NCBI RefSeq assembly: GCF_900115785.1
Contig: NZ_FOYS01000003.1
Coordinates: 434,001-498,000, forward strand
Length of the DNA: 64,000 nucleotides
Source of the DNA: Halogeometricum limi
GTDB taxonomy: Archaea > Halobacteriota > Halobacteria > Halobacteriales > Haloferacaceae
Direction: 5' to 3'
Shown here: piece by piece, positions 1 through 64,000 of the stretch
Layout: each line of letters opens with the position of its first letter
How positions within the stretch are numbered: position 1 is the stretch's first letter
Notes under the pieces: model-generated
Seen by the model: the letters and a program-made list of their open reading frames with translations, nothing else
The model's database searches: none
What the model was told of the DNA's origin: nothing
Position numbers and translations under genes: made by a program

Positions 1-256
1 AGGTACCATTGTACGTCAGGAGACGATCTACGCTGCGGTCAGCACACCACGCGAAGAGCCGCTCGTAGAGGTCAATCGTATACTGGTCGTCCCAATCGCC
101 GCTCCGAAACAGCACTTCGGTTTCTGGTGTGTCGTTCGGGTCGTCAGCGTACGCAAGGCTGACAGCGAAGAGTTCGAAGTACTGGGTGTCGTTCGAGTTG
201 TCGGGCGGCTCTTCGAACGGGCTCGCGGTTTCGATGTCAATGACAAGTGTGCCCAC
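1..256 (-). CDS. Predicted RNase H-like 3'-5' exonuclease, N-terminal part (gene runs off the left edge)
   Basis: This is the start of a gene that leaves the window. Its 85 visible codons begin at a GTG (256-254) preceded by a GGAGGT ribosome binding site about 8 bases upstream. The product starts GTLVIDIETASPFEEP, then has a WCADR segment and LLTYNG. This aligns almost residue for residue with the complete gene at 32500-33258, which starts GTLVLDIETASPFEEP. DIET and TYNG match exonuclease motifs I and II of DnaQ-fold nucleases of the RNase_H_2/YprB type. The gene therefore has a second, more AT-rich copy inside the accessory region. Activity cannot be judged because the C-terminal half is not visible. 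Confidence 0.8.
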   Translation of the reverse strand, partial: MGTLVIDIETASPFEEPPDNSNDTQYFELFAVSLAYADDPNDTPETEVLFRSGDWDDQYTIDLYERLFAWCADRSVDRLLTYNGT

Positions 257-579
257 CTAAGCAGACCTCCTGATGTGATGCGCGTCGGACAGTACCATGT
301 TTGTTGTGGATGCCGATCTGGAGTCCGGCAGTTCAGTGGTGAACACTCCACTAAATTTCAGAAGCACTAGCTGAAAGTTCGGGGAGCCAGTTGAGGTATT
401 GCGGATACTGTTTGTCTGATGTGAAGAGATGAGTCCCGGTGAGATGAGTGACAGTGTTGCTTGTGCCAGATGTTGTGACACCGTTCGTGAGGAGAAGGCT
501 GGTGACTGTGACGTCTGGGTTGTCAACCGGGGGCGTGACTTACGACCCCCGCTCGATGACTCGCAGCAGGCGTAGTCGG
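257..579. other. Intergenic stretch between the GHKL protein and the partial exonuclease
   Basis: This 323-base stretch follows the stop codon of the giant GHKL protein and precedes the partial exonuclease, both leftward. I find no convincing gene: the open frames here are short, run on from neighbouring coding sequence, or have unlike composition. An AAATTTAGT element near 347-356 could be a weak leftward TATA box. AGTGG/CCACT around 333-350 forms a short inverted repeat. Confidence 0.5.
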
Positions 580-3500
580 TTATTCCTCCCACTCGATGGG
601 GCGTTCGATGATCGGGTCGTCGTCGAAGTCGAAGCTGCGGAGGTCTACCTGGACGTTCCGTTCGCGTGTTTCGCGTTGCCGGTTCCGTAGCCGGCCGAAT
701 GGTTGTGGTATTTCGAGGAGCTCTGCGTCACCGCTGTTGCCGAGTCGAATGTTTCGGGCGACGTAGAGGTAGTAGTACTCGCTGAGTGGGCCGCCTGCCG
801 CTTTCCATTCGTTCCACGAGAGGGACGGTTTGCGTGTGTTCAGGCCGGAGGTTTTGAGCTCGATGCAACGGTCGATCACTGCGTCACCGTTGTCGTCGGT
901 TCGGATCGTTAGGACGTCGAACCCGGGCCAGTCGCGGTCGAGCGGGTTTTCTGCGGCGGATAGGCCGCGTTGGTCTGCGAACCGATAAATCGCGGATTCG
1001 AGGAGCTCGGAGTGTTCGCGGTGCTTCAGGTATTCTTCTGGTGTGTGAACGTCGAAGACTTTCGATTCCGGGTTGGGTTCGTCGGCATCCGCGAGCCGCG
1101 TTCGTTCTGCATCAATCGTAATTGCCATACCGAACGCGTCGATCTCGTCACGATACTCTTGTGACGCAGCTCCACCCCCACCGCTATGATTACTGGACGT
1201 GGACTGCTCGTTCCCCGAGTCCTGGCGACCACCGTTATCGGGTGAGTTTGTGGAGACGTCGGCGTTCCGGAGTGATTCGGCGATTCGCCGGTCGCCGATT
1301 CGAGTGACGGCGTCGATACTGGGGATGCGCGAGGAGTGTGTGCTGGTTCCAGCTGTGCCGGTGGATGATTCCGATCCGCCGTTAGCTGCTGCGGTATGTG
1401 TGTTGGTGGTGGAATCGAATGCGCCGTCATTGTCTGGTTCAGGGCCGGGTGGGTGATCTGCATCGCCGTCGCCTGTTGGCGAGTCCTCATGGTCACTTTC
1501 GAAGAGTGCTTTCCGAGTCGCTTCGATTTGGCCGTTCGGGACTTCGCTCCCGACGGTTCGGAGTCGCTCGTGTAACGCGATAGCTGGCGTGTCGTTCTCG
1601 AACGCGTAGTCCACGAGGTTGTTGACCGCTTCGTAGTACTGTGGAACATCAAGCCGGTCAGTATACGCACCGGTGAGTGCATCGACGAACGCCTCTCGGT
1701 TGAGTGTCGCGTCGATGAGGATCGTGGTAATCGTGTCGCCGTCGCGTTCAATGTGGTACGGTTGCGGTTTCGGGTCGAGATTACGGTTCCAGCTGCCGTC
1801 GGTGAGCGTGATGTTGAGATCGAGGTCGGTGACGAACACGATGTTCTCGAAGAATGACTTGGTTCGGGTCGTGTCTTGGTCGACGAGCGCGGATGATGGT
1901 CGGTTCGTTCGGAGCCGTAGGACGAGCGCGGCAAGGACGGTCTGGAGCCACGTGGTGTCGATTTCGAAGCCAGAGACAGATGTCGGGAGAGGGCGTTCAT
2001 CGCCGTATCCGGGTTGTTTCTCGACAGCGGCTCGCAAGTCGGTTGCGCCGCAGTATTCGCCGAGACTGACGGCTTCTGGTTTGAACATAGCGAGGAGTGG
2101 AACGCCGAGGTTTCCGTAGCGGTCACGATTGCTTCGTGACCGGACGAAGTAGGTGTCACCCGCGGGTTTGAGGGCGTACTTATCGTCAACCCGGCAGAGG
2201 ACAAGTGCGTCCGAGAGCCCGCTTTGTTCGGGGTCCCACTCGCCACTGATCTGGTTGCCACGCGTTAGTCTCGGGAGGAGTTCAGATACGCGTGTGTAGA
2301 GGAGTTCGACAGCACTGCTGTACTGAGCGAGGTCGTCATCGGTCCACGCGAGTAACTCCCCGATACGACCGATCACGCGCTCAGCATCCTGTGGTGAGAA
2401 CCTGCCTTGCTCCAGCCGTATCCCGATACCGAGTGTGTCGGCGAGTTCTTCGAAGCTGACGGGCGTTTCACTTTCTCTCGTTGGGAAGTCCCCGTCTACG
2501 AATGGTAGCAAGGGCTGTAGCCCGTTCACGTCGAGGCTGAAGCGCTCACGGTCGCTGCGTGGAAGACTCCACGCGGCCGTTGGGCGGACGGTATCGAACG
2601 AGGTTGGCACCCAGGATGCCTGTCGGAGTTGCCACACCCACAGGTTCCAGCCGAGCGCCAATTGTTCATCGTGCGTGAACACATAGCTCACGTTACTGCC
2701 GCGCCACCGTTCGTTGGTGAACTCCGCGACAGTCGTGTGTCGTCGCTTGGAGAGACCGTGGTCCCACCAGCGCGTGAGGTGCGTGAGGAGACGACTCCCA
2801 ACCTCGTCCGATTGTTTTGCGGCCGAGAGGATTTCCGACGCGTACTCTAGAGAATTCACTTGGAACAGGTACTGCTCGTCTGGGTCGGGGATTTCCGAGG
2901 TTACCGCATCCACGAGGTGGTCGCGGTACGACTGCCATTCGGCGTCAGTGAGTCCCGTGTATCGGTGATCGACGGAGTAGACACCGTCTCCTTGGAGGTC
3001 TTCGGACGCTGTAATCGTCGAATTCGACGGTTGACTGAGACCCTGTGTCTGACGATACGTCTGCTGTTCACCGGGCGCGAATAGCGGCAGCGGGCGGAGA
3101 TGTTCGAACACGCCGAGCCACGAAAAGAACGCTGCCCAGGCTTCGAGCGTCTCTGAGCGCTCTTCGCCTTCGTCAGTAGTGAACCACGTAGGTGAAGCTA
3201 GGAACTTCGGATCGAATCGTTCAGAATCAGTTTGGGTGGCGACGGCGTTGAGGAATGGTTCGATATGGGCGTCTTCGGGGCGGTCGAGGGCGGTTTGCCA
3301 AGCCGAACTGAAGTACACGCGGTGTGCGGGATGCCACTCGACTGTGCCGTCATCTGTTGGCTGTGTCGGGACGGGGAGTTGTGCGAGGGCCGAGTATGGC
3401 TTCTTCGCAGATTGGTAGAGTAGTGGGGATTCTGGGCTGCGGTCGTTTTCAGGTGACTGGACGTCCGTCATCTCACGGATCGTTCGTAACACTCCGTCGG

Positions 3501-5598
3501 ACGCGAGGATAGACGGGTCCGCGTTCGGTGAGTTTGGTCCAGGGAGGTGGGGACTGATTGCGGTGTCGAACACTTGTGAGAACAGGTAGTCGTTGATGTC
3601 CCAGATCGTCTGAACGTCGGCGTCGAAGTTCGCTGGGAGTGCGTCTTCTCGAAGCGGTGCCGCGCGGTCGGCGTTCGTGCCGTGGTACAGTTCACGCGGA
3701 AGAAATTCGAGCGTCGGTAAGGCGTCCGCTGTAATGTCGCCCTCTGGGGGCATGAAGATCGTGCCGGCCTCGTTCGAATCGCGTATCGCGTGCTTCGTCC
3801 CTTCTGGGTCGGTTTTGATCTCAACTGGGAACACGTCGTGTCGGCGGCACGCTTCGTCGAAGGCTGAACGGTCCTCGTCGCTCTCCATCGTTTTGCGCAG
3901 ACGAACGAGATAGACAAGTACCGGATCGACCGTGAGGCGGCACGGCTCGTCGTCATCTGGGGGGGTTCGGCCGAATTCACGCTCGTCGACGATGCGGAGG
4001 GGAGGATCCACAGAAACAGCAGCGAGGGCTTCAGGTATCGATGGCGCGTCGTACTGTGACGCACCGTACGCAACTAGCGTCTGGGCGTGGTGGTGGGTGG
4101 ATAATTCCGCTGAAGGGACGTACGGCTGGTCGTCGGCTTGACTGTCCCCGGACTGGAGGAGAGACACGAAGTCGGTGCCTAAGTCCGAGAGTTGGGCGGA
4201 CGTTGGGGGTATTGTGATGTCATCGATGGCAACTCGTTGGTTAGCACGCGCACTCGGAAGGAATTCAACGGACGTGAGTCGGGTCTTGATCGCGTCAAAG
4301 AGACAGTCCTCAACAGTCCCTTGGGTGAACGACCAGTCCCGACCTTGCCCCAACGACGGGTCCAGCGTGGTGAGGAAGTCCCCCGCCGATGTTGCGGACT
4401 GGTCAACGAACGAAATGACACCATCCGCGAGTAGTTCGCCGACAGCAGTGAACAGGAAGGCGTTGAACTGGCCGTCGTACCCGCGCGAGTCATCGTAGTT
4501 GAGTGTGAGGTTTCGGCGAGACGTGTCTGACTGGAAAGTCCCAGTCACGAGCGCTGGGATTGGACTGCGTTCTTTCGTCGGGAGGAAAACGTGGAGGTAC
4601 GGTGGTCGGTCGTGAGTCTCGCCGTACACGGGTTTGAGTTTCCAATCCCTAGGTCGAAGAGAGGGAGGGGAGTCCACAGGGGTCGCGGTGAATGCGATGC
4701 CAACGCTTAATTCTCCCATCGCATCCACCTCTGGCTGGGTCAGATCTGCACGGTCCGCTATCTGTTCTTGGTCAAGGTCGGTTTGTTCGAACAGGCAGAA
4801 CCAGTCGGTACGTGTACCCTCTGGGCCGTCCGCTGTGTCTGTGCTGAGCCCTATGAGCGTTGCGTCACAGCCGGTCATATCGTGTCGGGCAATCTCCCAT
4901 TCCCAGTCTTGCCCGAGACTGCTGATTTCGATCTCTTGAAGCTGTGGCAGCAGTGCGACCGTGTTTGCGTCTAGGCCTTCGAGCTTGGTATGGATTGATT
5001 CCCGATGCCGCGCGGGGTCTCGGAGTGGGAGTTTGAACACGGTCGTAAATCTATCATTCAGAAGTGCTCGCACTCGGGGCGGAGTTGTTGTCTCGTGTGG
5101 AAGACAGAGCAAGGGAACTTGTTCAGCAGCGAGCGTGTCGTCCCGCTCAGCAGATATCTTATCGTTGTCATTCAGGAGATCTGCTGTCGTCTTTCGATTG
5201 AATTGCGCCTGAACGTTCTCTGAGTATACACTCGGATTATCTGTGACGCCCAGAACGGACGTGAACCCCCGGCCCTTGTGGCCAATAGTCGTCTCGCCAG
5301 CTTTTGTCGTCCGGGTCGTGAGCGTCAGTGCGTAAAGATCTTCGAAGGAGAACGCCGCACCGTTGTTCGCAACGAGGAGGGAGTCTCCCGTGAGTTCGAA
5401 CCGTACCCGTGGTTCGTCGGTGTCGTCCATCTCGTCGACGGCGTTCTGTAGCAACTCGAAGACGAACCGACCCTCGTAGTCAGCGCGGTCCTGACGTTCA
5501 GTCCCCGCGTCAGCCTCAATTCGATCCGGATTACTCTCGTAGGTGTCGACGTGCCGGCCTTGAATGTCCGAAATCGAGGCTGGCCCGGAACCGTTCAT
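580..5598 (-). CDS. Giant GHKL-ATPase protein with C-terminal DUF3883 (NO VEIN-type) nuclease-like domain
   Basis: The protein has 1,672 residues from the chosen start. Residues about 40-130 carry GHKL (HSP90/sacsin-type) ATPase motifs: ELLQNAVDE (48-56, the N box), ANNGAAF (77-83) and GHKGRGF (106-112). The middle about 1,300 residues are unrecognised. Near residue 1,390 there is a low-complexity Asp/Gly/Ser/Asn-rich linker. The last about 160 residues resemble DUF3883, with GFDVLTI followed by CIELKTSG, which fits the D...ExK core of a PD-(D/E)XK nuclease fold. I prefer ATG 5598 to the upstream ATG 5661 because GGTATATATC (5619-5630) lies about 26 bases before 5598, as in leaderless haloarchaeal genes. 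Sacsin-like plus DUF3883 architectures are common in defence islands. It probably works with the AAA ATPase just upstream. Function is inferred. Confidence 0.85.
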   Translation of the reverse strand: MNGSGPASISDIQGRHVDTYESNPDRIEADAGTERQDRADYEGRFVFELLQNAVDEMDDTDEPRVRFELTGDSLLVANNGAAFSFEDLYALTLTTRTTKAGETTIGHKGRGFTSVLGVTDNPSVYSENVQAQFNRKTTADLLNDNDKISAERDDTLAAEQVPLLCLPHETTTPPRVRALLNDRFTTVFKLPLRDPARHRESIHTKLEGLDANTVALLPQLQEIEISSLGQDWEWEIARHDMTGCDATLIGLSTDTADGPEGTRTDWFCLFEQTDLDQEQIADRADLTQPEVDAMGELSVGIAFTATPVDSPPSLRPRDWKLKPVYGETHDRPPYLHVFLPTKERSPIPALVTGTFQSDTSRRNLTLNYDDSRGYDGQFNAFLFTAVGELLADGVISFVDQSATSAGDFLTTLDPSLGQGRDWSFTQGTVEDCLFDAIKTRLTSVEFLPSARANQRVAIDDITIPPTSAQLSDLGTDFVSLLQSGDSQADDQPYVPSAELSTHHHAQTLVAYGASQYDAPSIPEALAAVSVDPPLRIVDEREFGRTPPDDDEPCRLTVDPVLVYLVRLRKTMESDEDRSAFDEACRRHDVFPVEIKTDPEGTKHAIRDSNEAGTIFMPPEGDITADALPTLEFLPRELYHGTNADRAAPLREDALPANFDADVQTIWDINDYLFSQVFDTAISPHLPGPNSPNADPSILASDGVLRTIREMTDVQSPENDRSPESPLLYQSAKKPYSALAQLPVPTQPTDDGTVEWHPAHRVYFSSAWQTALDRPEDAHIEPFLNAVATQTDSERFDPKFLASPTWFTTDEGEERSETLEAWAAFFSWLGVFEHLRPLPLFAPGEQQTYRQTQGLSQPSNSTITASEDLQGDGVYSVDHRYTGLTDAEWQSYRDHLVDAVTSEIPDPDEQYLFQVNSLEYASEILSAAKQSDEVGSRLLTHLTRWWDHGLSKRRHTTVAEFTNERWRGSNVSYVFTHDEQLALGWNLWVWQLRQASWVPTSFDTVRPTAAWSLPRSDRERFSLDVNGLQPLLPFVDGDFPTRESETPVSFEELADTLGIGIRLEQGRFSPQDAERVIGRIGELLAWTDDDLAQYSSAVELLYTRVSELLPRLTRGNQISGEWDPEQSGLSDALVLCRVDDKYALKPAGDTYFVRSRSNRDRYGNLGVPLLAMFKPEAVSLGEYCGATDLRAAVEKQPGYGDERPLPTSVSGFEIDTTWLQTVLAALVLRLRTNRPSSALVDQDTTRTKSFFENIVFVTDLDLNITLTDGSWNRNLDPKPQPYHIERDGDTITTILIDATLNREAFVDALTGAYTDRLDVPQYYEAVNNLVDYAFENDTPAIALHERLRTVGSEVPNGQIEATRKALFESDHEDSPTGDGDADHPPGPEPDNDGAFDSTTNTHTAAANGGSESSTGTAGTSTHSSRIPSIDAVTRIGDRRIAESLRNADVSTNSPDNGGRQDSGNEQSTSSNHSGGGGAASQEYRDEIDAFGMAITIDAERTRLADADEPNPESKVFDVHTPEEYLKHREHSELLESAIYRFADQRGLSAAENPLDRDWPGFDVLTIRTDDNGDAVIDRCIELKTSGLNTRKPSLSWNEWKAAGGPLSEYYYLYVARNIRLGNSGDAELLEIPQPFGRLRNRQRETRERNVQVDLRSFDFDDDPIIERPIEWEE

Positions 5599-5616
5599 AC
5601 ACACTGGTGTCGAGTC

Positions 5617-5630
5617 AGAGATATATACCC
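5617..5630 (-). promoter_or_regulatory. TATA box of the GHKL-DUF3883 gene
   Basis: The leftward strand reads GGGTATATATCTCT here, centred about 26 bases before the ATG at 5598. This predicts a leaderless transcript and decides the start codon, because the longer reading frame would begin upstream of the promoter. Confidence 0.7.
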
Positions 5631-5699
5631 TAGGGGAAGTGATGCTGGGAGAATGGCACAAGATCAGAACTCCCCGAATTCAATAATCCTGAGATCTGC

Positions 5700-7376
5700 T
5701 TAGCAAATCAGGAGAAACAGCCAGAATGGAAGATAACAGATTCTTGTTTCGCCTCTCTGAGTAACGAGTGACTCGCTTTCGGCGACGCTCTTTGGGAGAC
5801 TGTCGGTGATGACGAACCGGTACGGCGCTTGGTAGTCTAATTCTCGGAGATCTTCGCTGTCGGATTGGGTATGTTGGCCGGAGTCGGGATCAAAGTCTTC
5901 GGCGATTGTTTCGGCATTGCCAGTGTGCGGGTGGTACGAGAGGATGAAGGGGAGAAGGTTTCCGTTGCGGTGAAGGATGTAGTCAACGAGGCCGGATTCG
6001 GTTTCTGTGTATTCGACATCGTATGCTCCGACGGTGTATGCGAGGCGTTTGGCGTGGTCGAAGGCGACAGTGCGGGCGAGTTTGTACTCGAACTCGTGGT
6101 TGAGCGTGTCTTGCTGTTCGTAGCCTTCGAAGCCGTGGTGTTCCTGTCGTTGGGAGAGGAGGACGAGGTGGCGTGGGTTGCGAAGGTACAATCGGGTGCG
6201 GCGGTAGCGTCGCAGGGAGTAGTCCTGAGATTCGGTGACGGCGATCCCTTCGTCAAGCACGTCGAGATAGCTATCAACGGTTCGTCTGTCGACACCGATC
6301 TGGTCACTTAGGGCTGTGTACTTGAGTTCCTCACCGGCGTTAGTTGCTGCGATGGAACTGAGCCGGTGGAGATTTTCGGGTTGTTGGATGGATCGGTACT
6401 TGGCGAGCTCTTTGTAGAGGAAGAGGAGGAAGTGTGATTTGGAGAGTTCGTTTCGGATCGTTGGGTCGTCTGTCTGGTGGAGAGTGCCGCCTGTGCGCAG
6501 GTATGCGCGCGCGGCGTCGTGTAGGTTGTCGCGGTCGTCCGCGTCGAAAATGTCGAAGCAGAGTTCTGAAAGTGTCTCAACTGCAGTGTCGAGACTGGTT
6601 TCGGAATCTCTTCCGGAGAGCCCCGTTCGAATCGTCTTGATCGGCGAGGGTCCGTCTAAGTCGGGTGATTGGTACTGTTCGAGTCTGGTTCGGAATTCGT
6701 CATCGAAATCGACGCCGAGTCCCTCGCCGATTTGAACGGTGTCGATGAATTTCATCGGGAGAATCGGCCATAATTCGAATTCTTCGATGATGTCGGCGGA
6801 TTCTGTAGCGGAGAGATCGACTTGAGATGCGACGATGCCGGTCAGGATTAGGTACGTATCCTCGTCGACGGCGTCGAGTAGCTGTGCTTTCCGATCCTCG
6901 TCGAGGTCAAGGGCTTGGACATCGTCGAGCAGGATGAACTTTTGTCCTTGACGAGGTGCGACGTGCGTCTGGAAGTAGTCGATGACCTGGTTGAGGCGTT
7001 TGATGTCGTCGCCTTCGCGTTCGAGTTGGTATAGGGAGTCCTCTAAGGGGATGTAGAGTATTTGTCGCGGTCCGATTGCGGAGGTGAGTTCGAGTTCTGT
7101 GTTTTGGTTCGGGAAGTCTGTCGTGTTGAGGAGCGCTGCGACGAGTTGGTGGAGAAGAGTAGTTTTGCCGATGCCGGTCTGGCCGTGAATTGCGTAGACG
7201 AGGCTGTCGACGCCGTCAGTGTAGTGGGTGTTCGCCGTTTTGAGAACGCGGTGGAAATCAGATCGGGGGGTAAGGTCTGTGGCTTGCGATAGTTCTGGAG
7301 AGGTACCGTCACCCCACCACTGGTTATGCTGCTCGGCGTCGTCGATGAACTCTTCTGCACTCCCTGTCCCAAGCAT
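5700..7376 (-). CDS. AAA-type ATPase of the archaeal AAA/DUF4143-like class
   Basis: The 558-residue protein has a Walker A motif GQTGIGKTT (65-73) and a Walker B FILLDD (147-152), followed by an ATPase lid. A central winged-helix-like segment includes DRRTVDSYLDVLDEG. The C-terminal part, with the VDYILHR segment, resembles the restriction-endonuclease-like tail of AAA_14/DUF4143 ATPases, but no intact D-ExK set is obvious. The end is unusually hydrophobic (FWLFLLIC), so the last residues may be recent. Its TATA-like AATATTT at about 7400-7408 lies roughly 29 bases before the ATG. It is the first gene of the leftward pair, 101 bases before the GHKL gene's own promoter region. I infer a regulator or motor partner of that protein in defence. 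Confidence 0.75.
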   Translation of the reverse strand: MLGTGSAEEFIDDAEQHNQWWGDGTSPELSQATDLTPRSDFHRVLKTANTHYTDGVDSLVYAIHGQTGIGKTTLLHQLVAALLNTTDFPNQNTELELTSAIGPRQILYIPLEDSLYQLEREGDDIKRLNQVIDYFQTHVAPRQGQKFILLDDVQALDLDEDRKAQLLDAVDEDTYLILTGIVASQVDLSATESADIIEEFELWPILPMKFIDTVQIGEGLGVDFDDEFRTRLEQYQSPDLDGPSPIKTIRTGLSGRDSETSLDTAVETLSELCFDIFDADDRDNLHDAARAYLRTGGTLHQTDDPTIRNELSKSHFLLFLYKELAKYRSIQQPENLHRLSSIAATNAGEELKYTALSDQIGVDRRTVDSYLDVLDEGIAVTESQDYSLRRYRRTRLYLRNPRHLVLLSQRQEHHGFEGYEQQDTLNHEFEYKLARTVAFDHAKRLAYTVGAYDVEYTETESGLVDYILHRNGNLLPFILSYHPHTGNAETIAEDFDPDSGQHTQSDSEDLRELDYQAPYRFVITDSLPKSVAESESLVTQRGETRICYLPFWLFLLIC

Positions 7377-7395
7377 AGAGACGATTACTAGGGGC

Positions 7396-7410
7396 TAGTA
7401 CAAATATTCA
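7396..7410 (-). promoter_or_regulatory. TATA box for the AAA ATPase gene
   Basis: Leftward strand TGAATATTTGTAC, about 29 bases upstream of the ATG at 7376, fits a leaderless haloarchaeal promoter. It lies back to back with the Argonaute promoter in a 258-base divergent region (7377-7634). Confidence 0.55.
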
Positions 7411-7592
7411 CGCATCTCGATGTCCCTATTCAGAGTATACTGACGTCTTGCTGTCTATCGGGCTATGATTGGCAAATTTCCGACGCTCGGTGTCGTTCGG
7501 TACTTCCTCATGAATGCCTCATTTGTGGGGAAGAGATGCTTTCTTAGAGTGAGTTGAATCTAAATCTGATTTATCGTGTTTGAAATTCTCCT

Positions 7593-7610
7593 AGTGAAAA
7601 CTTATTTATT
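7593..7610 (+). promoter_or_regulatory. Promoter of the Argonaute operon
   Basis: The sequence GTGAAAACTTATTTATT contains a BRE-like GAAAA followed by a TTATTTA TATA element. It ends about 25 bases before the ATG at 7635. The spacing implies a leaderless mRNA starting at or next to the Argonaute start codon. It is the only clear promoter found for the five-gene rightward operon. Confidence 0.7.
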
Positions 7611-7634
7611 CTGAGCGTACGTTGGTCGGCGTAG

Positions 7635-10313
7635 ATGGCAGTCAAGGCCGATATCGAGGATGGGGAAGAGATCGACATCGAGCTGCGCGTCACGGGGATT
7701 GACGAGTGGGAGCATGATGCCATCGCTCGGAAAATCCAGCTGGAGGACATCGACGGCGCGGCGGTAGATCTGACAGTGTTTCACAACAACGACGTCGCGG
7801 ACTTCGAATGGCAGATCGGGGAGTGGTGTCTCCTAGAGAACGTCGTCGGGAACGAGTTTCGGGGCGAGATGCAACTCAACCCGGGGTACGACCTTACCGT
7901 CACGCTACTAGACGACCCTCCGGCCGCTGCCAGGAGCAATAATTCGACCGGTAGTGAACTCTCGGAAAAGCCAGTCGACCAGTCAGGGGAGAGTGGTGCT
8001 GCCGCGTCGGCATCGGATGAACCCAGTGACGAAGAGTTCGTTCGCGGAAGCGAGGTCGATGGTAGTTCGCGGCCGACGGCTGATGGTGGCGGCGAGCTCC
8101 TGCATCAACAGCCGCTCTCGGACGGGAACTACTTGCTGCAGTTCGAACTCGGGTCGTTGCCGGAGCTACCGGTTCACGAGTACGAACTCCGGGCGACCGG
8201 GAGCGGCGGAATCGACCCTGATGATTTCACGAACGGGATTGAGGGGTTCACGGCGAAAGCGGCGAACTACTACCAGTCACGAATCCAGAGTCCCGTGACG
8301 ACGGCTGACGCGTCCCGTCGGCGTATCTACGCGACCGAGAAGCTCCACGGTACGATCTCGATTCACGGGTACACTGTCAAGCCGGTCCATCAGGGCGAGA
8401 AGACGCTGGAAGCGCGCTCGTACACGAACGACGGCCCGCTTCAGGAGTTCGTCAAGCAAGACGTGAAACGAGCCGTTACTGGTCGCTTCGAGGTGTCCGG
8501 GATCGACTCGATCATCGAGCCCACCCCGCAGCGGACCGCGAACAGCGGGTTGTTCGAAGCCTATCGGAAGTACAAGTGCCGGATTCGCGTCGATGCTGAC
8601 GGGACCGTGATTTGCGGTGTAAACGTCGCATACCATCTCGAATCGACGTTCTCCGCTGCCGACTGGGTGCAACGCGGATACGACATCGCCGGTGTGACCG
8701 TCGAGCACGACACGGACCTGTACGACAGTGCGCGCACGGCGACGGTCACGGAGATCATCGACATGGACTACGATGATATGCTGGACGGGCCAGGCGTCCC
8801 GATGTCGGAGTACCACGAGAAACACGTCGAACAGGACGTCATCGACTCGATGCGGGCCGGGGATCCAGTCATTGCTAACCTAAAGTACGGGAGCGGCGAG
8901 GATTCGATCTTCCCGCAGCTCCTGGAGTACTGTAAGGTCATCCCGACGTTCGACCAGTTGGGCCGCGTCGATGAAACGTTCCTGAACGTCATCCACAACG
9001 AGAGCCGGATGAAACCCGAGGAGCGGTTCAACGTCGTCACGTCGTTCGTCGACCTGCTCGGCCCGACGCCGTACTTCGGCTTCGACCCGGTCCCGCAGCC
9101 AACAAACGCTGGGTACCGAGAACACAAGACACCGAATATCCCGAACCTGCGGTTCGGTGATGGTCGAACAGGGTACTACGGAGCTGGCGGGCTGGAACGG
9201 AAGGGCTACGGCGTGTACAAGGCTCCAGAGTCGTTCGACATCATCGCGCTGTATCCGGACAGCGAACAAGCCGCAGCACGACCGTACGTCCTTTCAATTC
9301 TCGGCAAGCTCGCGGACTACGACGGAAAGCCGACGAAGTTCGACCAGGAGACCTACGAACTGGGTTCGGAGTTCCACTACTCCCAGCATGCACAGAAGAC
9401 GAGCGACTACGACGCGGCGCTAATCGTCGTCCCTGCTAAGGACAAAGCCGCGGCAGCAGACTACGACGACCCGTATCCCGAGTTTAAGCGCCGACTTGGA
9501 CAACTCGGGGTGCCGAGTCAGATGATCACCATCGACAATCTCGGCAACGACAGCTATCTCGGGAACATCAGCTCGTCTCTAATCGGGAAAGCGGGTGGCG
9601 TGCCATGGCGGATCGACGACGTCCCAGGGGACGTTGACGCGTTCGTCGGCCTCGACGTGACCTACGACCACGCGACAAAGCAACACCTCGGCGCGGCCGC
9701 GAACGTCATCATGGCCGACGGAACCATCCTCGCGTCCGAGGCCGTCACGAAGCAAGCTGGCGAGACGTTCGACGAGGACGACGTAGCGAACGTCATCAAG
9801 CACATTCTAGAAATCTTCGCCGAAGAGGAAGGCCGACCACCGCGGCACGTAGTCATCCATCGTGACGGGAAATTCTACCTCGACATCGAGAGCCTGATCA
9901 AGCGTCTCGACAAGGCTAGGGATCTCATCCAGCGGTTCGACCTCGTCGAGATTCGAAAATCCGGGAACCCCCGCATCGCCGAGTACGACGAATCGAAATC
10001 ACGGTTCGATATCGCGGACAAAGGCGTCGCCTTCCACGTCCACAACGGCAACCACTCCTACCTGACCACGACCGGCGGGAAGGAGGGTAGTCCTGGCACG
10101 CCGCGGCCGCTACAGATCGTGAAACGCCACGGATCGACAGATCTCGACACGCTCGCGGAGCAAACCTACTGGCTGTCGGAGGCACACGTAGGGTCGCTGA
10201 GCCGGTCCACCCGGCTTCCAATCACCACGTACTACGCCGACAAATGCGCCGACTTCGCCATGAAGGGCTACCTCACCAAGGGTAGCGTCATCCGCGGTGT
10301 CCCATACATCTGA
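7635..10313 (+). CDS. Long prokaryotic Argonaute with N-terminal OB-like domain and intact PIWI catalytic residues
   Basis: The 892-residue protein matches the NgAgo-type haloarchaeal Argonautes in length and layout. Residues 1-95 look like an OB-fold (RepA-like) single-strand-DNA-binding domain. Residues 95-160 are a Ser/Asp/Gly-rich linker. N/PAZ-like regions follow to about 530. MID has Y614, K618 and Q629 (YPEFK and GVPSQM), the usual 5'-phosphate guide pocket pattern. PIWI carries D674 (VGLDVTYD), D744 (VIHRDG) and D869 (TYYADK). A glutamate finger candidate lies among E702, E710 and E714, so a DEDD tetrad looks complete. The expected activity is DNA-guided DNA cleavage in the cytoplasm. 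It opens an operon with a PLD-NTPase and an AddAB-like set. That partnership, rather than the Argonaute itself, is the unusual part. Confidence 0.92.
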   Translation: MAVKADIEDGEEIDIELRVTGIDEWEHDAIARKIQLEDIDGAAVDLTVFHNNDVADFEWQIGEWCLLENVVGNEFRGEMQLNPGYDLTVTLLDDPPAAARSNNSTGSELSEKPVDQSGESGAAASASDEPSDEEFVRGSEVDGSSRPTADGGGELLHQQPLSDGNYLLQFELGSLPELPVHEYELRATGSGGIDPDDFTNGIEGFTAKAANYYQSRIQSPVTTADASRRRIYATEKLHGTISIHGYTVKPVHQGEKTLEARSYTNDGPLQEFVKQDVKRAVTGRFEVSGIDSIIEPTPQRTANSGLFEAYRKYKCRIRVDADGTVICGVNVAYHLESTFSAADWVQRGYDIAGVTVEHDTDLYDSARTATVTEIIDMDYDDMLDGPGVPMSEYHEKHVEQDVIDSMRAGDPVIANLKYGSGEDSIFPQLLEYCKVIPTFDQLGRVDETFLNVIHNESRMKPEERFNVVTSFVDLLGPTPYFGFDPVPQPTNAGYREHKTPNIPNLRFGDGRTGYYGAGGLERKGYGVYKAPESFDIIALYPDSEQAAARPYVLSILGKLADYDGKPTKFDQETYELGSEFHYSQHAQKTSDYDAALIVVPAKDKAAAADYDDPYPEFKRRLGQLGVPSQMITIDNLGNDSYLGNISSSLIGKAGGVPWRIDDVPGDVDAFVGLDVTYDHATKQHLGAAANVIMADGTILASEAVTKQAGETFDEDDVANVIKHILEIFAEEEGRPPRHVVIHRDGKFYLDIESLIKRLDKARDLIQRFDLVEIRKSGNPRIAEYDESKSRFDIADKGVAFHVHNGNHSYLTTTGGKEGSPGTPRPLQIVKRHGSTDLDTLAEQTYWLSEAHVGSLSRSTRLPITTYYADKCADFAMKGYLTKGSVIRGVPYI

Positions 10314-10376
10314 CCATGCGCCAGTACTGCCACACGCAACCACTCACGCACTCATCGCCACACCGGTAACCCTCGC

Positions 10377-12497
10377 ATGACCAAGACGGAATTCCAAGCA
10401 ACAGTTGAGTTCGATGATGGCAGCACCGCTGAACTGGAGATGGCTGCCGACAAATCATGGGACAGTTTCCTGAACTACTTCGGTGACGCCCAGCACGTCT
10501 ACTGCGTCACGTACAGTCAGTCCCCGGCGTTCATCTACAAGATGTTTCAGAACCGGGACCTCGCAGTGGACTCATTGGAAGTCATCGTCGGGGACAACCA
10601 GCACGACGACTACCGGCGGTCGCTGAAGAACACGAACAACGCGAAGAAAATCGCCGCGCAACTGGAGTCACTGCGACGAGACGGTGATCTCCGCATCCAC
10701 ACCGTCGATTCTGCGCGCGTCCTCCTCCACACGAAGCTCTACATCGTCGAGAATCAGGACGGGTCTCGCACACTCATCTGTGGGTCGGCGAACCTCTCGA
10801 AGCAGGCATGGCAGGGGAGCAAACAAACCAACGTCAACATGGCCTGGCGTACCGACGGGGACACGCCCGTCGACGAGTGGTTCGAACGGCTCTACGCGTT
10901 CCACAAGGACTACGCGACGCCGTTCATGGAGGACCTCACGGAGGAGATCGAAGACGCCGAAACGGCAGAAGAAGAGGCGAAGATCTACGACATCTGGCTG
11001 GGCGGGGACGAGTTCAGTGACGACCCGGTCGCCGAGCTGAACGCCCGACTCGACGAAGCGGTTGACGACGACCAAGTCAACACGTACAACGTCGTCACCG
11101 ATGCCGAAGAAGCAGAAAAGGCGGTGTTCGCCGCCGAAGATACGGACACCGACCCAACAGAGATTAGTCCGGACAAACGTGTACGCCTCTCCCCGCAGGG
11201 TCTCGAAGACGCCATCTCGAATCTGGACGATACGCTGTCCGCCAATAACATCCGTATCAACGACGGTGAAATCGTAGCGACACCGGCCGGTATCGCACGG
11301 TACAAAGAGACCTTCACCGGATACCCCGACCTCAACGTCGACAAGGACGAGAACACAGTCGGGCTGCGAGTTGATGACTCCGTCCTCGAATTAACGGCTC
11401 CCCTCCCGGATGATCCGCAGGAAGTCGCTGACGCGCTCGACCTGATCGAGCAGTACGTCGAAACGGTCGGTGAGTTCGGTGAAACGCGAACGACGAAGGA
11501 AACGCGGGCACACTTCTACGAGGGAGTTATCTACTTCTGCTGGGCTCCGTTCGCAAACTACTGCGCCCATCACTACGCGGAATACGAATCCGCAGAGCTC
11601 GACAAGGATCTACCGTTCCTGTTCCTTCACGGCGACAACGACAGCGGGAAAGGCATGTTCCTCCGATTCGGGGCGCGACTCATCTCGAACGGGTACGTAC
11701 AGGAAGTCACGACCGGCGACGACTTCATCAAAAACAACATCGAGCGTGCTCGTGCGTCGGACACTGTTTTCCCGTACATCGTTGACGACGTGGCGAAGTC
11801 GAAGATTGACCGGGACATCATCAAATCGTACTGGGAGGGGAAGTGGGACGGCTCCATCCAGATGCCGACGTTCATCTTCTCCTCGAACGACTCGACGAAA
11901 CCGAAATCCGAACTTCGGACCCGCATGAAAACGTTGGATTTCAACGTCAACTTCTCCGAACTGGAGAAGGACGAACGGGAAGCCGCCGCGCAAATCGCTG
12001 GCCAGGCGGACAGCTGTAATCTATTCCCGTGGTTCGCCCACCTGTTCTTGCAGCGGGATATCTCGCTGCCAGACCAGTCGGATCGGCTCGCGGATGCTCG
12101 GGACGTGTTCGCGGAGCTGTACGCGTATGCCGAGAAGGAACCGCCGGAGTACGTGCCGCTGAAGAAACCCGCCGAACAGGAACACGACCCAGGACGACGG
12201 AAGTGGATCAGCGCGCTGTCCGACGGGCTGTGTGAACTCGATTTCAAGGACGACGGGCGTGTTATCGCTGATTTCTCAGCGAACCTGGACCAGCAGCAGT
12301 GTTGGCAGTTCCAGAAGGCTACGCCAGCCCATATTCGGGCGAGTATTTACGGGCCGGCAGTCCAGTTTGAAAGCGCAAACAGATTCAAGAATTGGATAGA
12401 TGAGCCCAGTATCATCGAAGATGCACGACGCGACACCGAAACGGCGGCTGACAACACCGGTGTTCTGTCTCGGGTCACGCGGCTCGTCCGAGGGTAA
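10377..12497 (+). CDS. PLD-family phosphodiesterase fused to a P-loop NTPase
   Basis: The 706-residue protein has two enzymatic halves. The N-terminal half (about 30-185) is a phospholipase-D-type domain: HTKLYIVE (118-125) followed by GSANLS (136-141). This is the HxKx4D/GSxN signature with Glu in place of the Asp. Only one HKD copy is present, so dimerisation would be needed for an active site. The C-terminal half has a Walker A GDNDSGKG (419-426), an acidic Walker B FPYIVDD (465-471), a sensor-like FIFSSND (499-505) and an arginine-rich strand after it. This resembles SF3/AAA-like helicase cores. The linker is acidic. The gene lies 63 bases after the Argonaute and 5 bases before the AddB-like gene. 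A nuclease or effector coupled to an NTPase motor is likely; substrate unknown. Confidence 0.75.
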   Translation: MTKTEFQATVEFDDGSTAELEMAADKSWDSFLNYFGDAQHVYCVTYSQSPAFIYKMFQNRDLAVDSLEVIVGDNQHDDYRRSLKNTNNAKKIAAQLESLRRDGDLRIHTVDSARVLLHTKLYIVENQDGSRTLICGSANLSKQAWQGSKQTNVNMAWRTDGDTPVDEWFERLYAFHKDYATPFMEDLTEEIEDAETAEEEAKIYDIWLGGDEFSDDPVAELNARLDEAVDDDQVNTYNVVTDAEEAEKAVFAAEDTDTDPTEISPDKRVRLSPQGLEDAISNLDDTLSANNIRINDGEIVATPAGIARYKETFTGYPDLNVDKDENTVGLRVDDSVLELTAPLPDDPQEVADALDLIEQYVETVGEFGETRTTKETRAHFYEGVIYFCWAPFANYCAHHYAEYESAELDKDLPFLFLHGDNDSGKGMFLRFGARLISNGYVQEVTTGDDFIKNNIERARASDTVFPYIVDDVAKSKIDRDIIKSYWEGKWDGSIQMPTFIFSSNDSTKPKSELRTRMKTLDFNVNFSELEKDEREAAAQIAGQADSCNLFPWFAHLFLQRDISLPDQSDRLADARDVFAELYAYAEKEPPEYVPLKKPAEQEHDPGRRKWISALSDGLCELDFKDDGRVIADFSANLDQQQCWQFQKATPAHIRASIYGPAVQFESANRFKNWIDEPSIIEDARRDTETAADNTGVLSRVTRLVRG

Positions 12498-12502
12498 CAA
12501 CC

Positions 12503-14563
12503 ATGTCTGACCACTCATCTCACCGGCGATTCGACGGGACGCTAGTCACGGCACCGTTCGGGGGCGAAAACGTCGAGCGGACAGCCCGGGACGAATACCG
12601 AACGCTACTCAACGAGTACGATTCTGAGGATGTGCTCGTCATCACGGGTGCGCCGACGAGTACGGACACGTTCCGGGAGACGTTAGGTGAGGAACTTCCG
12701 GGTGCGGCGACACCGTACGTGACGTCGCTCGTCGTGCACGCGACCGATGTCCTCAATCAGACCGATGACCGAGTCATTCTCTCCGACGCGCTACGCCGAG
12801 AACTCCTCCACCGATTCCTCGCCGACTACGAGTGGGACACAGAGTACCTCCAGCGAGCGTCTGAACAACCTTCGTTCATTGAAGATGTGGACGCCGTGAT
12901 GGGAACGATCTCCTGGCAGACGGTCATGCCCGAGGAAACCCCGGAACTCCGTGATATAACGGCTGCGCTCGACGCGTTCCACGAGTGGCTGGCCGAGTAC
13001 GGCCACATGGAACGCGGCCAACTCATCTCGGAAGCACTCGATGTCCTCACCGGGGATGCCCGTGACGACGTCGTCGATTTCGAGGCGGTGCTCGCAGTCG
13101 AGTTTGAGGAGTTCTTTCCGCTCGACCGCGCGTATCTCGACGCGCTCGCAGGGGACTGTGAGCTCGTCTGTATCGCCGAAAAGAATGCGAGTGTGCGCCG
13201 CACGTGGGTCGAAACAGGGCCCGTTACGGACTATGTCACGTTCAGCGAGGCTCGCCGCGGGGCGTCAGAGACGCCGTCAACGCGACCAGCTGCCACAGCA
13301 ACGTATTTTGCCAAAGAAACGGTCCCGGCAGACCCAGAAACGGGATCGGTGTCCGTCCTCGCTGCAGACTCCAGTGACGAACAACTCGCCGAGATTGCAA
13401 ACGAGATTGAGGAACTCGTCGCGCAGCCGGATTGGAACTACGACGACATCGCTGTCGCCACGAAACAAAGTGGGAGTTCGGTTACGGACGCAATTGAGGC
13501 GTTCGAGCGTGCCGGCATCCCGACGGAATCGACAACAGTCACTGGTTTCGGAGACGATCCTGCGATCCGGGAACTCCTCGCTGCCGTGCGGTATCTCGCT
13601 GCCGACGACAAGGACGAGCTGCCTGAACACGGCCCGGATCTTGATACGGAGCGCTTAGACCGCGTCCGGGAGATGGACAGCCTCGAAGATGGGATTCGCT
13701 GGTGGGCGACAGACGCAGGGTTGAAAGAGCGGATTGCGGAGCGCGCGACCCCGCTGAACGCACGGGCACAGTTCGGAAATGTCAAGCGGGCGTTCCGGAT
13801 GACCGCGTTTCTCGAAGAGACTGAGTTTGTGGATGCGACGTGGAGGTCCTTCGAGGAGATGCTCGAACGCGCCCACGAGTACGCACCGCAACAAAACCAG
13901 ACCAGTGCAACGAACCTTGACGGCGGTGTTCGCGTGGACCACCTGCAGGCGATCAAGAACGAGTCGTTCCGCGCGGTGTTTCTCGTGAATCTCGTCGATA
14001 GTGAGTACCCTGGTGACCCGTTCCTGACTCGATTGTTCCCGACCGAGCGGGTCGCATCGATGCGGGACTACCCTGGTGTCACGGACCTCGACGAGCCGGA
14101 CGTGGATGCGACGTTCCCGACGCTGTCCACGGCGTCGAGTCGGCCGTTCGCTCGGTATCACACGGAGCACGCCCGGCGACGCCTGGCGATTGGGGCTGGC
14201 GCTGCTGACGAGCACCTGTACTGTTGTCTCTACGAGTACGAGGACACCGCACTGGAAGAGCGTGCGCAGGCATCGCGGTTCCTCACAGACGCGTACGACA
14301 CCCTGCCGTGGGTCACTGAATCCGACGATCCACACATCACGAGCGAGCAAGCGGCGGAGGATTTCCTGTTATCGCGGGTTGACGACGCGCTCGCCGCGGT
14401 GCGCCGCGCGAACAGTCAGGACGTGACGGTGTCGCTCGACGAGGTAGAAGCGGAACTCGGCGAGATTCAGGACCTGCTCGACAAGAGCGGTACGCGTGGC
14501 GAGGAGCTCCGGAAGGCGTTGCGTGCACGTGTCGAGTTTGCTACCGGGGAGGTGCGACGATGA
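12503..14563 (+). CDS. AddB-like inactivated helicase subunit, without nuclease domain
   Basis: The 686-residue protein has the layout of the helicase half of AddB/RexB. It has an N-terminal RecA-like fold with no recognisable Walker A lysine (APFGGENVERT stands at the expected place). A UvrD-like second RecA domain follows from about residue 280 (VSVLAADSSDEQ, YDDIAVATKQ). The late motif AIKNESFRAVFLVNLVDSEYPG is typical of UvrD/AddB motif V-VI regions. It stops where AddB would continue into its Fe-S nuclease domain, and the next gene, overlapping by 4 bases (ATGA), encodes just such a nuclease. I infer that the two together rebuild a full AddB, acting as scaffold and end-recognition subunit for the AddA-like helicase. 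This assignment rests on fold pattern, not strong motif matches. Confidence 0.7.
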   Translation: MSDHSSHRRFDGTLVTAPFGGENVERTARDEYRTLLNEYDSEDVLVITGAPTSTDTFRETLGEELPGAATPYVTSLVVHATDVLNQTDDRVILSDALRRELLHRFLADYEWDTEYLQRASEQPSFIEDVDAVMGTISWQTVMPEETPELRDITAALDAFHEWLAEYGHMERGQLISEALDVLTGDARDDVVDFEAVLAVEFEEFFPLDRAYLDALAGDCELVCIAEKNASVRRTWVETGPVTDYVTFSEARRGASETPSTRPAATATYFAKETVPADPETGSVSVLAADSSDEQLAEIANEIEELVAQPDWNYDDIAVATKQSGSSVTDAIEAFERAGIPTESTTVTGFGDDPAIRELLAAVRYLAADDKDELPEHGPDLDTERLDRVREMDSLEDGIRWWATDAGLKERIAERATPLNARAQFGNVKRAFRMTAFLEETEFVDATWRSFEEMLERAHEYAPQQNQTSATNLDGGVRVDHLQAIKNESFRAVFLVNLVDSEYPGDPFLTRLFPTERVASMRDYPGVTDLDEPDVDATFPTLSTASSRPFARYHTEHARRRLAIGAGAADEHLYCCLYEYEDTALEERAQASRFLTDAYDTLPWVTESDDPHITSEQAAEDFLLSRVDDALAAVRRANSQDVTVSLDEVEAELGEIQDLLDKSGTRGEELRKALRARVEFATGEVRR

Positions 14564-15465
14564 GCCAAGAGTCGCTCTCACCGTCGCGGCTGGCGAACTA
14601 CGCGACGTGCCCGCGGCTGTACGATTATCGGTACGTACAGGACGTGAACGCGCCGGATCGCACCGAACTCTACCTCAACCAAGGGACGATCTACCACGAG
14701 ACTATTGAGGACGTGTGTGAGGCGACCAACCGTGGCGACGCTCCGGAGGTGATTCACGAGCGGGCGATGCGGATCTTCGATGCGAAATGGGGCGAACACA
14801 GTACTCCGGACGACTACGAATCTGCTGCGCATCAAGAGTACCAGCGTGCTGAGAATCGGGCTGCCATCGAGTCGTTCTTCGCTCCCGATGGCGGCGTCGG
14901 TATCGACCACGCCCGCCGCTCAATCGCCACCGAGTGCTGGGTAGAGTGCGAGGTAGACGGGCGGGGGCTTCACGGGAAAGCAGACAACGTCATCCGAACG
15001 GACGACGGCCTCCACATCTTCGACTACAAACGGAAAACACACGGAATGCTCTCCGACGGGACAGCCGAATACCTTGGCGACCACCTCGACGGGGAGGCGC
15101 ACGAGCCGAAGCGCGTGCGGAACGCGTTCCAGACAGCGGCGTACATCGAGGGCGTGAAGAACGAACCGTTCTACGAGGACGGAATGGAGGTCCGGTTCAG
15201 TTTCTACGGCCTCCTCAATAGCACGTCGTTCGAGAGCACGGCTGACGGCTACGACGTATCTGCACGTGGATGGGGGCGGGAAACCACTGAGATCTACGAA
15301 GACCACTATGACACGATATGGGCGCTCATTCGCGCCGCACACGACGGCATTACGGGCGAGAACTACGGACCGGAACCGTTTGAGCTCATCAGCGAGAAAG
15401 CGTGCCCGGACTGTGACTATCGAGAGATGTGTGCTGACCGGCTGTCGACGGAGGTGCGACGATGA
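14560..15465 (+). CDS. Cas4/RecB-like PD-(D/E)XK nuclease with Fe-S cluster cysteines
   Basis: The 301-residue protein shows every landmark of the Cas4/AddB nuclease class. C17 (TCPRLYDY) and the trio C282, C285, C291 (CPDCDYREMC) can bind a 4Fe-4S cluster. H46 (IYHETIE), D142 (GKADN), D155 and K157 (FDYKRK) and Q191 (FQTAAY) form the RecB-family active site. It overlaps the AddB-like gene by 4 bases and the AddA-like gene by 4 bases, so translation is probably coupled and the three products likely form one complex. There is no cas1, cas2 or CRISPR array in the window, so CRISPR adaptation is not its role here. It is expected to trim or cleave DNA strands, possibly generating guides for the Argonaute. 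Confidence 0.88.
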   Translation: MSQESLSPSRLANYATCPRLYDYRYVQDVNAPDRTELYLNQGTIYHETIEDVCEATNRGDAPEVIHERAMRIFDAKWGEHSTPDDYESAAHQEYQRAENRAAIESFFAPDGGVGIDHARRSIATECWVECEVDGRGLHGKADNVIRTDDGLHIFDYKRKTHGMLSDGTAEYLGDHLDGEAHEPKRVRNAFQTAAYIEGVKNEPFYEDGMEVRFSFYGLLNSTSFESTADGYDVSARGWGRETTEIYEDHYDTIWALIRAAHDGITGENYGPEPFELISEKACPDCDYREMCADRLSTEVRR

Positions 15466-18400
15466 GCGGTGACAGTGACGCCTACCCGTCTTGGTTCCCG
15501 GTTCCGGAGGAAGATGTGTCACCGGAGCCCCAGCAAGAGACGATCATCGACGCCGACGCGTACCCGATGCGGGTGCTCGCTGGAGCAGGGACGGGGAAGA
15601 CGTTCACGATGGTCCGGAAGGTGGAGCACCTCATCGACGAGGAGAACGTGTCCCCGGACCGGATTCTTGCGTTGACGTTCACGAACAACGCTGCGGACTC
15701 GATGCGTGAGAAACTCAACGCAAAGCTCGGCGCGGCCGGGTACGACATCGACGCGTACACGTACCACTCGATCTGTAACGAGATTCTCACCGACTACGCG
15801 TACGACGCCGGAATCGATCCGGACTTCGAGGTTGCCACGGACGCCGAAAAGTACGCCATCGTACTGGACGTCCTGGACGACATCAAGTACCGGTCGGTGA
15901 AACCCAACGTGTACGGGGGCGACGGGTACGCGTCAGGAGCCGCATCGAAGTTGCTCAACTTCATCGGGTCGATGAAGCGCAGCGGCATCACGCCCGACGA
16001 CATCGACGCCTTCCTCGGCTCTGCGGACCGCGTCTACGAACTCGCTGACCTTTCGGAGCGTGTCGAGGCGATTGCAAGCGATCATCTGGGCGGCCGGTCC
16101 GTGTCGAGCGTACTGAACTCGCTTCCAGACGTGCGTGCCGACCTCGTTGAGGAACGTGACGCGCTGGGGACGGACGGAATGGAGGCCAGTGCACGCGACT
16201 TCCTCGACCGCTTGGTGGATCTTTGCGATGCGCTGGAAGCGGCGTTCGAAGCCCACGAGGCAGGCGAGCGAGAGCTGCCGGACAACGCGTACAAGCTCCC
16301 GAAGTACCTACTCGGCGGGTACGCGAGCGGTGCGCCGAAGGGCATCCCGGATAGTCTCGACCTCGAACTCACGGATCATCTCGACTCGTTCCTCTCGGAC
16401 TGTCTCACGGCCCGTGACCTGACGGCCGGATACGCCGCGTACGAGCGTGAACTCGACGGGCGGAATCTCATCGACTTCGACGGCCTCGTTGTGGAGACAG
16501 CCGCGCTGATGGAGTCGCCGGTCGGTGAAGAAATCGCTGCCCGATGGGACTACGTGTTCTGTGACGAGTTTCAGGACACCGACCGCCTGCAGTTCGACCT
16601 CGTCACGTCACTCGTCACTGACGACAACCTGTTCGTCGTGGGTGACGACGATCAGGCGATCTACGAGTGGCGCGGCGCGCACGTCGCCAACATCACTGAT
16701 GAACTCGACCGCGCATTCGCGGCACTCACTGACGAACCCTTAGAGGAGAATTTCCGCTCCCGGCAGCCGATCCTCGACCTGGCGAACGAGGCGATCCAGA
16801 AACTCGACCACCGTGAACGTCACAAGACACTGAAGCGCGTCGACGAACCCGAGTACGACGGGGATACTATCGCTACCGTCGAACTGCCGGACGAGGACGA
16901 TGCAGACGGTGCTGCCCAGCTTCGCACCGTCGTCCAGAATCTGCTGAGCGGTGCCGCTGAGAGTCTCGATGAGGCGTACGACCCGGGCGACATCGCGTTA
17001 CTCGTCCGGAAGAACGACCACGCGACACCCGTCATCGAGGAATTCGAAGACGCCGGGATTCCGTACCAGGTTGCTGGCGATCTGGCCACGGAATCCGTCG
17101 GCGTCGGTACCGTAACAGCCTACCTGAAGGCACTCGCGCGGCCGGACGACGAGGTCAGTTGGAATCGTGTCCTCCTGATGCGGTACCGTTTGTGCGACAA
17201 AGACCTCCGCACGCTCAACGCGGGCGATGACTCGCTCGTGGACACGCTCCGCGAGACACCGCTCGACGAGTTCGAGGAGCCTGACCGCGTCGCGGAGGCC
17301 CGTAAGCACGTCACGGAACTCCTCGACATCCGGGATTCAGCGTCGCTCAGTCACCTGTACCGCGAGCTCACAGACGTCACGAATATCGAGTGGTATCTCA
17401 GCGAGCAGGAACGCCGGGACCTCGCCCAGCTGGAGGACATCATCGAACAGTACGGAGATAGCACTGTTCAACCACCGCTCACCCCGGAGTTCATCGACTC
17501 GCTCGAACACTACGACTCCCTGTTCGACGAGAGCGGTTCTTCCCCGACGAGTCAGCCGGATGTTGCCGATGACGCGGTCAACGTGATGACCGTCCACAAG
17601 AGTAAGGGCCTGGACTTCCCGGTCGTCCTCATCCCGCAAGTTACGGCCGACGAGTGGTCACCGAGCTCACGAACCTACGATGCGCTCGAAACCAGCCTCT
17701 CGGACGGCGCAGAAGCGGCGTTCGCCGAGGACTTCGTCGAGCGTGACGCCCGTGAAACACGTCGTGTGTTCCACGTCGGGATCACGCGCGCCGAAGACGT
17801 CCTCGTCCTCCAAGGCGGCACCGAGGGCGACGACGATACTGCGGACGTACACCCGGTTTCAGAGGCGGTTGACGAGATACTGCCATCTCGAATCCCGTGG
17901 CAGCCAGAGCGAGGACAACTCCCGATCTGGACCGACGTGCTGGAATGCCTCCCGGATAACGCCGTAGACTGGACAGACACGCTTGCCAGCGGGACCGTCG
18001 GGAACATTGGTGGGACCGTCAATCACGACGGCGAAGAACTCACCGTCGAGGCAGCGCGCGACCGCGTGTTAGCCCTCGCAACAGCCAGCCTCAGCGGCGA
18101 TCTCTCTCCGAGAACCGAGCGGGGGACACTCCAAGTTGCGTCGCTGACCGGCCCGTCAACGCCGTCACCGTCGCTCTCGCACAGCTACACTTCCCTGGCA
18201 GCCTACGAGGAATGCCCGCGGAGTCACTACCTGGACTACGTGGTCAACGCGTTCCCTGACTATCAGGACACCATAGGCACGAGCGGTGCTGGGGACGGTG
18301 TCTCACAACGCGAAATCGGGTTGTTGTTCCACGACACTGCAGAGCAAGCCGCAAAGCAAGATGCGGAACGCCGTGAGCAGTGGTACGGAATCTGCGAGCG

Positions 18401-18923
18401 ACTCGCCAGTCACCGCCGCGCTGCGGACGCGCTCCCAGGGGCGATACAGTGCATCGACCGGTACTTCGAGTTAGATCTTCCCAGCTACGAGATTGTTGAC
18501 GCGGAGCGGGAGTTCGAACTCGACATCGATGGACACGAACTCGTCGGCTACATTGACGCTGTCTACCGGACGCCAGACGATGAGCTGGTCGTCATTGACT
18601 ACAAGGCGACCGAACGCCACCGCGATTTGGAGGACGACAAGCAACTCCCAATCTACTTGTTAGCATGTCGTGACCTGTACGACGACCCAGTGATGCGTGC
18701 TGGGTACGCGTACGTCGGCGAAATCGGGCCGAAGGTTGAAACGCGAACGTTCAGTGGCAGTGATCTGCAAGCGGTCAGGGACGACGTGACGACGTCGATG
18801 ACTCGCATTGCCGAGTTCTCGTTCGGACGGTACACTGCTGGTGAGCACTGTCAGTGGTGCCAACACAACCAACTAGCCTGCGCGCCGGACTCGTTCACTG
18901 TCGGTCCAGGGTTCGAGGAGTGA
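15462..18923 (+). CDS. AddA-like UvrD/SF1A helicase with C-terminal Fe-S PD-(D/E)XK nuclease
   Basis: The 1,153-residue protein has a full set of SF1A helicase motifs: a Q motif near QQETI (24-28), Walker A AGAGTGKT (40-47), DEFQD (368-372), GDDDQAIYEWRGA (394-406) and MTVHKSKGLDFP further on, with an arginine-containing VGITRAEDV segment. The last about 220 residues are a RecB-type nuclease: CPRSHYLDY, a LLFHDTAE histidine, a GYIDAVY aspartate, VIDYKA, and a final CQWCQHNQLAC cysteine group for an Fe-S cluster. This is the composition of AddA, although the family also includes UvrD-Cas4 fusions. As last gene of the Argonaute operon, joined by a 4-base overlap, it probably supplies unwinding and strand degradation at DNA ends. 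Confidence 0.88.
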   Translation: MSGDSDAYPSWFPVPEEDVSPEPQQETIIDADAYPMRVLAGAGTGKTFTMVRKVEHLIDEENVSPDRILALTFTNNAADSMREKLNAKLGAAGYDIDAYTYHSICNEILTDYAYDAGIDPDFEVATDAEKYAIVLDVLDDIKYRSVKPNVYGGDGYASGAASKLLNFIGSMKRSGITPDDIDAFLGSADRVYELADLSERVEAIASDHLGGRSVSSVLNSLPDVRADLVEERDALGTDGMEASARDFLDRLVDLCDALEAAFEAHEAGERELPDNAYKLPKYLLGGYASGAPKGIPDSLDLELTDHLDSFLSDCLTARDLTAGYAAYERELDGRNLIDFDGLVVETAALMESPVGEEIAARWDYVFCDEFQDTDRLQFDLVTSLVTDDNLFVVGDDDQAIYEWRGAHVANITDELDRAFAALTDEPLEENFRSRQPILDLANEAIQKLDHRERHKTLKRVDEPEYDGDTIATVELPDEDDADGAAQLRTVVQNLLSGAAESLDEAYDPGDIALLVRKNDHATPVIEEFEDAGIPYQVAGDLATESVGVGTVTAYLKALARPDDEVSWNRVLLMRYRLCDKDLRTLNAGDDSLVDTLRETPLDEFEEPDRVAEARKHVTELLDIRDSASLSHLYRELTDVTNIEWYLSEQERRDLAQLEDIIEQYGDSTVQPPLTPEFIDSLEHYDSLFDESGSSPTSQPDVADDAVNVMTVHKSKGLDFPVVLIPQVTADEWSPSSRTYDALETSLSDGAEAAFAEDFVERDARETRRVFHVGITRAEDVLVLQGGTEGDDDTADVHPVSEAVDEILPSRIPWQPERGQLPIWTDVLECLPDNAVDWTDTLASGTVGNIGGTVNHDGEELTVEAARDRVLALATASLSGDLSPRTERGTLQVASLTGPSTPSPSLSHSYTSLAAYEECPRSHYLDYVVNAFPDYQDTIGTSGAGDGVSQREIGLLFHDTAEQAAKQDAERREQWYGICERLASHRRAADALPGAIQCIDRYFELDLPSYEIVDAEREFELDIDGHELVGYIDAVYRTPDDELVVIDYKATERHRDLEDDKQLPIYLLACRDLYDDPVMRAGYAYVGEIGPKVETRTFSGSDLQAVRDDVTTSMTRIAEFSFGRYTAGEHCQWCQHNQLACAPDSFTVGPGFEE

Positions 18924-19230
18924 CCAGTCGAAACCGGGGAATTGGACGGACGGTAGTCCCGGCTCTCCGGCCTTGTTTTTCCCGAATCTTTCACCGGGCT
19001 TGATTCGGTACTCTGTTCACAGTCCAAGCAACTCTCGGTTGGGTCTGGTTGAGTCGTTTTGAGTTCGTGTCGTCTGCCAAGTTCCGCGCATCCTCGGCGG
19101 TGTGGTGGCATTACAAAGATTTCATCGAGGAAAGGAGGGATTCCCGGTGGTGCGCGCAGTGTGTTGATCGATTCACTGTCTTTCCGTGGGTGAAGTTACA
19201 GATAAATTGACATTATTGGCGATATGGTCG

Positions 19231-19261
19231 TGCTGTCAGTCGGGCAGGCATGCTGTCAGTC
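19231..19261. repeat. Tandem 11-base direct repeat, possible operator
   Basis: TGCTGTCAGTC appears twice with a 20-base spacing, about two helical turns, so a dimeric regulator could bind both on the same DNA face. It sits upstream of the 19321 TATA box. Only two copies are present. Confidence 0.4.
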
Positions 19262-19319
19262 CGGATTTTGCCTTTTAACGGGCTGTGACGTTAGAAATGA
19301 CGGTATCTCAGGGCTAACC

Positions 19320-19328
19320 CTTTAATAC
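19320..19328 (+). promoter_or_regulatory. TATA box for the 104-aa gene
   Basis: CTTTAATAC ends about 25 bases upstream of the ATG at 19353, consistent with leaderless transcription. Confidence 0.55.
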
Positions 19329-19352
19329 GACCAGATAATTTCCCGGTTTGCG

Positions 19353-19667
19353 ATGAAACGCGTCATCGACCGGAAACTGTACGACACGGACCGAGCCGAA
19401 GAAATTGCCCAGCATACCCCAAACAGGGATCGAGGTGACTTCTACTACCTCATCGAAACGCTATACAAGACCTCAAGCGGGGAGTATTTCCTCCACGGTG
19501 AGGGCGGTGCGGCGACCAAATACGCCAAGGCGTGTAGCGGGGGCGGCACGACTGGCGGTGCGGAGATCGAAGCTCTCGACGAGGAAACAGCGCTGGACTG
19601 GTGCGAAGAACACAGCATCGACGGTGAGATCGTCGTCGATGAATTCGATCATCTGATCGAAACGTAG
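19353..19667 (+). CDS. Small conserved protein of mobile elements, function unknown
   Basis: The 104-residue protein begins MKRVIDRKLYDTDRAEEIA and contains GEYFLHGEGGAATKYA and a Gly/Thr-rich turn, ending in acidic EIVVDEFDHLIE. I recognise this pattern (K-x-YDTDTA... FLYGEGGAxTKYA) from short proteins seen on plasmids, phages and integrative elements of bacteria and archaea, but no activity is known to me. It has its own leaderless promoter and precedes the DNA methylase by 74 bases. A hairpin of CCACTC/GAGTGG lies between them near 19690-19707. A regulatory or antirestriction role would be speculation. Confidence 0.65.
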   Translation: MKRVIDRKLYDTDRAEEIAQHTPNRDRGDFYYLIETLYKTSSGEYFLHGEGGAATKYAKACSGGGTTGGAEIEALDEETALDWCEEHSIDGEIVVDEFDHLIET

Positions 19668-19741
19668 CTCCAGCGGCTGCCTCGGAAATCCACTCCTCTC
19701 TGAGTGGCGGCGCACTGTGGATCGTTCCCGCAGCGAGGTGT

Positions 19742-22189
19742 ATGATAGACCCAGAAGTCAACAGACTCCACCGTCGAGGAGCGAGTTCCAACGCTCGTGC
19801 CTATACGTCGACACCCAGCCCGTCCCTGGTTACGAGCGGCGGGACAGATCACTCACCGGTCACCCCAGTGGGAGTAGAAGCGCGTCACAACGAACAGATC
19901 AACGCCGTCATCCGGCAACTCACGACTGACGGCCACGACATTCCGTCGCCGTTCTCGAAGAGGGAACTGTACCGTACTGCTGCCAGCGAAGGGTTTGAAG
20001 TGTGGAAGCCAGCGGTGAAGGACCGGTTCACCGACCGTGTGCTTGACCGACTCAACTACAAGTGGGATTCAGTCTCCCAAACATTCACTCCCGTCGTCAC
20101 GCAGGAACTCACCGAGGATATTCGAAATGCGGCGGGGACAATCACTCCTGCGTTCGACACTGGCCTGTCGGCATCACTTCGCAAGCAAGTTGACAAGTGG
20201 TGTGATTTGCATGCTTTCGATTCGTTCGCAACTGGTGCGGCACAGCGAACTGTTGCGCGCCACGGCGTCCTAAGTGTACTCTTGAAGGCGGTGCTCTACG
20301 AATGGTATCAGCGTCGCGGCGTCGTTGACCCCCTCTCAGATGCAGAACCACAAGCGTTCCAAAACGCGCATGAACGGACAAATGACGTAGCGTTCGATAC
20401 GTTTGTTCTCGATCACATTGCAGAGCTAGCTGATAGGGACGAACTGGCATCCGTGGTTGCTCACCGGGACCGGTTGCTCTACTCCACCCGACCAGCTGAA
20501 GACATTGGGCGAATCTACGCAGCACTCACGCCAAACGAGTACCGACAGTCACTCGGCCAGTTCCGGACCCCACCCGAAATCGCAGAGACGATGCATTCCT
20601 GGGCTGGCCGGGATGGGGGTCATCTCCTTGATCCGGGGATGGGGGCAGGTGTCCTGTCGAGCCCGTACCATCCACGTTGGGAGCTGAACACTGGTCCAGC
20701 GCACGTCGATGGGGTTGATCGCAGTTACCTCTCACGGCTCATGGGTGCTACCGCGTTAACCCTCTCCGGGCAGTCAAATACACCACACGCACGTGACTTC
20801 CTCAATCTTGAGCCGGACGACCTGCAACGTGACATCGGGGGGATCGTCTGCAATCCGCCTTACACGAGTGGCGATGCGCTGCCCAAAGAATACAAAGACC
20901 AGATGAACGCGAGGCTGGAGGAAACGACTGGGATTGACATCAGCGCTCGATCAGCGCTCTATACGTACTTCCTGTACCACTCTCGGTCGTTTTTGTCTTC
21001 AGGTGACCATGCAGCATACCTCACACCGGATAGCTTCCTCACGACTGAGTATGGAACACAGCTCAAGCAGTTCCTGCTGGATGAGTTCGCACTCAACGCG
21101 CTCGTGCAATTCGATCCTGAAGGAGAATCGGTCTTTGAGGACGCTCAGGTCACTGCCCTCATCAGCTTCGTAGAAGCGACCACTGACGATCCGGACGGAG
21201 TCACGCGCTTCATTCGCGTGGACGAGTCTATTGATTCGAGTGCGCTTCGTGAAGCAGTTCAACATGGTGACGAGGGCGAGACAGACTGGGGATTCATCAA
21301 TCACGTCCAGCAACAAGCGCTCTCACCGGACCGGAATTGGGCTTCGCTGTTCAATCCATGTGACGTCGATACATCCGGACTGACGCCGCTTGATGAACTC
21401 GTTACCATCCACCGCGGGAAGTCAACCGGGGACGTAGACCTCTTCTGCCTGACCCAGGATGATGTTGATGAGTACGGCATCCCCGAGCAAGACCTCGCCC
21501 GGCTCATCCGCCAGCCAAAACTCGTCAACGGATATGACTTCCGCGACGAGGACTGGGAGAGCTTACGAACTGCTGGAGAGGAAGTGTGGCTCTTAGACCC
21601 CGATGAACTACCTGCTGTCCGAGAGTCACAGTGGGAATTCAATAAGCAATTCCACTACGACGCAGATTCGTTGCCACGGAACAGCGCCGGTGAGGTCACA
21701 AGCACCGTGTCATATCTGCGGGACGGCGTACGCAAATGCGGAACAGCGGGGGCGAACGTACTCAAAACCCGTCCCTACTGGTATCGCCCCCGTCGACAAG
21801 CCTCGCCTCGGGTGTTGGTCCAAGACGCAGGCAGGGACGAATTCACCTTCGTGCTCAACGAGACGACAGCGAGGAACATCCACAACTTCCGCGGATTCTA
21901 CGACGTGCCCCTCGACGAAACTGAACTGAAAGCGTTGCTCGCATACTTGAATAGTCCCATTGGACAGCAAGTGATTCAAACACAGACCCAGACGCAGCAG
22001 GGCGGCTACGAGAAGCTCAGCATCAGCGCGCTCAAAACACTCCCCGTTATCGACCCGAGATCAATCGATGGGTCACTCGTAGAGACTCTCGCAGGACTGT
22101 TTGACGAACTACGTGAAACTGCCAGAGAGAGCGGAGACCGTGAGGTGGTCTTGAATCGTCTCAACAGTGTGGTTCGGCAGGTGCTGTGA
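19742..22189 (+). CDS. N6-adenine DNA methyltransferase with C-terminal target-recognition region
   Basis: The 815-residue protein has the class gamma N6-adenine methylase motifs: motif X GQFRTPPEIA (272-281), the SAM-binding HLLDPGMGAG (294-303), and the catalytic NPPY (371-374). The last about 300 residues resemble a TaqI/Eco57I-type specificity domain (for example GYDFRDEDWE). The N-terminal 250 residues are helical and show no PD-(D/E)XK nuclease motif. It is therefore a modification enzyme without its own cutter, and no separate restriction nuclease lies next to it. It may protect the island or the host from the neighbouring defence nucleases. The start is uncertain: the first 45 residues are low in complexity and a later GTG could be used. 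Confidence 0.85.
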   Translation: MIDPEVNRLHRRGASSNARAYTSTPSPSLVTSGGTDHSPVTPVGVEARHNEQINAVIRQLTTDGHDIPSPFSKRELYRTAASEGFEVWKPAVKDRFTDRVLDRLNYKWDSVSQTFTPVVTQELTEDIRNAAGTITPAFDTGLSASLRKQVDKWCDLHAFDSFATGAAQRTVARHGVLSVLLKAVLYEWYQRRGVVDPLSDAEPQAFQNAHERTNDVAFDTFVLDHIAELADRDELASVVAHRDRLLYSTRPAEDIGRIYAALTPNEYRQSLGQFRTPPEIAETMHSWAGRDGGHLLDPGMGAGVLSSPYHPRWELNTGPAHVDGVDRSYLSRLMGATALTLSGQSNTPHARDFLNLEPDDLQRDIGGIVCNPPYTSGDALPKEYKDQMNARLEETTGIDISARSALYTYFLYHSRSFLSSGDHAAYLTPDSFLTTEYGTQLKQFLLDEFALNALVQFDPEGESVFEDAQVTALISFVEATTDDPDGVTRFIRVDESIDSSALREAVQHGDEGETDWGFINHVQQQALSPDRNWASLFNPCDVDTSGLTPLDELVTIHRGKSTGDVDLFCLTQDDVDEYGIPEQDLARLIRQPKLVNGYDFRDEDWESLRTAGEEVWLLDPDELPAVRESQWEFNKQFHYDADSLPRNSAGEVTSTVSYLRDGVRKCGTAGANVLKTRPYWYRPRRQASPRVLVQDAGRDEFTFVLNETTARNIHNFRGFYDVPLDETELKALLAYLNSPIGQQVIQTQTQTQQGGYEKLSISALKTLPVIDPRSIDGSLVETLAGLFDELRETARESGDREVVLNRLNSVVRQVL

Positions 22190-22218
22190 ATTCAACTAAT
22201 TACGCTTTGTCGACAAGA

Positions 22219-22228
22219 CCTATATTTG
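22219..22228 (+). promoter_or_regulatory. Promoter of the integrase module
   Basis: CCTATATTTG lies about 35 bases upstream of the ATG at 22262. An upstream candidate start at 22226 would fall inside this TATA box, so the later ATG is preferred. Confidence 0.6.
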
Positions 22229-22261
22229 TTGCCGGGGAAGTCGTTCTTAGAAAATAGTTCC

Positions 22262-22690
22262 ATGCCAAACCACGTTGCGACGTACCCGACCGACGATCAG
22301 TTGGAGCGCTGGAAGCGTGAGGCCAACAAGATGGATATGTCGTTCTCCGAATGGGTACAGGGAATGGTCGAAGCGGGGATGAAGAACTTCACCCCCACGG
22401 TCGAACGTGACGAGGGCGTTCACGAACTCCGGGAACAACGGAACGACCTCCGTAAGGAATTAGAAACCACGCGGACGCGCGTCCGGGAGTTAGAAACCGC
22501 GCTCTACCAAGGAGAACGAGAAGCGATAGCCGAGTACGTCGAAAACAATCCAGGTGTCGAGTACAGCGAGATCGTCCAGCACATCATGAATTCGACTCCC
22601 GAACGGGTGAGTCGTCAATTGGACGTTCTTGACGGTGAACGTGTACAGCGCGATGGGGAGACATTCTATCCGACTGAGGGTGGAGAGTAG
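22262..22690 (+). CDS. Helical/coiled-coil DNA-binding-type protein, first gene of the integrase module
   Basis: From ATG 22262 the protein has 142 residues. It starts MPNHVATYPTDDQLERWKREA, with the short beta strand and helix typical of ribbon-helix-helix-like regulators (MSFSEWVQGMVEAGMK). A charged coiled coil follows (about residues 55-85, ELREQRNDLRKELE). The C-terminal 60 residues look like a winged helix (EYSEIVQHIM, ERVSRQLDVLDGERV). Similar small proteins stand directly before haloarchaeal tyrosine integrases. Its stop codon shares a base with the next gene's GTG. I infer a regulator or directionality factor for recombination. Confidence 0.7.
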   Translation: MPNHVATYPTDDQLERWKREANKMDMSFSEWVQGMVEAGMKNFTPTVERDEGVHELREQRNDLRKELETTRTRVRELETALYQGEREAIAEYVENNPGVEYSEIVQHIMNSTPERVSRQLDVLDGERVQRDGETFYPTEGGE

Positions 22691-23145
22691 TGGTTTCAAC
22701 AAAGATTGAGGAGCGGTTAGGAGTGTACAAGTCGATTTCAGAGGTGCCGACTGAGTACCGTCTGGAGTCGTTTGCCGCCGGCATCGAAGGCCAAGACGTC
22801 TGGTCGGAGTGGAACGAGATCCATTCTGATTCCAAGTGGAAGCGTGCGGAGGCACGTCGCGTCAAGGACCGGTGGAACGACCATCTCGAAAGTACGGGGA
22901 GGCACTACGCATTGGCAACGCCGGAAGACGTGGAGTCGTTCGTCGCTGGACTCCTCGACGAGGTTCAGCTTGAACGGGCGTACAAGCCGTACTGGTTGTT
23001 CCTTAAGCGGTTCTATCACTGGCTTGTTTGGCACACCGAGTACCCGCACAGATATAATCCAGTACTGATGGCTTCGGCCAACTATCCGGCGTGCGGTGAA
23101 GTCTGGGACTACGTTATGTCATTCGACAGAGATTCATTCAAATGA
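22690..23145 (+). CDS. Integrase core-binding-like protein without catalytic domain
   Basis: The 151-residue product starts at a GTG that overlaps the preceding TAG by one base, and it overlaps the integrase start by 4 bases. It is rich in Trp and aromatic residues and contains FYHWLVWHTEYPHRYNP. That resembles the helical SAM-like core-binding domain at the N terminus of haloarchaeal integrases. No tyrosine recombinase catalytic residues are present. A role as accessory DNA-binding partner of the integrase is inferred from resemblance and tight coupling. It might alternatively be a remnant of a second integrase. Confidence 0.65.
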   Translation: MVSTKIEERLGVYKSISEVPTEYRLESFAAGIEGQDVWSEWNEIHSDSKWKRAEARRVKDRWNDHLESTGRHYALATPEDVESFVAGLLDEVQLERAYKPYWLFLKRFYHWLVWHTEYPHRYNPVLMASANYPACGEVWDYVMSFDRDSFK

Positions 23146-24242
23146 CAAACGAAAAACGAAGAGAGATCGCTGACGCCTTCGGGAAAGACTTAGATCCTCT
23201 CTCGAAGTTAGAGCAGACCTTCGTCGAACACGAACTCAAACCATTCGACGCGGCACTGGACGATCTCATCGATTACGAAACAACGCCACAAGGAACCATC
23301 AACAACTATACGACGCCAATCAGACAGTGGAAGACCTTTATGGAACGCCATAATCGGCACCCAGCATGCCCGGCTGAACGCCACGTCGTCGAGTTCATCA
23401 CCTACCTCCGGAACGAACGCGAAAATTCGGACAACACGATCAAACCGAAGATTCGGCATTTGAATAGCGTGTTCAAATACTGGCAGTCCGACTCGGCGTT
23501 CCCACACGACGACGCGTTCAACCCGTTCGAGAAGGAGTTGCAGAAAGGGTACCTGTCACCCGAAGAGGCGAAAGAACCGCCGCGAGTCTCAGTACCTGAC
23601 CTCCGCGAGAAACTGCAAGACGTGAACCACTGGCGAGACCGGACCGTCATCGTGACGCAGCTGAAGCTCGGTCTCCGCGCAAGCGAACTGTGTAACATCA
23701 AGCTGTCAGAAATTAATATCCGGCATCAAGAACTGCGGGACCACTACGATGAGATGGGGACACACAGGCGAGTACGCGACCGACCAAACTCGGTCTACAT
23801 CCCCCCAGATCGAGAGCTGAACAAATCGAGTGTCCCCCGAGTGCTCCCGTTAGACGACGAGCTACGACTCCTCCTCATCGAATATCTACTAGTGAGGCCC
23901 GACAACGGGAAACCATGGGTGTTCCTCTCCCCGACCCGTCACAACCAGATGAACAACTCGAAGGTCAACGAAATCTGGAAAAATCACTTCCACCCGGAAT
24001 ACCAATTTGACGAGGACGACCCATACCGAAGTATCACCTCCCACTTTGGCCGGCACCGGTTCTCGACCTTCTTCCGGAACGAACGGGGTTGGCAGGAAGA
24101 AAAAGTCCAGTACATGACGGGGCACAAAGGCAGCTACGACAGCGACGAACACGACTCGCTCTCCACGTACGTCCACACGTACTACGAAGACATCAAAGAT
24201 CGATACCTCGACGAGGTGTATAAGTTCGGACTCGGTGTCTAA
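23142..24242 (+). CDS. Tyrosine recombinase (integrase)
   Basis: The 366-residue protein has an N-terminal core-binding domain (to about 140) and a catalytic domain. R179 (LGLRASEL), H301-x-x-R304 (SHFGRHRF), H328 (TGHKG) and Y343 (STYVHTYYED) fit the R-H-x-x-R-H-Y set, with Y347/Y348 as less likely nucleophiles. It should cut and rejoin DNA at the island's attachment sites. Its stop codon overlaps, tail to tail by 3 bases, that of the complete ATP-grasp gene, so the recombinase lies at the extreme right end of the island, as integrases usually do. Confidence 0.92.
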   Translation: MTNEKRREIADAFGKDLDPLSKLEQTFVEHELKPFDAALDDLIDYETTPQGTINNYTTPIRQWKTFMERHNRHPACPAERHVVEFITYLRNERENSDNTIKPKIRHLNSVFKYWQSDSAFPHDDAFNPFEKELQKGYLSPEEAKEPPRVSVPDLREKLQDVNHWRDRTVIVTQLKLGLRASELCNIKLSEINIRHQELRDHYDEMGTHRRVRDRPNSVYIPPDRELNKSSVPRVLPLDDELRLLLIEYLLVRPDNGKPWVFLSPTRHNQMNNSKVNEIWKNHFHPEYQFDEDDPYRSITSHFGRHRFSTFFRNERGWQEEKVQYMTGHKGSYDSDEHDSLSTYVHTYYEDIKDRYLDEVYKFGLGV

Positions 24243-25558
24243 CTCTCAGACGGCCCGAGGTATCCCCACGCCAGAAGGCGGTCGCCGTCCCCCTCGACCC
24301 ATCGCTCACCGATATCGTCACGGTAGTACATATTCGGCATCACGATGTCATCGATCCGGTCGTACGCCTGCTCACGCGCCGCCTGCATCGTCTCTCCTTT
24401 GCCCGTCACGACGATTGGCATCCCGTTATCCCCCGCAGCGCGCCACTGCCCGTCGATCTTCTTCGCGTCTTCAAGATGGATTCCCTCCCGACTCTCAGTC
24501 TGAAAGACCACGGCCGCATTCCGGGAGTTCTCATCGTACGTCTTCTCGTCATCGAACGGGAAGGGTGGCAGGACGACGCGGACGCCGATCTGGTACCCAT
24601 TGTGGACTTCCAATTCTGGGTCATTTCCATGCGCGAGGTCGTAGAAGAACTCCCCCGTCGACGACTCAATAGACTCTTCCTGGAGTGCGATTGTCGGGTA
24701 CCCGAACCGCGGGGTGAACTCCAACGGATAAATGCCGTTCTCGTTCACGATGCAGTTGATGTCGATGCTCCCAACGTAGCCTTCGTTAGCCAGCCAACCT
24801 TCGAGCTTGCCGAAGGTCTCTTGGAACAATTTGTTCTGAGAAGCCCAGAACATCGAGGTTCCCATCTCTCCGGTGGATGGTCCGATGTTTCCTGGGAATA
24901 ATTTCTTATGCTCAAAATTGAAATTGACCTGATCAATGAACTCCTCACCGTTGAAGAACCCACAAATAGCGATCTCGACGCCCTCGACTTTCCGCTGTAA
25001 CTGGAACCCTTTCATCCGATGCCCCCACGCCTTCTTGTAGGCCTTCAAGACGTCAACAACGTCACTACCATCGTCTTCGTTGCCGACATAGAGGAGCCGT
25101 TTGACGTTCTGGACTTCTCCGAGTGGTTTGATGACGTAGGGGGCTGGGTTCTCCTGGACATGCTGGATACCCGCATCGAAGTCGTGGAAGATGTGGTGCT
25201 CGATGGTATTGACACCGTGATCTTCGAGGATCTCCATCGCGTAGCCACGGTCTTCTTCGAGGTGGTCAGTGTTCGGCGTTCCTCCAACGACGGCCTTCCC
25301 TTGCTCACGGAGTTCGTTCGCAAGTTGACCTGTGCCGACATCCGAGCCAACCCAGATGTCGTCGAAAATGATGACATCAGCCCACTCAACATCTGCCCGC
25401 CAGTCATCCGTTTTCGGCACGAAACCATCGCCGATCTCCTTGTCGCTCTCGGCTTCGATGTGGTACTTCACGTCATGGCCCTCGCGGTGAACCTGCCACG
25501 CGAGGTCGGTGATCAGTGCGGCGTCGGCGGAAATGAACAGGAAGTGCTTGGATTCCAT
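24239..25558 (-). CDS. ATP-grasp ligase (PurD-like), complete copy carried by the island
   Basis: The 439-residue protein has an N-terminal preATP-grasp fold (HFLFISADAALITDLAW) and ATP-grasp features such as NPAPYVIKPLGEVQNVKR, DGSDVV, and late ELEFTPRFGYPT-like metal/phosphate residues (YPLEFTPRFGYP). It resembles phosphoribosylamine-glycine ligase-type enzymes, but it is not the usual PurD, which begins with a Gly-rich REHA motif. The real substrate is unknown. It is roughly half identical to the truncated gene at 25568-26263 and less GC-biased. An AT-rich TATTATATAATT near 25610-25623 could be its promoter. It looks like an incoming functional replacement for the host gene broken by integration. 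Confidence 0.8.
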   Translation of the reverse strand: MESKHFLFISADAALITDLAWQVHREGHDVKYHIEAESDKEIGDGFVPKTDDWRADVEWADVIIFDDIWVGSDVGTGQLANELREQGKAVVGGTPNTDHLEEDRGYAMEILEDHGVNTIEHHIFHDFDAGIQHVQENPAPYVIKPLGEVQNVKRLLYVGNEDDGSDVVDVLKAYKKAWGHRMKGFQLQRKVEGVEIAICGFFNGEEFIDQVNFNFEHKKLFPGNIGPSTGEMGTSMFWASQNKLFQETFGKLEGWLANEGYVGSIDINCIVNENGIYPLEFTPRFGYPTIALQEESIESSTGEFFYDLAHGNDPELEVHNGYQIGVRVVLPPFPFDDEKTYDENSRNAAVVFQTESREGIHLEDAKKIDGQWRAAGDNGMPIVVTGKGETMQAAREQAYDRIDDIVMPNMYYRDDIGERWVEGDGDRLLAWGYLGPSES

Positions 25559-25567
25559 TGTTGAGGT

Positions 25568-26263
25568 TTAAGCAGCGGTAATTTCGGTTTGTGTAGCGAC
25601 ACTCTGCGGCGAATTATATAATAGATCCCGGAAATGGTGTTCGAAGTTGACGCAGACCGGCGTGACGAACCGTCTCCCGTCGAAGAACGCACCCACCGCG
25701 ACTTCGACGCCGTCGGCACGACGCTGGAGTTCGAACCGCTCTATCTTCTCGCCCCACGAGCGTTCGTACGCCTGCAGGACGCGAATCACGTCCGACCCGT
25801 CGTCCTCCTCGCCGACGAACACCAGTCGCTTCACGTTCTGGACCGTCCCGCTCGGTTTCACGACGTACGGCGCGGGGTTCTCGCGAACGAATTCGACGGC
25901 GTCGCCGAAGTCGGTGAACTCGCGGTGCGGCAGCGTCTTCACCCCCACCTCGCGCAGTTGCTCCTGTCCGAAACTCCGGTCGTCCTCCAACCGGTCTGTG
26001 TACGCCGTCCCCCCGACGACGTGGTGGCCCTCCTCTCGCAACCGCTCTGCGGCCTCTCCGTGACCGAACACGTCGTCGAAGACGACGGTGTCGGCCCAGT
26101 CGACGTGCGCCTCCCAGTCGGCGACTTTCTCGACGAAGCCGTCGGCGATGGACGCCTCGTCGTCGTTCTCGATGAAGTACCGGACGTCGTGACCCGCTCC
26201 CCGAACCCGCCACGCGATATCGCCGATGAGTCCGTCGATGGAGACGAACAAGAAGTTGGACAT
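25568..26263 (-). pseudogene. Host ATP-grasp gene truncated by island insertion
   Basis: From ATG 26263 the frame gives 231 residues starting MSNFLFVSIDGLIGDIAW. They match the complete copy at 24239-25558 over about 210 residues (NPAPYVVKPSGTVQNVKR is shared) and then lose similarity after VCVNFEH near base 25637. The last about 22 residues (FRDLLYNSPQ onward) come from junction DNA. The ATP-grasp catalytic half is missing. Codon use is strongly GC-rich, like the core genome. Its promoter, with TATTTTTG on the leftward strand near 26287-26295, is intact. The missing 3' half should be found beyond the left edge of the window if this was a simple insertion. Confidence 0.8.
25609..25623 (-). 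promoter_or_regulatory. Candidate TATA element at the island junction
   Basis: The leftward strand reads ATCTATTATATAATTC about 55-65 bases before the ATG at 25558, giving a short leader. It lies only about 15 bases from the point where host homology stops, so it arrived with the island. Confidence 0.5.
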
Positions 26264-26283
26264 GGACGGAGCCACGAGCCGTG

Positions 26284-26298
26284 TGCGCAAAAATACAT
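26284..26298 (-). promoter_or_regulatory. TATA box of the truncated ATP-grasp gene
   Basis: Leftward strand GTATGTATTTTTGCG is centred about 27 bases before ATG 26263, indicating a leaderless host promoter that still faces the island. Confidence 0.55.
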
Positions 26299-26405
26299 AC
26301 GTCCGGTGGCGAGCGAACGATAGCCGCGTCTGCACCCGATTTCTCGTCCGACCGCACGAGGCCGTACGGTCGAGTGAGTGACGACTTGCAGATGCGACGA
26401 TACCC

Positions 26406-26741
26406 TCAACGGCCCGTCTCGACGGTCTCATCGCCGGTGAGACGACGTAGTTGCAGCGAGATTCCGAGGGCGGCGACGAGGAGAACCGCGAGGTTGAACG
26501 CCGCCATCACCGGCGCGCGATACTCGGGCACGACGAACGTCGTGACGGTGCGTCCAATCGCGGCGTACAACTGCACCGCAGACACCGCCGCGAGGAGGAG
26601 CAGTCCGCCGAGAACGGCGTAGTTCAACGCCGTCGTCAGTCGCTGGACGGTCGAGGGGGCCTCACCGCTGCCGCCCGCGTCCGAACTGGTCTGTTCGCGG
26701 TTGGCGTCGTCCGTCTCGTCGTCTGCTGTCTCGGTCGTCAT
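26406..26741 (-). CDS. Small haloarchaeal membrane protein
   Basis: The 111-residue protein has a hydrophilic acidic N-terminus (MTTETADDETDD) and two membrane segments, about residues 38-58 (YAVLGGLLLLAAVSAVQLYA) and 76-97 (VMAAFNLAVLLVAALGISL). Its ATG overlaps the stop of the upstream secreted protein by 4 bases, so the two are co-translated. No catalytic motif is seen. It may assist or anchor the neighbouring surface protein. Function unknown. Confidence 0.75.
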   Translation of the reverse strand: MTTETADDETDDANREQTSSDAGGSGEAPSTVQRLTTALNYAVLGGLLLLAAVSAVQLYAAIGRTVTTFVVPEYRAPVMAAFNLAVLLVAALGISLQLRRLTGDETVETGR

Positions 26742-27760
26742 GGCTGGTGTCTCCGTGCGAGTAGCGCGGCCGCGAGGAGGGCGACGAACGCGGCGACGAC
26801 GCCGAATCCGGGTTGGGACGTGCTCGTCTCCGCGGCGTACGCGGTTCCCGCTTCCGTCGCGGTCCGACCGGCGGCCCCGCCGGACTCGAAGTCCTCCACG
26901 CGGAACTCGACTGCCTCTTCGGTCTCGTTCACCGAGATACGTTTCGTCGGGTCGAGGTTCGCGGCGGTGCGGGCGGTTCCGAGGACGACGCCGTCTCGCA
27001 TCAGCACGGCGTCGAGGTAGTAGTTGTACTCCGCGGGCACCGTCGCCGTCGCCGTCGTCGTCGCGGTTCGGCCCGGTCGAATCGCCTCCACGTCGGTCGT
27101 CGTCCGCGCGGCGACGACGTTCGAGTCCGCCTGTCGGAGGACGAACGTGACCGAGAGGTCCTCGGAGGGCGAGTCGCCCGCGTTCGTCAGCGACGCCGAC
27201 AGTTCGAGCGTCGTCCTGTTCTCGCCGGCGTCGGCGACGGAGAACGCCAGCGGCGGGAGCGCCTCGCGGTCGCTGAACGAGACGGTACTCCGCGCGTACG
27301 TCGGCGTCAACGCCTCTAACCCGCGGACGGTTCTCGCGCCTTCGTCGATGCGTTCGTCGTCGCGAAACAGCACCGTCTCGATGCGGTAGCCACCGCTCCG
27401 CTCGACGGTGACGTTCGCCGTAACGGGCGTCTCGCCGTCGCCGCGGAGCGTCCCCACGTCGACGGTCTCCGTCGTCTCGACCAGCCCCGACTCGGCGTCG
27501 ACGACACGGACGAAGAGCGTCACGTTCTCCGTCGGGTTCCCCCAGTGTCGAATCCGCGTCTCGACGCCGAGGGTGACCGTCTCCCCGCGGACGGCCGACT
27601 CGTCGTACCCGATACTCGTCTCGCGGAGTTCCGCGGCCCCGGGGCGAACCGGCCCGTTCTCCGTGGGGTCTGCGAGGACACCGGGGACCGTGAGGACTCC
27701 GAGGAGGGCGACCACGACGACCCCGACGGCGGCCCCTGCGAGGGCGGCGTCGCGGTTCAT
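26738..27760 (-). CDS. Secreted surface protein with PGF-CTERM-type anchor
   Basis: The 340-residue protein starts with a signal peptide (MNRDAALAGAAVGVVVVALLG, ending about VLA), then beta-rich extracellular repeats of the CARDB/NEW3 type (for example VTLFVRVVDAESGLVETTE and LSVTFVLRQ). It ends in a Thr/Ser linker, PGFG, a hydrophobic helix (VVAAFVALLAAALLA) and RRH. The PGF-helix-basic end is the archaeosortase A sorting signal, so it is probably cut and lipid-anchored on the cell surface. An in-frame ATG at 27787 would add nine residues; I chose 27760 because the signal peptide is typical from there. It forms an operon with the small membrane protein. Confidence 0.75.
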   Translation of the reverse strand: MNRDAALAGAAVGVVVVALLGVLTVPGVLADPTENGPVRPGAAELRETSIGYDESAVRGETVTLGVETRIRHWGNPTENVTLFVRVVDAESGLVETTETVDVGTLRGDGETPVTANVTVERSGGYRIETVLFRDDERIDEGARTVRGLEALTPTYARSTVSFSDREALPPLAFSVADAGENRTTLELSASLTNAGDSPSEDLSVTFVLRQADSNVVAARTTTDVEAIRPGRTATTTATATVPAEYNYYLDAVLMRDGVVLGTARTAANLDPTKRISVNETEEAVEFRVEDFESGGAAGRTATEAGTAYAAETSTSQPGFGVVAAFVALLAAALLARRHQP

Positions 27761-27880
27761 GTCTCGATAGAGACGAGAATCCGGCATAGGTTTTGTGCCG
27801 CTGACACGTTCTCGTTTCCGCTCTCGCCGAACCGGTCGCGGAAGCGAGGATTTTTGTCGTCTGCCGACGCGTCGTGCGAT

Positions 27881-28285
27881 ATGACAACGTACGTGCTGGC
27901 GACGAACCACGTCGACACGAGCGCCGTGCTCTGTGACTACCTCCTCCCGCGCCTCTCCGAAGACGACGCGGTCCACGCCGTGAACTCCCACCCGGGCGGT
28001 GACGACACGACGAGCGAGGACGTGCGCGACGGCGAGGACGCGCTGAACGTCGTCACCTCGCGACTCGGCGGGTTCGCGACGGTGGAGACGCACCAGTTCG
28101 TCCGGGGCAACGAGGTGGTCGAAGACGTCCTCGGCTACGTCGAGGACGTCGACGCCGACGAACTCGTCCTCGGAATCAGAAAGCGGAACCCGACGTCGAA
28201 AGTCGTCTTCGGCAGTACGGCCCAGAAACTCCTCTTGAACTCGAACGTTCCGATGGCCGTCGTCCCCCTCGAACAGGTGGAGTGA
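27881..28285 (+). CDS. Universal stress protein (UspA family)
   Basis: The 134-residue protein has the USP fold: TYVLATNHVDTSAVL at the start, a central DVDADELVLGIRKR strand, and the ATP-binding-type ending GSTAQKLLLNSNVPMAVVP, the family's G-2x-G-9x-G(S/T) region in degenerate form. The longer open frame upstream of 27881 is antisense to the surface protein gene and is not supported. It is divergently placed from that gene. A role in stress tolerance is inferred from the family. Confidence 0.85.
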   Translation: MTTYVLATNHVDTSAVLCDYLLPRLSEDDAVHAVNSHPGGDDTTSEDVRDGEDALNVVTSRLGGFATVETHQFVRGNEVVEDVLGYVEDVDADELVLGIRKRNPTSKVVFGSTAQKLLLNSNVPMAVVPLEQVE

Positions 28286-28312
28286 GAGCGTCGGCCGTCG
28301 GCGGCGGGGTCG

Positions 28313-29623
28313 CTACGCGTCGTTCGCGCCGTCTGCTCCGGCCGTGCCGTCCGCACCGGCCGCGTCGTCGACGCCGCCGTCGGTGACGGAACTCTCGCCC
28401 TCCAGCACTTCGTCGGCCAGCGTCGGGACGAACGTCCCGATGTCGGTCACCATCCCGATAGCCTGCGAACTGCCACGGTCCAGCAACTGCGTCACCGTCG
28501 CGGGGTTGATGTCCACGCAGACGACTTTCGTCGTGGACGGGAGGCAGTTGCCGACGGCGACGGAGTGCAACAGCGTCGAGAGCATCAACACCATGTCGGC
28601 CTCGTGGGCCTGCTTACGGATGGCGTTCTGCGCCTCGACGGCGTCGGTGATGGTGTCGGGGAGGGGACCGTCGTCGCGAATCGACCCCGCGAGGACGTAG
28701 GGGACGTCGTTCTGCACGCACTCGTACATGATTCCGTTCTGGACGAGGCCGTCCTCGACGGCGGCCTCGATGCCGCCCGCGCGGATGACCTCGCTGATGG
28801 TGTAGATGTGGTGTTTGTGACCTTTCCGCGGGTGTTCCATCGTCTCCATGTCCATCCCCAGCGACGTGCCGTAGAGGCCGCGTTCGATGTCGTGGGTGGC
28901 GAAGCCGTTCCCGGCCGATATCATGTCGACGTAGCCCTCGCGGACGAGTCGGGCCAGGTCGTCGGCCGCCCCGGCGTGGATGAGGGCGGGCCCGGCGACG
29001 ACGAGTATCTTCCCACCGTTCGCCTTCGTCTCGACCATCGCGTCGGCGACCTGTCTGATGAGCGACTCGGAGGGTCGTTCCGAGGAGACGCCGCCCTGCA
29101 TGAAGCCGAACGGGCCGGAGGAGTCGCGGGGACGTTCGGGGGGGTCGACGCGCACGCCCGCGTCGTCGGTGACCACGAGGTCGCCCGCTTCGATGGCGTT
29201 CAGCACTTTCGTGTACGCGCGGACGCCATCGTCCGTCTCCTCGATGACTATCGCGCAGTCCATCTCGATGTCGTGCACGTCGATCCACTCCCCGTCGTAG
29301 CGGACGGTCGTCGGGTGGTTCGTCGTCGAGTAGAACCCGTGCGGGACGACCTGGTCCGCGGGCGCGGGTTCGACCCGCGCGTCGACGGGGTCGGTGAGGT
29401 TCGCTCCGATCTGGTGGAGTTCGTGCAGAATCTCTCGCAGGTCGTCGGTGCTGTCGGCGACGACGGCCATCCGGCAGTACGACGTCTCGTCTTTGTGCTT
29501 GCCGACGGTGAACTCCTCGACTTCGAAGTCGCCGTCGAGGTCCATCACCAGTCCGAACGCTCGTTGCATCATCCCCGAGTCGATGATGTGCCCCTCCAGT
29601 TCGACAGTTCGTGTCGCGGTCAT
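28313..29623 (-). CDS. LOR/SDH-domain enzyme, archaeal ornithine cyclodeaminase-like (TIGR00300 type)
   Basis: The 436-residue protein begins with the LOR/SDH module (RTVELEGHIIDSGMMQRAF) and continues with the nucleotide-binding domain: GGKILVVAGPALIHAGA, SAGNGFATHDIE and MLSTLLHSVAVGNCLPS. This order is that of the archaeal ornithine cyclodeaminase family, proposed to make proline from ornithine with NAD; related domains catalyse guanidine-group or arginine reactions. The last 30 residues are an Ala/Asp/Gly-rich halophilic tail. It is a single gene between uspA and a hydrolase. The family assignment is firm, the exact substrate less so. Confidence 0.82.
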   Translation of the reverse strand: MTATRTVELEGHIIDSGMMQRAFGLVMDLDGDFEVEEFTVGKHKDETSYCRMAVVADSTDDLREILHELHQIGANLTDPVDARVEPAPADQVVPHGFYSTTNHPTTVRYDGEWIDVHDIEMDCAIVIEETDDGVRAYTKVLNAIEAGDLVVTDDAGVRVDPPERPRDSSGPFGFMQGGVSSERPSESLIRQVADAMVETKANGGKILVVAGPALIHAGAADDLARLVREGYVDMISAGNGFATHDIERGLYGTSLGMDMETMEHPRKGHKHHIYTISEVIRAGGIEAAVEDGLVQNGIMYECVQNDVPYVLAGSIRDDGPLPDTITDAVEAQNAIRKQAHEADMVLMLSTLLHSVAVGNCLPSTTKVVCVDINPATVTQLLDRGSSQAIGMVTDIGTFVPTLADEVLEGESSVTDGGVDDAAGADGTAGADGANDA

Positions 29624-29679
29624 CGTCGAAGGTGCGCGCGGGCGTCCTAAGAAGGTCACGCACCGGGAGTCGGTCCGCC

Positions 29680-30654
29680 CTACAGTTCGGCGTCTAAGAA
29701 CGCCCGAGCGTGGCCGAAGACGTGGTCCAGCCCGGACCCCTCGTACGCGTCGAAGTGTCCGATGGGGAGGCGGACGAACGTCGCGTTCGCGAAGTCGTTC
29801 GCGGCCGACTCCACGGCGTCGACCGGCACGACGTCGTCGCGCGTCCCGCCGAGGAGGAGAACGGGGCAGGTGACCGCGTCCGCGTCGTCGCCGGCGGAGA
29901 ACCGGAGGAGGTTCGAGAGCGACCGCGCGGGCGTCTCGTTCGTCCACGCGCTGTCGGCGGGGACGGTGTCGAGGTAGCCCCGCCGGGCACCCGGTGCCGA
30001 GACGAGGGCGAACTCGTCGGAGTCGCCGACGACGGGGACGGTGTGCGGCGAGAAGACGAGCGATTGGAGTCGGTCGCGGACCCCCGCGAGGAGCGACTTC
30101 ACGAGGAAGCCTTTCCCGCGCGTGCCGAGGAAGGCGCGGCCCGAGAGGACGGGCGTCTGCGCGACGACGGCGCGGACGCTCGGGTCGTCGGCGGCCACGT
30201 CGAGGGCGTGGCCCCCGCCGACGTCGACGCCCCAGAGGACGAGTCGAGAACCGTCGACGCCGTCGGCGTCGCGGGCGCCTGCTATCGCGGCCTCCCAGTC
30301 GGTTCGCTGTCGAGACGGCGAGACGAGGTTCCGCGGTTCGCCCTCGCTGTCGCCGTGGTTTCGATAGTCGAACAGGAAGACGGCGTAGCCCGCCTCGGCG
30401 AGGCGTTCGGCGTAGGCGGGCAGTCCGAACGACCGTTCGCCCGCGAGGCCGCCGGCCATGACGACGACGGGTGCGTCGGCGGGCCTGTCCGGGCGGTAGA
30501 GCCAGCCCGTACAGTCGCCGTCGCCGCTCTCGAACTCCATCGTCACCTTCGAGAACGACTCTCTGGAGGGTCTGTCGGACCCCTTCGTCGTCTCCCCGTC
30601 GTTCTCGTATCGCTTCGCGCGCTCCCACTCGCGACTCGCCGTCGGTCGGGTCAC
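29680..30654 (-). CDS. Alpha/beta hydrolase
   Basis: From a GTG at 30654, overlapping the preceding stop as GTGA, the product has 324 residues. The fold is clear: VVVMAGGLAGERSFG as oxyanion strand, FLFDYRNHGDSEGEPR, a nucleophile elbow region LVLWGVDVGGGHALDVAA where Asp replaces the usual Ser (GxDxG), a late acid in LLGGTRDDVVP, and the catalytic His in PIGHFDAY. The GVDVGG elbow suggests a dehalogenase-type nucleophile or an inactive hydrolase; otherwise it resembles acyl hydrolases such as YqkD/FrsA. The start could also be the ATG at MEFESGDGD. Co-transcribed with the small protein upstream. Confidence 0.75.
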   Translation of the reverse strand: MTRPTASREWERAKRYENDGETTKGSDRPSRESFSKVTMEFESGDGDCTGWLYRPDRPADAPVVVMAGGLAGERSFGLPAYAERLAEAGYAVFLFDYRNHGDSEGEPRNLVSPSRQRTDWEAAIAGARDADGVDGSRLVLWGVDVGGGHALDVAADDPSVRAVVAQTPVLSGRAFLGTRGKGFLVKSLLAGVRDRLQSLVFSPHTVPVVGDSDEFALVSAPGARRGYLDTVPADSAWTNETPARSLSNLLRFSAGDDADAVTCPVLLLGGTRDDVVPVDAVESAANDFANATFVRLPIGHFDAYEGSGLDHVFGHARAFLDAEL

Positions 30655-31004
30655 GCCGACACCTCCTCGTCCAGCGTCGACAGCACCAACTCGGAGAGGT
30701 CCTCGTCGCTCAGCGAGTAGTCGAGGTACCGGCGGAGCCAGTCGGCCTCCGCGTGCCACGTCCCCTGTACGTCGTTCTCGTGTCTGAGCACCGTCGCCTC
30801 GACACGCGCGGGGTCCCACTCGCCCGCCTCGGCGCGGTCGATGAAGGTCGTGAGGACGCGACCCATCTCGGTGTGGTTCACGTGCACGTCGGGAAACGTC
30901 GTCAGATACGACAGCGTCACCCGGTCCGCGTCGACGTGGAGTGACTCCACGCTGATTCCGTTGCTCCGGAGGTCGCCTTCCACGCCCGTGATGGCGTCGT
31001 TCAT
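30651..31004 (-). CDS. Haloarchaeal conserved protein of unknown function
   Basis: The 117-residue acidic protein (MNDAITGVEGDLRSNGISVE) predicts a compact alpha/beta fold with no membrane segment or cysteine motif. It is the first gene of a two-gene leftward operon with the alpha/beta hydrolase and overlaps it by 4 bases. I recognise no domain. Confidence 0.65.
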   Translation of the reverse strand: MNDAITGVEGDLRSNGISVESLHVDADRVTLSYLTTFPDVHVNHTEMGRVLTTFIDRAEAGEWDPARVEATVLRHENDVQGTWHAEADWLRRYLDYSLSDEDLSELVLSTLDEEVSA

Positions 31005-31129
31005 ACACTCCCCTTCTGGGGGGAGCGGCTAAACGTTTACCGCGAGACACGTCTCGCCGGGCGGTTTCGAAGAGAGAAACCAGCGCCGTCGCACCGAGAG
31101 TGGTGGACTCATCGGGGGTGGGTCTCACC

Positions 31130-31432
31130 GGGGTGCGAGCGCTATCGGTCGACTCGGTGACTCGACCAGGTGGGCGTCGGCCGGGGGGTAGGCAGGCCCC
31201 GGCTGACACCCGTTCTGACCTCGTACGGGGGTAGGCAGTCCCGCGTGAGCGCTGTCGAGCGCCGACGAGGCCCTCGGGGGGAGCCCCGCCGAATGTAGCC
31301 GTCGTCGGACGGCCCACCGTCGGTGCCGATAGTGGCGTGGTGGATAGTGTGTGCGGGGCCCGCGTAGACGGGACGCCCCCACACGTCGGCCCGCGAGGCG
31401 GGCTTCGGGAGACCGCGCCCTCGCGCCGACGA
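31130..31432 (-). ncRNA. Candidate structured RNA with twin identical-loop hairpins
   Basis: A strong BRE/TATA (31450-31466) points left, giving a predicted RNA start near 31430. The RNA would begin with a domain closed by GTCGGC/GCCGAC that encloses GCCCGC-CTC-GCGGGC (31389-31403). A long hairpin follows (31348-31383, GTGTG/CACAC and GGGG/CCCC arms). Later, two hairpins, at 31226-31243 and 31181-31202, carry the same CTGCCTACC loop on different stems. A GGTCGA/TCGACC hairpin lies near 31147-31169. The signatures of archaeal SRP RNA (GTAACCCGAAACC, CGGAAGG-AGCAGC) and RNase P RNA (GAGGAAAGTC, GGCTTA) are absent. The 3' end is not defined. The evidence is promoter plus structure only. Confidence 0.5.
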
Positions 31433-31449
31433 TATCCGATTAGATAACG

Positions 31450-31466
31450 CGTGATATAAGTTTTCC
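31450..31466 (-). promoter_or_regulatory. Strong BRE/TATA promoter of the candidate RNA
   Basis: The leftward strand reads GGAAAACTTATATCACG, which is an A-rich BRE followed by a near-consensus haloarchaeal TATA box. No start codon lies about 25 bases downstream, so it most likely drives an untranslated RNA. Confidence 0.7.
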
Positions 31467-31639
31467 TACGAGAGTATCAATAGTGATAGCTGTCCTCTCA
31501 CCGCTCTAGATACGGCTTTCCAGACGCCTCTGGGGCGCTATCGACTGTCTCGGCGTCGGCGTTCTCGCTCTCCCGTACGATAGACACGAGTTACCAGTTC
31601 GCAATCCGAGTCCTCACGGTCGATACCGTCGTCAGGGGT

Positions 31640-31651
31640 GAACTATACTTA
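31640..31651 (+). promoter_or_regulatory. TATA box of the CBS-ParB gene
   Basis: AACTATACTTAC lies about 25-30 bases before the ATG at 31674 and overlaps the alternative start at 31638. This favours a leaderless start at 31674. Confidence 0.6.
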
Positions 31652-31673
31652 CTCGAAGCACGACGACTCGCCT

Positions 31674-32477
31674 ATGACGCCGATAGAGTTCGACGACGTA
31701 CGCGTCGACGCCTACATGACGACGGACGTCGACACCGCTCGCCCCGACGAGTGGGTCACCGACGTCGTCGACAGACTCAAAGACGGCGTGGAGTACGGCG
31801 GACTCCCGGTCTGCGACGACGACGGACGCCTCCTCGGGTTCGTTGGCGCGATAGACCTCTTGGAAGTGCCGGGCGACGACCCCGTCGAGGCGGTGATGAG
31901 TCGCGACGTCGTCGTCGTCCGCCCGGAGATGAAAGTGAAGAACGCGGCGCGCGTCATCCTCCGGAGCGGTCACCAGTTCCTCCCCGTCGTCGACGACGAC
32001 CACGAACTCCTCGGCCTCTTCTCGAACGGTGACGCCGTCAGAAGCGGGATAGAGCGGACGACGCCCTCGAAAGTCGAGAGCACGAGAGAGATGCTCGAAC
32101 GAACCCACGGCGCCTCCGTCGGCGTCTCCGAGCGGTCGGTCGTCGTCTCCTCTCTGATTCCGACGCAACGGGAGGTGTACGCCGACGAACTCGAAGGGCG
32201 GAAGTACGAACTCCAACACGGACTTGCCGAACCGCTCATCGTCCTCTCGTACGGGTGCGAGACGCTCCTCGTCGACGGCCACCACCGCGCCCTCGCCGCC
32301 AACGAACTCGACGTCGAGCGGATGCAGGCGTACGTACTCACCGTCTCGCCCGACGAAGTCGGCGAACTCGGCCTCCGTCGGATGGCCCGCATCGGTGGGC
32401 TCGTCTCTCTCGCGGACGTGACAGTCAACGATTACCTCACTCACCCGCTCGTAGAGAAGACCGAACCCAGTCGGTGA
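31674..32477 (+). CDS. CBS-domain pair fused to a ParB-like domain
   Basis: The 267-residue protein has two CBS motifs in its first about 130 residues (MTTDVDTARPDEWVTDVVDRL and VMSRDVVVVRPEMKVKNAA, each with a GLPV/FLPVVDDD strand), which normally bind adenine nucleotides. A ParB/sulfiredoxin-like domain follows, with IPTQREVYADELEGRK, PLIVLSYGCETLLVDGHHRALA and the family's DGHHR. The likely role is an adenylate-sensing kinase, nuclease or DNA-binding regulator. The ParB fold has serine-kinase members in archaea (SerK-like), and this may be one. It stands alone, with its own leaderless promoter. Confidence 0.78.
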   Translation: MTPIEFDDVRVDAYMTTDVDTARPDEWVTDVVDRLKDGVEYGGLPVCDDDGRLLGFVGAIDLLEVPGDDPVEAVMSRDVVVVRPEMKVKNAARVILRSGHQFLPVVDDDHELLGLFSNGDAVRSGIERTTPSKVESTREMLERTHGASVGVSERSVVVSSLIPTQREVYADELEGRKYELQHGLAEPLIVLSYGCETLLVDGHHRALAANELDVERMQAYVLTVSPDEVGELGLRRMARIGGLVSLADVTVNDYLTHPLVEKTEPSR

Positions 32478-32499
32478 CGACGCTCGACTCGTTCGCCGA

Positions 32500-33258
32500 C
32501 TACCGTCTCCGGTCGAGGGTGTCGGTGACGGCGTCTGCGGGGTAGTGGTACGTCTCGTCCAGTTGCGCGCCCCCCAACGACTCGTACAGTCTGAAGAGGT
32601 CGACGACGTCGCTGAGACTGTAGTCGGTCAGGAGTCGCCGGAGTTCTCGGTGCGTCCGCGTCTCGTGCAGTCCGGCGGCGACGCCGTCGACGTACCGTTC
32701 CCCGAGAACTCGCCCGACGTGCGCGCCCTTGACCATCCGGTCGTCGATGCCCAACTGCTCGAAGAAGTCCGGGTTGAAATCGTAGTCGCGGTACCAGACG
32801 GTGTCGTTGTCGATTCCCTCCAACTGGTACGCCTTCCAGTCGGGCAAGACGACCTGTTCGTCCCACAGTTCCGCTTCGTGGACGTCCGCGGCCGCCTTCG
32901 CGACGTCGACGTGGTGTGGGAAACAGGTGAGCAGGTCCGAGACGGCGTCCCGCCGGACGTTCTTCGCCTCCAGCGACGCCGCCCAGTTCACGAGGTGCTT
33001 CACGTCGAACCGCGCGCCGTTGTACGTCAGCGTCCGGTCGATATCCCGTTCGGCGCACCACAGCACGAGACGGTCTAACAGGTCCGCGGTGTGCTCGTCG
33101 CGCCAGTCGCCCCGTCGAAACAACACCTCGGTGTCCGTCTCGCCGTCGTCGCCGACGAACGCGACGGCGACGGAGAGCCACTCGAAGTACTCCGTCTCGT
33201 TCTCCTTCGGCTCTTCGAACGGACTCGCGGTTTCGATGTCGAGGACGAGCGTGCCCAT
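32500..33258 (-). CDS. RNase H-like (YprB/RNase_H_2-type) predicted 3'-5' exonuclease
   Basis: The 252-residue protein carries DnaQ-fold motifs: DIETASPFEE (motif I, D and E) at residues 6-15, LTYNGARFDVKHL (motif II), and DYSLSDVVDLFRL near the C-terminus (motif III aspartates). These are the acidic residues for two-metal 3'-5' cleavage. The core-genome copy is GC-rich, and a related gene lies at 1-256 in the island. It is convergent with the CBS-ParB gene, with 22 bases between stops. DNA repair or RNA processing is likely; the precise substrate is not known. Confidence 0.78.
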   Translation of the reverse strand: MGTLVLDIETASPFEEPKENETEYFEWLSVAVAFVGDDGETDTEVLFRRGDWRDEHTADLLDRLVLWCAERDIDRTLTYNGARFDVKHLVNWAASLEAKNVRRDAVSDLLTCFPHHVDVAKAAADVHEAELWDEQVVLPDWKAYQLEGIDNDTVWYRDYDFNPDFFEQLGIDDRMVKGAHVGRVLGERYVDGVAAGLHETRTHRELRRLLTDYSLSDVVDLFRLYESLGGAQLDETYHYPADAVTDTLDRRR

Positions 33259-33533
33259 CTCACCGGGAGGTGACGACGGAGTGCTATACGTCGTTCGGTG
33301 TCTCGACGCCGGTACGGCGGGTACGACGGACGCTCGCCTCGTCGTGTCCGCTTACCGCAGAAACGTTCTGATGCGGTCTCGCGTGGTCGTCCCACACTAC
33401 GACGGTGGCTCGAACAACCCCAGAACCACGCGTCTCGGCCCTTCCGGCCGTTCGGAACGACCTCCTCACCCGTCGAGACCGCTCCCGAAATCGCTTGGTA
33501 TGACTTAACTCGGTCCGAAGTCGTATCTCTAGC

Positions 33534-35336
33534 ATGGCTAGCTCTCCACTGAGCGAAATAGCTCCGTTCGGCAGAGACCGTGACGGAATCTCGGTGCTCC
33601 TCGTCGACGACGACGAGGCGATGGTCGAGATGTCCGCGGCGTTTCTGAAACGAGAGCTACCCAGCGTCGAGACGACCGCCGTCACCGACCCCGAGGTCGC
33701 CTTAGAGCGACTCTCGGAGGGGGAGTACGACTGTATCATCAGCGACTTCGACATGCCGGGGATGGACGGCTTAGAACTCCTCGTCAGGGTGCGCGAACTG
33801 GACAGCGAACTGCCGTTCGTGCTCTTCACGGGCAAGGGAAGCGAGGAGATCGCCAGTCAGGCGATCACCGCCGGCGTCGACGAGTACCTCCAGAAGGGCG
33901 GTCCCGAGGAGTACCCGGTACTCGCGAACAAAGTCGAGATTCTCGTCGAGAAGTACTGGGCCGAAGAACAGGTCCGGCGCGGGTTCTCGGCCATCGAATC
34001 CGCCGAGGAGGGAATCGGCATCATCGACCAAGACGGTGTGTACCGGTACATGAACCGGGCGTACGCCACCGTGTACAACCGCGACCGTTCGGAACTAATC
34101 GGAGAGCACTGGGAGGTGCTGTACTCGACCGAGGAGGCAACGCGATTCCACGACGAGATTCTCCCGCAACTCGAAGCCGAGGGGACGTGGCGCGGCGTCT
34201 CGACCGGACTCACGAGCGAGGGCGACCCGATTCGGGAACGACTCGTCCTGACGCAGATGGACGACGGTGGACACGTCTGCATCGTCCAAGCCATCGAAGA
34301 GACAGACGAGATCGAAGCCGAACTGGCGCTCAAGAACCGCGCGCTGGACGCGGCCCACGCGGGGGTCATCATCACCGGTCCGGCGCGAGACGACACCCCC
34401 ATCGTCTACCTGAACGAGCGATTCGAGGAACTGACGGGCTACGACGGCGCGGACGTGTTGGGACGGAACTGTCGCTTCCTCCAGGGGGAGGACACCGACA
34501 CGGAGACGGTCGCCGAGATACGCGATGCCGTGCGCCGCGGCGTCCCCATCTCGACGGAAATTCTCAACTACGACGCGGAGGGGACGCCGTTCTGGAACCG
34601 TCTCGAAATCGCACCGATTCGCGACGTCGACGGCCGCGTGACGAACTTCGTGGGGTTCCAACGCGAGATTCCCGGTCCGGACGCCGCCGATTCGGCCGAA
34701 GCGCAGTTCGACTGGCTCGGCGACTTCGGGAGCGTCCTCTCTCACGACCTCAAGACGCCACTGGCCGTCCTCAAGGGCAACCTCGACCTCATCGAAGAGA
34801 CGGGCGACCTGGACTACCTCGACGCCGCTATCGACGCGACGAACCGAATCGAGTCGCTCGTCGACGACCTCGCGAACGTGATGACCCAGCGGAACTTGGT
34901 CTGCGACGTGACGACGGTCGAACTCGCGGACGCCTTCCGGTCGTGGGACGTACTCGGGGGTGACCGGGCGTCGTTCGAGGTTGTCGACTCCAAACCGATC
35001 CTCGCCGACGAACGGGCACTCGCTCGACTCGCGGACAACCTCGTCAAGAACACCGTCGAACACGCCGGGCCGGACGTGCCGATGCGAATCGGGACGCTCC
35101 CGGACGGGTTCTACTACGAGGACGCCGGCCCCGGAATCCCGCCCGAGAACCGAGCGGACGCGTTCGAACCCGGATTCTCGACGAAAGCCGACGGCACCGG
35201 GTTCGGGATGGTGAGCGTCGAACAGATCGCCGCGGCACACGGCTGGGACGTTTCAATCGCCGAGAGTCCCGAGGGCGGGGCGCGGTTCGAGTTCACCGGC
35301 GTCGAAGACCCGACCGAGGAGAGCGTCCGTCGGTAG
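33534..35336 (+). CDS. Response-regulator/PAS/LOV hybrid histidine kinase
   Basis: The 600-residue cytoplasmic kinase is ordered as REC (acidic pair near D25-D27, phospho-acceptor D71 in IISDFDMPGMDG, K101 region FTGKGSE), a PAS domain (about 150-260), a second PAS (265-380), a HisKA (H404 in VLSHDLKTPL) and a HATPase ending with GTGFGMVSVEQI. The second PAS has the LOV signature GRNCRFLQGED with the flavin-adduct Cys at 313, preceded by YLNERFEELTGY and followed by FWNRLEIAPIRD. It should therefore bind FMN and sense blue light. No membrane segments. The REC domain at the N-terminus suggests it also receives phosphate from another kinase. Confidence 0.87.
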   Translation: MASSPLSEIAPFGRDRDGISVLLVDDDEAMVEMSAAFLKRELPSVETTAVTDPEVALERLSEGEYDCIISDFDMPGMDGLELLVRVRELDSELPFVLFTGKGSEEIASQAITAGVDEYLQKGGPEEYPVLANKVEILVEKYWAEEQVRRGFSAIESAEEGIGIIDQDGVYRYMNRAYATVYNRDRSELIGEHWEVLYSTEEATRFHDEILPQLEAEGTWRGVSTGLTSEGDPIRERLVLTQMDDGGHVCIVQAIEETDEIEAELALKNRALDAAHAGVIITGPARDDTPIVYLNERFEELTGYDGADVLGRNCRFLQGEDTDTETVAEIRDAVRRGVPISTEILNYDAEGTPFWNRLEIAPIRDVDGRVTNFVGFQREIPGPDAADSAEAQFDWLGDFGSVLSHDLKTPLAVLKGNLDLIEETGDLDYLDAAIDATNRIESLVDDLANVMTQRNLVCDVTTVELADAFRSWDVLGGDRASFEVVDSKPILADERALARLADNLVKNTVEHAGPDVPMRIGTLPDGFYYEDAGPGIPPENRADAFEPGFSTKADGTGFGMVSVEQIAAAHGWDVSIAESPEGGARFEFTGVEDPTEESVRR

Positions 35337-35407
35337 CCACCTGTCTCGGAGGTGTGGCGTGGCCGTCGCTACGGCACTCGAACCCGATAAAAGATAGTCG
35401 ACGGTGG

Positions 35408-36874
35408 TTAGTTGCCGAACATCTGGCGCATCATCGGATGCATCTCCATCAACTGCTCTTCTGCGATCTCCTCGTACAGTTTGTACGTGATGGAGACCGT
35501 CAGCAGCAGTCCCGTTCCGGAGACCTGACCGATGGTGCCGAGCATGTTCGCCGCGACCGCGAGCAGTCCGACGAGCGCGCCGCCGATGATGGTCACTTGC
35601 GGGATGTACCGCTCCATCACCTTCTCTATGACCTGCGGGTTGCGTCGGAAGCCGGGAATCTGCATCCCGGAGTTCTGAATCTGCTGGGCCGTGGACTCGG
35701 GACCCATCCCGGTCGTCTCCACCCAGAAGACGGCGAAGATGGCGCCGCCGACGACCATGAACGTCAGGTCGACGAGCACGCGCACTAAGATCTGCGCCGG
35801 TTCCTGCGAGGTCAGCCCGAGGAACCACATCCAGTCACCGCGCGACTGGATGGGTGCGAGGTAGTAGAACAGGCCACCGGTGACCTGTCCCTGCGAGTAC
35901 TGCCCCAGCCACGCCGGGAGGCCGGTCCAGTTGTTCAGGATCTGCCCGAGGAACTGGATGTTGGCCTGCAGGGCGCGGACGAGGATCATCGGCAGGACGC
36001 TCGCGTAGATGAGCTTCACGGGGAAGCGACCGCGGGCGCCCTTCACGCGGGCGTGCGAGAGGGGAATCTCGACGCGGACGCTCTCGGCGTACACGACGAT
36101 GCCGAAGATCAGAAGCGTCGTGAACAGCGCGAGCAGTTGGCCCTGTCCGAGGAAGATGTCGGACAGACCACCCGGTGAGAGCGGCGAGCCGATGTCGACG
36201 GCACCGGTGATGATGCCGATCCACGTCGGGAAGAACCCGGACGCGCCACCGAGGGAGCTCCAGCTGAACAGCCCGGCGACGAGCTGCTGGCTGACGCCCG
36301 CGATGATGAACAGGCCGACACCGGACCCGACGCCCCACTTGCTCACGATCTCGTCCATGAACAGGATGAGGATGCCGCCGACGAACATCTGCGCGAAGAT
36401 GATGGTCTTCACGCCACCGACGCCGACGCCGAGCGACTGCGCGACCTGCTGGTCCGCGGGCAGGAAGCCCCCGGCGAACACCATCGGGAGCCCGGTGAGA
36501 CAGATCATCACGACCACCAGGAGCTTCTGGAGCCCCTGATAGAGGATCTGGTCACGCGGGTCGTTGGTGTCTAAGCCGAGCAGGTCGGCACCACCAAGCA
36601 GCTGTAAGACAATGCTCGCCGTGACGATGGGCCCGATACCCAGTTGGAGTATCGAACCCGCGGACCCGGCGAGGATACTACGGAACTGACCGTAGAAGTC
36701 GCCGGACGCGGTCTGTGTCTCCAGACCGAACATCGTCACGTTCGTCAAGAAGAAATACATCACGAGGATGCCTGCGGTCCACGCGAGCTTGCGGCGGAAC
36801 GGGACGTGTCCCTCCGGTCTCGCGACTGCGGGCATCCGCGTCAGCACCGGTTCGGCGGCCTCCTTCCATCCCAT
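35408..36874 (-). CDS. secY: Preprotein translocase subunit SecY
   Basis: The 488-residue polytopic protein starts MGWKEAAEPVLTRMPAV and has ten predicted membrane helices, with the conserved cytoplasmic arginine loop and the HARVKGARGRFPVKLIYAS segment of SecY/Sec61alpha. It forms the protein-conducting channel for export and membrane insertion. It is the last gene of the leftward ribosomal protein operon, 3 bases after rpl15, as usual in archaea (spc operon). An adenylate kinase gene, often next in order, does not follow here; the next gene is a convergent kinase gene. Confidence 0.97.
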   Translation of the reverse strand: MGWKEAAEPVLTRMPAVARPEGHVPFRRKLAWTAGILVMYFFLTNVTMFGLETQTASGDFYGQFRSILAGSAGSILQLGIGPIVTASIVLQLLGGADLLGLDTNDPRDQILYQGLQKLLVVVMICLTGLPMVFAGGFLPADQQVAQSLGVGVGGVKTIIFAQMFVGGILILFMDEIVSKWGVGSGVGLFIIAGVSQQLVAGLFSWSSLGGASGFFPTWIGIITGAVDIGSPLSPGGLSDIFLGQGQLLALFTTLLIFGIVVYAESVRVEIPLSHARVKGARGRFPVKLIYASVLPMILVRALQANIQFLGQILNNWTGLPAWLGQYSQGQVTGGLFYYLAPIQSRGDWMWFLGLTSQEPAQILVRVLVDLTFMVVGGAIFAVFWVETTGMGPESTAQQIQNSGMQIPGFRRNPQVIEKVMERYIPQVTIIGGALVGLLAVAANMLGTIGQVSGTGLLLTVSITYKLYEEIAEEQLMEMHPMMRQMFGN

Positions 36875-36877
36875 AGG

Positions 36878-37375
36878 TTACTCGTCCGAGCCTTCCTCGT
36901 CGTCCGTGTTATCTTCTTCGGCTTGCGCTTCTTCGGCGCGCTCGGAGAGGTCGGCGCTGCCGCCGGCCTCTTCGATGAGTTCGACGGCACCGGCCGTGAA
37001 CGCGTCCGCGACGACGTGCAGTTCCTGTCGGACCTGCCCGCCGCCGAGCACCTTCACCACGTCCGCCTCGTAGCCGTCCTCGGCCACGTCGCGGGCGTCG
37101 ATGTGGTAGGCGTCGCCGTCCTTCTCTGCGAGGTCGTCGGCCGCGAGGAGTGCGGCGTCCTCGTCGAGCTTCTGGACCTTCACTTCGACGACGGTGTCCT
37201 GCGCCGCTTCGGGGCGCGTGAAGCCGTGTTTACCGAGCGGTTCGTAGTTGTGGAACTCGTGCTTCGCGCGACCCGCGCGACCACGGCCACCACGGTGTCC
37301 GGCACCGCGCCGGTTCTTGTGGGTGCCGCCGCCGTGCGTGCGGGAACCGCGCTGTCGTCGTTTCTTCGAGGTCAT
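36878..37375 (-). CDS. rpl15: Ribosomal protein uL15
   Basis: The 165-residue protein has the basic start MTSKKRRQRGSRTHGGGTHKNR with its glycine-rich GHRGGRGRAGRAKHEF loop, typical of L15/L27a, binding 23S rRNA in the large subunit. The C-terminus is a strongly acidic halophilic tail. It overlaps rpl30 by 4 bases and precedes secY by 3, so translation is coupled. Confidence 0.96.
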   Translation of the reverse strand: MTSKKRRQRGSRTHGGGTHKNRRGAGHRGGRGRAGRAKHEFHNYEPLGKHGFTRPEAAQDTVVEVKVQKLDEDAALLAADDLAEKDGDAYHIDARDVAEDGYEADVVKVLGGGQVRQELHVVADAFTAGAVELIEEAGGSADLSERAEEAQAEEDNTDDEEGSDE

Positions 37376-37836
37376 CGCATGTCCTCCAGGAGTTCGTCTA
37401 TCTGGTCGGTCGTGTGCTTACCGAGCTGACCGCCCTCTTTCGTGACGTGTTTCTGGCCCTTGTGACCGCCGCGGGCCGGGTGGAGTCGGAGCACCGGGGA
37501 GAGACCCTGCTCGCGCAGCGTCGTCTCCTCGTCGACGAGTGCCTCCGCGAGCGCGGAGACGTCGGCGTAGTCGGTGTGCTCCGACAGCCAGTCGTCGTCG
37601 ACCGTCGCCGAGCCCTCGTCGGGCTCTGCGCGGGTCCGAAGCAGCGTCTCGACCACGTCGACGCTCGGCTCGCCGTGCGCGACGTAGTCGTTGACCTTCG
37701 TGATCATCCCGCGGTAGGTGTCCGTCTCGGGGACGAACGTACAGTGGTTGACGCTGTGGATGTTGAGCATCTTGAGCGTGTCGTGGACGCTCTGGCTCAT
37801 GTTCACGTCGCCGCGGAGTTGAACGACTGCTTGCAT
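37372..37836 (-). CDS. rpl30: Ribosomal protein uL30
   Basis: The 154-residue protein begins [25 protein letters not shown] and has the archaeal/eukaryotic L7/L30e length, about 90 residues longer than bacterial L30. The HPARGGHKGQKH segment toward the end is typical. It is a 50S protein. It overlaps rpl15 by 4 bases and shares one base with rps5. Confidence 0.96.
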   Translation of the reverse strand: MQAVVQLRGDVNMSQSVHDTLKMLNIHSVNHCTFVPETDTYRGMITKVNDYVAHGEPSVDVVETLLRTRAEPDEGSATVDDDWLSEHTDYADVSALAEALVDEETTLREQGLSPVLRLHPARGGHKGQKHVTKEGGQLGKHTTDQIDELLEDMR

Positions 37837-38483
37837 CAGTCACTCGCCTCCTGCTGTTTCTCGCGTGCGCGACGCGGGGTACGCGACTGCGACGCGTTCT
37901 TCAGCGCGTTGTACGTCGCCTTCGCGAGGTTGACCGTCGTGCGCGTGTTCCCGTTCGAGCGGGTCCACGCGTCCTGCACGCCGGCCAGTTCGAGGATGTT
38001 CCGAACCGTCTCTGCCGCCGCGAGGCCGAGGCCCTGCGGTGCGGGCATGATCTCGACCGTCACGGAGCCAGCTTTCCCTTCCGCCTTGCGCGTGAGGGAG
38101 TTGACGCCGCCGGCGGAGTCTTCCCACGAACCGGAGCCGCGGTCGACCTTGATGATGTTCAGTTTCGCCACGTCGATGGCCTTCTGGATGGCCGAACCGA
38201 CCTGGTCGTCTCGGGCCTCGGCGTAGCCGAGGAACCCGTCGCGGTTCCCGATGGCGACGACACAGCGGAACTTCACACGCCGACCGGAGTCGGTCATGCG
38301 CTGAACCATGTTGATGTCGAGCACCTCGTCTTCGAGACCGGGCAGCAGTTGGTCGACGATCTGGGGTTCCTTGAGCGGAAGTCCCGTGTCGAGCGCCTGC
38401 TGCATCGAGGTGACGTCGCCTTCCTGTACCATTCGGCCGAGCCGCGTGCGCGGTTCCCAGCCGTTGCTGTTGCGTTGGCTCAT
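37836..38483 (-). CDS. rps5: Ribosomal protein uS5
   Basis: The 215-residue protein has the S5 double-stranded RNA-binding N-terminal fold ([20 protein letters not shown]) and the C-terminal domain ([34 protein letters not shown]). It is a small-subunit protein contributing to decoding fidelity. Its start overlaps the rpl18 stop by 4 bases. Confidence 0.97.
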
Positions 38484-39034
38484 GCGTCCTCCTGAAGTCG
38501 CTCGAGCACTTCGTCGAAGTGCTCGGGCAGGTTCGTGGCGTCGAAGTCACCGCTGTAGAGCGGTTCGTCGAGCTGTGCTGCGTACTCGGCGATGTGCTCG
38601 CCGCGGTTACGCGACCAGTCGGCCAGCACACTCTCGTTGTGCGGGATTTCGAGGCCAGCGTCTATTGCTCCTTCCTGAACTGCGAACGCCTTACTACCGG
38701 GCGTCGCCGTGTTCAGGCCGATGTCGAGGACGGCCTCTTCGAGGCCGGCATCGAGCGCCCGCACACCCGCGAGGTAGCCCGTCAGGTACGCGCTGGGGAG
38801 GTTGCCCGTGGGGGCTTCCCAGCCGTACTCTGCGAGGTCCTCCGAGGAGGCGGCCGCGTGAGTGTTGTCTCCGTCAGGTCCGGGGGTGACCAGCTGCGCC
38901 CTGATGTGCTTGTTGCTCAGGCGAGCAACGAGGCGGGGCTTGCCCGATTTCAGCAGGCGCAACCTCTGGTGGTAATCCGTCCGAACTTCACGGCGACGTC
39001 GCATCGGCACCTTGTAGCGTGGTCCTGTCGCCAT
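38480..39034 (-). CDS. rpl18: Ribosomal protein uL18
   Basis: From ATG 39034 the protein has 184 residues ([24 protein letters not shown]), the 5S-rRNA-binding L18/L5e family. The longer open frame upstream is antisense-like read-through into rpl19e. The chosen ATG overlaps the rpl19e stop as TAATG, fitting coupled translation. Confidence 0.96.
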
Positions 39035-39489
39035 TATTCTATCTCCACGTCGTAGTTGTTCTTGATGAACGCTTCGAGCCTGTCCACGCTGTCGAACTCG
39101 CCACCGGACGCCTTGTTGTACAGTTCGCGGTACTGCGTGGGCGTCAGGGGGCCGTCGTCGCGAAGCTCTTTCAGGCGACGACGCTGTGCGCGGATTCGGC
39201 TGATCCATTCGTCCTTCGACTTCTTCCGACCGCCGGACTTCCCTTTGCGGGTGCCGGGGCCCTTTCGGTGACCGTAGGAACGCTTCGCGGCGCGTTCGCG
39301 GGCACGGCCCTTCGAGTTGGCCTTGGCGTCTTTGACACGAATCGTGCCGTCGTCAACGAGTTCGCGGATGTCTTCGCGCGTGATGGCTTCCGCGATGTCG
39401 GACTGTGCCTCTGGGTCGAACCAGACACGGCTCTTCCCGACGTCCAAGACGTCGGAGGCCATGCGGCGCTGGGCTTTCAGGTCGGTCAT
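39034..39489 (-). CDS. rpl19e: Ribosomal protein eL19
   Basis: The 151-residue basic protein ([24 protein letters not shown]) contains [17 protein letters not shown], the eL19 signature loop. It is a large-subunit protein found only in archaea and eukaryotes, bridging subunits. It overlaps rpl32e by 4 bases. Confidence 0.97.
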
Positions 39490-40196
39490 TCGTCGTCCAC
39501 CTCGACTTCGACGTAGGTGGGGTTGAGAACGCGAATCTCACGGTCCTCGGCCTCTTCCTCGATACGCTCGCGCTTGCGAGCGCCGACGGACGAAGCGATG
39601 CGGACGGCCTCCGTGTCGCCGTCGACGCCTTCGAGGTCGTTCACGTTGTGCACGTGCACTTCCTCGAAGCCGGACGGGTGGAGTCCGCGGGCGGCCTTCG
39701 GCGAGCGGTACCCCGACTCGACCATGTCGCCCTTGCCCTTGATGCCGCGTCGCTGCTTCGAGAGATTCCCTCGAGGCTTGCGCCACGACGTGGGCGTCCG
39801 CTTCTTCTTGTGGTAATCCTGCCGGTTGAACTGCGGCTTACCCTCTCGGTGCTTCTGTTTCAGGGCTTTCTCGGTGCCCTCGTCGAGTTCCGGCGTCTTG
39901 TCCGCGTGACCGCGGGGTCGGAGTTCGGTCTCGACGGCCTCTTCGGCCTCCTCCTCGGCGTCTTCGGTCTCGTCTTCGACCTCGGCCTCGGTGTCTTCGG
40001 ACACTTCGAGTCCGCCGACGTCGGCTTTGATACGCGCCGCGAGGGCGTTCCCGATACCGGAGACTTCGGCGAGTTCAGACTGACTCGCGGCCTTCACGTC
40101 TTCGACCGTCTCGTAGCCGGCCTCGCGGAGGGAGTCGGCCTTCGACGGGCCGACACCGCTTATGTCTTCCAGTTCCTGAATCTCGTCGTCGGACAT
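39486..40196 (-). CDS. rpl32e: Ribosomal protein eL32 with N-terminal helix-hairpin-helix extension
   Basis: The 236-residue protein has three parts. Residues 1-65 form helix-hairpin-helix units ([32 protein letters not shown]). Residues about 70-95 form an acidic Glu-rich stretch. The eL32 core is [21 protein letters not shown] onward. The extension is known in haloarchaeal L32e and makes it about 100 residues longer than other archaeal eL32. It may help folding or rRNA contacts at high salt. The stop abuts rpl6. Confidence 0.95.
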
Positions 40197-40733
40197 TTAG
40201 GCACCTCCTGCCGTCGGTTTCTGCGTGATGTAGACACCGTCTTGGAAGACGCGCGTGTCTTTGTCCTTCACGCGAGTGAGTTGTTCGATGTCGGCGGCGG
40301 TCTGGCCCACGTCCTCTTTGTTGGGACCCGAGAGGACCAGTTCCTCGCCGTCTATCTGTACGTCGGTGTCGCCGCGAATCGTCGCGTGTCGCGGCGACTT
40401 CTCGCCGAGGAAGTTCTCGATGACAACTTCGTCGCCCTGCACGTTCACCTGCATCGGGAAGTGAGCGTAGAAGACTTCCATCTTGTACTCCCACCCCTCG
40501 GTGACGCCGTGGAGCATGTTCTCCACGTGGCTCTCGAAGGTGCCTATCGTCGCGTTCGTCTTCGCGTCCGTCTCGTCGGACTCGATGACGACCTGTCCGT
40601 CTTCGACCGTCACGCTGACGGCGGGGAACCAGAGGCGCTTCGTGACGCTCCCGTTCGGCCCTTCGACGGTCAGGTCGAGGTTCTTGACCTCGGCAGAGAC
40701 GTCGTCCGGAATGTCGATTTCTACTCGGTTCAT
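40197..40733 (-). CDS. rpl6: Ribosomal protein uL6
   Basis: The 178-residue protein starts MNRVEIDIPDDVSAEVKNLDLTVEGPNGS and contains the two-repeat L6 fold with HFPMQVNVQGDEV and FLGEKSPR. It sits near the sarcin-ricin loop in the large subunit. It directly precedes rpl32e with no gap and follows rps8 by 2 bases. Confidence 0.96.
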   Translation of the reverse strand: MNRVEIDIPDDVSAEVKNLDLTVEGPNGSVTKRLWFPAVSVTVEDGQVVIESDETDAKTNATIGTFESHVENMLHGVTEGWEYKMEVFYAHFPMQVNVQGDEVVIENFLGEKSPRHATIRGDTDVQIDGEELVLSGPNKEDVGQTAADIEQLTRVKDKDTRVFQDGVYITQKPTAGGA

Positions 40734-40735
40734 TT

Positions 40736-41128
40736 TCAGTACACGTAGGCGATTACTTGGCCACCGATGCCCTGTTCGCGGGCGTCGTAGTGGCTCATGA
40801 CGCCGTGACTCGTCGTGACGATGAGCGTCCCGTAGTCACGGGCGGGGAGGTATCGCTTCTCCCACTTCTCGAACTCGTCTGCGCCCGCGGAGTAGCGGGG
40901 CTTGACGACGCCACATTCGTTGATAGCGCCATTCAGTTCGACCTCGAACGTTCCGGCCTTGCCGTCGTCGACGAACTCGAAGCCGTCGACGTACCCGCGG
41001 TCGTAGAAGACCTCGAGGACGGAGCCGATGACGTTGGAGGCGGGCTGTATCTCGTGCGACAGATGCCCCACGCTCTCGGCGTTGTTCACACCGGCGAGCG
41101 CGTTGGCGAGTGGATCGTTTCCTGCCAT
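40736..41128 (-). CDS. rps8: Ribosomal protein uS8
   Basis: From ATG 41128 the protein has 130 residues, [21 protein letters not shown] to HYDAREQGIGGQVIAYVY, the usual archaeal S8 length. It binds 16S rRNA helix 21 and is an early assembly protein. The ATG overlaps the rps14 stop by one base. Longer frames upstream are not supported. Confidence 0.97.
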   Translation of the reverse strand: MAGNDPLANALAGVNNAESVGHLSHEIQPASNVIGSVLEVFYDRGYVDGFEFVDDGKAGTFEVELNGAINECGVVKPRYSAGADEFEKWEKRYLPARDYGTLIVTTSHGVMSHYDAREQGIGGQVIAYVY

Positions 41129-41304
41129 TATCGGTACTTCTTGAATCCCATGTCGCGGGCGACTTCGCGGAAGCACTGACGGCACAGGTTGATGTCGTAC
41201 TTACCGACGAGGCCTTGCTTTCGACCGCAGCGACGGCACTCGTTCTCCTGTCCCGTCCGTCGGGTCGCGTGCTCGCCCGTCTGTTCTGTCTCTGATTCGC
41301 TCAT
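41128..41304 (-). CDS. rps14: Ribosomal protein uS14, zinc-binding type
   Basis: This 58-residue gene runs from ATG 41304 (4-base overlap with the rpl5 stop) to TAA 41128. Its sequence includes [18 protein letters not shown] and [20 protein letters not shown], with two CxxC pairs that bind zinc, as in C+ S14. It is a small-subunit head protein. It sits exactly where archaeal spc operons place it, between rpl5 and rps8. Confidence 0.97.
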
Positions 41305-41825
41305 TGTTCAGCAACCTCCACGTCGAAGTTCGCTTCGAGGAAGGGAATCGCGTCCTCGGCGTTCATGCGGTGACCCGAGGGGATGCTGCGCGACACTTTG
41401 TCGCGCTTTTTCACTCGGTAGCCGGGGCGGACGAGGTTGACCGTCACGTCCAGTCCGTAGATACCGATCTGCGGGTCGTACTCCTGCGAGGGGAACTCGG
41501 TGTGCTCTTCGACACCGAAGCTGAAGTTCCCCGTCTCGTCGAACTGCTTCGCCGAGATCTCTGCGAGGGGGAGTGCCGTGTCGAGGAACTCGACCGCGCT
41601 ATCGCCGCGAAGGGTGACCTTCGCGCCGATGGGGTCGCCTTTGCGTGCGCCGAACTGCGTCGCCGCGCGCGTGGCGATAGTCTGGACGGACTTCTGGCCC
41701 GTGATCTCCTCTAAGATCTCTTCTGCGTTCGCGAGTTCGCGACCGCCTTCGCCGACGCCCATGTGGACGACGACCTTCTCGATCTGCGGTTCGCGCATCT
41801 CGTGGAAGTCAGCGCTCTCGCTCAT
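41301..41825 (-). CDS. rpl5: Ribosomal protein uL5
   Basis: The 174-residue protein ([28 protein letters not shown]) has the L5 5S-rRNA-binding fold, including [25 protein letters not shown]. Large-subunit central protuberance. Overlaps rps4e by 4 bases. Confidence 0.97.
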
Positions 41826-42535
41826 TCGTCATCACCCACGAAGTTCTCGTCGATGACGACGACGTACTGTTCGACGGTCTCGAACGTACGGTCGTCCTCG
41901 GTCTCGACGGTGACGGAGTTGTTCCCGCTGCCGGGCGTGACGGTGATCTCGGTGACCGTTCCGACTTCGCCGGCGTGCGTGCCGTCGACTGCGGTGACCA
42001 GCGCGCCTTCCTCGTACGGGAAGTGCGCGACGATCTCCTTCGTCTCGTTGTCGATAACGAGCGAGTCTTTGCCGTGGTACTGTTCAGGGTCTTCGTCCGC
42101 TTCGACGCGGACGTTCGCGCCGTCGTGCAGCGTGAGCTGCGTGGCGCCGCCTTTGACGCTCTGCTTACCGACGATCTTGCCGAGTCGGCTGTCCGCCGAC
42201 GAGGCGTCGATAGGCGTGAGCGAGAGGCGTCCACCCTCGTCGGGGAAGACGCGGAAGAACTCGTCTCGCTGCTCGAACGCGAGGATGTCGAACATCCCGA
42301 TGGGGCGCTGCTCGTCGGAGATAGCGTCTCCGTTGACGAGAACGGACCCCTCGTTGAGCGCGTAGCGAGCTTCCTTCTTCGAGTCGACGTAGCCGAGCAC
42401 GTCCCGAAGCAGGATGACGAGGGGGACCCCCGCCTTCCCGTGCGGACCGGCGTCGGCTTTGACCGTGAACGTTCCTTCTTTGCGTTCTATCGGCCACGAG
42501 TTCGGTGCCGAGAGTCGCTTCTGGTGCTTCGTCAT
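41822..42535 (-). CDS. rps4e: Ribosomal protein eS4
   Basis: The 237-residue protein has an N-terminal RS4NT stretch ([21 protein letters not shown]), an S4 RNA-binding motif ([13 protein letters not shown]) and a C-terminal KOW-type segment. It is the archaeal/eukaryotic S4e, not bacterial uS4. It overlaps rpl24 by 4 bases. Confidence 0.96.
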
Positions 42536-42891
42536 TCGTTGTCCTCCGCTTCGAGACGCTCCTCGCGACGCTCGTCTTCGAGGTCGAGTTCGGTCACGCG
42601 GACGTTGCTCGAGTCGAGGGGGCGAGGCACTTCCTCGCCGTCGGCCTTCGCGACCGTGACGTCCTCGACGTAGATGACCGCGTCCTTGAGGTCGACGTTG
42701 GTGACTTCCGCTTCGGTGCCCGCGAAGTCGCCGCGGAGCACTTCCACCGTGTCGCCGACGTTGACGCGGACGTTACGCTGTCCGTACTCCTCGCGGAGGT
42801 CGCCGGACAGCGTCGCGCGAACCTGCTTCTGTCGCTCGTGAAGCGGCGCGTTCTGCGTCTCGTTTCGCTGTTTGCGTGGTTGTTTCGTCAT
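42532..42891 (-). CDS. rpl24: Ribosomal protein uL24
   Basis: The 119-residue protein starts [23 protein letters not shown] and carries a KOW motif ([20 protein letters not shown]). Assembly initiator of the large subunit. It lies 6 bases after rpl14. The product is acidic at its C-terminus. Confidence 0.96.
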
Positions 42892-42897
42892 TGCTGT

Positions 42898-43296
42898 TCA
42901 GACGATCATCGTCGCCGTGGAGGCGATGCTCCCGAAGCGCTCTGCGACCTCACGCGCGACGGGACCCTTGATTTCGGTCCCTCGAGGCTCTTCCATCTCG
43001 TCGATGATGACGGCGGCGTTGTCCTCGAACTTCACGCGCGTCCCGTCCGGTCGGCGGATCGACTTCCGCTGACGGACGATGACGGCCTGCAGCACTTGGC
43101 GGCGCATCTCCGGCGTACCCTTCGTCACCGAGACGGTGACCTGGTCGCCGATGCCCGCCTTCGGGTGTCGGTTCTTGGTTCCTGAGTAGCCCTTCACGCT
43201 GATGACTTTCAGCTGGCGCGCGCCAGTGTTGTCAGCGCAGTTGATGAGCGAGCCTCGTGCGAGGCCCTTCGTGACGTCGGCCTTCAGCGCCTCCAT
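42898..43296 (-). CDS. rpl14: Ribosomal protein uL14
   Basis: The 132-residue protein ([28 protein letters not shown]) is a standard archaeal L14. Two adjacent starts are possible: GTG 43299, overlapping rps17 as GTGA, and ATG 43296, overlapping by one base as TGATG. I chose the ATG. It contacts 16S rRNA in an intersubunit bridge. Confidence 0.96.
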
Positions 43297-43622
43297 CACT
43301 CCTCACCTCCGAGTATCTCGACGACGACGTGCGCCTTCGTCTTCGACAGCGGTCGGGTCTCTGCGATACGTACCGTGTCGCCTTCCTCTAAGTCCAGGCA
43401 CGGGGGTGCGTGGGCCGGAATGCGACTACGCCGCTTCATGTAGCGGTCGTACTTGGGGACGCGAACGTCGTATTCGCGTTCCACAACGACGGTTTTGTCC
43501 ATGTCTGTGGAGGCGACCGTTCCTTCGAGCGTCTGTCCGCGGACTCCAAGGGAGCCGTGGAACGGACAGTTCTCGTCGGAGCAGGTCTCCTCCGGTTCTT
43601 CTACGTTCAGTCCTATCGCCAT
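43296..43622 (-). CDS. rps17: Ribosomal protein uS17
   Basis: The 108-residue protein ([23 protein letters not shown]) has the OB-fold core [20 protein letters not shown] and the archaeal N-terminal cysteine-containing extension. It binds 16S rRNA. Its start lies 10 bases inside the end of rnp1, so the two are translationally coupled. Confidence 0.96.
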
Positions 43623-44092
43623 GTTGTGTCACCTGCCTTCTCTGTTCGCAAGGCGGGTCGTGAGAGCAGACGTGCGCCATCCACCGTAACGTAGGCCACG
43701 CCCTCGCAATTCCCGGACGACATCCGGGAAGCGGCCGAGGGTTCCTCGGCCAGCCGACCAGACTGACTGGCTTCCAATCCGCCAGCAGTTTCCGACCGAA
43801 GTTTGGACGCGGTCCCCGACGCCTTCTCGACGTCGGCGGCTTCATCTGTACGCTGTGCGGGAGTCTCGTCCCGCGACGGAATCTCGAACTGCAGGGTCGA
43901 GCCCTGCTTCGGCACCTGACACACCCGTGTCTCACCGTCGGACGTGTCGCTCACGTCGACGTGGAGCGTCTGCATCGTCTCGACGACGACACGGCCCGCT
44001 ATCCCGACCAGGTCGGGGTTGGGGGCGTCGACGACCTCCACGTGGAGGCCGTTGAGTTCGTGTCGCGTGAGGGTCTCGGGTGTCAGTGCCAT
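43613..44092 (-). CDS. rnp1: Ribonuclease P protein component 1 (Rpp29/Rnp1)
   Basis: The 159-residue protein begins [31 protein letters not shown] and contains [14 protein letters not shown], the Sm-like barrel of Rpp29/POP4, a tRNA 5'-end processing cofactor. A roughly 60-residue Ala/Ser/Glu-rich, cysteine-poor insert (from about residue 75 to 130) lies between the barrel strands and is not part of the usual fold. It is placed between rpl29 and rps17, as in other archaea. Confidence 0.9.
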
Positions 44093-44150
44093 CGTGATTC
44101 GTTATTCGTCGTCTTCGAAGTCGTCAGACTTCGTCTGGCGGCCCGACGAG

Positions 44151-44363
44151 CTACTGCTCGTCGAAGTCGCCTTCTTCGCCCTGAATCGTCTTGATTCGGG
44201 CGATGGTTCGCTTCAGTTCGCCGACGCGACCCGGGTTCTCCGGTGCGCCACCCGCGGCCTGGACGGCTTTGGCGTTGAGGAGCTCGGTTTCGAGCTCTTC
44301 GACTTCCGCCTCACGCTCTGCGGGGGTCATGTCGCGAATCTCTTCGGCGTAGAGGATTGCCAT
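44151..44363 (-). CDS. rpl29: Ribosomal protein uL29
   Basis: The 70-residue helical hairpin protein ([25 protein letters not shown]) is typical of L29, located at the polypeptide exit tunnel. It follows rps3 by 3 bases. The 58 bases before rnp1 hold no gene. Confidence 0.95.
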
Positions 44364-44366
44364 GTA

Positions 44367-45314
44367 TTACTCCTCCGTTTCCTCGTCGGCTTCGTCTTCG
44401 TCGGCTTCTTCCATCTCGGCGACGAGGTCTTCGGCTTCCGCCTCGACCTCCTCGTCGAGTTCGGTCTCTTCTGCGTCGGCCTCGTCGTCGTCCGGCGAGA
44501 CGTCTTCGTCTTCGACGTCGCCCGTCTCGACGGCCTCTTCGTCGGAGGCGTCGACGACTTCCTCGACGATCTCCTCGTCGATGACCTCGGTCGGGTCCTC
44601 GTCGGGGACCTCGACGTCCTCTTGGTCTTTCGAGACGTCCGGAATCTCCTCGGGTTCGTCCTCGAGGAGTTCCTCGACGCCCTCGCTTTCGACGGCCTGC
44701 TCGACCGGTTCGACGTCGGCGTCCTCTTCGATCTCGAAGTCGTCGGGAAGCTTGGCTCCCGGCGGGATGATCTTGACGGTCACGCCGATGGTGCCGAGTT
44801 TCATGACGGCGACGCCCTGGCCCTCGTCGACGATCTCCTGGGCGGGTTCGCCGTTGTGCTTGATGTAGCCGCGGTTGAACTTCTCAACGCGCGAGCGAGC
44901 GCCCGTGACCTTCCCGGAGAGGACGATTTCGGCGCCGAGTGCGCCGGCGTCCATGATCCGGTCGATGGTCGTGTGGCCCGCTTTGCGGAAGTACCAACCG
45001 CGTTCGAGCGCGTTCGCCAGACGGTCCGCGACGATGCGTGCGTTGAGGTCGGGTTCGTCGACCTCCTGCACGTCGATCTGCGGGTCGTCCAGGTCGAAGC
45101 GCGTCTGCAGTTCCTTGGTCACCTTGCGGATGTTCTTCCCGCCTTTCCCGATGACCATCCCGGGCTTCTCCGCCTTCAGCACGATCTGCGTGCCCATCGG
45201 CGTCTTGGCGACGTCCATGCCGCCGTAGCCCGCGCGACCGAGTTCGTCCGCGAAGAACTCGTCTATCTGCGAGCGCTGGAGCCCGTTCTCGATGAACTGG
45301 TGTTCGTCAGCCAT
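44367..45314 (-). CDS. rps3: Ribosomal protein uS3 with long acidic tail
   Basis: The 315-residue protein has a type II KH domain with PGMVIGKGGKNIRKV (51-65) and the S3 C-terminal domain to about residue 200 (GTIGVTVKIIPPGAKLP). It then has about 110 residues rich in Glu, Asp and Val. Haloarchaeal S3 proteins often carry acidic tails, here among the longer ones. It forms the mRNA entry region of the small subunit. Its ATG overlaps the rpl22 stop by one base. Confidence 0.95.
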   Translation of the reverse strand: MADEHQFIENGLQRSQIDEFFADELGRAGYGGMDVAKTPMGTQIVLKAEKPGMVIGKGGKNIRKVTKELQTRFDLDDPQIDVQEVDEPDLNARIVADRLANALERGWYFRKAGHTTIDRIMDAGALGAEIVLSGKVTGARSRVEKFNRGYIKHNGEPAQEIVDEGQGVAVMKLGTIGVTVKIIPPGAKLPDDFEIEEDADVEPVEQAVESEGVEELLEDEPEEIPDVSKDQEDVEVPDEDPTEVIDEEIVEEVVDASDEEAVETGDVEDEDVSPDDDEADAEETELDEEVEAEAEDLVAEMEEADEDEADEETEE

Positions 45315-45775
45315 TACTCCTCGACCTCCTCGATGATGAGTTCGACGTCACAGAGTGTGGTGTTGAATGGGTCTGCACTCCCGAACGCTCGGGGTTTACG
45401 ACCGGGTCGTTCTCCGACCTTGTGCGCGGCGACGTGCATGATCTCCATCGAACGACCGTCGAAGCCAGCCTCGTCGGCGTTGGCGGCGACGTTCTGCAGG
45501 AGTTCGAGGAACGCCTTCGACGCCTTCTCGGGGTAGCGGCCCGCGTCCCAGCCGTCGATGTCGGAACGGTGTCCGACACCGGTGTTGTGCTGGCGGAACG
45601 GAACGGAGCGCTCGCCCTCGATGACGGCATCGAGGTAGTCCTCGGCGTCTGCGACGGTCATGCCCTTGATTTCGCGCGAGATGGCCTTGCTGTGCTTCAG
45701 GCTGATGGGCCGGTCACGGAGCATCCCCTTGGCGGTGGTGTCCGGGTCGGCCTCGACGCTGTAGTTGATTCCCAT
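45314..45775 (-). CDS. rpl22: Ribosomal protein uL22
   Basis: The 153-residue protein (MGINYSVEADPDTTAKGMLRDRPISLKHS) has the L22/L17e fold and the tunnel-lining hairpin region near MEIMHVAAHKVGERPGRKPRAFG. It follows rps19 by 3 bases. Confidence 0.96.
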   Translation of the reverse strand: MGINYSVEADPDTTAKGMLRDRPISLKHSKAISREIKGMTVADAEDYLDAVIEGERSVPFRQHNTGVGHRSDIDGWDAGRYPEKASKAFLELLQNVAANADEAGFDGRSMEIMHVAAHKVGERPGRKPRAFGSADPFNTTLCDVELIIEEVEE

Positions 45776-45778
45776 GGG

Positions 45779-46204
45779 TTATTTGAGCGGTACGAACTTC
45801 GAGGACCGGGTCGCACCGATACCGGCCTGACCGTGTTCGACCGAGTTACGGGTCAACTGGAACTCGCCGAGATAGTGACCGATCATCTCGGGCTGGATGC
45901 GGACGCGCTGGAACTCCTGCCCGTTGTAGACGGCGAACGTCTTGTCGACGAACACCGGCAGGATGGGCATGTCGCGGAGGTGCGTCCGAATCGGGTCGTT
46001 CGCAGTCTCCTCTGGGTCCGCGTCGCGGACCGCTTCGAGGAGCTTCTCCTTCTGGAGCGTCAGTCCTCGGTTGATGCTTCGCCGCTGTCGTGCGGGCAGC
46101 AGTTCGACTACCTCGTCGAGCTCCATCGACTGGAGTTCGTCGAGCGTGTGACCGCGGTAGGTGAACTCCTCACCGTCACGGCCGGTTCGGTATTCCGAGC
46201 TCAT
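45779..46204 (-). CDS. rps19: Ribosomal protein uS19
   Basis: From ATG 46204 the protein has 141 residues ([25 protein letters not shown]), ending in [33 protein letters not shown], of the archaeal S15e/S19 class. The longer upstream frame reads into rpl2 and is not used. Four bases separate it from rpl2. Confidence 0.96.
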
Positions 46205-46208
46205 GGTT

Positions 46209-46937
46209 TCAGTTCCCTCCCTTGCCACCGCGACCGGTGCGCTTGGAGGCGATGTCGCCGACCTTGCGGCCCGGCGGTGCGTTGCGCGAGACGGACTTCG
46301 GGCGACCGGGGTGCTGACGGCCACCGCCACCGAACGGGTGGTCGACCGCGTTCATGGCGACGCCGCGAACCCGCGGCCACTTGATACCGCGTGCGCGCAT
46401 CTTGTGGTGTTTCTTTCCTGCCTTGACGAACGGCTTCTCCGTTCGGCCACCGCCAGCGACCACGCCGATGGTGGCGCGGCACTGCGGGTTGAGGCGCTTG
46501 ACTTCCCCGGAGGGGAGCTTCACGACGGCGACGTGGCGGTCGTGGGTGAGCAGTTGCGCGCTCGTACCCGACGCACGAGCGAACTTGCCACCGTCACCGA
46601 CCTGCCGTTCGACGTTGCACACCGGGACCCCTTCCGGGATCTCGGCGAGCGGAAGCGTGTTACCGGGCTTGATCTCCGCGGAGACACCGACCTGAATCTG
46701 GTCGCCGACCGCGACGCCCTCGGGCGCGAGGACGAGTCGCTGGTCGTCGTCTTCGAACTCGACGGCCGCGACGGGCGCGCTGCGGGCCGGGTCGTGTTCG
46801 ATGTCGACGATGGTTCCGGAGATCGTGTCCTTCGATTCTGCCTTCTTGTGCGAGAGTTCGGCCTTGTAGCGGTGCGACGGCGCCCGGAACGTGGGCGTAC
46901 CGCGACCACGACGCTGGCCTTGAATTCGACGTCCCAT
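46209..46937 (-). CDS. rpl2: Ribosomal protein uL2
   Basis: The 242-residue protein ([25 protein letters not shown]) has the L2 OB and SH3 barrels and the conserved loop [18 protein letters not shown], whose histidine lies near the peptidyl transferase centre. It is 2 bases after rpl23. Confidence 0.97.
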
Positions 46938-46939
46938 TA

Positions 46940-47191
46940 TCAGAACACCCCGATGCGCGAGGCGACTTCCTGCGCGTCGTCGTCCTCTGCGAGTCGGACG
47001 GTTGCTTTCTTCGTGCCCTTCGGCGTGACCTGCGTGTTCACTTTCACGATGGACACCTCGTAGCGCGATTCGATCTCCTCGACGATCTCGGGTTTCGAGG
47101 CGTCGAGGTCGACGACGAACTGGAGCTTGTTGTCGAAGTCCATCTCGTTCATCGCCTTCTCGGTGACGAGGGGGTGGCGAACGACGCTCAT
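46940..47191 (-). CDS. rpl23: Ribosomal protein uL23
   Basis: The 83-residue protein ([25 protein letters not shown]) matches archaeal L23, a tunnel-exit protein contacting SRP. It overlaps rpl4 by 4 bases. Confidence 0.96.
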
Positions 47192-47934
47192 CGGTCGGCC
47201 ACCTCCTCGACTGCGCTCTCGGTGAAGATGGTGAGGCGACCGGCGTGCGTACCGGGCGCGAGGTCCTCGGCGTTGACGTTCGCCGCGGTGACGACGTCGA
47301 CGCCGGCGAGGTTGCGAGCCGCCTTCGAGGGCTCGCCCGCGGTCACGAAGAGGATGGACTTGGGACGCTTGTACTTGCGTCCGCGCGCCTTCCCCTGACC
47401 GGCACGGACCTTCTTGCCGTCTTCGGAGCGCTCGATGTCGGCGTAGAGGCCGAGCGCTTCGAGCAGCGAGACGACTTCCTTCGTCTTCACCAGGTCCTCG
47501 AAGTCGTCGGAGACGACGAGCGGAAGTTCGAGGTCCTCGTCGAAGCGGTGGCCGCGTTCGGCGACCAGTTCGGCGTCCGTCGTGGCGGCGAGCGCCGAGC
47601 GGACGGCGAGTTGCCGCTCCTTCTTGTTGATGTTCTTACCCTGGTCCTTCTCGGCCTTCGGCGGGTGCGCTTTGCGCCCGCTGACGGCGTGAGGGACACG
47701 TCGGGCGCGGCCGTTCTCACGCGGGTCGTGAGACATACCGCGACCGCTGCCGAGCGATTCCGCGGGGGTTCGCATCCCCGCGTAGGGGTCGGCTCCGTAC
47801 GCCTGTTTTCGGTTTGCCTGCGCGGCGAGGACGGCACGCTTGATGAGGTCCGGACGGTACGTCGTCTCGAACACCTCGGGGAGGTCGAGCGTACCCGCGT
47901 CGTCGCCGTTCAGGTCTCGGATTGTTGCCTGCAT
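47188..47934 (-). CDS. rpl4: Ribosomal protein uL4
   Basis: The 248-residue protein ([30 protein letters not shown]) has the L4 extended loop ([19 protein letters not shown]). It binds 23S rRNA domain I. Its start is 3 bases after the rpl3 stop. Confidence 0.97.
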
Positions 47935-47937
47935 GGT

Positions 47938-48954
47938 TTATCCTTGGTTCGATGCGGTGGAGACGAAGCGCACCTCGGGGTCGAGGCGCGGTTGGTCGTT
48001 CGGCCGGATGGCCGGGCGGAAGCGGAGGAGGCGCTTGTCGGGGCCCGGGAGCGAGCCCTTGACGAGCGCGTACGGACCGTCGACCTCGCCGTAGCCGACG
48101 AAGCCGCCGTCGACCGACGCGTCGGCACCGTCGCCGAGGTCGATGAGACGCTTGTTGAGTTCGGTCCGCTGGTGGTAGCCCATCTGTCCGAGTTGCGGAA
48201 CGGTCGAGCGAACGCGCGAGGGGTTCCACGGGCCGAGGTTACCGATACGGCGCCGCCATCCCTGGCGTGCGTGCTTACCCTTCCGCTTCTGGACGCCCCA
48301 TCGCTTGACGGGGCCCTGGGTCCCTTTCCCCTTCGTGACGCCGGCGACGTCCATGTACTCGCCTGCGCGGAAGACGTCGGACATCGCGTGTTCGCCGCCG
48401 TCGCCGACGAGTTCGAGCGCGAAGTCGACGCGGTCCTGAACGGACCCGCCGCCGACGCGCGTCTCCATGATGTCGGGCTTCTTCTTGGGGATGTTCTTCA
48501 TCCCGGACGGGACGGTGTGGGTGATGACGCGGACGTCGTCGACCTCGCCAGCCTCGAGGGCGTCGCGGAGGTCGTCGGCGTCTTCGTCGAAGGTGTCTTC
48601 GTTCGGAAGGTCGAGAGCGCGGTCGAGGTGCTCTGCGAACTCCGAGGCCCACACTTCCGTCAGGGGCTTCATACCGTACGGCGTGTCTTCGTAGGCTCGA
48701 AGGGCGACGGCGCGCATCGGTGGCGTCTCGACGACGGTCACCGGGACGGCCTCCTCCATCCCTTCGCGGGGGGAGTTGGCTTCGTCGTTGACCATCATCA
48801 CTTGGGTCATTCCGGCCTTGTAACCGGCGAACCCTTGCAACGCTGGTGACCCGTCGTCGTCGGGCCACGACTTGATGCGTGGGACCTCTTTGGCCGCACG
48901 CTTGCGCGGGCCGAAACCCATCGAACCCTTTCGTGGTCTGCTTGGTTGTGGCAT
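47938..48954 (-). CDS. rpl3: Ribosomal protein uL3
   Basis: The 338-residue protein (MPQPSRPRKGSMGFGPRKRAAKEVPR) is archaeal L3, with AGVTKGKGTQGPVKRWGVQKRKGKHARQGWRRR forming the loop that reaches the peptidyl transferase centre. It lies 2 bases after the SPOUT methyltransferase gene, and the two are co-transcribed. Confidence 0.97.
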   Translation of the reverse strand: MPQPSRPRKGSMGFGPRKRAAKEVPRIKSWPDDDGSPALQGFAGYKAGMTQVMMVNDEANSPREGMEEAVPVTVVETPPMRAVALRAYEDTPYGMKPLTEVWASEFAEHLDRALDLPNEDTFDEDADDLRDALEAGEVDDVRVITHTVPSGMKNIPKKKPDIMETRVGGGSVQDRVDFALELVGDGGEHAMSDVFRAGEYMDVAGVTKGKGTQGPVKRWGVQKRKGKHARQGWRRRIGNLGPWNPSRVRSTVPQLGQMGYHQRTELNKRLIDLGDGADASVDGGFVGYGEVDGPYALVKGSLPGPDKRLLRFRPAIRPNDQPRLDPEVRFVSTASNQG

Positions 48955-48956
48955 GT

Positions 48957-49793
48957 TTACTCCGTGAGTGTCAGGGACGCGAGGGAGGCGAACATCGCTT
49001 CTTCAGTTCGCACCACCTCGCTGCCCTGTCGCGGAATCGTATTGAGCCAGAGGTCGAACCCCGGACCGTCGGAGGGTTCGACTGTGACTTCCTCGGCGTC
49101 GATGCCGAAGATGTCCGGAAGGCCACGGCCGGGTGACCCGAAGACGACGGTGGCTCCCTCCCGCTCGATTCGCGGGGAGAGTTCCGCCAACTTCGGCACC
49201 GTCAGCGACTCGCCGAAGCGGGACGTCGCGATTGTGACGCCCGCGTCGGCGCGGCCGAGTGCTTCCTCGAGGCCCGTGCAGGAGACGGAGAACCCCGGAA
49301 CGGGTTCGTCCACGATCCGTGCACGGACCGGTTCTCGCGAAGAGATCCTGATAGCGACGCGCTCTCCCTCTTCTGCCTCCATCTCCGGAGGCGTGTAGAG
49401 GGAGATCGGGTGTTGCAGTCCGCAATTGACCCGAACGCGGCCGTCAGGTCCGACCTCGGTCACGATTCCCTGTTGTAACGACCCCGAATCGTCTGATTCG
49501 GAGCCGGTCGTAGACGAGACGAGGAGGGGCGGTAAGATACCGGCGTACTGCAGTTCGTCGCGATGGCCCCAGACCTCCTTTCGGAGGTAGGGCGGCGTGG
49601 CGGTGTACCGCAACACCGTTTCGACGAACTCGCCTCCCCATCGAGTCTCGCCTTCCCGGTCGGGGAAGACGACGAGTCGGTCCGCCCGAAACACCGTCGC
49701 CGCGCGGGCGACGTAGCCGAGTTTGCGAGTGGCCTCGCGTTTGTCCTCGGCTTCTCGGACGACGGAAGACGGTACGAGTACGCTGAGTGTCAT
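48957..49793 (-). CDS. SPOUT-class RNA methyltransferase (C9orf114/DUF171-type), first gene of the ribosomal operon
   Basis: The 278-residue protein has an N-terminal SPOUT half (LSVLVPSSVVREAEDKREATRKLGYVARA), an inserted OB-like domain (about 100-165, GIVTEVGPDGRVRVNCGLQHP), and a C-terminal SPOUT part with VVFGSPGRGLPDIFG and NTIPRQGSEVVRTEEAMFASLA. The last pieces form the trefoil-knot SAM pocket. It is a predicted rRNA or tRNA methyltransferase, commonly located in front of rpl3 in archaea. CCCTTTTAGGG near 49847-49857 may be its TATA region. Confidence 0.85.
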   Translation of the reverse strand: MTLSVLVPSSVVREAEDKREATRKLGYVARAATVFRADRLVVFPDREGETRWGGEFVETVLRYTATPPYLRKEVWGHRDELQYAGILPPLLVSSTTGSESDDSGSLQQGIVTEVGPDGRVRVNCGLQHPISLYTPPEMEAEEGERVAIRISSREPVRARIVDEPVPGFSVSCTGLEEALGRADAGVTIATSRFGESLTVPKLAELSPRIEREGATVVFGSPGRGLPDIFGIDAEEVTVEPSDGPGFDLWLNTIPRQGSEVVRTEEAMFASLASLTLTE

Positions 49794-49841
49794 ACCGGTC
49801 CCTTCATCGTCACGTCTAGACTGTATCGCTTGTACCAGATG

Positions 49842-49860
49842 CCTCCCTAAAAGGGTAGCG
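49842..49860 (-). promoter_or_regulatory. Candidate promoter of the ribosomal protein operon
   Basis: Leftward strand CTACCCTTTTAGGGAGG lies about 55-65 bases before the SPOUT gene ATG. It contains a TTTTAG element inside a CCCT/AGGG inverted repeat, which might be an operator. It is a weak TATA match. Confidence 0.4.
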
Positions 49861-49959
49861 AATGATGGGCGGCGTTGTGAAGGCGTAACACCCTCGTAGA
49901 CGGGAGTTTCGCAGGTTTTGAAACTGTGCGTATCGTCACCACGAACCGGGACCGACTGA

Positions 49960-50340
49960 CTATGTGTTCGCCACTCGGTCGCCGACCGGTCGCTCGTCGT
50001 CGACGCTGGGGGACCGAGCGTCGGGGTCCGTGCCGGCGGAGTTCTCGGCGTGCGCCCGACCGTACTGCACCGCCTTCGAGTTCATCGCCTCCAGTTCGAC
50101 GTCCAGACTCCCGTCTTTGCCCTCGAAGTGATACGTCCCGCGGGCGACGACGCGGACGCCGTACGGGCGACGCCGAATCGCGTGCGTCCCCGTGTAGGCG
50201 GGATGCGAGACGCGCACCTGTCCGTCCTCGACTCGGTACTCCGCCTCGCCGCCGGAACTGATGGCCGCCTGAATCAACTGCGTCATCGCCTCTCGGTCGC
50301 CGTCCCGGTACAGTTCGTGGATTCGCGTCTCCAAGTTCAT
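49960..50340 (-). CDS. Haloarchaeal conserved protein of unknown function
   Basis: From ATG 50340 the protein has 126 residues (MNLETRIHELYRDGDREAMTQLIQA), mainly a soluble alpha/beta fold with a beta-rich middle (YRVEDGQVRVSHPAYTGTHAIRRRPYGVRV) and a disordered acidic end. The upstream extension of the open frame is arginine-rich and not typical of the protein. No motif is recognised. Monocistronic. Confidence 0.65.
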   Translation of the reverse strand: MNLETRIHELYRDGDREAMTQLIQAAISSGGEAEYRVEDGQVRVSHPAYTGTHAIRRRPYGVRVVARGTYHFEGKDGSLDVELEAMNSKAVQYGRAHAENSAGTDPDARSPSVDDERPVGDRVANT

Positions 50341-50489
50341 GTCCCGAGGGAGGGGTGCAGTCTGGATAGGGGTTAGCCCGTCGTAGTTAGGGTAGGCGTC
50401 GCCGTCTGTCGTTCCGTTTCTCCGACGGATTCGACCCCGTTCGGACGTCCCGAAGTCCGCCGCTATCGTTCGATTTGCGCCGATTCGCA

Positions 50490-50500
50490 AGTCTTATCAA
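50490..50500 (+). promoter_or_regulatory. TATA box of tRNA-Gly copy 1
   Basis: AGTCTTATCAA lies about 36-46 bases before the tRNA, a usual distance for haloarchaeal tRNA promoters. Confidence 0.5.
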
Positions 50501-50535
50501 TCGACCTCGCATTACGAAGTAATGCAGCAAGACAC

Positions 50536-50606
50536 GCGCTGGTAGTGTAGTGGTATCACGTGACCTTGCCATGGTCACAACCTGGGTTCAAATCCCAGCC
50601 AGCGCA
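50536..50606 (+). tRNA. tRNA-Gly (GCC), copy 1
   Basis: A 71-base cloverleaf: acceptor GCGCTGG/CCAGCGC with discriminator A, anticodon arm TGACC-TTGCCAT-GGTCA with anticodon GCC, and T arm with GGTTCAAATCC. The CCA end is not encoded. An identical gene lies at 51085-51155. Confidence 0.95.
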
Positions 50607-50788
50607 CTTCTCCGAACTCCACGCCACGAGCGACCGCTTTGCGTGTCGCTCGGTACCTCCGAAGTTCGGTGTACTCTCTCGGCGCGCGCCGCCGAAACCT
50701 CGTTCCTGTGCTCTGAACCCGTGTCACTCGTCGCCGCCACAACGTAGTTTACGCTCCCGCAAGACACGACTCGACGGAGGGTACTGAC

Positions 50789-51001
50789 GTGTTCAAAGAC
50801 GCCTTACGCGTGTTCTTCGACGACTACGAGTGGATACACACCAGTCTCGGCATTATCGGGAACTTCCTCTTCTTCGTGGGCAGTATCATGTTCTTGTACG
50901 AGTCGCTGAAACGGCTGGGTATCTGGCTGTTCATCGTGGGGTCGTTCCTCATGCTCGTCGGTGCAGTCGGGCAGGGGTTGGTCAGATACGCGCGAGACTA
51001 A
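50789..51001 (+). CDS. YrhK-like small membrane protein
   Basis: The 70-residue protein starts at GTG 50789 (MFKDALRVFFDDYEWIHTSLGIIG) and has two membrane helices. The pattern matches the YrhK domain, whose function is unknown. It lies between the two identical tRNA-Gly genes, on the same strand. Confidence 0.7.
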   Translation: MFKDALRVFFDDYEWIHTSLGIIGNFLFFVGSIMFLYESLKRLGIWLFIVGSFLMLVGAVGQGLVRYARD

Positions 51002-51041
51002 CCTTTGGTTCTTCGCGCGCACGCGAGGCGGCCAAGTCGTG

Positions 51042-51051
51042 TGTTATTTGT
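51042..51051 (+). promoter_or_regulatory. TATA box of tRNA-Gly copy 2
   Basis: GTTATTTGTA lies about 35-43 bases before the second tRNA, similar in position to copy 1 although the flanking sequences differ. Confidence 0.5.
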
Positions 51052-51084
51052 ACCGGCGTCGCCTCGGCTTGAATGTAGACGAAC

Positions 51085-51155
51085 GCGCTGGTAGTGTAGT
51101 GGTATCACGTGACCTTGCCATGGTCACAACCTGGGTTCAAATCCCAGCCAGCGCA
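51085..51155 (+). tRNA. tRNA-Gly (GCC), copy 2
   Basis: Identical in all 71 bases to the tRNA at 50536-50606 (anticodon GCC). It is followed directly by a TTTTT run (51156-51160), a likely termination signal. Confidence 0.95.
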
Positions 51156-51160
51156 TTTTT
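51156..51160 (+). terminator. T-run after tRNA-Gly copy 2
   Basis: Five Ts immediately after the tRNA 3' end fit an archaeal T-rich terminator. Confidence 0.45.
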
Positions 51161-51241
51161 CTGTCGAACGAAGTGAGACGAAAATCGCGACTGGGAGTTG
51201 AAGCAGGGAGCGAACGGAGTGAGCGAGTGAGGTTCAAATCC

Positions 51242-51262
51242 CGAGGAGTCGGAGACTCCTCG
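51242..51262. repeat. Perfect 9-base-pair hairpin beside a tRNA T-arm echo
   Basis: CGAGGAGTC-GGA-GACTCCTCG is a perfect inverted repeat. It follows GGTTCAAATCCC (51231-51242), which repeats the T-arm sequence of the tRNA-Gly 75 bases upstream. This may be a tRNA remnant or an old attachment site. Confidence 0.5.
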
Positions 51263-51321
51263 TCGTGTCTTTCGTTCCACTCACGACCCGCACCTCGGAA
51301 CGCGGAGAGACGAGCGTCTCC

Positions 51322-51591
51322 CTACTCGCCGCTGTCGATACCCAGTCCCAGCGTATCCGCCGTCTCCACTCGCTTCAACCCGCCCGTCTCGCAGAAGGCG
51401 TCGACGCTCGTCTCGGGCATCGAGACGAGGACCGACCCCAGTTGGAGTTCGCGTTCGACCGCACCGTCCACGTCGTCGAGGGCCGCCTCGAGGTCCGACC
51501 GGTCGGCGTCGGCGAGTTCGACCACCAGCGTCGCCGTCTCGTCTTCGAACGGGTCGTCGCGCATCCGTCGGACGGGGTGTGAGAGGTACAT
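51322..51591 (-). CDS. Small haloarchaeal conserved protein
   Basis: The 89-residue acidic protein (MYLSHPVRRMRDDPFEDETATLVVELADADRSDLEAALDD) shows a beta-alpha-beta-beta pattern reminiscent of ferredoxin-like folds. An internal ATG at 51564 (MRDDPFED) is an alternative start. No known domain is assigned. It is monocistronic and divergent from the UbiA-type gene. Confidence 0.55.
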   Translation of the reverse strand: MYLSHPVRRMRDDPFEDETATLVVELADADRSDLEAALDDVDGAVERELQLGSVLVSMPETSVDAFCETGGLKRVETADTLGLGIDSGE

Positions 51592-51729
51592 ACCTCGCGT
51601 TCGTCGCTTCCTCCGAAAAGTCGTTCGAGGTCTCGTCCGGAATCACGTTGGAAGAGGGACAGTTCTCGCGGCGAACACCGTCTCCAGAGCCGTAATTCTA
51701 TTTAACTGTATCCTGTTCCAGCCGTACCT

Positions 51730-52896
51730 ATGGCGCTCTCTCGCCGCGGGTCCGGTGCCGCACACGCCGCGAAGGCGTTCGCATCGCAGGTCCATCCGGT
51801 GTTCATGTTGCCGCCGCTCGCGTCGTCGCTGTTCGGTGCCGTCGTGGCCGGTGCGCCCTCGCTCGACGTCGCGTTCGTCCACGCGGCGGCCATGTTCTCC
51901 GCCGTCTACACCGCGCACGTGAAAGACGGCTACGTCGACTTCTACCTCCGCGGGGAGGACGACGACCACCCGATGACCAGACGAGGCTGTCGGGTCGGAC
52001 TCGTCGGAGCGACCCTGGGCTTTCTCGTCTGCGTGGGTATCCTCTGGACTACCGTCGGCGTCGGTGCCGCCCTCATCACTCTGCCGACGTGGTTCGTCGG
52101 CTACTTTCACGCCCCGCAACTGGACACGAACCCGGTCACGGTCACCGTCGGCTACCCCCTCGGTATCGCCCTCGCCATCGTCGGTGGGTACTACGTCCAG
52201 GCGAACGCGCTCGCAGCGGAACCGCTGGCGTACGCCGCCGTCTTCTTCGTCCTCCTCACCGGCGTGAAGGTGATAGACGACGCGAAAGACTACGACTACG
52301 ACGCCGGCATCGACAAACGAACCGTCGCCGTCGTCCTCGGGCGACGACGCGCCCATCGCTTCGCGCACGCGCTCCTCGGCGTCGGCATGGTCGCCGTCCT
52401 CTTCGGGACCGTCGACGGCTTCTTCCCGCCGTTCGCCGTCGCTGCCGCCGTCGCCTTCGGTACCGTCGCCGTCGTCGCTCGACGGGCACCGCCGACGCTG
52501 GCGACGATGTTGCTCGTGCGGGGGACGTACCTCTTTCTCGCGGGACTTCTCGTCGCTGTCTGGTTCCGCCCCCTCGCGTCCGTCCCGCTACCCGACATCG
52601 GCGTCCTCGGACCGTTCACCTACCTCGCGACGGAGGTGGTGTTCGGGGCCGTCGCCCTCGCACTCCTCGTCCGCGCGGACGCACTCGGACGCGCCGCGAC
52701 GACCATCGCCGTCGTCTACCCCGTCGCCTATCTGTGGGACTGGTACACGCTCGAAGTCGGCGTCTTCGCCATCCCGCTCCGAACCGGCGTCGAACTGTTC
52801 GGCATCCCCGTCGAAGAACACCTGTTCATGTTCGTCGTCCCCGCGTTCGTCCTCGGCGTTCACGAGACGTTGCGGTCTCAGTCCTCCAGCCAGTAG
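51730..52896 (+). CDS. UbiA-type prenyltransferase fused to a lycopene-cyclase (CrtY c/d) domain
   Basis: The 388-residue membrane protein has two modules. The first about 290 residues have UbiA-like features: KDGYVDFYLRGEDDDHP near residue 63 as the first acidic site and VIDDAKDYDYDAGIDKRT near 180 as the second, spaced by membrane helices. The last about 90 residues match half of the heterodimeric lycopene beta-cyclase (DWYTLEVGVFAIPL and GIPVEEHLFMFVVPAFVLG, with the family's PxE(E) motif). The role is probably in carotenoid (bacterioruberin or retinal precursor) or other prenyl-lipid synthesis. Fusion of these two families is not usual. It overlaps the next, convergent gene by 19 bases. 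Confidence 0.72.
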   Translation: MALSRRGSGAAHAAKAFASQVHPVFMLPPLASSLFGAVVAGAPSLDVAFVHAAAMFSAVYTAHVKDGYVDFYLRGEDDDHPMTRRGCRVGLVGATLGFLVCVGILWTTVGVGAALITLPTWFVGYFHAPQLDTNPVTVTVGYPLGIALAIVGGYYVQANALAAEPLAYAAVFFVLLTGVKVIDDAKDYDYDAGIDKRTVAVVLGRRRAHRFAHALLGVGMVAVLFGTVDGFFPPFAVAAAVAFGTVAVVARRAPPTLATMLLVRGTYLFLAGLLVAVWFRPLASVPLPDIGVLGPFTYLATEVVFGAVALALLVRADALGRAATTIAVVYPVAYLWDWYTLEVGVFAIPLRTGVELFGIPVEEHLFMFVVPAFVLGVHETLRSQSSSQ

Positions 52897-53183
52897 AACA
52901 GCGCCTCCCGGTCGGCGTTGCAGTCGGGGCAGTAGACGGGGAACTGCGCTAACGACCCCGTCTCACCGCAGTCCGCACAGCGCCAGACGAGGTACGACTC
53001 GCCGAAGTACTGGTTCGCGATTCGCTTGTTCGGGAGCGTGACGCCCGGGAGGACGGCCCGCGAGGTGGTCTCCGCGCTGGTCTCCGGCGGTCGAGGAGTC
53101 AACTGAGCGTCCGGTTCGGCGGGACGTACCGGTGTTTCCGTCCGAGCGGTCTTCGTCGATTGCTGCGTGATTTCGGCGGCCAT
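52878..53183 (-). CDS. Small zinc-ribbon protein
   Basis: The 101-residue protein has a disordered N-terminus (MAAEITQQSTKTARTETPV) and a C-terminal zinc ribbon with CADCGETGSLAQF and YCPDCNADREALFYW, two CxxC pairs. It is widespread in haloarchaea; function unknown. The last bases overlap the convergent prenyltransferase gene. Confidence 0.7.
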   Translation of the reverse strand: MAAEITQQSTKTARTETPVRPAEPDAQLTPRPPETSAETTSRAVLPGVTLPNKRIANQYFGESYLVWRCADCGETGSLAQFPVYCPDCNADREALFYWLED

Positions 53184-53261
53184 GCGAGAGATACGCTCGC
53201 ATTTGACTTAACTTCGACAGCGACGCCCGCCGTCGCCGCTTCCCACTCTCATACCTCGGTC

Positions 53262-54329
53262 TCACTCCTCTGCGGGCGACCAGCGGAGTTCGATGCTCAC
53301 GGCGCCGCCCGGGAGGAATCGGAGCGTCTCGGTGTCGGAGACGACTCGGTCGGGAACCGGAACCGACACCTCCTCGCCGTCGACGACGACGACGACTTCG
53401 TCTGCGTCTCTGAGGTTCCGTTCGAGGCTCTCGACGGCGGCGACGAGTTCGCGTCTGGAAGCGGTGCCGTGGGTCTTCTCGTCCAGTGGAATCCCGCCGA
53501 CGAGGGGTTCGACGTTCACGTCGCGACTGCGATTCGAGAGGACGGCGTTGACGGCGGCGCCGAGGAGGATGACGAGGCCGCTGAAGTAGAGCCACGTCAG
53601 GAGGACGAGGATACCGGCGACGGCGCTACTGTCCGGCGAACTACCGGACGTCGAGGTGTACACCTGAAACAGCGACTCGAACAGCGTGAGACCGACGGCG
53701 GCGGTGAGCGTCCCCGGGACGACTTCGAGAACGCCCACGTCGGTGTCGGGGAAGACGTAGTACATCGGGTAGAACGCGAGGGCGAGGCCGAGAATCAAGA
53801 ACAGGCGGCCGACGACCCACGCGGCGGGACCGGTGGCGACGACGCCGACGACGTCGTCGACGAACGACCCGAACACGAGGACGACGGCGAACGTCCCGAG
53901 GACGAGGAGGCTGTCGCCGAGTTGGTCGCCGAACGTGTTGGACGCCTCGGACTCGTAGATGTCGGAGAACGCCGTGTCGAGGCCGCGGAAGATGCGCAGC
54001 GTCCCCCAGAGGAGGACGGCCCCGCCGAACAGCGACACGCCCGTGGACTGACTCGCGCGCGTCGCCTCCTCGAAGAACTGGTCGCGCGTCCCCTCGGTGA
54101 GGACGACGCCCGCCAGCGTCCGGACGCTGTCGTCTAACGTCTGGTTGCCGACGGCGGCGGCGACGGCGAGGAGGAGCAAGAACAGCGGGAGCAACGAGAC
54201 GAACGCGTGGTAGGCGATGCTCCCGGCCATGAAGGTGAGCTTCTCCGTTCGGACTTCGTGGACGAGTGCGCGGAGGAGCGAGACGCCGCGTTCGACGCGG
54301 GGCGTCGAAGCGACCGACGGGACGTTCAT
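53262..54329 (-). CDS. YihY/BrkB-family membrane protein
   Basis: From ATG 54329 the protein has 355 residues with about six membrane helices (KLTFMAGSIAYHAFVSLLPLFLLLL and ILVLLTWLYFSGLVILLGAAVNA) and a cytoplasmic charged tail. The pattern is the YihY/UPF0761 family, which older databases mislabel as ribonuclease BN. Transport or envelope function is likely but unproven. A single gene. Confidence 0.8.
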   Translation of the reverse strand: MNVPSVASTPRVERGVSLLRALVHEVRTEKLTFMAGSIAYHAFVSLLPLFLLLLAVAAAVGNQTLDDSVRTLAGVVLTEGTRDQFFEEATRASQSTGVSLFGGAVLLWGTLRIFRGLDTAFSDIYESEASNTFGDQLGDSLLVLGTFAVVLVFGSFVDDVVGVVATGPAAWVVGRLFLILGLALAFYPMYYVFPDTDVGVLEVVPGTLTAAVGLTLFESLFQVYTSTSGSSPDSSAVAGILVLLTWLYFSGLVILLGAAVNAVLSNRSRDVNVEPLVGGIPLDEKTHGTASRRELVAAVESLERNLRDADEVVVVVDGEEVSVPVPDRVVSDTETLRFLPGGAVSIELRWSPAEE

Positions 54330-54416
54330 GCCGCAGAGACGACAGCGAGAGAGAAAAACCCGGAGGGCGACTGACACGTACCGTTTTCCTCCGTGCGTGC
54401 GTTGGTTCGAGTGACC

Positions 54417-54734
54417 ATGACAGTCATCGCGATGTTGAGCGTCGCGCCCGTCGTCGAGGGCAGCATGTCCGGTGAGGTGGCCAAGGCCGTCGCCGCGTTG
54501 GACGACTTCGACGTCTCCTACGAGACGAACCCGATGGGAACCGTGATAGAGGCCGACGATATCGACGAACTGCTGGACGCCGTCGCCGCCGCCCACAAAG
54601 CGGTCGACGGCGACCGGGTGAGCACGTTCCTGAAGATAGACGACAAGCGCGCGAGCGACCAGCGCGCGCGGGACAAAGTCGACGCCGTGGAGGAGCATCT
54701 GGGGCGGGAAGCGAGGAGAGAACGCGAGGAGTAG
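54417..54734 (+). CDS. MTH1187-type thiamine-binding protein
   Basis: The 105-residue protein (MTVIAMLSVAPVVEGSMSGEVAKAVAALDD) has the ferredoxin-like fold of the MTH1187/YkoF group, including the SYETNPMGTVIEADDIDELL segment. Family members bind thiamine or related compounds. The preceding longer frame is not used. It lies 58 bases before mch, maybe in one transcript. Confidence 0.8.
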   Translation: MTVIAMLSVAPVVEGSMSGEVAKAVAALDDFDVSYETNPMGTVIEADDIDELLDAVAAAHKAVDGDRVSTFLKIDDKRASDQRARDKVDAVEEHLGREARREREE

Positions 54735-54792
54735 TCACACGGTCGCTCCCGGACTACCAACGTCTTTAGGAAGTGACGACCAATCCGCGGGT

Positions 54793-55737
54793 ATGGACTC
54801 TATCAATCGGATGGCCATCGAACTCGTCGACGAGGCACTCGACTTCGCCGACGAACTTCGCGTGGTCCCGTACGAACTCGACTCGGGCGCGACGGTCGTC
54901 GACTTCGGCGTCGAAGCGGAGGGCGGAATCGAGGCGGGACTCCTCCTCGCGGAGATTCAGACCGCCGGTCTGGCCACCGTCCAGACGCGGATGGACGAAG
55001 TCGCCGGCGCGCCGATGCCGCACGTCGAACTCCAGACGGACCACCCCGCGCTCGCGCTTCTCTGCTCGCAGAAGGCCGGGTGGGAACTCGCCTTCGACGA
55101 CCCGGCGTTCGAGGGACTCGGCTCCGGCCCGGCCCGCGCCCTCGTCGCCGAGGAGGACGAGTTCCACGAGGTGGAGTACTTCGACGAGTTCGACCTGACC
55201 GTCCTCGGCGTCGAGAGCATCGAACTCCCCACCGACGCCGTCGCCGAACACGTCGCGGAGATGGCGGGCGTCGAACCCAGCGGCGTCTTCCTCCCGACGT
55301 ACGCCACCGGGTCGCCCGTCGGGAGCGTCACGATGGCCGCGCGCGCGCCCGAACTCGCGATGTTCCGCCTCTTCGAACTCGGCTACGACCCGCTGAACGT
55401 CCTCTCGGCGTTCGGTTCCGCCCCCGTCGCTCCCGTCAGTTACGACGAGGGCGTCGCGATGGGCCGAACGAACGACGCCCTCGCTTACGGCGGCACCGTC
55501 CACCTCACCGTCGCCGAGGACTCCGACCTGTTCTCCGAAGTTCCCTCCACGGCCGCCGACGAGTACGGCACGCCGTTCGAGCAGATATTCGAGGAGTCGG
55601 GCTGGGACTTCTACGACATCCCCGAGACGGTGTTCGCGCCCGCGAAGGTGACCATCGACGTGGTGGACGGCCCGACGTACGTCTACGGTGAGACCGACGA
55701 GGAACTCCTCGCGGAGTCGTTCGATATCCAGTCGTGA
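54793..55737 (+). CDS. mch: Methenyltetrahydromethanopterin cyclohydrolase-like enzyme
   Basis: The 314-residue protein (MDSINRMAIELVDEALDFADELRVVPY) has the Mch length and motifs such as GLLLAEIQTAGLATVQ, VTMAARAPELAMFRLFELGYDPLNVLSAFGSAPVAPV and the MGRTNDALAYGG segment. It interconverts N5,N10-methenyl and N10-formyl forms of a C1 carrier. In haloarchaea the carrier is thought to be tetrahydrofolate rather than methanopterin. Its stop overlaps the next gene (GTGA). Confidence 0.92.
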   Translation: MDSINRMAIELVDEALDFADELRVVPYELDSGATVVDFGVEAEGGIEAGLLLAEIQTAGLATVQTRMDEVAGAPMPHVELQTDHPALALLCSQKAGWELAFDDPAFEGLGSGPARALVAEEDEFHEVEYFDEFDLTVLGVESIELPTDAVAEHVAEMAGVEPSGVFLPTYATGSPVGSVTMAARAPELAMFRLFELGYDPLNVLSAFGSAPVAPVSYDEGVAMGRTNDALAYGGTVHLTVAEDSDLFSEVPSTAADEYGTPFEQIFEESGWDFYDIPETVFAPAKVTIDVVDGPTYVYGETDEELLAESFDIQS

Positions 55738-56228
55738 AGTTCAAACTCGTCCCCGAGGCCCCCGAGACGCTGGCGTTCGTCGCCGACGCCCAGCGTGCGG
55801 TCCCGCTGGTTCCGGGTTCGGAGGACGACTGCTGTGCCCGACTGATGCGCCGTCTCGACTTCCCGAGCAGGGACGTGGCCCGGACGTGGCTCACGTTCCT
55901 CCGCGCCGTCGAGTTAGCCGACGAGACGGACGACGGCAGTTTCGTCCGCCAGGATACCGACCCGACGCCGGACCACCTCCGCGACGCGTTCGTCCGCCGA
56001 ATCTACGGGGCCTCGGACGTGCTTGCGCTCCTCGACTCGGAGCCGAAGTCCGTCTCGGAGGTGTTCGAAGGCTTCGAAGAGCGCGTCCCTGTCTGGGAAC
56101 ACCACCGCGCCGCCGAAAGTTGGCAGGACGTCTGGACCGAACGGGTCGAGCGGATGCTGGCGTGGAGCGTCCTCCTCGGACTCGCGGAACGGCGCGAAGG
56201 CGGATACGTCGCCGCCGAACACGCCTGA
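55734..56228 (+). CDS. Haloarchaeal conserved protein coupled to mch
   Basis: The 164-residue helical protein starts at GTG 55734 (MKFKLVPEAPETLAFVADAQRAVPLVPGSEDDCCARLMRRLDFPS). It carries a CC pair near residue 33 and no recognised domain. The 4-base overlap with mch suggests a linked role. Stated function would be a guess. Confidence 0.65.
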   Translation: MKFKLVPEAPETLAFVADAQRAVPLVPGSEDDCCARLMRRLDFPSRDVARTWLTFLRAVELADETDDGSFVRQDTDPTPDHLRDAFVRRIYGASDVLALLDSEPKSVSEVFEGFEERVPVWEHHRAAESWQDVWTERVERMLAWSVLLGLAERREGGYVAAEHA

Positions 56229-56238
56229 GACGGGTGTT

Positions 56239-57531
56239 TCAGACGCTACTCGCCGGACCGGTCGGCCCGTCGTCGGACTCTCCCTCGCCGCCTCGCTCCC
56301 GCAACCGCCGAATCCGCTCGGGAATCGGCGGGTGCGAGTAGTGGAACGCCGCGTACCACGGGTGCGGGAACGGATTGCTCAGGTTCTCTCCGGCCAGCGT
56401 CGTCAACGCCCGCGCCATCGACTGCGTCTCGCCCATCGTCCGCGCGGCGAAGTCGTCCGCCTCGCGTTCGTGCGCCAACGAGAGCTTGTTCGTCAGCGGC
56501 GAGACGAGCGAGAACAACGGGCCCGTGTAGAGGAGGCCGACGCCGAGGGCGGCGTACGTCACCTCGGGCAGGTCGAACGCCGCGTACACCCACTGGGAGG
56601 TGGTGACCCACCAGAGGAAGGCGAAGACCAGACCCATCTGCACCGCCGACGCGCCGAGTTGCTTCCAGATGTGGCCGCGCTTCCAGTGGGCGAGTTCGTG
56701 CGCCAGCACCGCTTGGACGGACTCGCGGTCCATCTGGTCGACGAGCGTGTCGAACAGGACGACGCGTTTCGTCCGCCCGAACCCGACGAAGTAGGCGTTC
56801 GAGTGCGAGGACCGCTTGCTCGCGTCCATCTCGTACACCTGCTCGCACTCGAATCCGGCCCGGTCGAAGACGTCGTCCACCGAATCGCGAAGCGGCCCGG
56901 ACTCGATGGGTTCGAAGTCGTTGAACAGGGGGGCGATAACGCGCGGGTAGACGACCATCATCAGGAGCGAGAAGCCGACGACGACGGCCCATCCGGCGAC
57001 GGGCCACAGCGTCGGGAGGCGGTCGATGACGAGGAGGACGACGCCGCCGAGGCCGCCCGCGAAGACGACGCCGAGGACGGTTCCGACGAGGAAATCGCGA
57101 ATCCAGAGCGCGGGCGTCTGGTTGTTGAAGCCGAAGCGCTCCTCGACGACGAACGTCTCGTAGAGGTCGAACGGCACGCTCAGAACTCTGGACGCGACGA
57201 CGGCGGCGACGAGGAGCGAGACGCCCTGCGCGACGGTGGGAAGGCCCGTCTCTGCCAGCGTCGCCACCCAATCACCGAACAGACCGGAGACGACGACGGC
57301 GAGGACGAGGGCGACGCCCAGCCACGACTGTGCGCGAGAGAGCGTCGTCTTCGCGCGCTGGTACGCCAGCATCGCGTCGGGGTCGTCCACGCCGAGGGAG
57401 TCTCTGACCCACGACTCGGACTCGCGGACGGCGCGCGCGCCGTGTCTGAGGTTCAACACGTCCAGTCCGGTGTAGAGCAGTTCCGTCCCGACGAGGAGGA
57501 CGACCAACGTGAGCGCCGCTTGCGACACCAT
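56239..57531 (-). CDS. Ste24-like CAAX protease / M48 membrane metalloprotease
   Basis: From ATG 57531 the protein has 430 residues with several N-terminal membrane helices, a catalytic zinc motif HELAHWK near residue 283, and a downstream EADDFAARTMGE motif that supplies the third zinc ligand. The FYYVNQTPAL-like FGFNNQTPALWIRD segment is typical of Ste24/HtpX relatives. It probably cleaves membrane proteins. Convergent with the preceding gene, and divergent from the HAD gene. Confidence 0.85.
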   Translation of the reverse strand: MVSQAALTLVVLLVGTELLYTGLDVLNLRHGARAVRESESWVRDSLGVDDPDAMLAYQRAKTTLSRAQSWLGVALVLAVVVSGLFGDWVATLAETGLPTVAQGVSLLVAAVVASRVLSVPFDLYETFVVEERFGFNNQTPALWIRDFLVGTVLGVVFAGGLGGVVLLVIDRLPTLWPVAGWAVVVGFSLLMMVVYPRVIAPLFNDFEPIESGPLRDSVDDVFDRAGFECEQVYEMDASKRSSHSNAYFVGFGRTKRVVLFDTLVDQMDRESVQAVLAHELAHWKRGHIWKQLGASAVQMGLVFAFLWWVTTSQWVYAAFDLPEVTYAALGVGLLYTGPLFSLVSPLTNKLSLAHEREADDFAARTMGETQSMARALTTLAGENLSNPFPHPWYAAFHYSHPPIPERIRRLRERGGEGESDDGPTGPASSV

Positions 57532-57648
57532 ATCACGACGTAGGGGGTCGATACGGGATAAACGACGCGTCGTGCCGCGCCGCAATGCAACGCCCGCGAC
57601 ACCGGGAGCGAAACAGTAGTGTGGCCCGGCGACGACGCACGCCGTGTG

Positions 57649-58329
57649 ATGCCGCAGTCGTTCGACGCCGTCCTGTTCGACGCCGACGACACCCTCCTCC
57701 GATACCGCCGGTCGCCCGGTGCGCTCCTTGAGGAAGCGTTCGAGGCGTGCGACACCGACCCGCTGTTTCCCGTCGAGGCGTACTACGACCGGTTCGACGA
57801 GTTCGCCGCGGAGACGGAGACGATGGCCGAACTCCGCCGCGAGTGCTTCGCCGCCCTCTGCGAGTCGCGGGGGTACGACGCCGACACGGGGAGACGGGTC
57901 GCCGACGCGTTCGCGGCCGCGCGCGACCACCGGAACGTGGAACTCCTCCCCGGCGCGCGGCGCGTCCTCCGGGCGTTCGCCGACCGCTACCGTCTCTGCG
58001 TCGTCACCAACGGGCCGCGAGACGCGCAGGCGCAGAAACTCGACGCCAGCGGCGTCGACGAGTACGTCGAGACGGTGGTGTACGCGGGCCACGAGACAGC
58101 CGCGAAACCCGACCCCGAACCGTTCCTGCTCGCTCTCGACAGACTCGGGGTCGCTCCGGCGGACGCCGTCCACGTCGGCAACTCGCTCGACTCGGACGTG
58201 CGGGGCGGGAACGCCGCCGGCCTCTCGACCGTGTGGATGTCGGCGTCGTCCGCGGGCACCGACCCCTCGGCTCCCGCACCGGACTACCGCATCGACTCGC
58301 TCGCGGACCTACTCCCGCCGCCGTGGTGA
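57649..58329 (+). CDS. HAD-superfamily hydrolase
   Basis: The 226-residue protein has motif I DAVLFDADDTLL (DxD), motif II CVVTNGPRD, motif III lysine in ETAAKPDPEPF, and motif IV HVGNSLDSDVRGG. It is a phosphatase- or haloacid-dehalogenase-like enzyme of subfamily IA with a helical cap. The first in-frame start, 30 bases upstream, is less likely. It overlaps the GIY-YIG gene by 21 bases, tail to tail. Confidence 0.85.
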   Translation: MPQSFDAVLFDADDTLLRYRRSPGALLEEAFEACDTDPLFPVEAYYDRFDEFAAETETMAELRRECFAALCESRGYDADTGRRVADAFAAARDHRNVELLPGARRVLRAFADRYRLCVVTNGPRDAQAQKLDASGVDEYVETVVYAGHETAAKPDPEPFLLALDRLGVAPADAVHVGNSLDSDVRGGNAAGLSTVWMSASSAGTDPSAPAPDYRIDSLADLLPPPW

Positions 58330-59265
58330 GGCCCGCGGCGTCGCGTCGCGCGCCGTCGATTCCGAGCGCTCGAACGCGATTCGGCCCTCCTGTAACGACA
58401 CGTCGGTCACCTCGTATCCCGCCGCCAACCACGCCCGAGCGTGGGGGTGAGTCGCCGCGTCGTTCGTCCACCAGCGTCGCCACCGGCGGGCTTGCGTCGG
58501 GAGGGCGTCGTCGACGACGACTTCCAACTCGGCGAACGTGCGCTCGACCCGGTCGCGGTCGTGGTTCACGAGGTAGTCGTACAGGCCCGCGAACTCGTCT
58601 GTGAGTCGGTCGGTGTCGCCTCGGGCGTCGACGCCGCGGTCCGGTTCGGTTGTCGGCGAGTCGGGTCCGCCGTCTGTTTCGCCGCCGCGGTCCGTCTCGT
58701 TGTCGCCGTCCGTCTCGTCGCCGCCGCCGTCGCCCGCGTCCGCACCGCCCCCGTCGCCTTCCCTCTCGTCGTCCGCGCCGGTCAGGTTCCACGCCGGACT
58801 GCGGGCTTCGAGCACGTCGCCCTTGATGAGGCGTCTGAGCGTGCGGTTCTCCTCGTCGGTCCCGTCGAAGTCGTCGGTGGCGTGGAGGAAGACGGTCACT
58901 CGGTCGCCCGCCCGAGCGGCGTGGAATATCTCGGTGTTCAGCCGGCAGTTCGTCCCCTGTCCGCCCTCGAAACAGTTCGCCGGCGAGATGCGGCCGTAGC
59001 CGTTCGCGAACCGTTCGTAGAGGTCCGCCGTCTCGCCGACGTACGTCACTTCGTCCGCGACGACGACGGCGTAAACACCCGGACGACGCGTCCCGTCGTC
59101 GGGCACGTCGAACGTGCAGAACGGCCCCCATCCGTGGTCGTGGACGGCCTTTTCGTCCCGTCTCGCGTACTCCGGTTGCGGGACCGAGACGTCGAGCACT
59201 CCCCTGTCCGTTCGGTCGGGTTCGACGTCGCACACCCGGTCGAACGCGTACCCACTCAGTTCCAT
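58309..59265 (-). CDS. GIY-YIG nuclease-domain protein
   Basis: The 318-residue protein has an unknown N-terminal 60 residues (MELSGYAFDRVCDVEPDRTDRG), then the GIY-YIG domain with GVYAVVVADEVTYVGETADLYERF (about 64-87) and a likely catalytic Glu and Arg in the following helices. A low-complexity Asp/Gly linker (about 170-215) follows. The C-terminal 90 residues (QARRWRRWWTND and HPHARAWLAAGYEV) are a conserved haloarchaeal module. It may cleave DNA in repair or defence. The linker is a simple acidic repeat. Confidence 0.75.
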   Translation of the reverse strand: MELSGYAFDRVCDVEPDRTDRGVLDVSVPQPEYARRDEKAVHDHGWGPFCTFDVPDDGTRRPGVYAVVVADEVTYVGETADLYERFANGYGRISPANCFEGGQGTNCRLNTEIFHAARAGDRVTVFLHATDDFDGTDEENRTLRRLIKGDVLEARSPAWNLTGADDEREGDGGGADAGDGGGDETDGDNETDRGGETDGGPDSPTTEPDRGVDARGDTDRLTDEFAGLYDYLVNHDRDRVERTFAELEVVVDDALPTQARRWRRWWTNDAATHPHARAWLAAGYEVTDVSLQEGRIAFERSESTARDATPRASPRRRE

Positions 59266-59313
59266 GCGTCGCCTCTCGGCGGCACCGACAAAAACGTTCA
59301 GGAGGAGAGACGG

Positions 59314-60927
59314 TCAGTCGTGATGAACCGCGGTGACGGTGCCGACGCCCTTCGAACTTCCCTCTCGGAAGACGAATCGTTGGCCCTCCTCGACGAGGTA
59401 CGGGCGGAACTTGAACTCCACCGTCGCCCGCCCGGTGTCACCGGGGAGGAGTTGACCGCCCTCCGGATGGAAGACGACGGCTTCGCTCGCCGTCTCCAGG
59501 TGGACGACCGGTTCGTAGCCGTCGCCGATGCGCGTCGGGTGGTTGAGCACCATCACCTCCGCCTCGAACGACCGCACGGGTCGCGGGTCGGCGTCCGCCG
59601 GGAGCAGCACCATCCCGCGCTCTATCTCGGACTCCTTGACGCCCTTGAGGGCGATGCCGACGATGCGGCCGGACTTCGCCTGGTCGACGCGGTGGTAGTG
59701 CATCTCGATGGAGCGCACCTCGACCTCTCGGAAGGACCCGTCCGCCATCGGTCCGACGAGGAGTCGGTCGCCCGCCTCGACGCTCCCGGAGTTGACGGTG
59801 CCGGAGGCGACGGCGCCGACGCCCGTGACGCTGTACGTCCGGTCGATGTACATCCGGAAGTCCGCTCTTTCCTCGGAGGTGGTCTTCGGCAGTTGCTCGA
59901 AGAAGGCGTCCAACTCGTCGAGTCCCCGCATCGTCACCGCACTGGTCTGGACGACGGGGACGACGGACGGGCTAATCTCCTCGACGGCCGCCTCCACGCC
60001 GTGGCGTTCGACTCGCAGAGGTGTCCGACCCACGTCGCGCAGGAGGCGTTCGACCTCCCTCTCGACCGCTTCGACGCGTTCGTCGGCGACGGCGTCGACT
60101 TTGGTGAGTGCGACCACCGTGGGCAGTTCCATCGCGAGGAGGATGCCGAGGTGTTCGCGCGTCGTCTTCGTCGGCCCGTCGTCGGCGGCGACGACGAGGA
60201 GGCCGTAGTCCAGTCGCTGGCCGACGAGGCCGCGAATCGTCGTCCGGAGCCACGGTTCGTGTCCCACGGTGTCGACGAAGGAGACGAGGCGGTCCGACTC
60301 CTGCACGACCCGCGCTCGGTCCGACTTCCGATGCGGGTTCTGGAGGTGAACGGGGCCGTCGTCGCCGAAGCCGTAGACGGCGTACGAGAGGTCCGCCGAG
60401 AGGCCGCGTTCGACTTCGTGGGGTTGCACGTCGAGGAAACCCCGGGTGCTCCCCTGCCCGTCGTCCGCCTGTCCGGTGACGAGAGAGCCAACGAGCGTGG
60501 ACTTCCCGTGGTCGACGTGGCCCGCCGTGCCGACGACGATGTGGTCGTTGTCGACGTCCAGGACGCTCCCCTCCTTGACGGTGGCGACGCCGACGAGTCC
60601 GCGCGAGGCGGCGTCGCCGACGCCCCACGTCTCCACGTCGTCGATGTGTGCGCCTGCCTCCTCGGCGAGAAGCGAGAGCACGTCCATCGATTCGGAGAAG
60701 GCGTCCGCGGAGATGCCCGCGATTCCACCGTCGTCGGTGACGCCCACGACGTACGTCGCGGTACCGTCGCCGGACAGGACTCGGTGTCGGAGTTGGGCGG
60801 CCAGACTCTCTAACCGACCGTCCGAGAGGTGGACCGAGCGGGAGAGTCGCTCTTTGAATTCGATGTTGCCGCCTTCCTCTTCGCCGCGCTCGAGGGCCTC
60901 GTTCAGGGCGGCCCGGTCAGCGCTCAT
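59314..60927 (-). CDS. GTPBP1-like translational GTPase
   Basis: The 537-residue protein has an N-terminal domain of about 130 residues, then a GTPase with GHVDHGKSTL (G1, near residue 135), DTVGHE (G3) and TKVDAV (G4). Beta-barrel domains II and III follow, like EF-Tu/GTPBP1. ATG 60927 is preferred to 60981, because GCGTTTTAGC at about 60949-60959 is a TATA-like element 26 bases upstream of it. The family is linked to RNA surveillance in eukaryotes; the archaeal role is unknown. Confidence 0.87.
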   Translation of the reverse strand: MSADRAALNEALERGEEEGGNIEFKERLSRSVHLSDGRLESLAAQLRHRVLSGDGTATYVVGVTDDGGIAGISADAFSESMDVLSLLAEEAGAHIDDVETWGVGDAASRGLVGVATVKEGSVLDVDNDHIVVGTAGHVDHGKSTLVGSLVTGQADDGQGSTRGFLDVQPHEVERGLSADLSYAVYGFGDDGPVHLQNPHRKSDRARVVQESDRLVSFVDTVGHEPWLRTTIRGLVGQRLDYGLLVVAADDGPTKTTREHLGILLAMELPTVVALTKVDAVADERVEAVEREVERLLRDVGRTPLRVERHGVEAAVEEISPSVVPVVQTSAVTMRGLDELDAFFEQLPKTTSEERADFRMYIDRTYSVTGVGAVASGTVNSGSVEAGDRLLVGPMADGSFREVEVRSIEMHYHRVDQAKSGRIVGIALKGVKESEIERGMVLLPADADPRPVRSFEAEVMVLNHPTRIGDGYEPVVHLETASEAVVFHPEGGQLLPGDTGRATVEFKFRPYLVEEGQRFVFREGSSKGVGTVTAVHHD

Positions 60928-61120
60928 GGCCGCGGATAGGGAAGGGGTAGCTAAAACGCTTTCCGTGATGTGGGTGTCCATACCACAAGAGAGATACCCT
61001 CTCTATAGCGCCCTACCGATAGAACTCACCCGAGGGAGTGAGTGACTCTCACGAAAACGAACTGGCCCGGAGACGAAACGGCGCGTTCAGGTCGACGGTC
61101 GAAACGCTCAGTTCGGCCGT

Positions 61121-61642
61121 TCAGTTCGACAGCCGTTCGTACGCGCGGTTGACCCGCTTGAACGCCTCTTCGCTCCCGGATTCGGTGTCGGGGTGGACGT
61201 CTTTGACTTTCGAGCGGTACGCGGCTTTCACCTCGTCGCTCGTCGCCGAGGGGTCGAGCCCCAGCGTCCGGTACGCCTCCCGCGAGGACAACCGACTCGC
61301 TGCCGTCGGTTGGCTTCGCCGAGAGCGACGCCGTCGACGCCCGCCGGCGTTCGCGTTCGCCTCCGCCTCCGCCGCCGAACGCCGTCCGGGCCCGAAGCCG
61401 CGGAAATCCCCCGGTCCCCGGCCGGCATCGTTCGGGCCGCGGCGAGTGCCCCGCCGCCGACTCTCCCTGATTCGCGCTTCGAGGCGGCCGCTGGCGTGGT
61501 CCCACATCAGGTAGGTGGCGACGACGAAGGGGACGGCGACGACGAGGAGGAACAGCTGGTAGACGAAGCCGAGGACGACGAGTAGCATAGAGATACCCGC
61601 AAACACCGCTGCGAGCCCCAGCACGAGCGTATCTCTGTCCAC
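61121..61642 (-). CDS. Membrane-anchored J-domain protein
   Basis: The 173-residue protein starts at GTG 61642 (MDRDTLVLGLAAVFAGISMLLVV) with two membrane helices. A basic, Gly/Ala/Arg-rich linker follows, and then a C-terminal J domain: YRTLGLDPSATSDEVKAAYRSKVKDVHPD, with the HPD motif. It should recruit DnaK-type chaperones to the membrane. The longer frame upstream is not supported. Confidence 0.75.
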   Translation of the reverse strand: MDRDTLVLGLAAVFAGISMLLVVLGFVYQLFLLVVAVPFVVATYLMWDHASGRLEARIRESRRRGTRRGPNDAGRGPGDFRGFGPGRRSAAEAEANANAGGRRRRRSRRSQPTAASRLSSREAYRTLGLDPSATSDEVKAAYRSKVKDVHPDTESGSEEAFKRVNRAYERLSN

Positions 61643-61723
61643 GGCCGACGTTAGACTCGGAGGACCGTAAGCGTCTCGCCGTCGGCCCCAACACGTAGGT
61701 ACCCGCTCCGTGTAGCGTCGCCT

Positions 61724-61921
61724 ATGAGTGTCTCGGGACTCTGTCACGTGTGCGAAGCGAACGAAGCCGAACACACCTGTCCGCAGTGCGGGACGGCGGT
61801 GTGCGACGACCACTTCCGCCAGACGCGGGGGCTCTGCGTCCGCTGTGTCGAGACGGCGGGGCGAGACGACATCGCGAATCCGGGCGACGGGCCGGACGAC
61901 GATGACATACATCGAATCTGA
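61724..61921 (+). CDS. Small HIT-type/B-box-like zinc-finger protein
   Basis: The 65-residue protein (MSVSGLCHVCEANEAEHTCPQCGTAVCDDHF) has CxxC, CxxC, C/H and CVRC pairs that could bind two zinc ions. It is co-directional with the 38-aa zinc finger, 40 bases downstream. Role unknown. Confidence 0.7.
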   Translation: MSVSGLCHVCEANEAEHTCPQCGTAVCDDHFRQTRGLCVRCVETAGRDDIANPGDGPDDDDIHRI

Positions 61922-61961
61922 CAGACACAACGACTACCCTCGTCGCGAGCGTACCGACGGT

Positions 61962-62078
61962 ATGGAAGACCGACCGACCGAAGACGAGACGACCTGTCAG
62001 TGTTCGGCGTGCGGAGACTCTTTCGCCGACGAGGGCGAACTCAGAGACCACGTCAAGTCGGTCGGACTGGTCTACTGA
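61962..62078 (+). CDS. Tiny C2H2-type zinc-finger protein
   Basis: This 38-residue gene starts at ATG 61962 (MEDRPTEDETTCQCSACGDSF) and contains CSACGDSFADEGELRDHVKSVG, a single zinc-finger-like unit whose second metal pair is incomplete, leaving Cys-Cys-His at least. Such mini-proteins are common in haloarchaea and can affect biofilm or swarming. Its small size leaves some doubt. Confidence 0.6.
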   Translation: MEDRPTEDETTCQCSACGDSFADEGELRDHVKSVGLVY

Positions 62079-62105
62079 GACGGACTTTCGGGTCGATTCG
62101 GACCC

Positions 62106-62912
62106 TCAGTCGCGGTAGCGGTTGAGTCGCTTTTTCAGTCGTTTCGCCGCCTCGCCCGCGGCCTTGTCGAACGCCTCGCCGCGGTCCTCGCCGGCGAAGA
62201 TGATTCCGCGCGAAGAGTTCACGAGGCCGACGCCGCCCGCGAGGCCGAACTCCACCGCCGCCTCGGCGTCGCCGCCCTGCGCGCCGATGCCGGGGACCAA
62301 GAACGGCAGGTCGGGCACCTGTTCGCGGATGGACTCCAGTTCGTCGGGGGCCGTCGCGCCGACGACCAGGCCGACGTTGCCGTGTTCGTTCCACAGGTCC
62401 GCGAGGGCGGCGACCCGTTCGTACACTCGCTCGCCGGAGGCGAGTTCGAGGTCCTGGAGGTCCTCGCCGCCGGGGTTGGAGGTGCGACAGAGGACGAAGA
62501 CGCCTTTCTCCGGGCGGTCGAGGAACGGTTGGAGCGAGTCGCGACCCATGTAGGGGTTCACCGTGATGGCGTCGACGTCGTCGAGCAGTTTCGCGTACTG
62601 TCGCGTCGTGTTGCCGATGTCGGCGCGTTTGGCGTCTAAGAGGACTGGCACGTCCTTGCCGTGCGCGTAGGCGATTGTCTCGCGGAGCGACCGCCAGCCG
62701 TCGGCGTCCTCGTAGAACGCGGCGTTCGGCTTGTAGCAGGCGGCGTGTTCGTGCGTCGCGTCGATGATGCGGCGGTTGAACGCCCACTGCGGGAGGTCTT
62801 TCTCCCGGAGGTGGTCGGGGATGCGAGACGGGTCGGCGTCGAGGCCGACGGAGACGACGCTGTCGACGCTGTCGATGCGGTCGGCGAGGCGGTCGAAGAA
62901 CGCTCCGGTCAT
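62106..62912 (-). CDS. pyrF: Orotidine 5'-phosphate decarboxylase
   Basis: The 268-residue TIM-barrel enzyme has VLLDAKRADIGNT, the DxKxxD catalytic signature, in its longer (type 2) form, with NPYMGRDSLQPFL and PFLVPGIGAQGGD. It makes UMP from OMP in pyrimidine synthesis. ATG 62912 is the natural start; the longer frame (to 63767) is antisense to the histidine kinase gene. Confidence 0.95.
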   Translation of the reverse strand: MTGAFFDRLADRIDSVDSVVSVGLDADPSRIPDHLREKDLPQWAFNRRIIDATHEHAACYKPNAAFYEDADGWRSLRETIAYAHGKDVPVLLDAKRADIGNTTRQYAKLLDDVDAITVNPYMGRDSLQPFLDRPEKGVFVLCRTSNPGGEDLQDLELASGERVYERVAALADLWNEHGNVGLVVGATAPDELESIREQVPDLPFLVPGIGAQGGDAEAAVEFGLAGGVGLVNSSRGIIFAGEDRGEAFDKAAGEAAKRLKKRLNRYRD

Positions 62913-62999
62913 CGGTTGACGTGCACACCGCGCCGCCGAGAAGATTGCCCTTCGCACCGATAGATTGATACCGACGTTCGTGATAGTTCGGGCGAACGA

Positions 63000-64000
63000 A
63001 TGACGACCGACCGAGAGCGCGCCGCATCGCCGGACGACGGTGTCGACTCGACGTCCGCCGATGGAGACGACGCCGGGAGTCCGGTCGTCCTCGTCGTCGG
63101 CGACGGCGGAGACGTCGCCGCGGCCCTTCGAACCGCCGGCCTCGCCGTCAGGCGGGCCCCGACCGAAGACCGCGCGACGAAGGCGTTCGACTGCCTCGTC
63201 GTCGTCGCGGACGCGGTTGCCGCACTCGACGACGTCGAGTCGGTTCACTCCGCCGTCCCCGTCGTCTTCGTCGGCGGGGGCGAGACGGCGGCGGAGGCGG
63301 CGTTCGAGGCGGGTGCAGACGAGTTCGTCGCGGCCGCCGACGCCACCGCTCCGGCCGTCGTCGGCGCTCGCGTTCGCGGCGTCCTCGCTCGGGCGGAGAA
63401 CTCGCTTCTGGAAGCCGACCTCGCGCGCGAACGGAGCCTCCTCGACGCCATCTTCGAGACGGTTCCGGCGCACCTGTACGTCAAAGACCGCGAGGCGAAA
63501 CACGTCCGCGTCAGCGAGGCGTACGTCGACGACGCCGACCGATTCCTCGGGAAGACCGACTACGAGGTGTTCCGGCACGAACGGTCCCGAGACACCTACC
63601 GCGACGACGTCCGCATCATGGAGCGAGACGAACCCATCTTCGACCAGGAGGAACCGGTAGTCACCTCCGACACGCACAAGTTCTCGCTGCGCCACCTCCT
63701 CGAAGAACACGGCGAGTTCGAGACGCTCACGGGCAACTGGGTGCTCACCTCGAAAGTGCCCTGGCACGACGAGGACGGCGAGGTGGTCGGACTCGTCGGA
63801 TTCACCGTCGACATCTCCGAGGAGAAGGCGTACAGAGAGCGACTCGAACGGCAGAACGAACGGTTAGACGAGTTCGCCGGCATCGTCAGCCACGACCTGC
63901 GCTCGCCGCTGAACGTGGCGCAGGGTTACCTCGAACTCCTCGGTGAGTCGGTGGACGACGAGGCCGCGCGGGGGCACCTCGAACGAATCGAACAGGCGCA
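63000..64000 (+). CDS. PAS-containing histidine kinase, N-terminal part (gene runs off the right edge)
   Basis: The 334 visible residues start at ATG 63000 (MTTDRERAASPDD). A degenerate receiver-like domain (about 20-140, SPVVLVVGDGGDVAAAL with no clear phospho-Asp) is followed by a short coiled helix, a PAS_4-like domain (FETVPAHLYVKDREAKHVRVS, GFTVDISEEKAYRE) and a HisKA start, EFAGIVSHDLRSPL, with the phospho-acceptor His. The ATPase domain lies past the window. No membrane helix is seen. Unlike the kinase at 33534, its PAS has no LOV cysteine motif. Confidence 0.85.
   Translation, partial: MTTDRERAASPDDGVDSTSADGDDAGSPVVLVVGDGGDVAAALRTAGLAVRRAPTEDRATKAFDCLVVVADAVAALDDVESVHSAVPVVFVGGGETAAEAAFEAGADEFVAAADATAPAVVGARVRGVLARAENSLLEADLARERSLLDAIFETVPAHLYVKDREAKHVRVSEAYVDDADRFLGKTDYEVFRHERSRDTYRDDVRIMERDEPIFDQEEPVVTSDTHKFSLRHLLEEHGEFETLTGNWVLTSKVPWHDEDGEVVGLVGFTVDISEEKAYRERLERQNERLDEFAGIVSHDLRSPLNVAQGYLELLGESVDDEAARGHLERIEQA

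Follow-up and report, generated by a model that had tools for sequence, protein, structure and literature searches.

The stretch of Halogeometricum limi DNA analysed here, 64,000 nucleotides in length (the window), harbors a co-oriented set of five genes, the last three of which (B, N and A) overlap one another at stop/start junctions.

7635..10313, + strand: pAgo, a prokaryotic Argonaute of the long-A type, 892 aa (PADLOC pAgo E=0, 1083 bits; Pfam Piwi 3.6e-21)
10377..12497, + strand: PLD-family nuclease with a C-terminal P-loop, 706 aa (Pfam PLDc_2 2.9e-7)
12503..14563, + strand: B (686 aa), resembling the N-terminal part of AddB; SF1 helicase-like fold lacking Walker A
14560..14563, + strand: B/N stop/start overlap, ATGA
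14560..15465, + strand: N, separate four-cysteine PD-(D/E)XK nuclease, 301 aa (PF12705 1.3e-22)
15462..15465, + strand: N/A stop/start overlap, ATGA
15462..18923, + strand: A (1153 aa), SF1A helicase resembling AddA, with a C-terminal four-cysteine nuclease of its own (UvrD N 2.3e-59, UvrD_C 1.5e-29, PDDEXK_1 7.3e-24)

The original prediction of a 686-aa protein lacking a nuclease domain, followed by a nuclease gene overlapping it by four bases, holds at these coordinates. Both reading frames are free of internal stops, the sole Pfam match of B is a weak one to UvrD_C (8e-4), and all the nuclease residues that had been named in the 301-aa protein are present. C17, H46, D142, D155, K157, C282, C285 and C291 of N are invariant in 34/34 aligned rows (the window and 33 loci, with L021 omitted as near-identical to L020). 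In A, residues C918, H957, D1032, D1046, K1048, Q1061, Y1065, C1130, C1133 and C1140 are invariant in 30 rows, and the active site is intact in 97 of 100 regions of haloarchaeal genomes, the other three being cut or gapped. By sequence, N and A each carry a full Fe-S-type PD-(D/E)XK site in the clade of the window. The overlap between N and A, the four-cysteine nuclease of A, and the pAgo and PLD-ATPase genes directly upstream on the same strand were missing from the earlier description.

The gene order B-N-A is found in 34/34 loci and in 100/100 regions, two sets that overlap, and since both the split and the order recur throughout, they go beyond chance. The B/N junction is ATGA in 27 of the 34 loci (GTGA in 3, CTGA in 3, GTAA in 1) and the N/A junction is ATGA in all of them. 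N is a separate gene in every locus and region, a departure from AddB, which has its nuclease in the same polypeptide; as AddB is encoded with AddA, an AddA-like gene lies downstream in 100/100 regions. pAgo, directly upstream in 9/34 loci, is a recurrent partner outside the core.

B and N compared with unsplit AddB

Unsplit AddB and AddA are present in methanogens of the same phylum (L174-L182, L185 and L186: 11 loci with AddB, 10 of them used for AddA). The concatenated B+N profile spans the entire methanogen AddB (hhalign 99.6%, 872 columns; 31-1033 against 10-1027 of 1038), with a score of 209, against 142 for B alone and 65 for N alone. This collinearity supports the earlier claim that B and N are two halves of an AddB, and further support comes from the Walker A loss in B, the resemblance of the fold of N to the AdnA and AddB nucleases and the AddA-like gene next to it. 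B aligns with the N-terminal part of AddB (98.8%, columns 31-630), and N is the counterpart of the C-terminal domain. GK[ST] is absent from the aligned Walker A stretch in 101/101 B sequences, so that B has lost this motor motif, as in AddB. The 11 methanogen loci were identified among 20 regions outside haloarchaea with matches of 1019-1096 aa. The assumption that all of these are unsplit AddB was partly rejected: 11 are true AddB beside AddA, seven are a single UvrD-Cas4-type protein (L167-L173) and two a 921-aa UvrD-like protein (L183, L184).

A combines an SF1A motor with a C-terminal RecB-type nuclease, as AddA does, and its full-length comparison with methanogen AddA gives 100% and a score of 632, versus 550 with UvrD-Cas4; the cluster cysteines are present in A and absent from methanogen AddA. 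All three proteins fall far under the curated cut-offs for AddA, AddB and Cas4: B reaches 17.7 bits with addB_Gpos, over 60 residues only (cut-off 903.7), N 36.6 bits with the Cas4 model (cut-off 65), and A 122 bits with addA_Gpos (707.65) and 121.6 with addA_alphas (860.75). The methanogen AddB proteins are also under the addB_Gpos cut-off (72.6 and 61.4).

The independent recruitment of a Cas4, proposed as another origin of N, is unsupported. N carries the four cysteines and RecB motifs of a Cas4, but in addition to the low score with the Cas4 model, its alignment with haloarchaeal Cas4 is limited to 83 columns, the Cas4 set stands apart from N in a nuclease tree (87% SH-aLRT), and in fold N comes closest to the nucleases of AdnA and AddB, not to Cas4. 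On a predicted model of N of middling quality (pLDDT 60, pTM 0.60), the top four Foldseek matches are AddAB entries, and VIA gives Z 9.0 for AdnA, 8.1 for AddB and 7.9 for ACE1. Sequence searches of the PDB gave no match up to E 0.1 with the close-set N profile, and unrelated chains only with the broad-set one (best E 0.18). The structure of B predicted from 34 close relatives (pLDDT 46, pTM 0.26) was set aside.

We favor, with moderate confidence, the reading that B, N and A are subunits of one haloarchaeal DNA-end helicase-nuclease of the AddAB type, with a B subunit divided over two polypeptides. A fission of AddB is plausible; the chance that a fused AddB split in haloarchaea seems to us about even with the alternative, in which the two parts were ancestrally separate and became joined in other lineages. 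Same-phylum methanogens with unsplit AddB and AddA, and the collinearity with them, argue for fission. Against it, the nuclease tree (83 rows, 259 columns, built with a quick method and carrying a long-branch warning) recovers every group as one clade but gives the order of N, the AddB C-terminal domain, the A nuclease and UvrD-Cas4 without resolution; it includes 27 A nucleases picked among 47 representatives and omits dead N (see below), L173, L181 (AddA) and the five reverse-oriented of 19 Cas4 loci. The direction is not shown, because no fused haloarchaeal copy or intermediate occurs among the 34 loci and 100 regions.

Catalytically dead copies and defence neighbours

In 45 of the 100 regions, N lacks the catalytic residues (H46 and K157 are kept in 0/45, D155 in 2/45), yet the four cysteines are kept in 45/45. 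The dN/dS values of dead N (0.16-0.57 in the nine pairs compared) indicate that it is not a decaying gene. These copies, the sister group of the intact-N clade, are, as predicted from their residues, in a RecC-like state, a nuclease fold without catalytic residues. A would supply the only active nuclease of their complex, just as RecB does in RecBCD, where the nuclease fold of RecC is dead; the probable role of this complex is ordinary break repair. N is never fused, and in many species it is catalytically dead while retaining its cysteines, which points to a fixed structural part, at least in those species; the detachable nuclease of the original prediction is a guess.

The PLD protein of the window has the motifs HTK (118-120), GSAN (from 136) and a Walker A-like GDNDSGK (at 419), and its stop lies 5 bp ahead of B, a spacing that is identical in 8/8 loci with a full PLD copy. 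pAgo or PLD adjoins B-N-A in 23/45 close copies versus 0/55 others, and neither was seen at 22/45 close copies. Thus limited to the intact-N clade (p = 1.7e-10, with regions treated as independent, which they are not), this adjacency is paralleled at the genome level by strong pAgo matches in 18/45 genomes with a close copy versus 18/346 others (p = 9e-10, again treating genomes as independent although they are not). When the nearest upstream gene is counted, one per locus, the PADLOC matches at 52 active-N loci are, among the 25 families listed, PDC-S01 (9), TmtA (3), LmuB (3), pAgo (1), PglZ (1) and HEC-06 (1); at the 45 dead-N loci, the matches among the 25 families listed are confined to the methyltransferase-type, mad2 and subtilase families, each with a single member. 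Intact-N copies sitting among defence genes, and the catalytic loss of N with retention of the cluster cysteines, are new here.

B-N-A could instead be a plain repair complex everywhere, with pAgo, PLD and the other defence genes as mere hitchhikers of defence islands. B is present in 109/125 genomes of family f4, which contributes 36 of the 45 dead-N regions; many close copies have neither neighbour, and most B-N-A copies have no adjoining pAgo. Remnants of PLD or pAgo persist at L005, L009, L010, L087 and L092, so the cassette is easily lost. Set against this are the constant 5-bp gap between PLD and B and the restriction of the adjacency to the intact-N clade, and on balance we find this explanation rather doubtful.

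We read the nuclease-active form of the split-B, AddAB-type machine as recruited to defence. In such a complex, N would dock on B at the position of the AddB nuclease, A would be the only motor, and A and N would each cut one unwound strand, so that the complex would load on double-strand ends and destroy linear duplex DNA. In E. coli, a foreign pAgo (CbAgo) has been described as depending on the host RecBCD to degrade the DNA it has cut (PMC10164581, available text). In the window, pAgo and the PLD-ATPase may cut invader DNA first, and B-N-A, encoded alongside them, would degrade it starting at the ends so made, possibly yielding short fragments usable as pAgo guides, comparable to RecBCD with foreign pAgos in E. 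coli according to the same text. Its position right behind an Argonaute defence gene suggests that B-N-A shreds Argonaute-cut DNA. Only tentatively would we extend this to a general scheme, in which intact-N B-N-A is a DNA-destroying effector on interchangeable defence front ends (pAgo with PLD-ATPase, SMC/Mre11-like pairs, TmtA, PDC-S01, BREX-like genes), the dead-N machine is the enzyme of chromosomal end resection in many haloarchaea, the state of the detached Fe-S nuclease subunit N decides between destruction and repair, and the complex makes the guides of pAgo.

The pAgo of the window appears to bring its own RecBCD-type enzyme, and since both lie in one co-oriented set, the link between Argonaute and an end-degrading enzyme is testable in a natural system. 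In the available part of a review of Haloferax volcanii repair (PMC7776575), Mre11-Rad50 is the only complex named for end resection, HerA-NurA is given as absent and the term AddAB does not occur. Genes for the AddAB-type complex were found in 140/391 haloarchaeal genomes, and it would fill this end-resection gap for species among them. The loss of the nuclease with its cysteines kept sets catalysis apart from the structural role of the cluster, and the dead-N family may be a replay of how RecC arose.

Relation to known systems

As in AddAB (Bacillus type and methanogen), whose mechanism is described together with that of RecC (in the text available of PMC4824097 and PMC1185551), a motor-dead B subunit, apparently of SF1 type, an Fe-S nuclease and an active SF1A A subunit with a nuclease are encoded by adjacent genes; the differences are the B subunit in two polypeptides and the four-cysteine nuclease of A. 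Dead-N copies resemble RecBC(D) in pairing a motor-dead, nuclease-dead partner with one active helicase-nuclease, but here the inactive nuclease is encoded on its own and retains the cluster cysteines, and the operon has no RecD-like gene. Mycobacterial AdnAB has two four-cysteine nucleases within one machine, as here; AdnA, the best fold match of N, is one polypeptide, unlike B and N. No published description of a haloarchaeal split AddB was found in the open-licence literature, and a search of viral contigs with the broad B profile matched 57 stretches with zero relatives.

UvrD-Cas4 fusions, which also join a UvrD-like helicase with a four-cysteine PF12705 nuclease and occur in defence contexts, are on record together with unfused uvrD-cas4 operons (PMC5704561, available part). 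B-N-A might be no AddAB at all and consist of a degenerate UvrD-like B, a stand-alone Cas4-like N and a UvrD-Cas4 fusion A, assembled independently in haloarchaea. For B alone, closer similarity to a family other than AddB, which would count against the original prediction, is nearly what is seen: its profile matches UvrD1 (1.8e-9) ahead of AddB (2.2e-8) and PcrA (3.9e-7) in the PDB, and scores 146 with the helicase part of UvrD-Cas4 fusions versus 142 with the AddB N-terminal part. The nuclease of A is of four-cysteine type like that of UvrD-Cas4, and its NCBIfam matches rank PcrA first. For B and N taken jointly, the scores lean to AddB (209, versus 183 for UvrD-Cas4), and whole-length profiles likewise favor AddA for A. 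N is distant from Cas4, and the loss of the motor motif in B, with its retention in A, is the AddAB/RecBC division of labour; UvrD-Cas4 has no motor-dead second subunit. We judge this assembly unlikely, and the AddAB-type complex remains our preferred reading. A sequencing error as the source of the split, or recoding that restores a single protein, is scarcely conceivable, as the four-base frame overlap that frameshift errors would also give is accompanied by the same split in every locus and region and by a start codon of N inside the overlap; a programmed frameshift is not needed to explain it.

The upstream genes of the window recall APAP, the haloarchaeal pAgo and AgaP pair (PMC11442185), in which a long-A pAgo is likewise followed by a PLD protein. 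The PLD of the window differs from that described in the available text by 15 rather than about 49 residues between HxK and GSxN, and by its C-terminal P-loop. The same text places a helicase gene beside some APAP operons and holds 0 occurrences of AddA or Cas4. ACE1, an Argonaute-associated Cas4 family protein known here from its PDB titles alone (9iac, 9iab), is another four-cysteine type nuclease tied to Argonaute; N, by contrast, is accompanied by B and A.

Gene order and surroundings in the window

In this haloarchaeal window the genes coding for an AddB-like N-terminal part (B), a four-cysteine PD-(D/E)XK nuclease (N) and an AddA-like helicase-nuclease (A) close a run of five genes that opens with a prokaryotic Argonaute (pAgo) and a PLD-family nuclease with a C-terminal P-loop (PLD-ATPase):

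7635-10313, +, pAgo, assigned to the long-A type by PADLOC (E=0) and carrying a Piwi domain
10377-12497, +, PLD-ATPase, first gene 5' of B
12503-14563, +, B, with a weak UvrD_C match and a 60-residue addB match, nothing else
14560-15465, +, N, PF12705 nuclease (1.3e-22)
15462-18923, +, A, matching UvrD in both helicase halves and PF12705 in a nuclease domain of its own

Successive genes are spaced by 63 bp, 5 bp, -4 and -4. The original prediction that B and the nuclease are separate reading frames overlapping by four bases is borne out by the B/N gap of -4 and by the same B-N-A order in all loci compared. The surrounding genes are as follows:

580-5661, -, protein of 1693 aa, Sacsin-type domain at 2.6e-9
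5700-7376, -, AAA_14/DUF4143 ATPase, divergent from pAgo (PADLOC PDC-S01, 1.4e-15)
19353-19667, 104-aa unknown protein, downstream of B-N-A
19742-22189, Eco57I-type methyltransferase of 815 aa, downstream of B-N-A
23142-24242, tyrosine integrase (Phage_integrase, 8.5e-15)

Relatives of the 1693-aa protein lie close to three other B-N-A loci (L004, L023, L027), homologues of the ATPase directly precede B, divergently, in plasmid-type loci without pAgo (L028, L029, L031), and the 104-aa protein and methyltransferase are found as a pair 3' of B-N-A again at L006, L013, L017 and L024. At about 24-26 kb of the window, close to the integrase, the G+C content steps up from 0.54 to 0.67, and this region is likely the right edge of a mobile island.

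Distribution and identity of B, N and A

Scanning genome contigs for B gave 34 loci from many haloarchaeal genera, all with B, N and A in that order (some clipped by contig ends); the N/A junction is ATGA in every one, and the B/N junction is ATGA in 27, GTGA in 3, CTGA in 3 and GTAA in 1. Matches to the B profile occur in 140 of the 391 haloarchaeal genomes and in 51 of the 86 genera, and 100 regions among the matches listed, 45 close to the window copy and 55 divergent, all retain the order; the two collections share species. Public records name B “DNA helicase UvrD” or hypothetical, N “PD-(D/E)XK nuclease family protein” and A “ATP-dependent DNA helicase”.

A B profile built from 47 diverse representatives matches UvrD1 (1.8e-9), AddB (2.2e-8) and PcrA (3.9e-7) in the PDB. 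Walker A is missing from B in 101/101 sequences, and lost motor motifs are a hallmark of AddB and RecC (PMC4824097). An unsplit AddB (1018-1141 aa) with cluster cysteines lies next to AddA in 11 of 20 non-haloarchaeal regions of the same phylum, two of the 11 having been checked as AddB with NCBIfam. Its front part aligns with B (98.8%), and joined B+N spans it whole (99.6%, score 209; B alone 142, N alone 65). B+N scores 183 against UvrD-Cas4 fusions and A scores 632 for AddA and 550 for UvrD-Cas4, whereas for B taken alone AddB and UvrD-Cas4 score about equally. With a model of N (pLDDT 60), the top four Foldseek matches are AddAB entries, all at E >= 0.001; in VIA, where a Z of about 8 carries only moderate weight, AdnA (Z 9.0) and AddB (Z 8.1) are best, followed by the Argonaute-associated Cas4 family protein ACE1 (Z 7.9) and CRISPR Cas4 entries (Z 5-6). 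Taken together, Walker A loss, collinearity with unsplit AddB, profile scores and the fold neighbours of N give good, if not final, support for B+N being one AddB made as two pieces. We file B-N-A as a variant of the AddAB kind.

Methanogen-side genomes (L167-L172) carry single UvrD-Cas4-type proteins; the Walker A pattern has no match in those of L167-L170 after trimming, perhaps a start-site artefact.

In AddAB, AddA is the one SF1A unwinding motor and Chi is recognised by AddB through its inactive helicase fold; until Chi is met, two nucleases, each acting on one strand, destroy the DNA (PMC4824097). By analogy, A would be the unwinding motor, B would hold and perhaps read a strand, and N and A would cut. 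Breaks that pAgo and PLD-ATPase would make may expose invader DNA to degradation by B-N-A; CbAgo in E. coli depends on RecBCD for such degradation (PMC10164581).

Two states of N

N retains D142, D155 and K157 (window numbering) in 55 of the 100 regions, and the whole residue set in 53 of these, the exceptions being L068, without one cluster cysteine, and L136, where H46 is changed. The other 45 regions carry a dead N that has lost H46 (45/45), K157 (45/45) and D155 (43/45) and retains all four cysteines (45/45). A separate motif scan concurs: among the first 20 divergent loci, the chosen N frame lacks D-Y/F-K in 15 and has it in 5. The active site of A is whole in 97/100 regions, the remaining three being cut or gapped. 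Purifying selection acts on dead N (dN/dS 0.16-0.57, nine pairs, one with saturated dS), more loosely than on B and A of the same species; intact N gives 0.07-0.18 (eight pairs). The nuclease-like domain of RecC has lost catalysis (PMC1185551), and dead N is therefore a parallel case, although it is a separate subunit and keeps its presumed cluster.

Neighbouring genes and defence context

Of the 45 close copies, 23 have whole or remnant pAgo/PLD genes next to them, upstream in 17 and as a distant downstream PLD in 6; none of the 55 divergent ones does. A full upstream PLD stops 5 bp ahead of B in 8/8 loci. A strong pAgo match, not adjacent to B-N-A in every case, is present in 18/45 genomes with a close copy versus 18/346 others. 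Among the matches listed, the first upstream gene of 52 active-N loci matches PDC-S01 in 9, TmtA in 3, LmuB in 3, and pAgo, PglZ, HEC-06, ShosA and others once each, the PLD protein falling below the calling threshold of this table; for the 45 dead-N loci the listed matches are to methyltransferase, mad2 and subtilase families only, one member each. Single active-N loci have an upstream ResIII helicase, SMC-type ATPases or a GmrSD protein, and that of Natrinema zhouii an exonuclease and AAA ATPase pair. One family (f4), with B in 109 of 125 genomes, is the source of 36 of the 45 dead-N regions. From these upstream matches, the pAgo/PLD adjacency and the f4 prevalence, active-N copies travel with defence genes, while those with a dead N resemble established genes of the chromosome.

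PLD or pAgo remnants precede an intact B in L005, L009, L010, L087 and L092; the cassette ahead of B erodes or is replaced while B-N-A persists. Among full-length upstream copies PLD-ATPase is 92-98% identical, and pAgo, B, N and A of those loci mostly 78-92%.

The APAP system (pAgo and the PLD protein AgaP) is established in haloarchaea, with a helicase gene noticed near some operons (PMC11442185); unlike AgaP, the window protein has another PLD motif spacing and bears a P-loop. UvrD-Cas4 proteins have been described in defence contexts (PMC5704561), and in Synechococcus the effects of a Cas4-like protein and of UvrD point the same way as that of pAgo (PMC10653904). No report of the split archaeal AddB, its pAgo-PLD tie or the dead-N branch was found in searches limited to open-licence papers. 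Finally, in two Halosimplex loci (L033 and L034) a pAgo 49-52% identical lies 3' rather than 5' of B-N-A.

Follow-up and report, generated by a model that had tools for sequence, protein, structure and literature searches.

The PurD-like ATP-grasp gene of the haloarchaeon Halogeometricum limi is interrupted by a genomic island that has a second version of the same gene at its end, raising the question as to whether the island brings a whole substitute for the gene that it breaks. The window in which this was seen is a stretch of 64,000 nucleotides (G000:C3:434001-498000, G000 being the H. limi genome), and positions without a contig prefix refer to it. From both junctions and a genome search we find that the whole island occupies G000:C3:385449-459636, exactly 74,188 bp, such that the window holds its right third with defence cargo (1..25636).

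The host gene is broken after codon 209, and with both junctions read the break falls exactly at base 25637; the original prediction of a cut after about 210 codons near this base is therefore right to the base. The 5′ remnant (25637..26263, minus strand) contributes 209 host codons to a frame that continues for 22 island codons to a stop at 25568, 9 nt upstream of the initiation codon of the substitute. The missing 3′ part, which was predicted to lie at the left boundary, is present there at G000:C3:384741-385448, 74 kb from the 5′ remnant and on the same strand; a search of the organism's own genome matches C3:384749-385453 (minus strand) to residues 214-435 with 62% identity, and the remnant is open through to the normal C-terminus. 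Both host halves are open and in frame, and when rejoined they form one reading frame. The protein tree contains no valid row for the host gene, and its kinship is taken from a separate comparison with intact genes, of which those of G044 and G025 are 76-77% identical to the 5′ remnant and 76-80% identical to the split gene, placing the latter in a divergent clade.

The host attachment site consists of the F-E-H-K codons (TTC GAR CAC AAG). The 7-bp core at the right junction is CGAACAC (25637..25643, minus strand) and its left-junction partner is CGAGCAC (C3:385442-385448); these differ at one base (consensus CGARCAC), and the three other islands described below (G146, G110 and G194) have CGAGCAC at both junctions. 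Inverted repeats lie just inside the ends, ATTTCCGGGATCTAT at the right (15 bp; 25621..25635, minus strand) and ATTTCCGAGATCTAT at the left (C3:385450-385464), with one mismatch between them; the right repeat is kept in G110 and G146, differs in G194 and is exact in G016, a site from which the island appears to have been lost. Reconstructed from its two ends, the site of the element therefore has an inverted repeat flanking a 7-bp core. An inverted repeat around a short core is the usual layout for a tyrosine recombinase.

A tyrosine recombinase gene (23142..24242, plus strand; 366 aa, PF00589) converges on the substitute gene with a 4-bp overlap between their 3′ ends. It is preceded by a gene for a 151-aa accessory protein (22690..23145, plus strand) with a predicted fold like the N-terminal, core-binding domain of Cre and no catalytic domain; the model has a mean pLDDT of 89 and a best PDB match at E 0.05, which is suggestive of a stand-alone recombinase core-binding domain. 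This protein is also conserved alongside many other haloarchaeal integrases. A further accessory protein of 142-154 aa is encoded immediately upstream (22262..22690, plus strand). The genome has other integrases: a second Phage_integrase gene (394 aa, with a Cys-rich tail) near the left end of the island at G000:C3 about 386,840-388,030 (L084), shared only with G194, and one at G000:C5:91026-92099 that belongs to the same wider family (47%). The cargo in the window includes genes for a long Argonaute (7635-10313), a GajB-like helicase (15462-18923), a TmtA-like 1693-aa protein (580-5661) and a methyltransferase (19742-22189), and BREX genes (BrxC, PglZ, BrxL, PglX-like) lie to the left of the window (L084-L086). 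Much of this defence cargo is common to G194, which is from another family, and by its gene content the island reads as a mobile defence island.

The substitute gene (24239..25558, minus strand) encodes 439 aa and starts 79 nt past the cut. It is 52% identical to the host fragment over 214 aa and has a GC content of 0.56, compared with 0.65 and 0.66 in the host pieces and the flank, respectively, bearing out the prediction of a complete, roughly half-identical and AT-richer copy at the island end. The TATA box attributed to it also has a candidate, a predicted TATA-like element TTATATAA (25614..25621, minus strand) that lies within the island some 59 nt ahead of the start codon and is retained in all four islands and in G016. 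Scans for sigma-70 promoters are unsuited to archaea. In several cases the stop codon of the 5′ remnant sits 9 nt ahead of the substitute ATG, which makes translational coupling possible; the leader, that is the part of the 5′ frame inside the island, is not conserved as a protein. Pairs of element copies have dN/dS values of 0.03-0.09, with dS reaching about 1.6, indicating strong purifying selection, and together with the intact reading frames this supports a functional substitute. In G146 the frame is disrupted by deletions of 2 nt and 1 nt, which could be an assembly error, and the G110 copy runs across a contig edge. We infer that the substitute is expressed and complements the loss of the host gene.

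Relatives lacking the island show what the site looks like when it is empty. In G003, of the same genus, the right-flank genes, one intact ATP-grasp gene and the left-flank genes are contiguous, with flank orthologues 73% (26738-28093), 89% (the 28313-30628 gene) and 88-92% (left-flank genes) identical. G044, Haloferax and Halogranum likewise have a single intact gene between the same flanks, and a tandem gene pair was seen in no genome that lacks the island. The G003 gene is a member of the commoner clade, with 86% identity to the island copy, and the split gene is from the divergent one; the locus itself has therefore undergone exchange between clades.

The same arrangement recurs at three other insertions. 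Among 391 genomes of the class only four have an integrase at the level of 85% identity or more (85-92%), the next best full-length match being 48%, and these four come from two families: G000, G194 (another family), G110 (Halorubrum cibi) and G146. In all four the copy converges on the integrase with the same overlap, and the 5′ and 3′ remnants are split at the same codons with CGARCAC at both junctions; no convergent copy was found beside any of 26 more distant integrases examined (≤48%). Island sizes are 74,188, 76,543, 117,481 and about 136,200 bp, the last spanning a contig edge. The attR end pattern occurs in five of the 391 genomes, namely the four islands and G016. G000 and G194 have a common backbone with BREX genes and the long Argonaute, G110 and G146 have a different common backbone, and every one of the four carries the copy, the integrase, the 151-aa and ∼150-aa proteins, and a few further genes. 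The presence of one module on two different backbones means that the integration module and the substitute form a unit that travels with different cargo.

What the target gene does for its host bears on how much a rescue would matter. The substitute protein scores 93.6 bits against NCBIfam TIGR00877, well below the cut-off of 288, and the true PurD of the same genome lies elsewhere (G000:C4:115726-116955, 385 bits); the ATP-grasp protein is PurD-like, not PurD (phosphoribosylamine-glycine ligase). The gene or a piece of it is present in roughly 113 of 170 genomes of the family, and it is thus widespread but dispensable; since about a third lack it, breaking the gene probably imposes a cost on the cell without killing it. 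The copy may make integration harmless, as was suggested, and the rescue may be of minor importance given how many genomes do without the gene. Homologues with 85-94% identity occur widely across the class, and the gene passes between genera; a scan of conserved neighbours shows most of these homologues to be native genes and not islands. A split gene in G118 proved to result from an insertion sequence with an 8-bp duplication and not from this element. Both gene clades are intact in the single genome G022 (L131 and L141, 54% and 89% identical to the island copy). At L129 (G092:C36:4787-6099) identity to the island copy drops from 94-95% in the first half of the gene to 83-85% in the second, and the gene is possibly a recombinant of an element copy and a host gene. 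A Halarchaeum megaplasmid has a homologue at 88%, and within 15 kb of it no integrase is annotated. No relatives of the copy or integrase were found among viral contigs, and phage records contain only distant ones.

Several sites appear to be fossils remaining after loss of the island. G016 has an exact attR and an intact copy 98% identical to that in the window, with no similar integrase nearby, and its 5′ remnant has a deletion of ∼70 codons. At L056 a shortened, diverged 5′ piece precedes an intact copy; L022 and L053 have just traces of the island end and are weak cases. The retention of the copy and the decay of the host 5′ piece in G016 and L056 are as expected if the copy took over. In G090 (L127, G090:C1:2552068-2554108) an undecayed 5′ remnant, cut at CGGGCAC, lies directly before an intact copy with a recoded site (see below); the end sequence differs and the 3′ remnant is missing, and this is possibly a second element type that uses the same gene.

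The anatomy of the island, the single-gene empty site, the recurrence in four genomes, the purifying selection and the persistence of the copy after island loss are established at the level of sequence comparison, as is the finding that the target and the cargo gene coincide only with this integrase subfamily. They support the original prediction that the island brings a whole substitute. In the mechanism that we propose, a tyrosine-recombinase element integrates site-specifically at the F-E-H-K codons (core CGAGCAC) in the middle of the ATP-grasp gene, halving it, as the sequence shows; the 366-aa integrase would carry out the integration, perhaps with the 151-aa protein, and the full-length homologue, with its own TATA-like box inside one end, would take over the function. 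We consider it very probable that a site-specific element splits the gene and that its own full-length homologue replaces the function.

Other accounts of the arrangement have to be weighed against this one. That the island never broke the gene, having landed between the members of a tandem pair or in a gene that was already split, finds a parallel in G090, where a 5′ remnant stands directly before a full copy with no island between them; but relatives with one intact gene between the same flanks refute it for the window, and with remnants ending exactly at the core in four genomes and forming one frame when joined, we give it next to no credence. Only slightly better placed, and still very improbable, is the idea that the copy serves as beneficial cargo of an ordinary kind, or is a paralogue present by chance, its match to the target being coincidental. 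The abundance of 85-94% native homologues and the mobility of the gene make such an acquisition conceivable, but all four islands hold the copy at the same end and in the same orientation, next to the integrase and within the attachment end, none of 26 related integrases is accompanied by it, and the module stays the same as the backbones differ. A different emphasis, compatible with replacement of function, is that, with the host gene broken, the island holds the only working copy, such that selection acts against imprecise island loss; the copy would then be retained for anchoring the island in the genome and not for making insertion harmless. G016 and L056, in which the island is gone, the copy intact and the 5′ remnant decaying, show that hosts keep the gene; precise excision by the integrase, however, would make the host gene whole again and release the cell from this hold, and a third of the family does without the gene altogether. 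We regard stabilization of this kind as unlikely to be the main reason for the arrangement, though much less so than coincidence.

Replacement of function by the element's own homologue leaves a further problem, because at the position of the attachment site the substitute has the same amino acids as the host protein and should itself be a target. The homologue of the site in the substitute, GTCAATTTCAATTTTGAGCATAAGAAATTATTCCC (24894..24928, minus strand), is recoded: the core CGAGCAC is changed to TGAGCAT with the amino acids unchanged, and across the site TTCGAGCACAAGAAGCTG becomes TTTGAGCATAAGAAATTA through silent changes. It is plausible that this recoding keeps the substitute safe from insertion by its own element. 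The copies in G000, G194 and G110 share an identical 35-nt stretch at the site, the longest in the gene (P 0.003 by codon-order shuffling), and elsewhere they are near saturation at silent sites. The anomaly extends to native genes, in which a scan with no preset place picks out the site as the most codon-anomalous and most variable 10-codon window. Across 85 native genes, a set that excludes element copies and suspected fossils, the site has a mean of 5.3 against a shuffled maximum of 1.2 and a variance of 68 against 17, where codons 206-226 were omitted from the per-gene usage estimate, which slightly favours the site. On a tree from which the region was left out, the recoded core TGARCAT calls for 11 changes or more, and recoded natives occur on many branches; the probable fossils L022, L053 and L056 bear the unrecoded site. 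A simple scar of recent recombination is not borne out for the recoded natives, as the long element tracts expected from it are absent and similarity fades within about 15 codons. Plausibly the recoded patches were either inherited from earlier element copies or represent resistant alleles favoured by selection.

These observations can be drawn together in a disrupt-and-rescue cycle, in which the element breaks the gene, its rescue copy is recoded against a second hit, decay leaves an allele that is proof against insertion, and repeated cycles have seeded recoded alleles across haloarchaeal genera. We put this forward tentatively, its chances falling just short of even. It competes with a reading restricted to the recoded patch, according to which the patch has some other DNA-level role, as an internal regulatory site or as the target of a different element, or has spread by recombination without selection against integration. 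In keeping with that reading, the exact 35-nt conservation among element copies exceeds what mere avoidance of the core would need, and the recoding of natives on so many branches, with its repeated changes, fits it as well; against it, the patch is centred on the 7-bp core and fades so quickly to either side. All six disrupted genes (four islands, G016 and G090) have unrecoded or near cores, which also points away from another role, but this is not significant given that ∼73% of natives are unrecoded. We judge another role or neutral spread to be a credible explanation of the patch that is nonetheless somewhat more apt to be wrong than right. If the disrupt-and-rescue cycle is real, it would be a parallel in nature to engineered cleave-and-rescue designs, in which the rescue genes are recoded. 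The recoded site predicts that rescue genes evolve immunity to their own element and that such alleles then protect hosts, and the cycle offers a route for repeated replacement of a core gene between genera that would explain part of the gene's scrambled tree.

Islands carrying a whole substitute are known in bacteria for recA, bcp and yolD-like targets (PMC4405046, PMC5991714, PMC12486829), and with the archaeal island these scattered reports become a strategy seen across domains. Like the elements RME, Tn6283 and Tn552-II, it has both a target split at its two ends and a complete homologue inside. RME, the recA mobile element of Vibrio cholerae S24, is 32.8 kb long with 9-bp terminal inverted repeats and a phage-type integrase, and its excision restores the target; it resembles the archaeal island in inserting site-specifically in mid-gene, in having at one end a complete but divergent copy of the gene that it enters, and in its terminal inverted repeats, but it is bacterial, targets recA rather than an ATP-grasp gene, and has its integrase at the end opposite recA, whereas here the integrase abuts the copy (PMC4405046). 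The parts of the RME report drawn on here mention no recoding of the site, in contrast to the recoded site of the archaeal copy (PMC4405046). Tn6283 inserts into bcp and carries a Bcp homologue (54.8% identity) thought to compensate for the disruption, and it and other strand-biased circularizing integrative elements (SE) share with the island a target-specific tyrosine recombinase and a short spacer (PMC5991714, PMC10214605). These elements have an IntA-Tfp-IntB-Srap cassette and occur in Gammaproteobacteria, whereas the archaeal module has one catalytic integrase with the 151- and ∼150-aa proteins (PMC5991714, PMC10214605); the SE pair of tyrosine recombinases is not seen in the shared module, which has one Phage_integrase gene, the second near the left end being present only in G000 and G194. 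Tn552-II of Staphylococcus combines a 7-bp att inside a coding gene with a carried target homologue, tgl (target-gene-like), proposed as a rescue, and in both respects is like the archaeal island, but it uses Tn554-like TnpABC proteins and its tgl retains a copy of att that in the archaeal copy is recoded (PMC12486829). Set against a TnpA-TnpB-TnpC module of the Tn554 type, that of the island has one recombinase, the 151-aa Cre-N-domain-like protein and the ∼150-aa protein.

For archaea, the portions of a recombinase review drawn on here place sites mostly in tRNA genes and describe no whole-substitute case (PMC8371274), and thaumarchaeal elements sit in the 3′ ends of genes (PMC6563490); a limited literature search found no earlier archaeal report of a whole-substitute island. 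Elements that restore a tRNA or a gene tail resemble the island in that a tyrosine recombinase inserts them without loss of target function, but as described in those sources they use a short identical att segment, whereas the island restores nothing and the target would be replaced by a whole diverged gene with its own predicted promoter (PMC8371274, PMC6563490). Four complete cases in two families, along with empty sites and decayed remains, reveal the order in which events took place. The archaeal element is set apart from the known systems by its domain of life, its integrase module, its target gene, its recoded site and the breadth of the comparative evidence.
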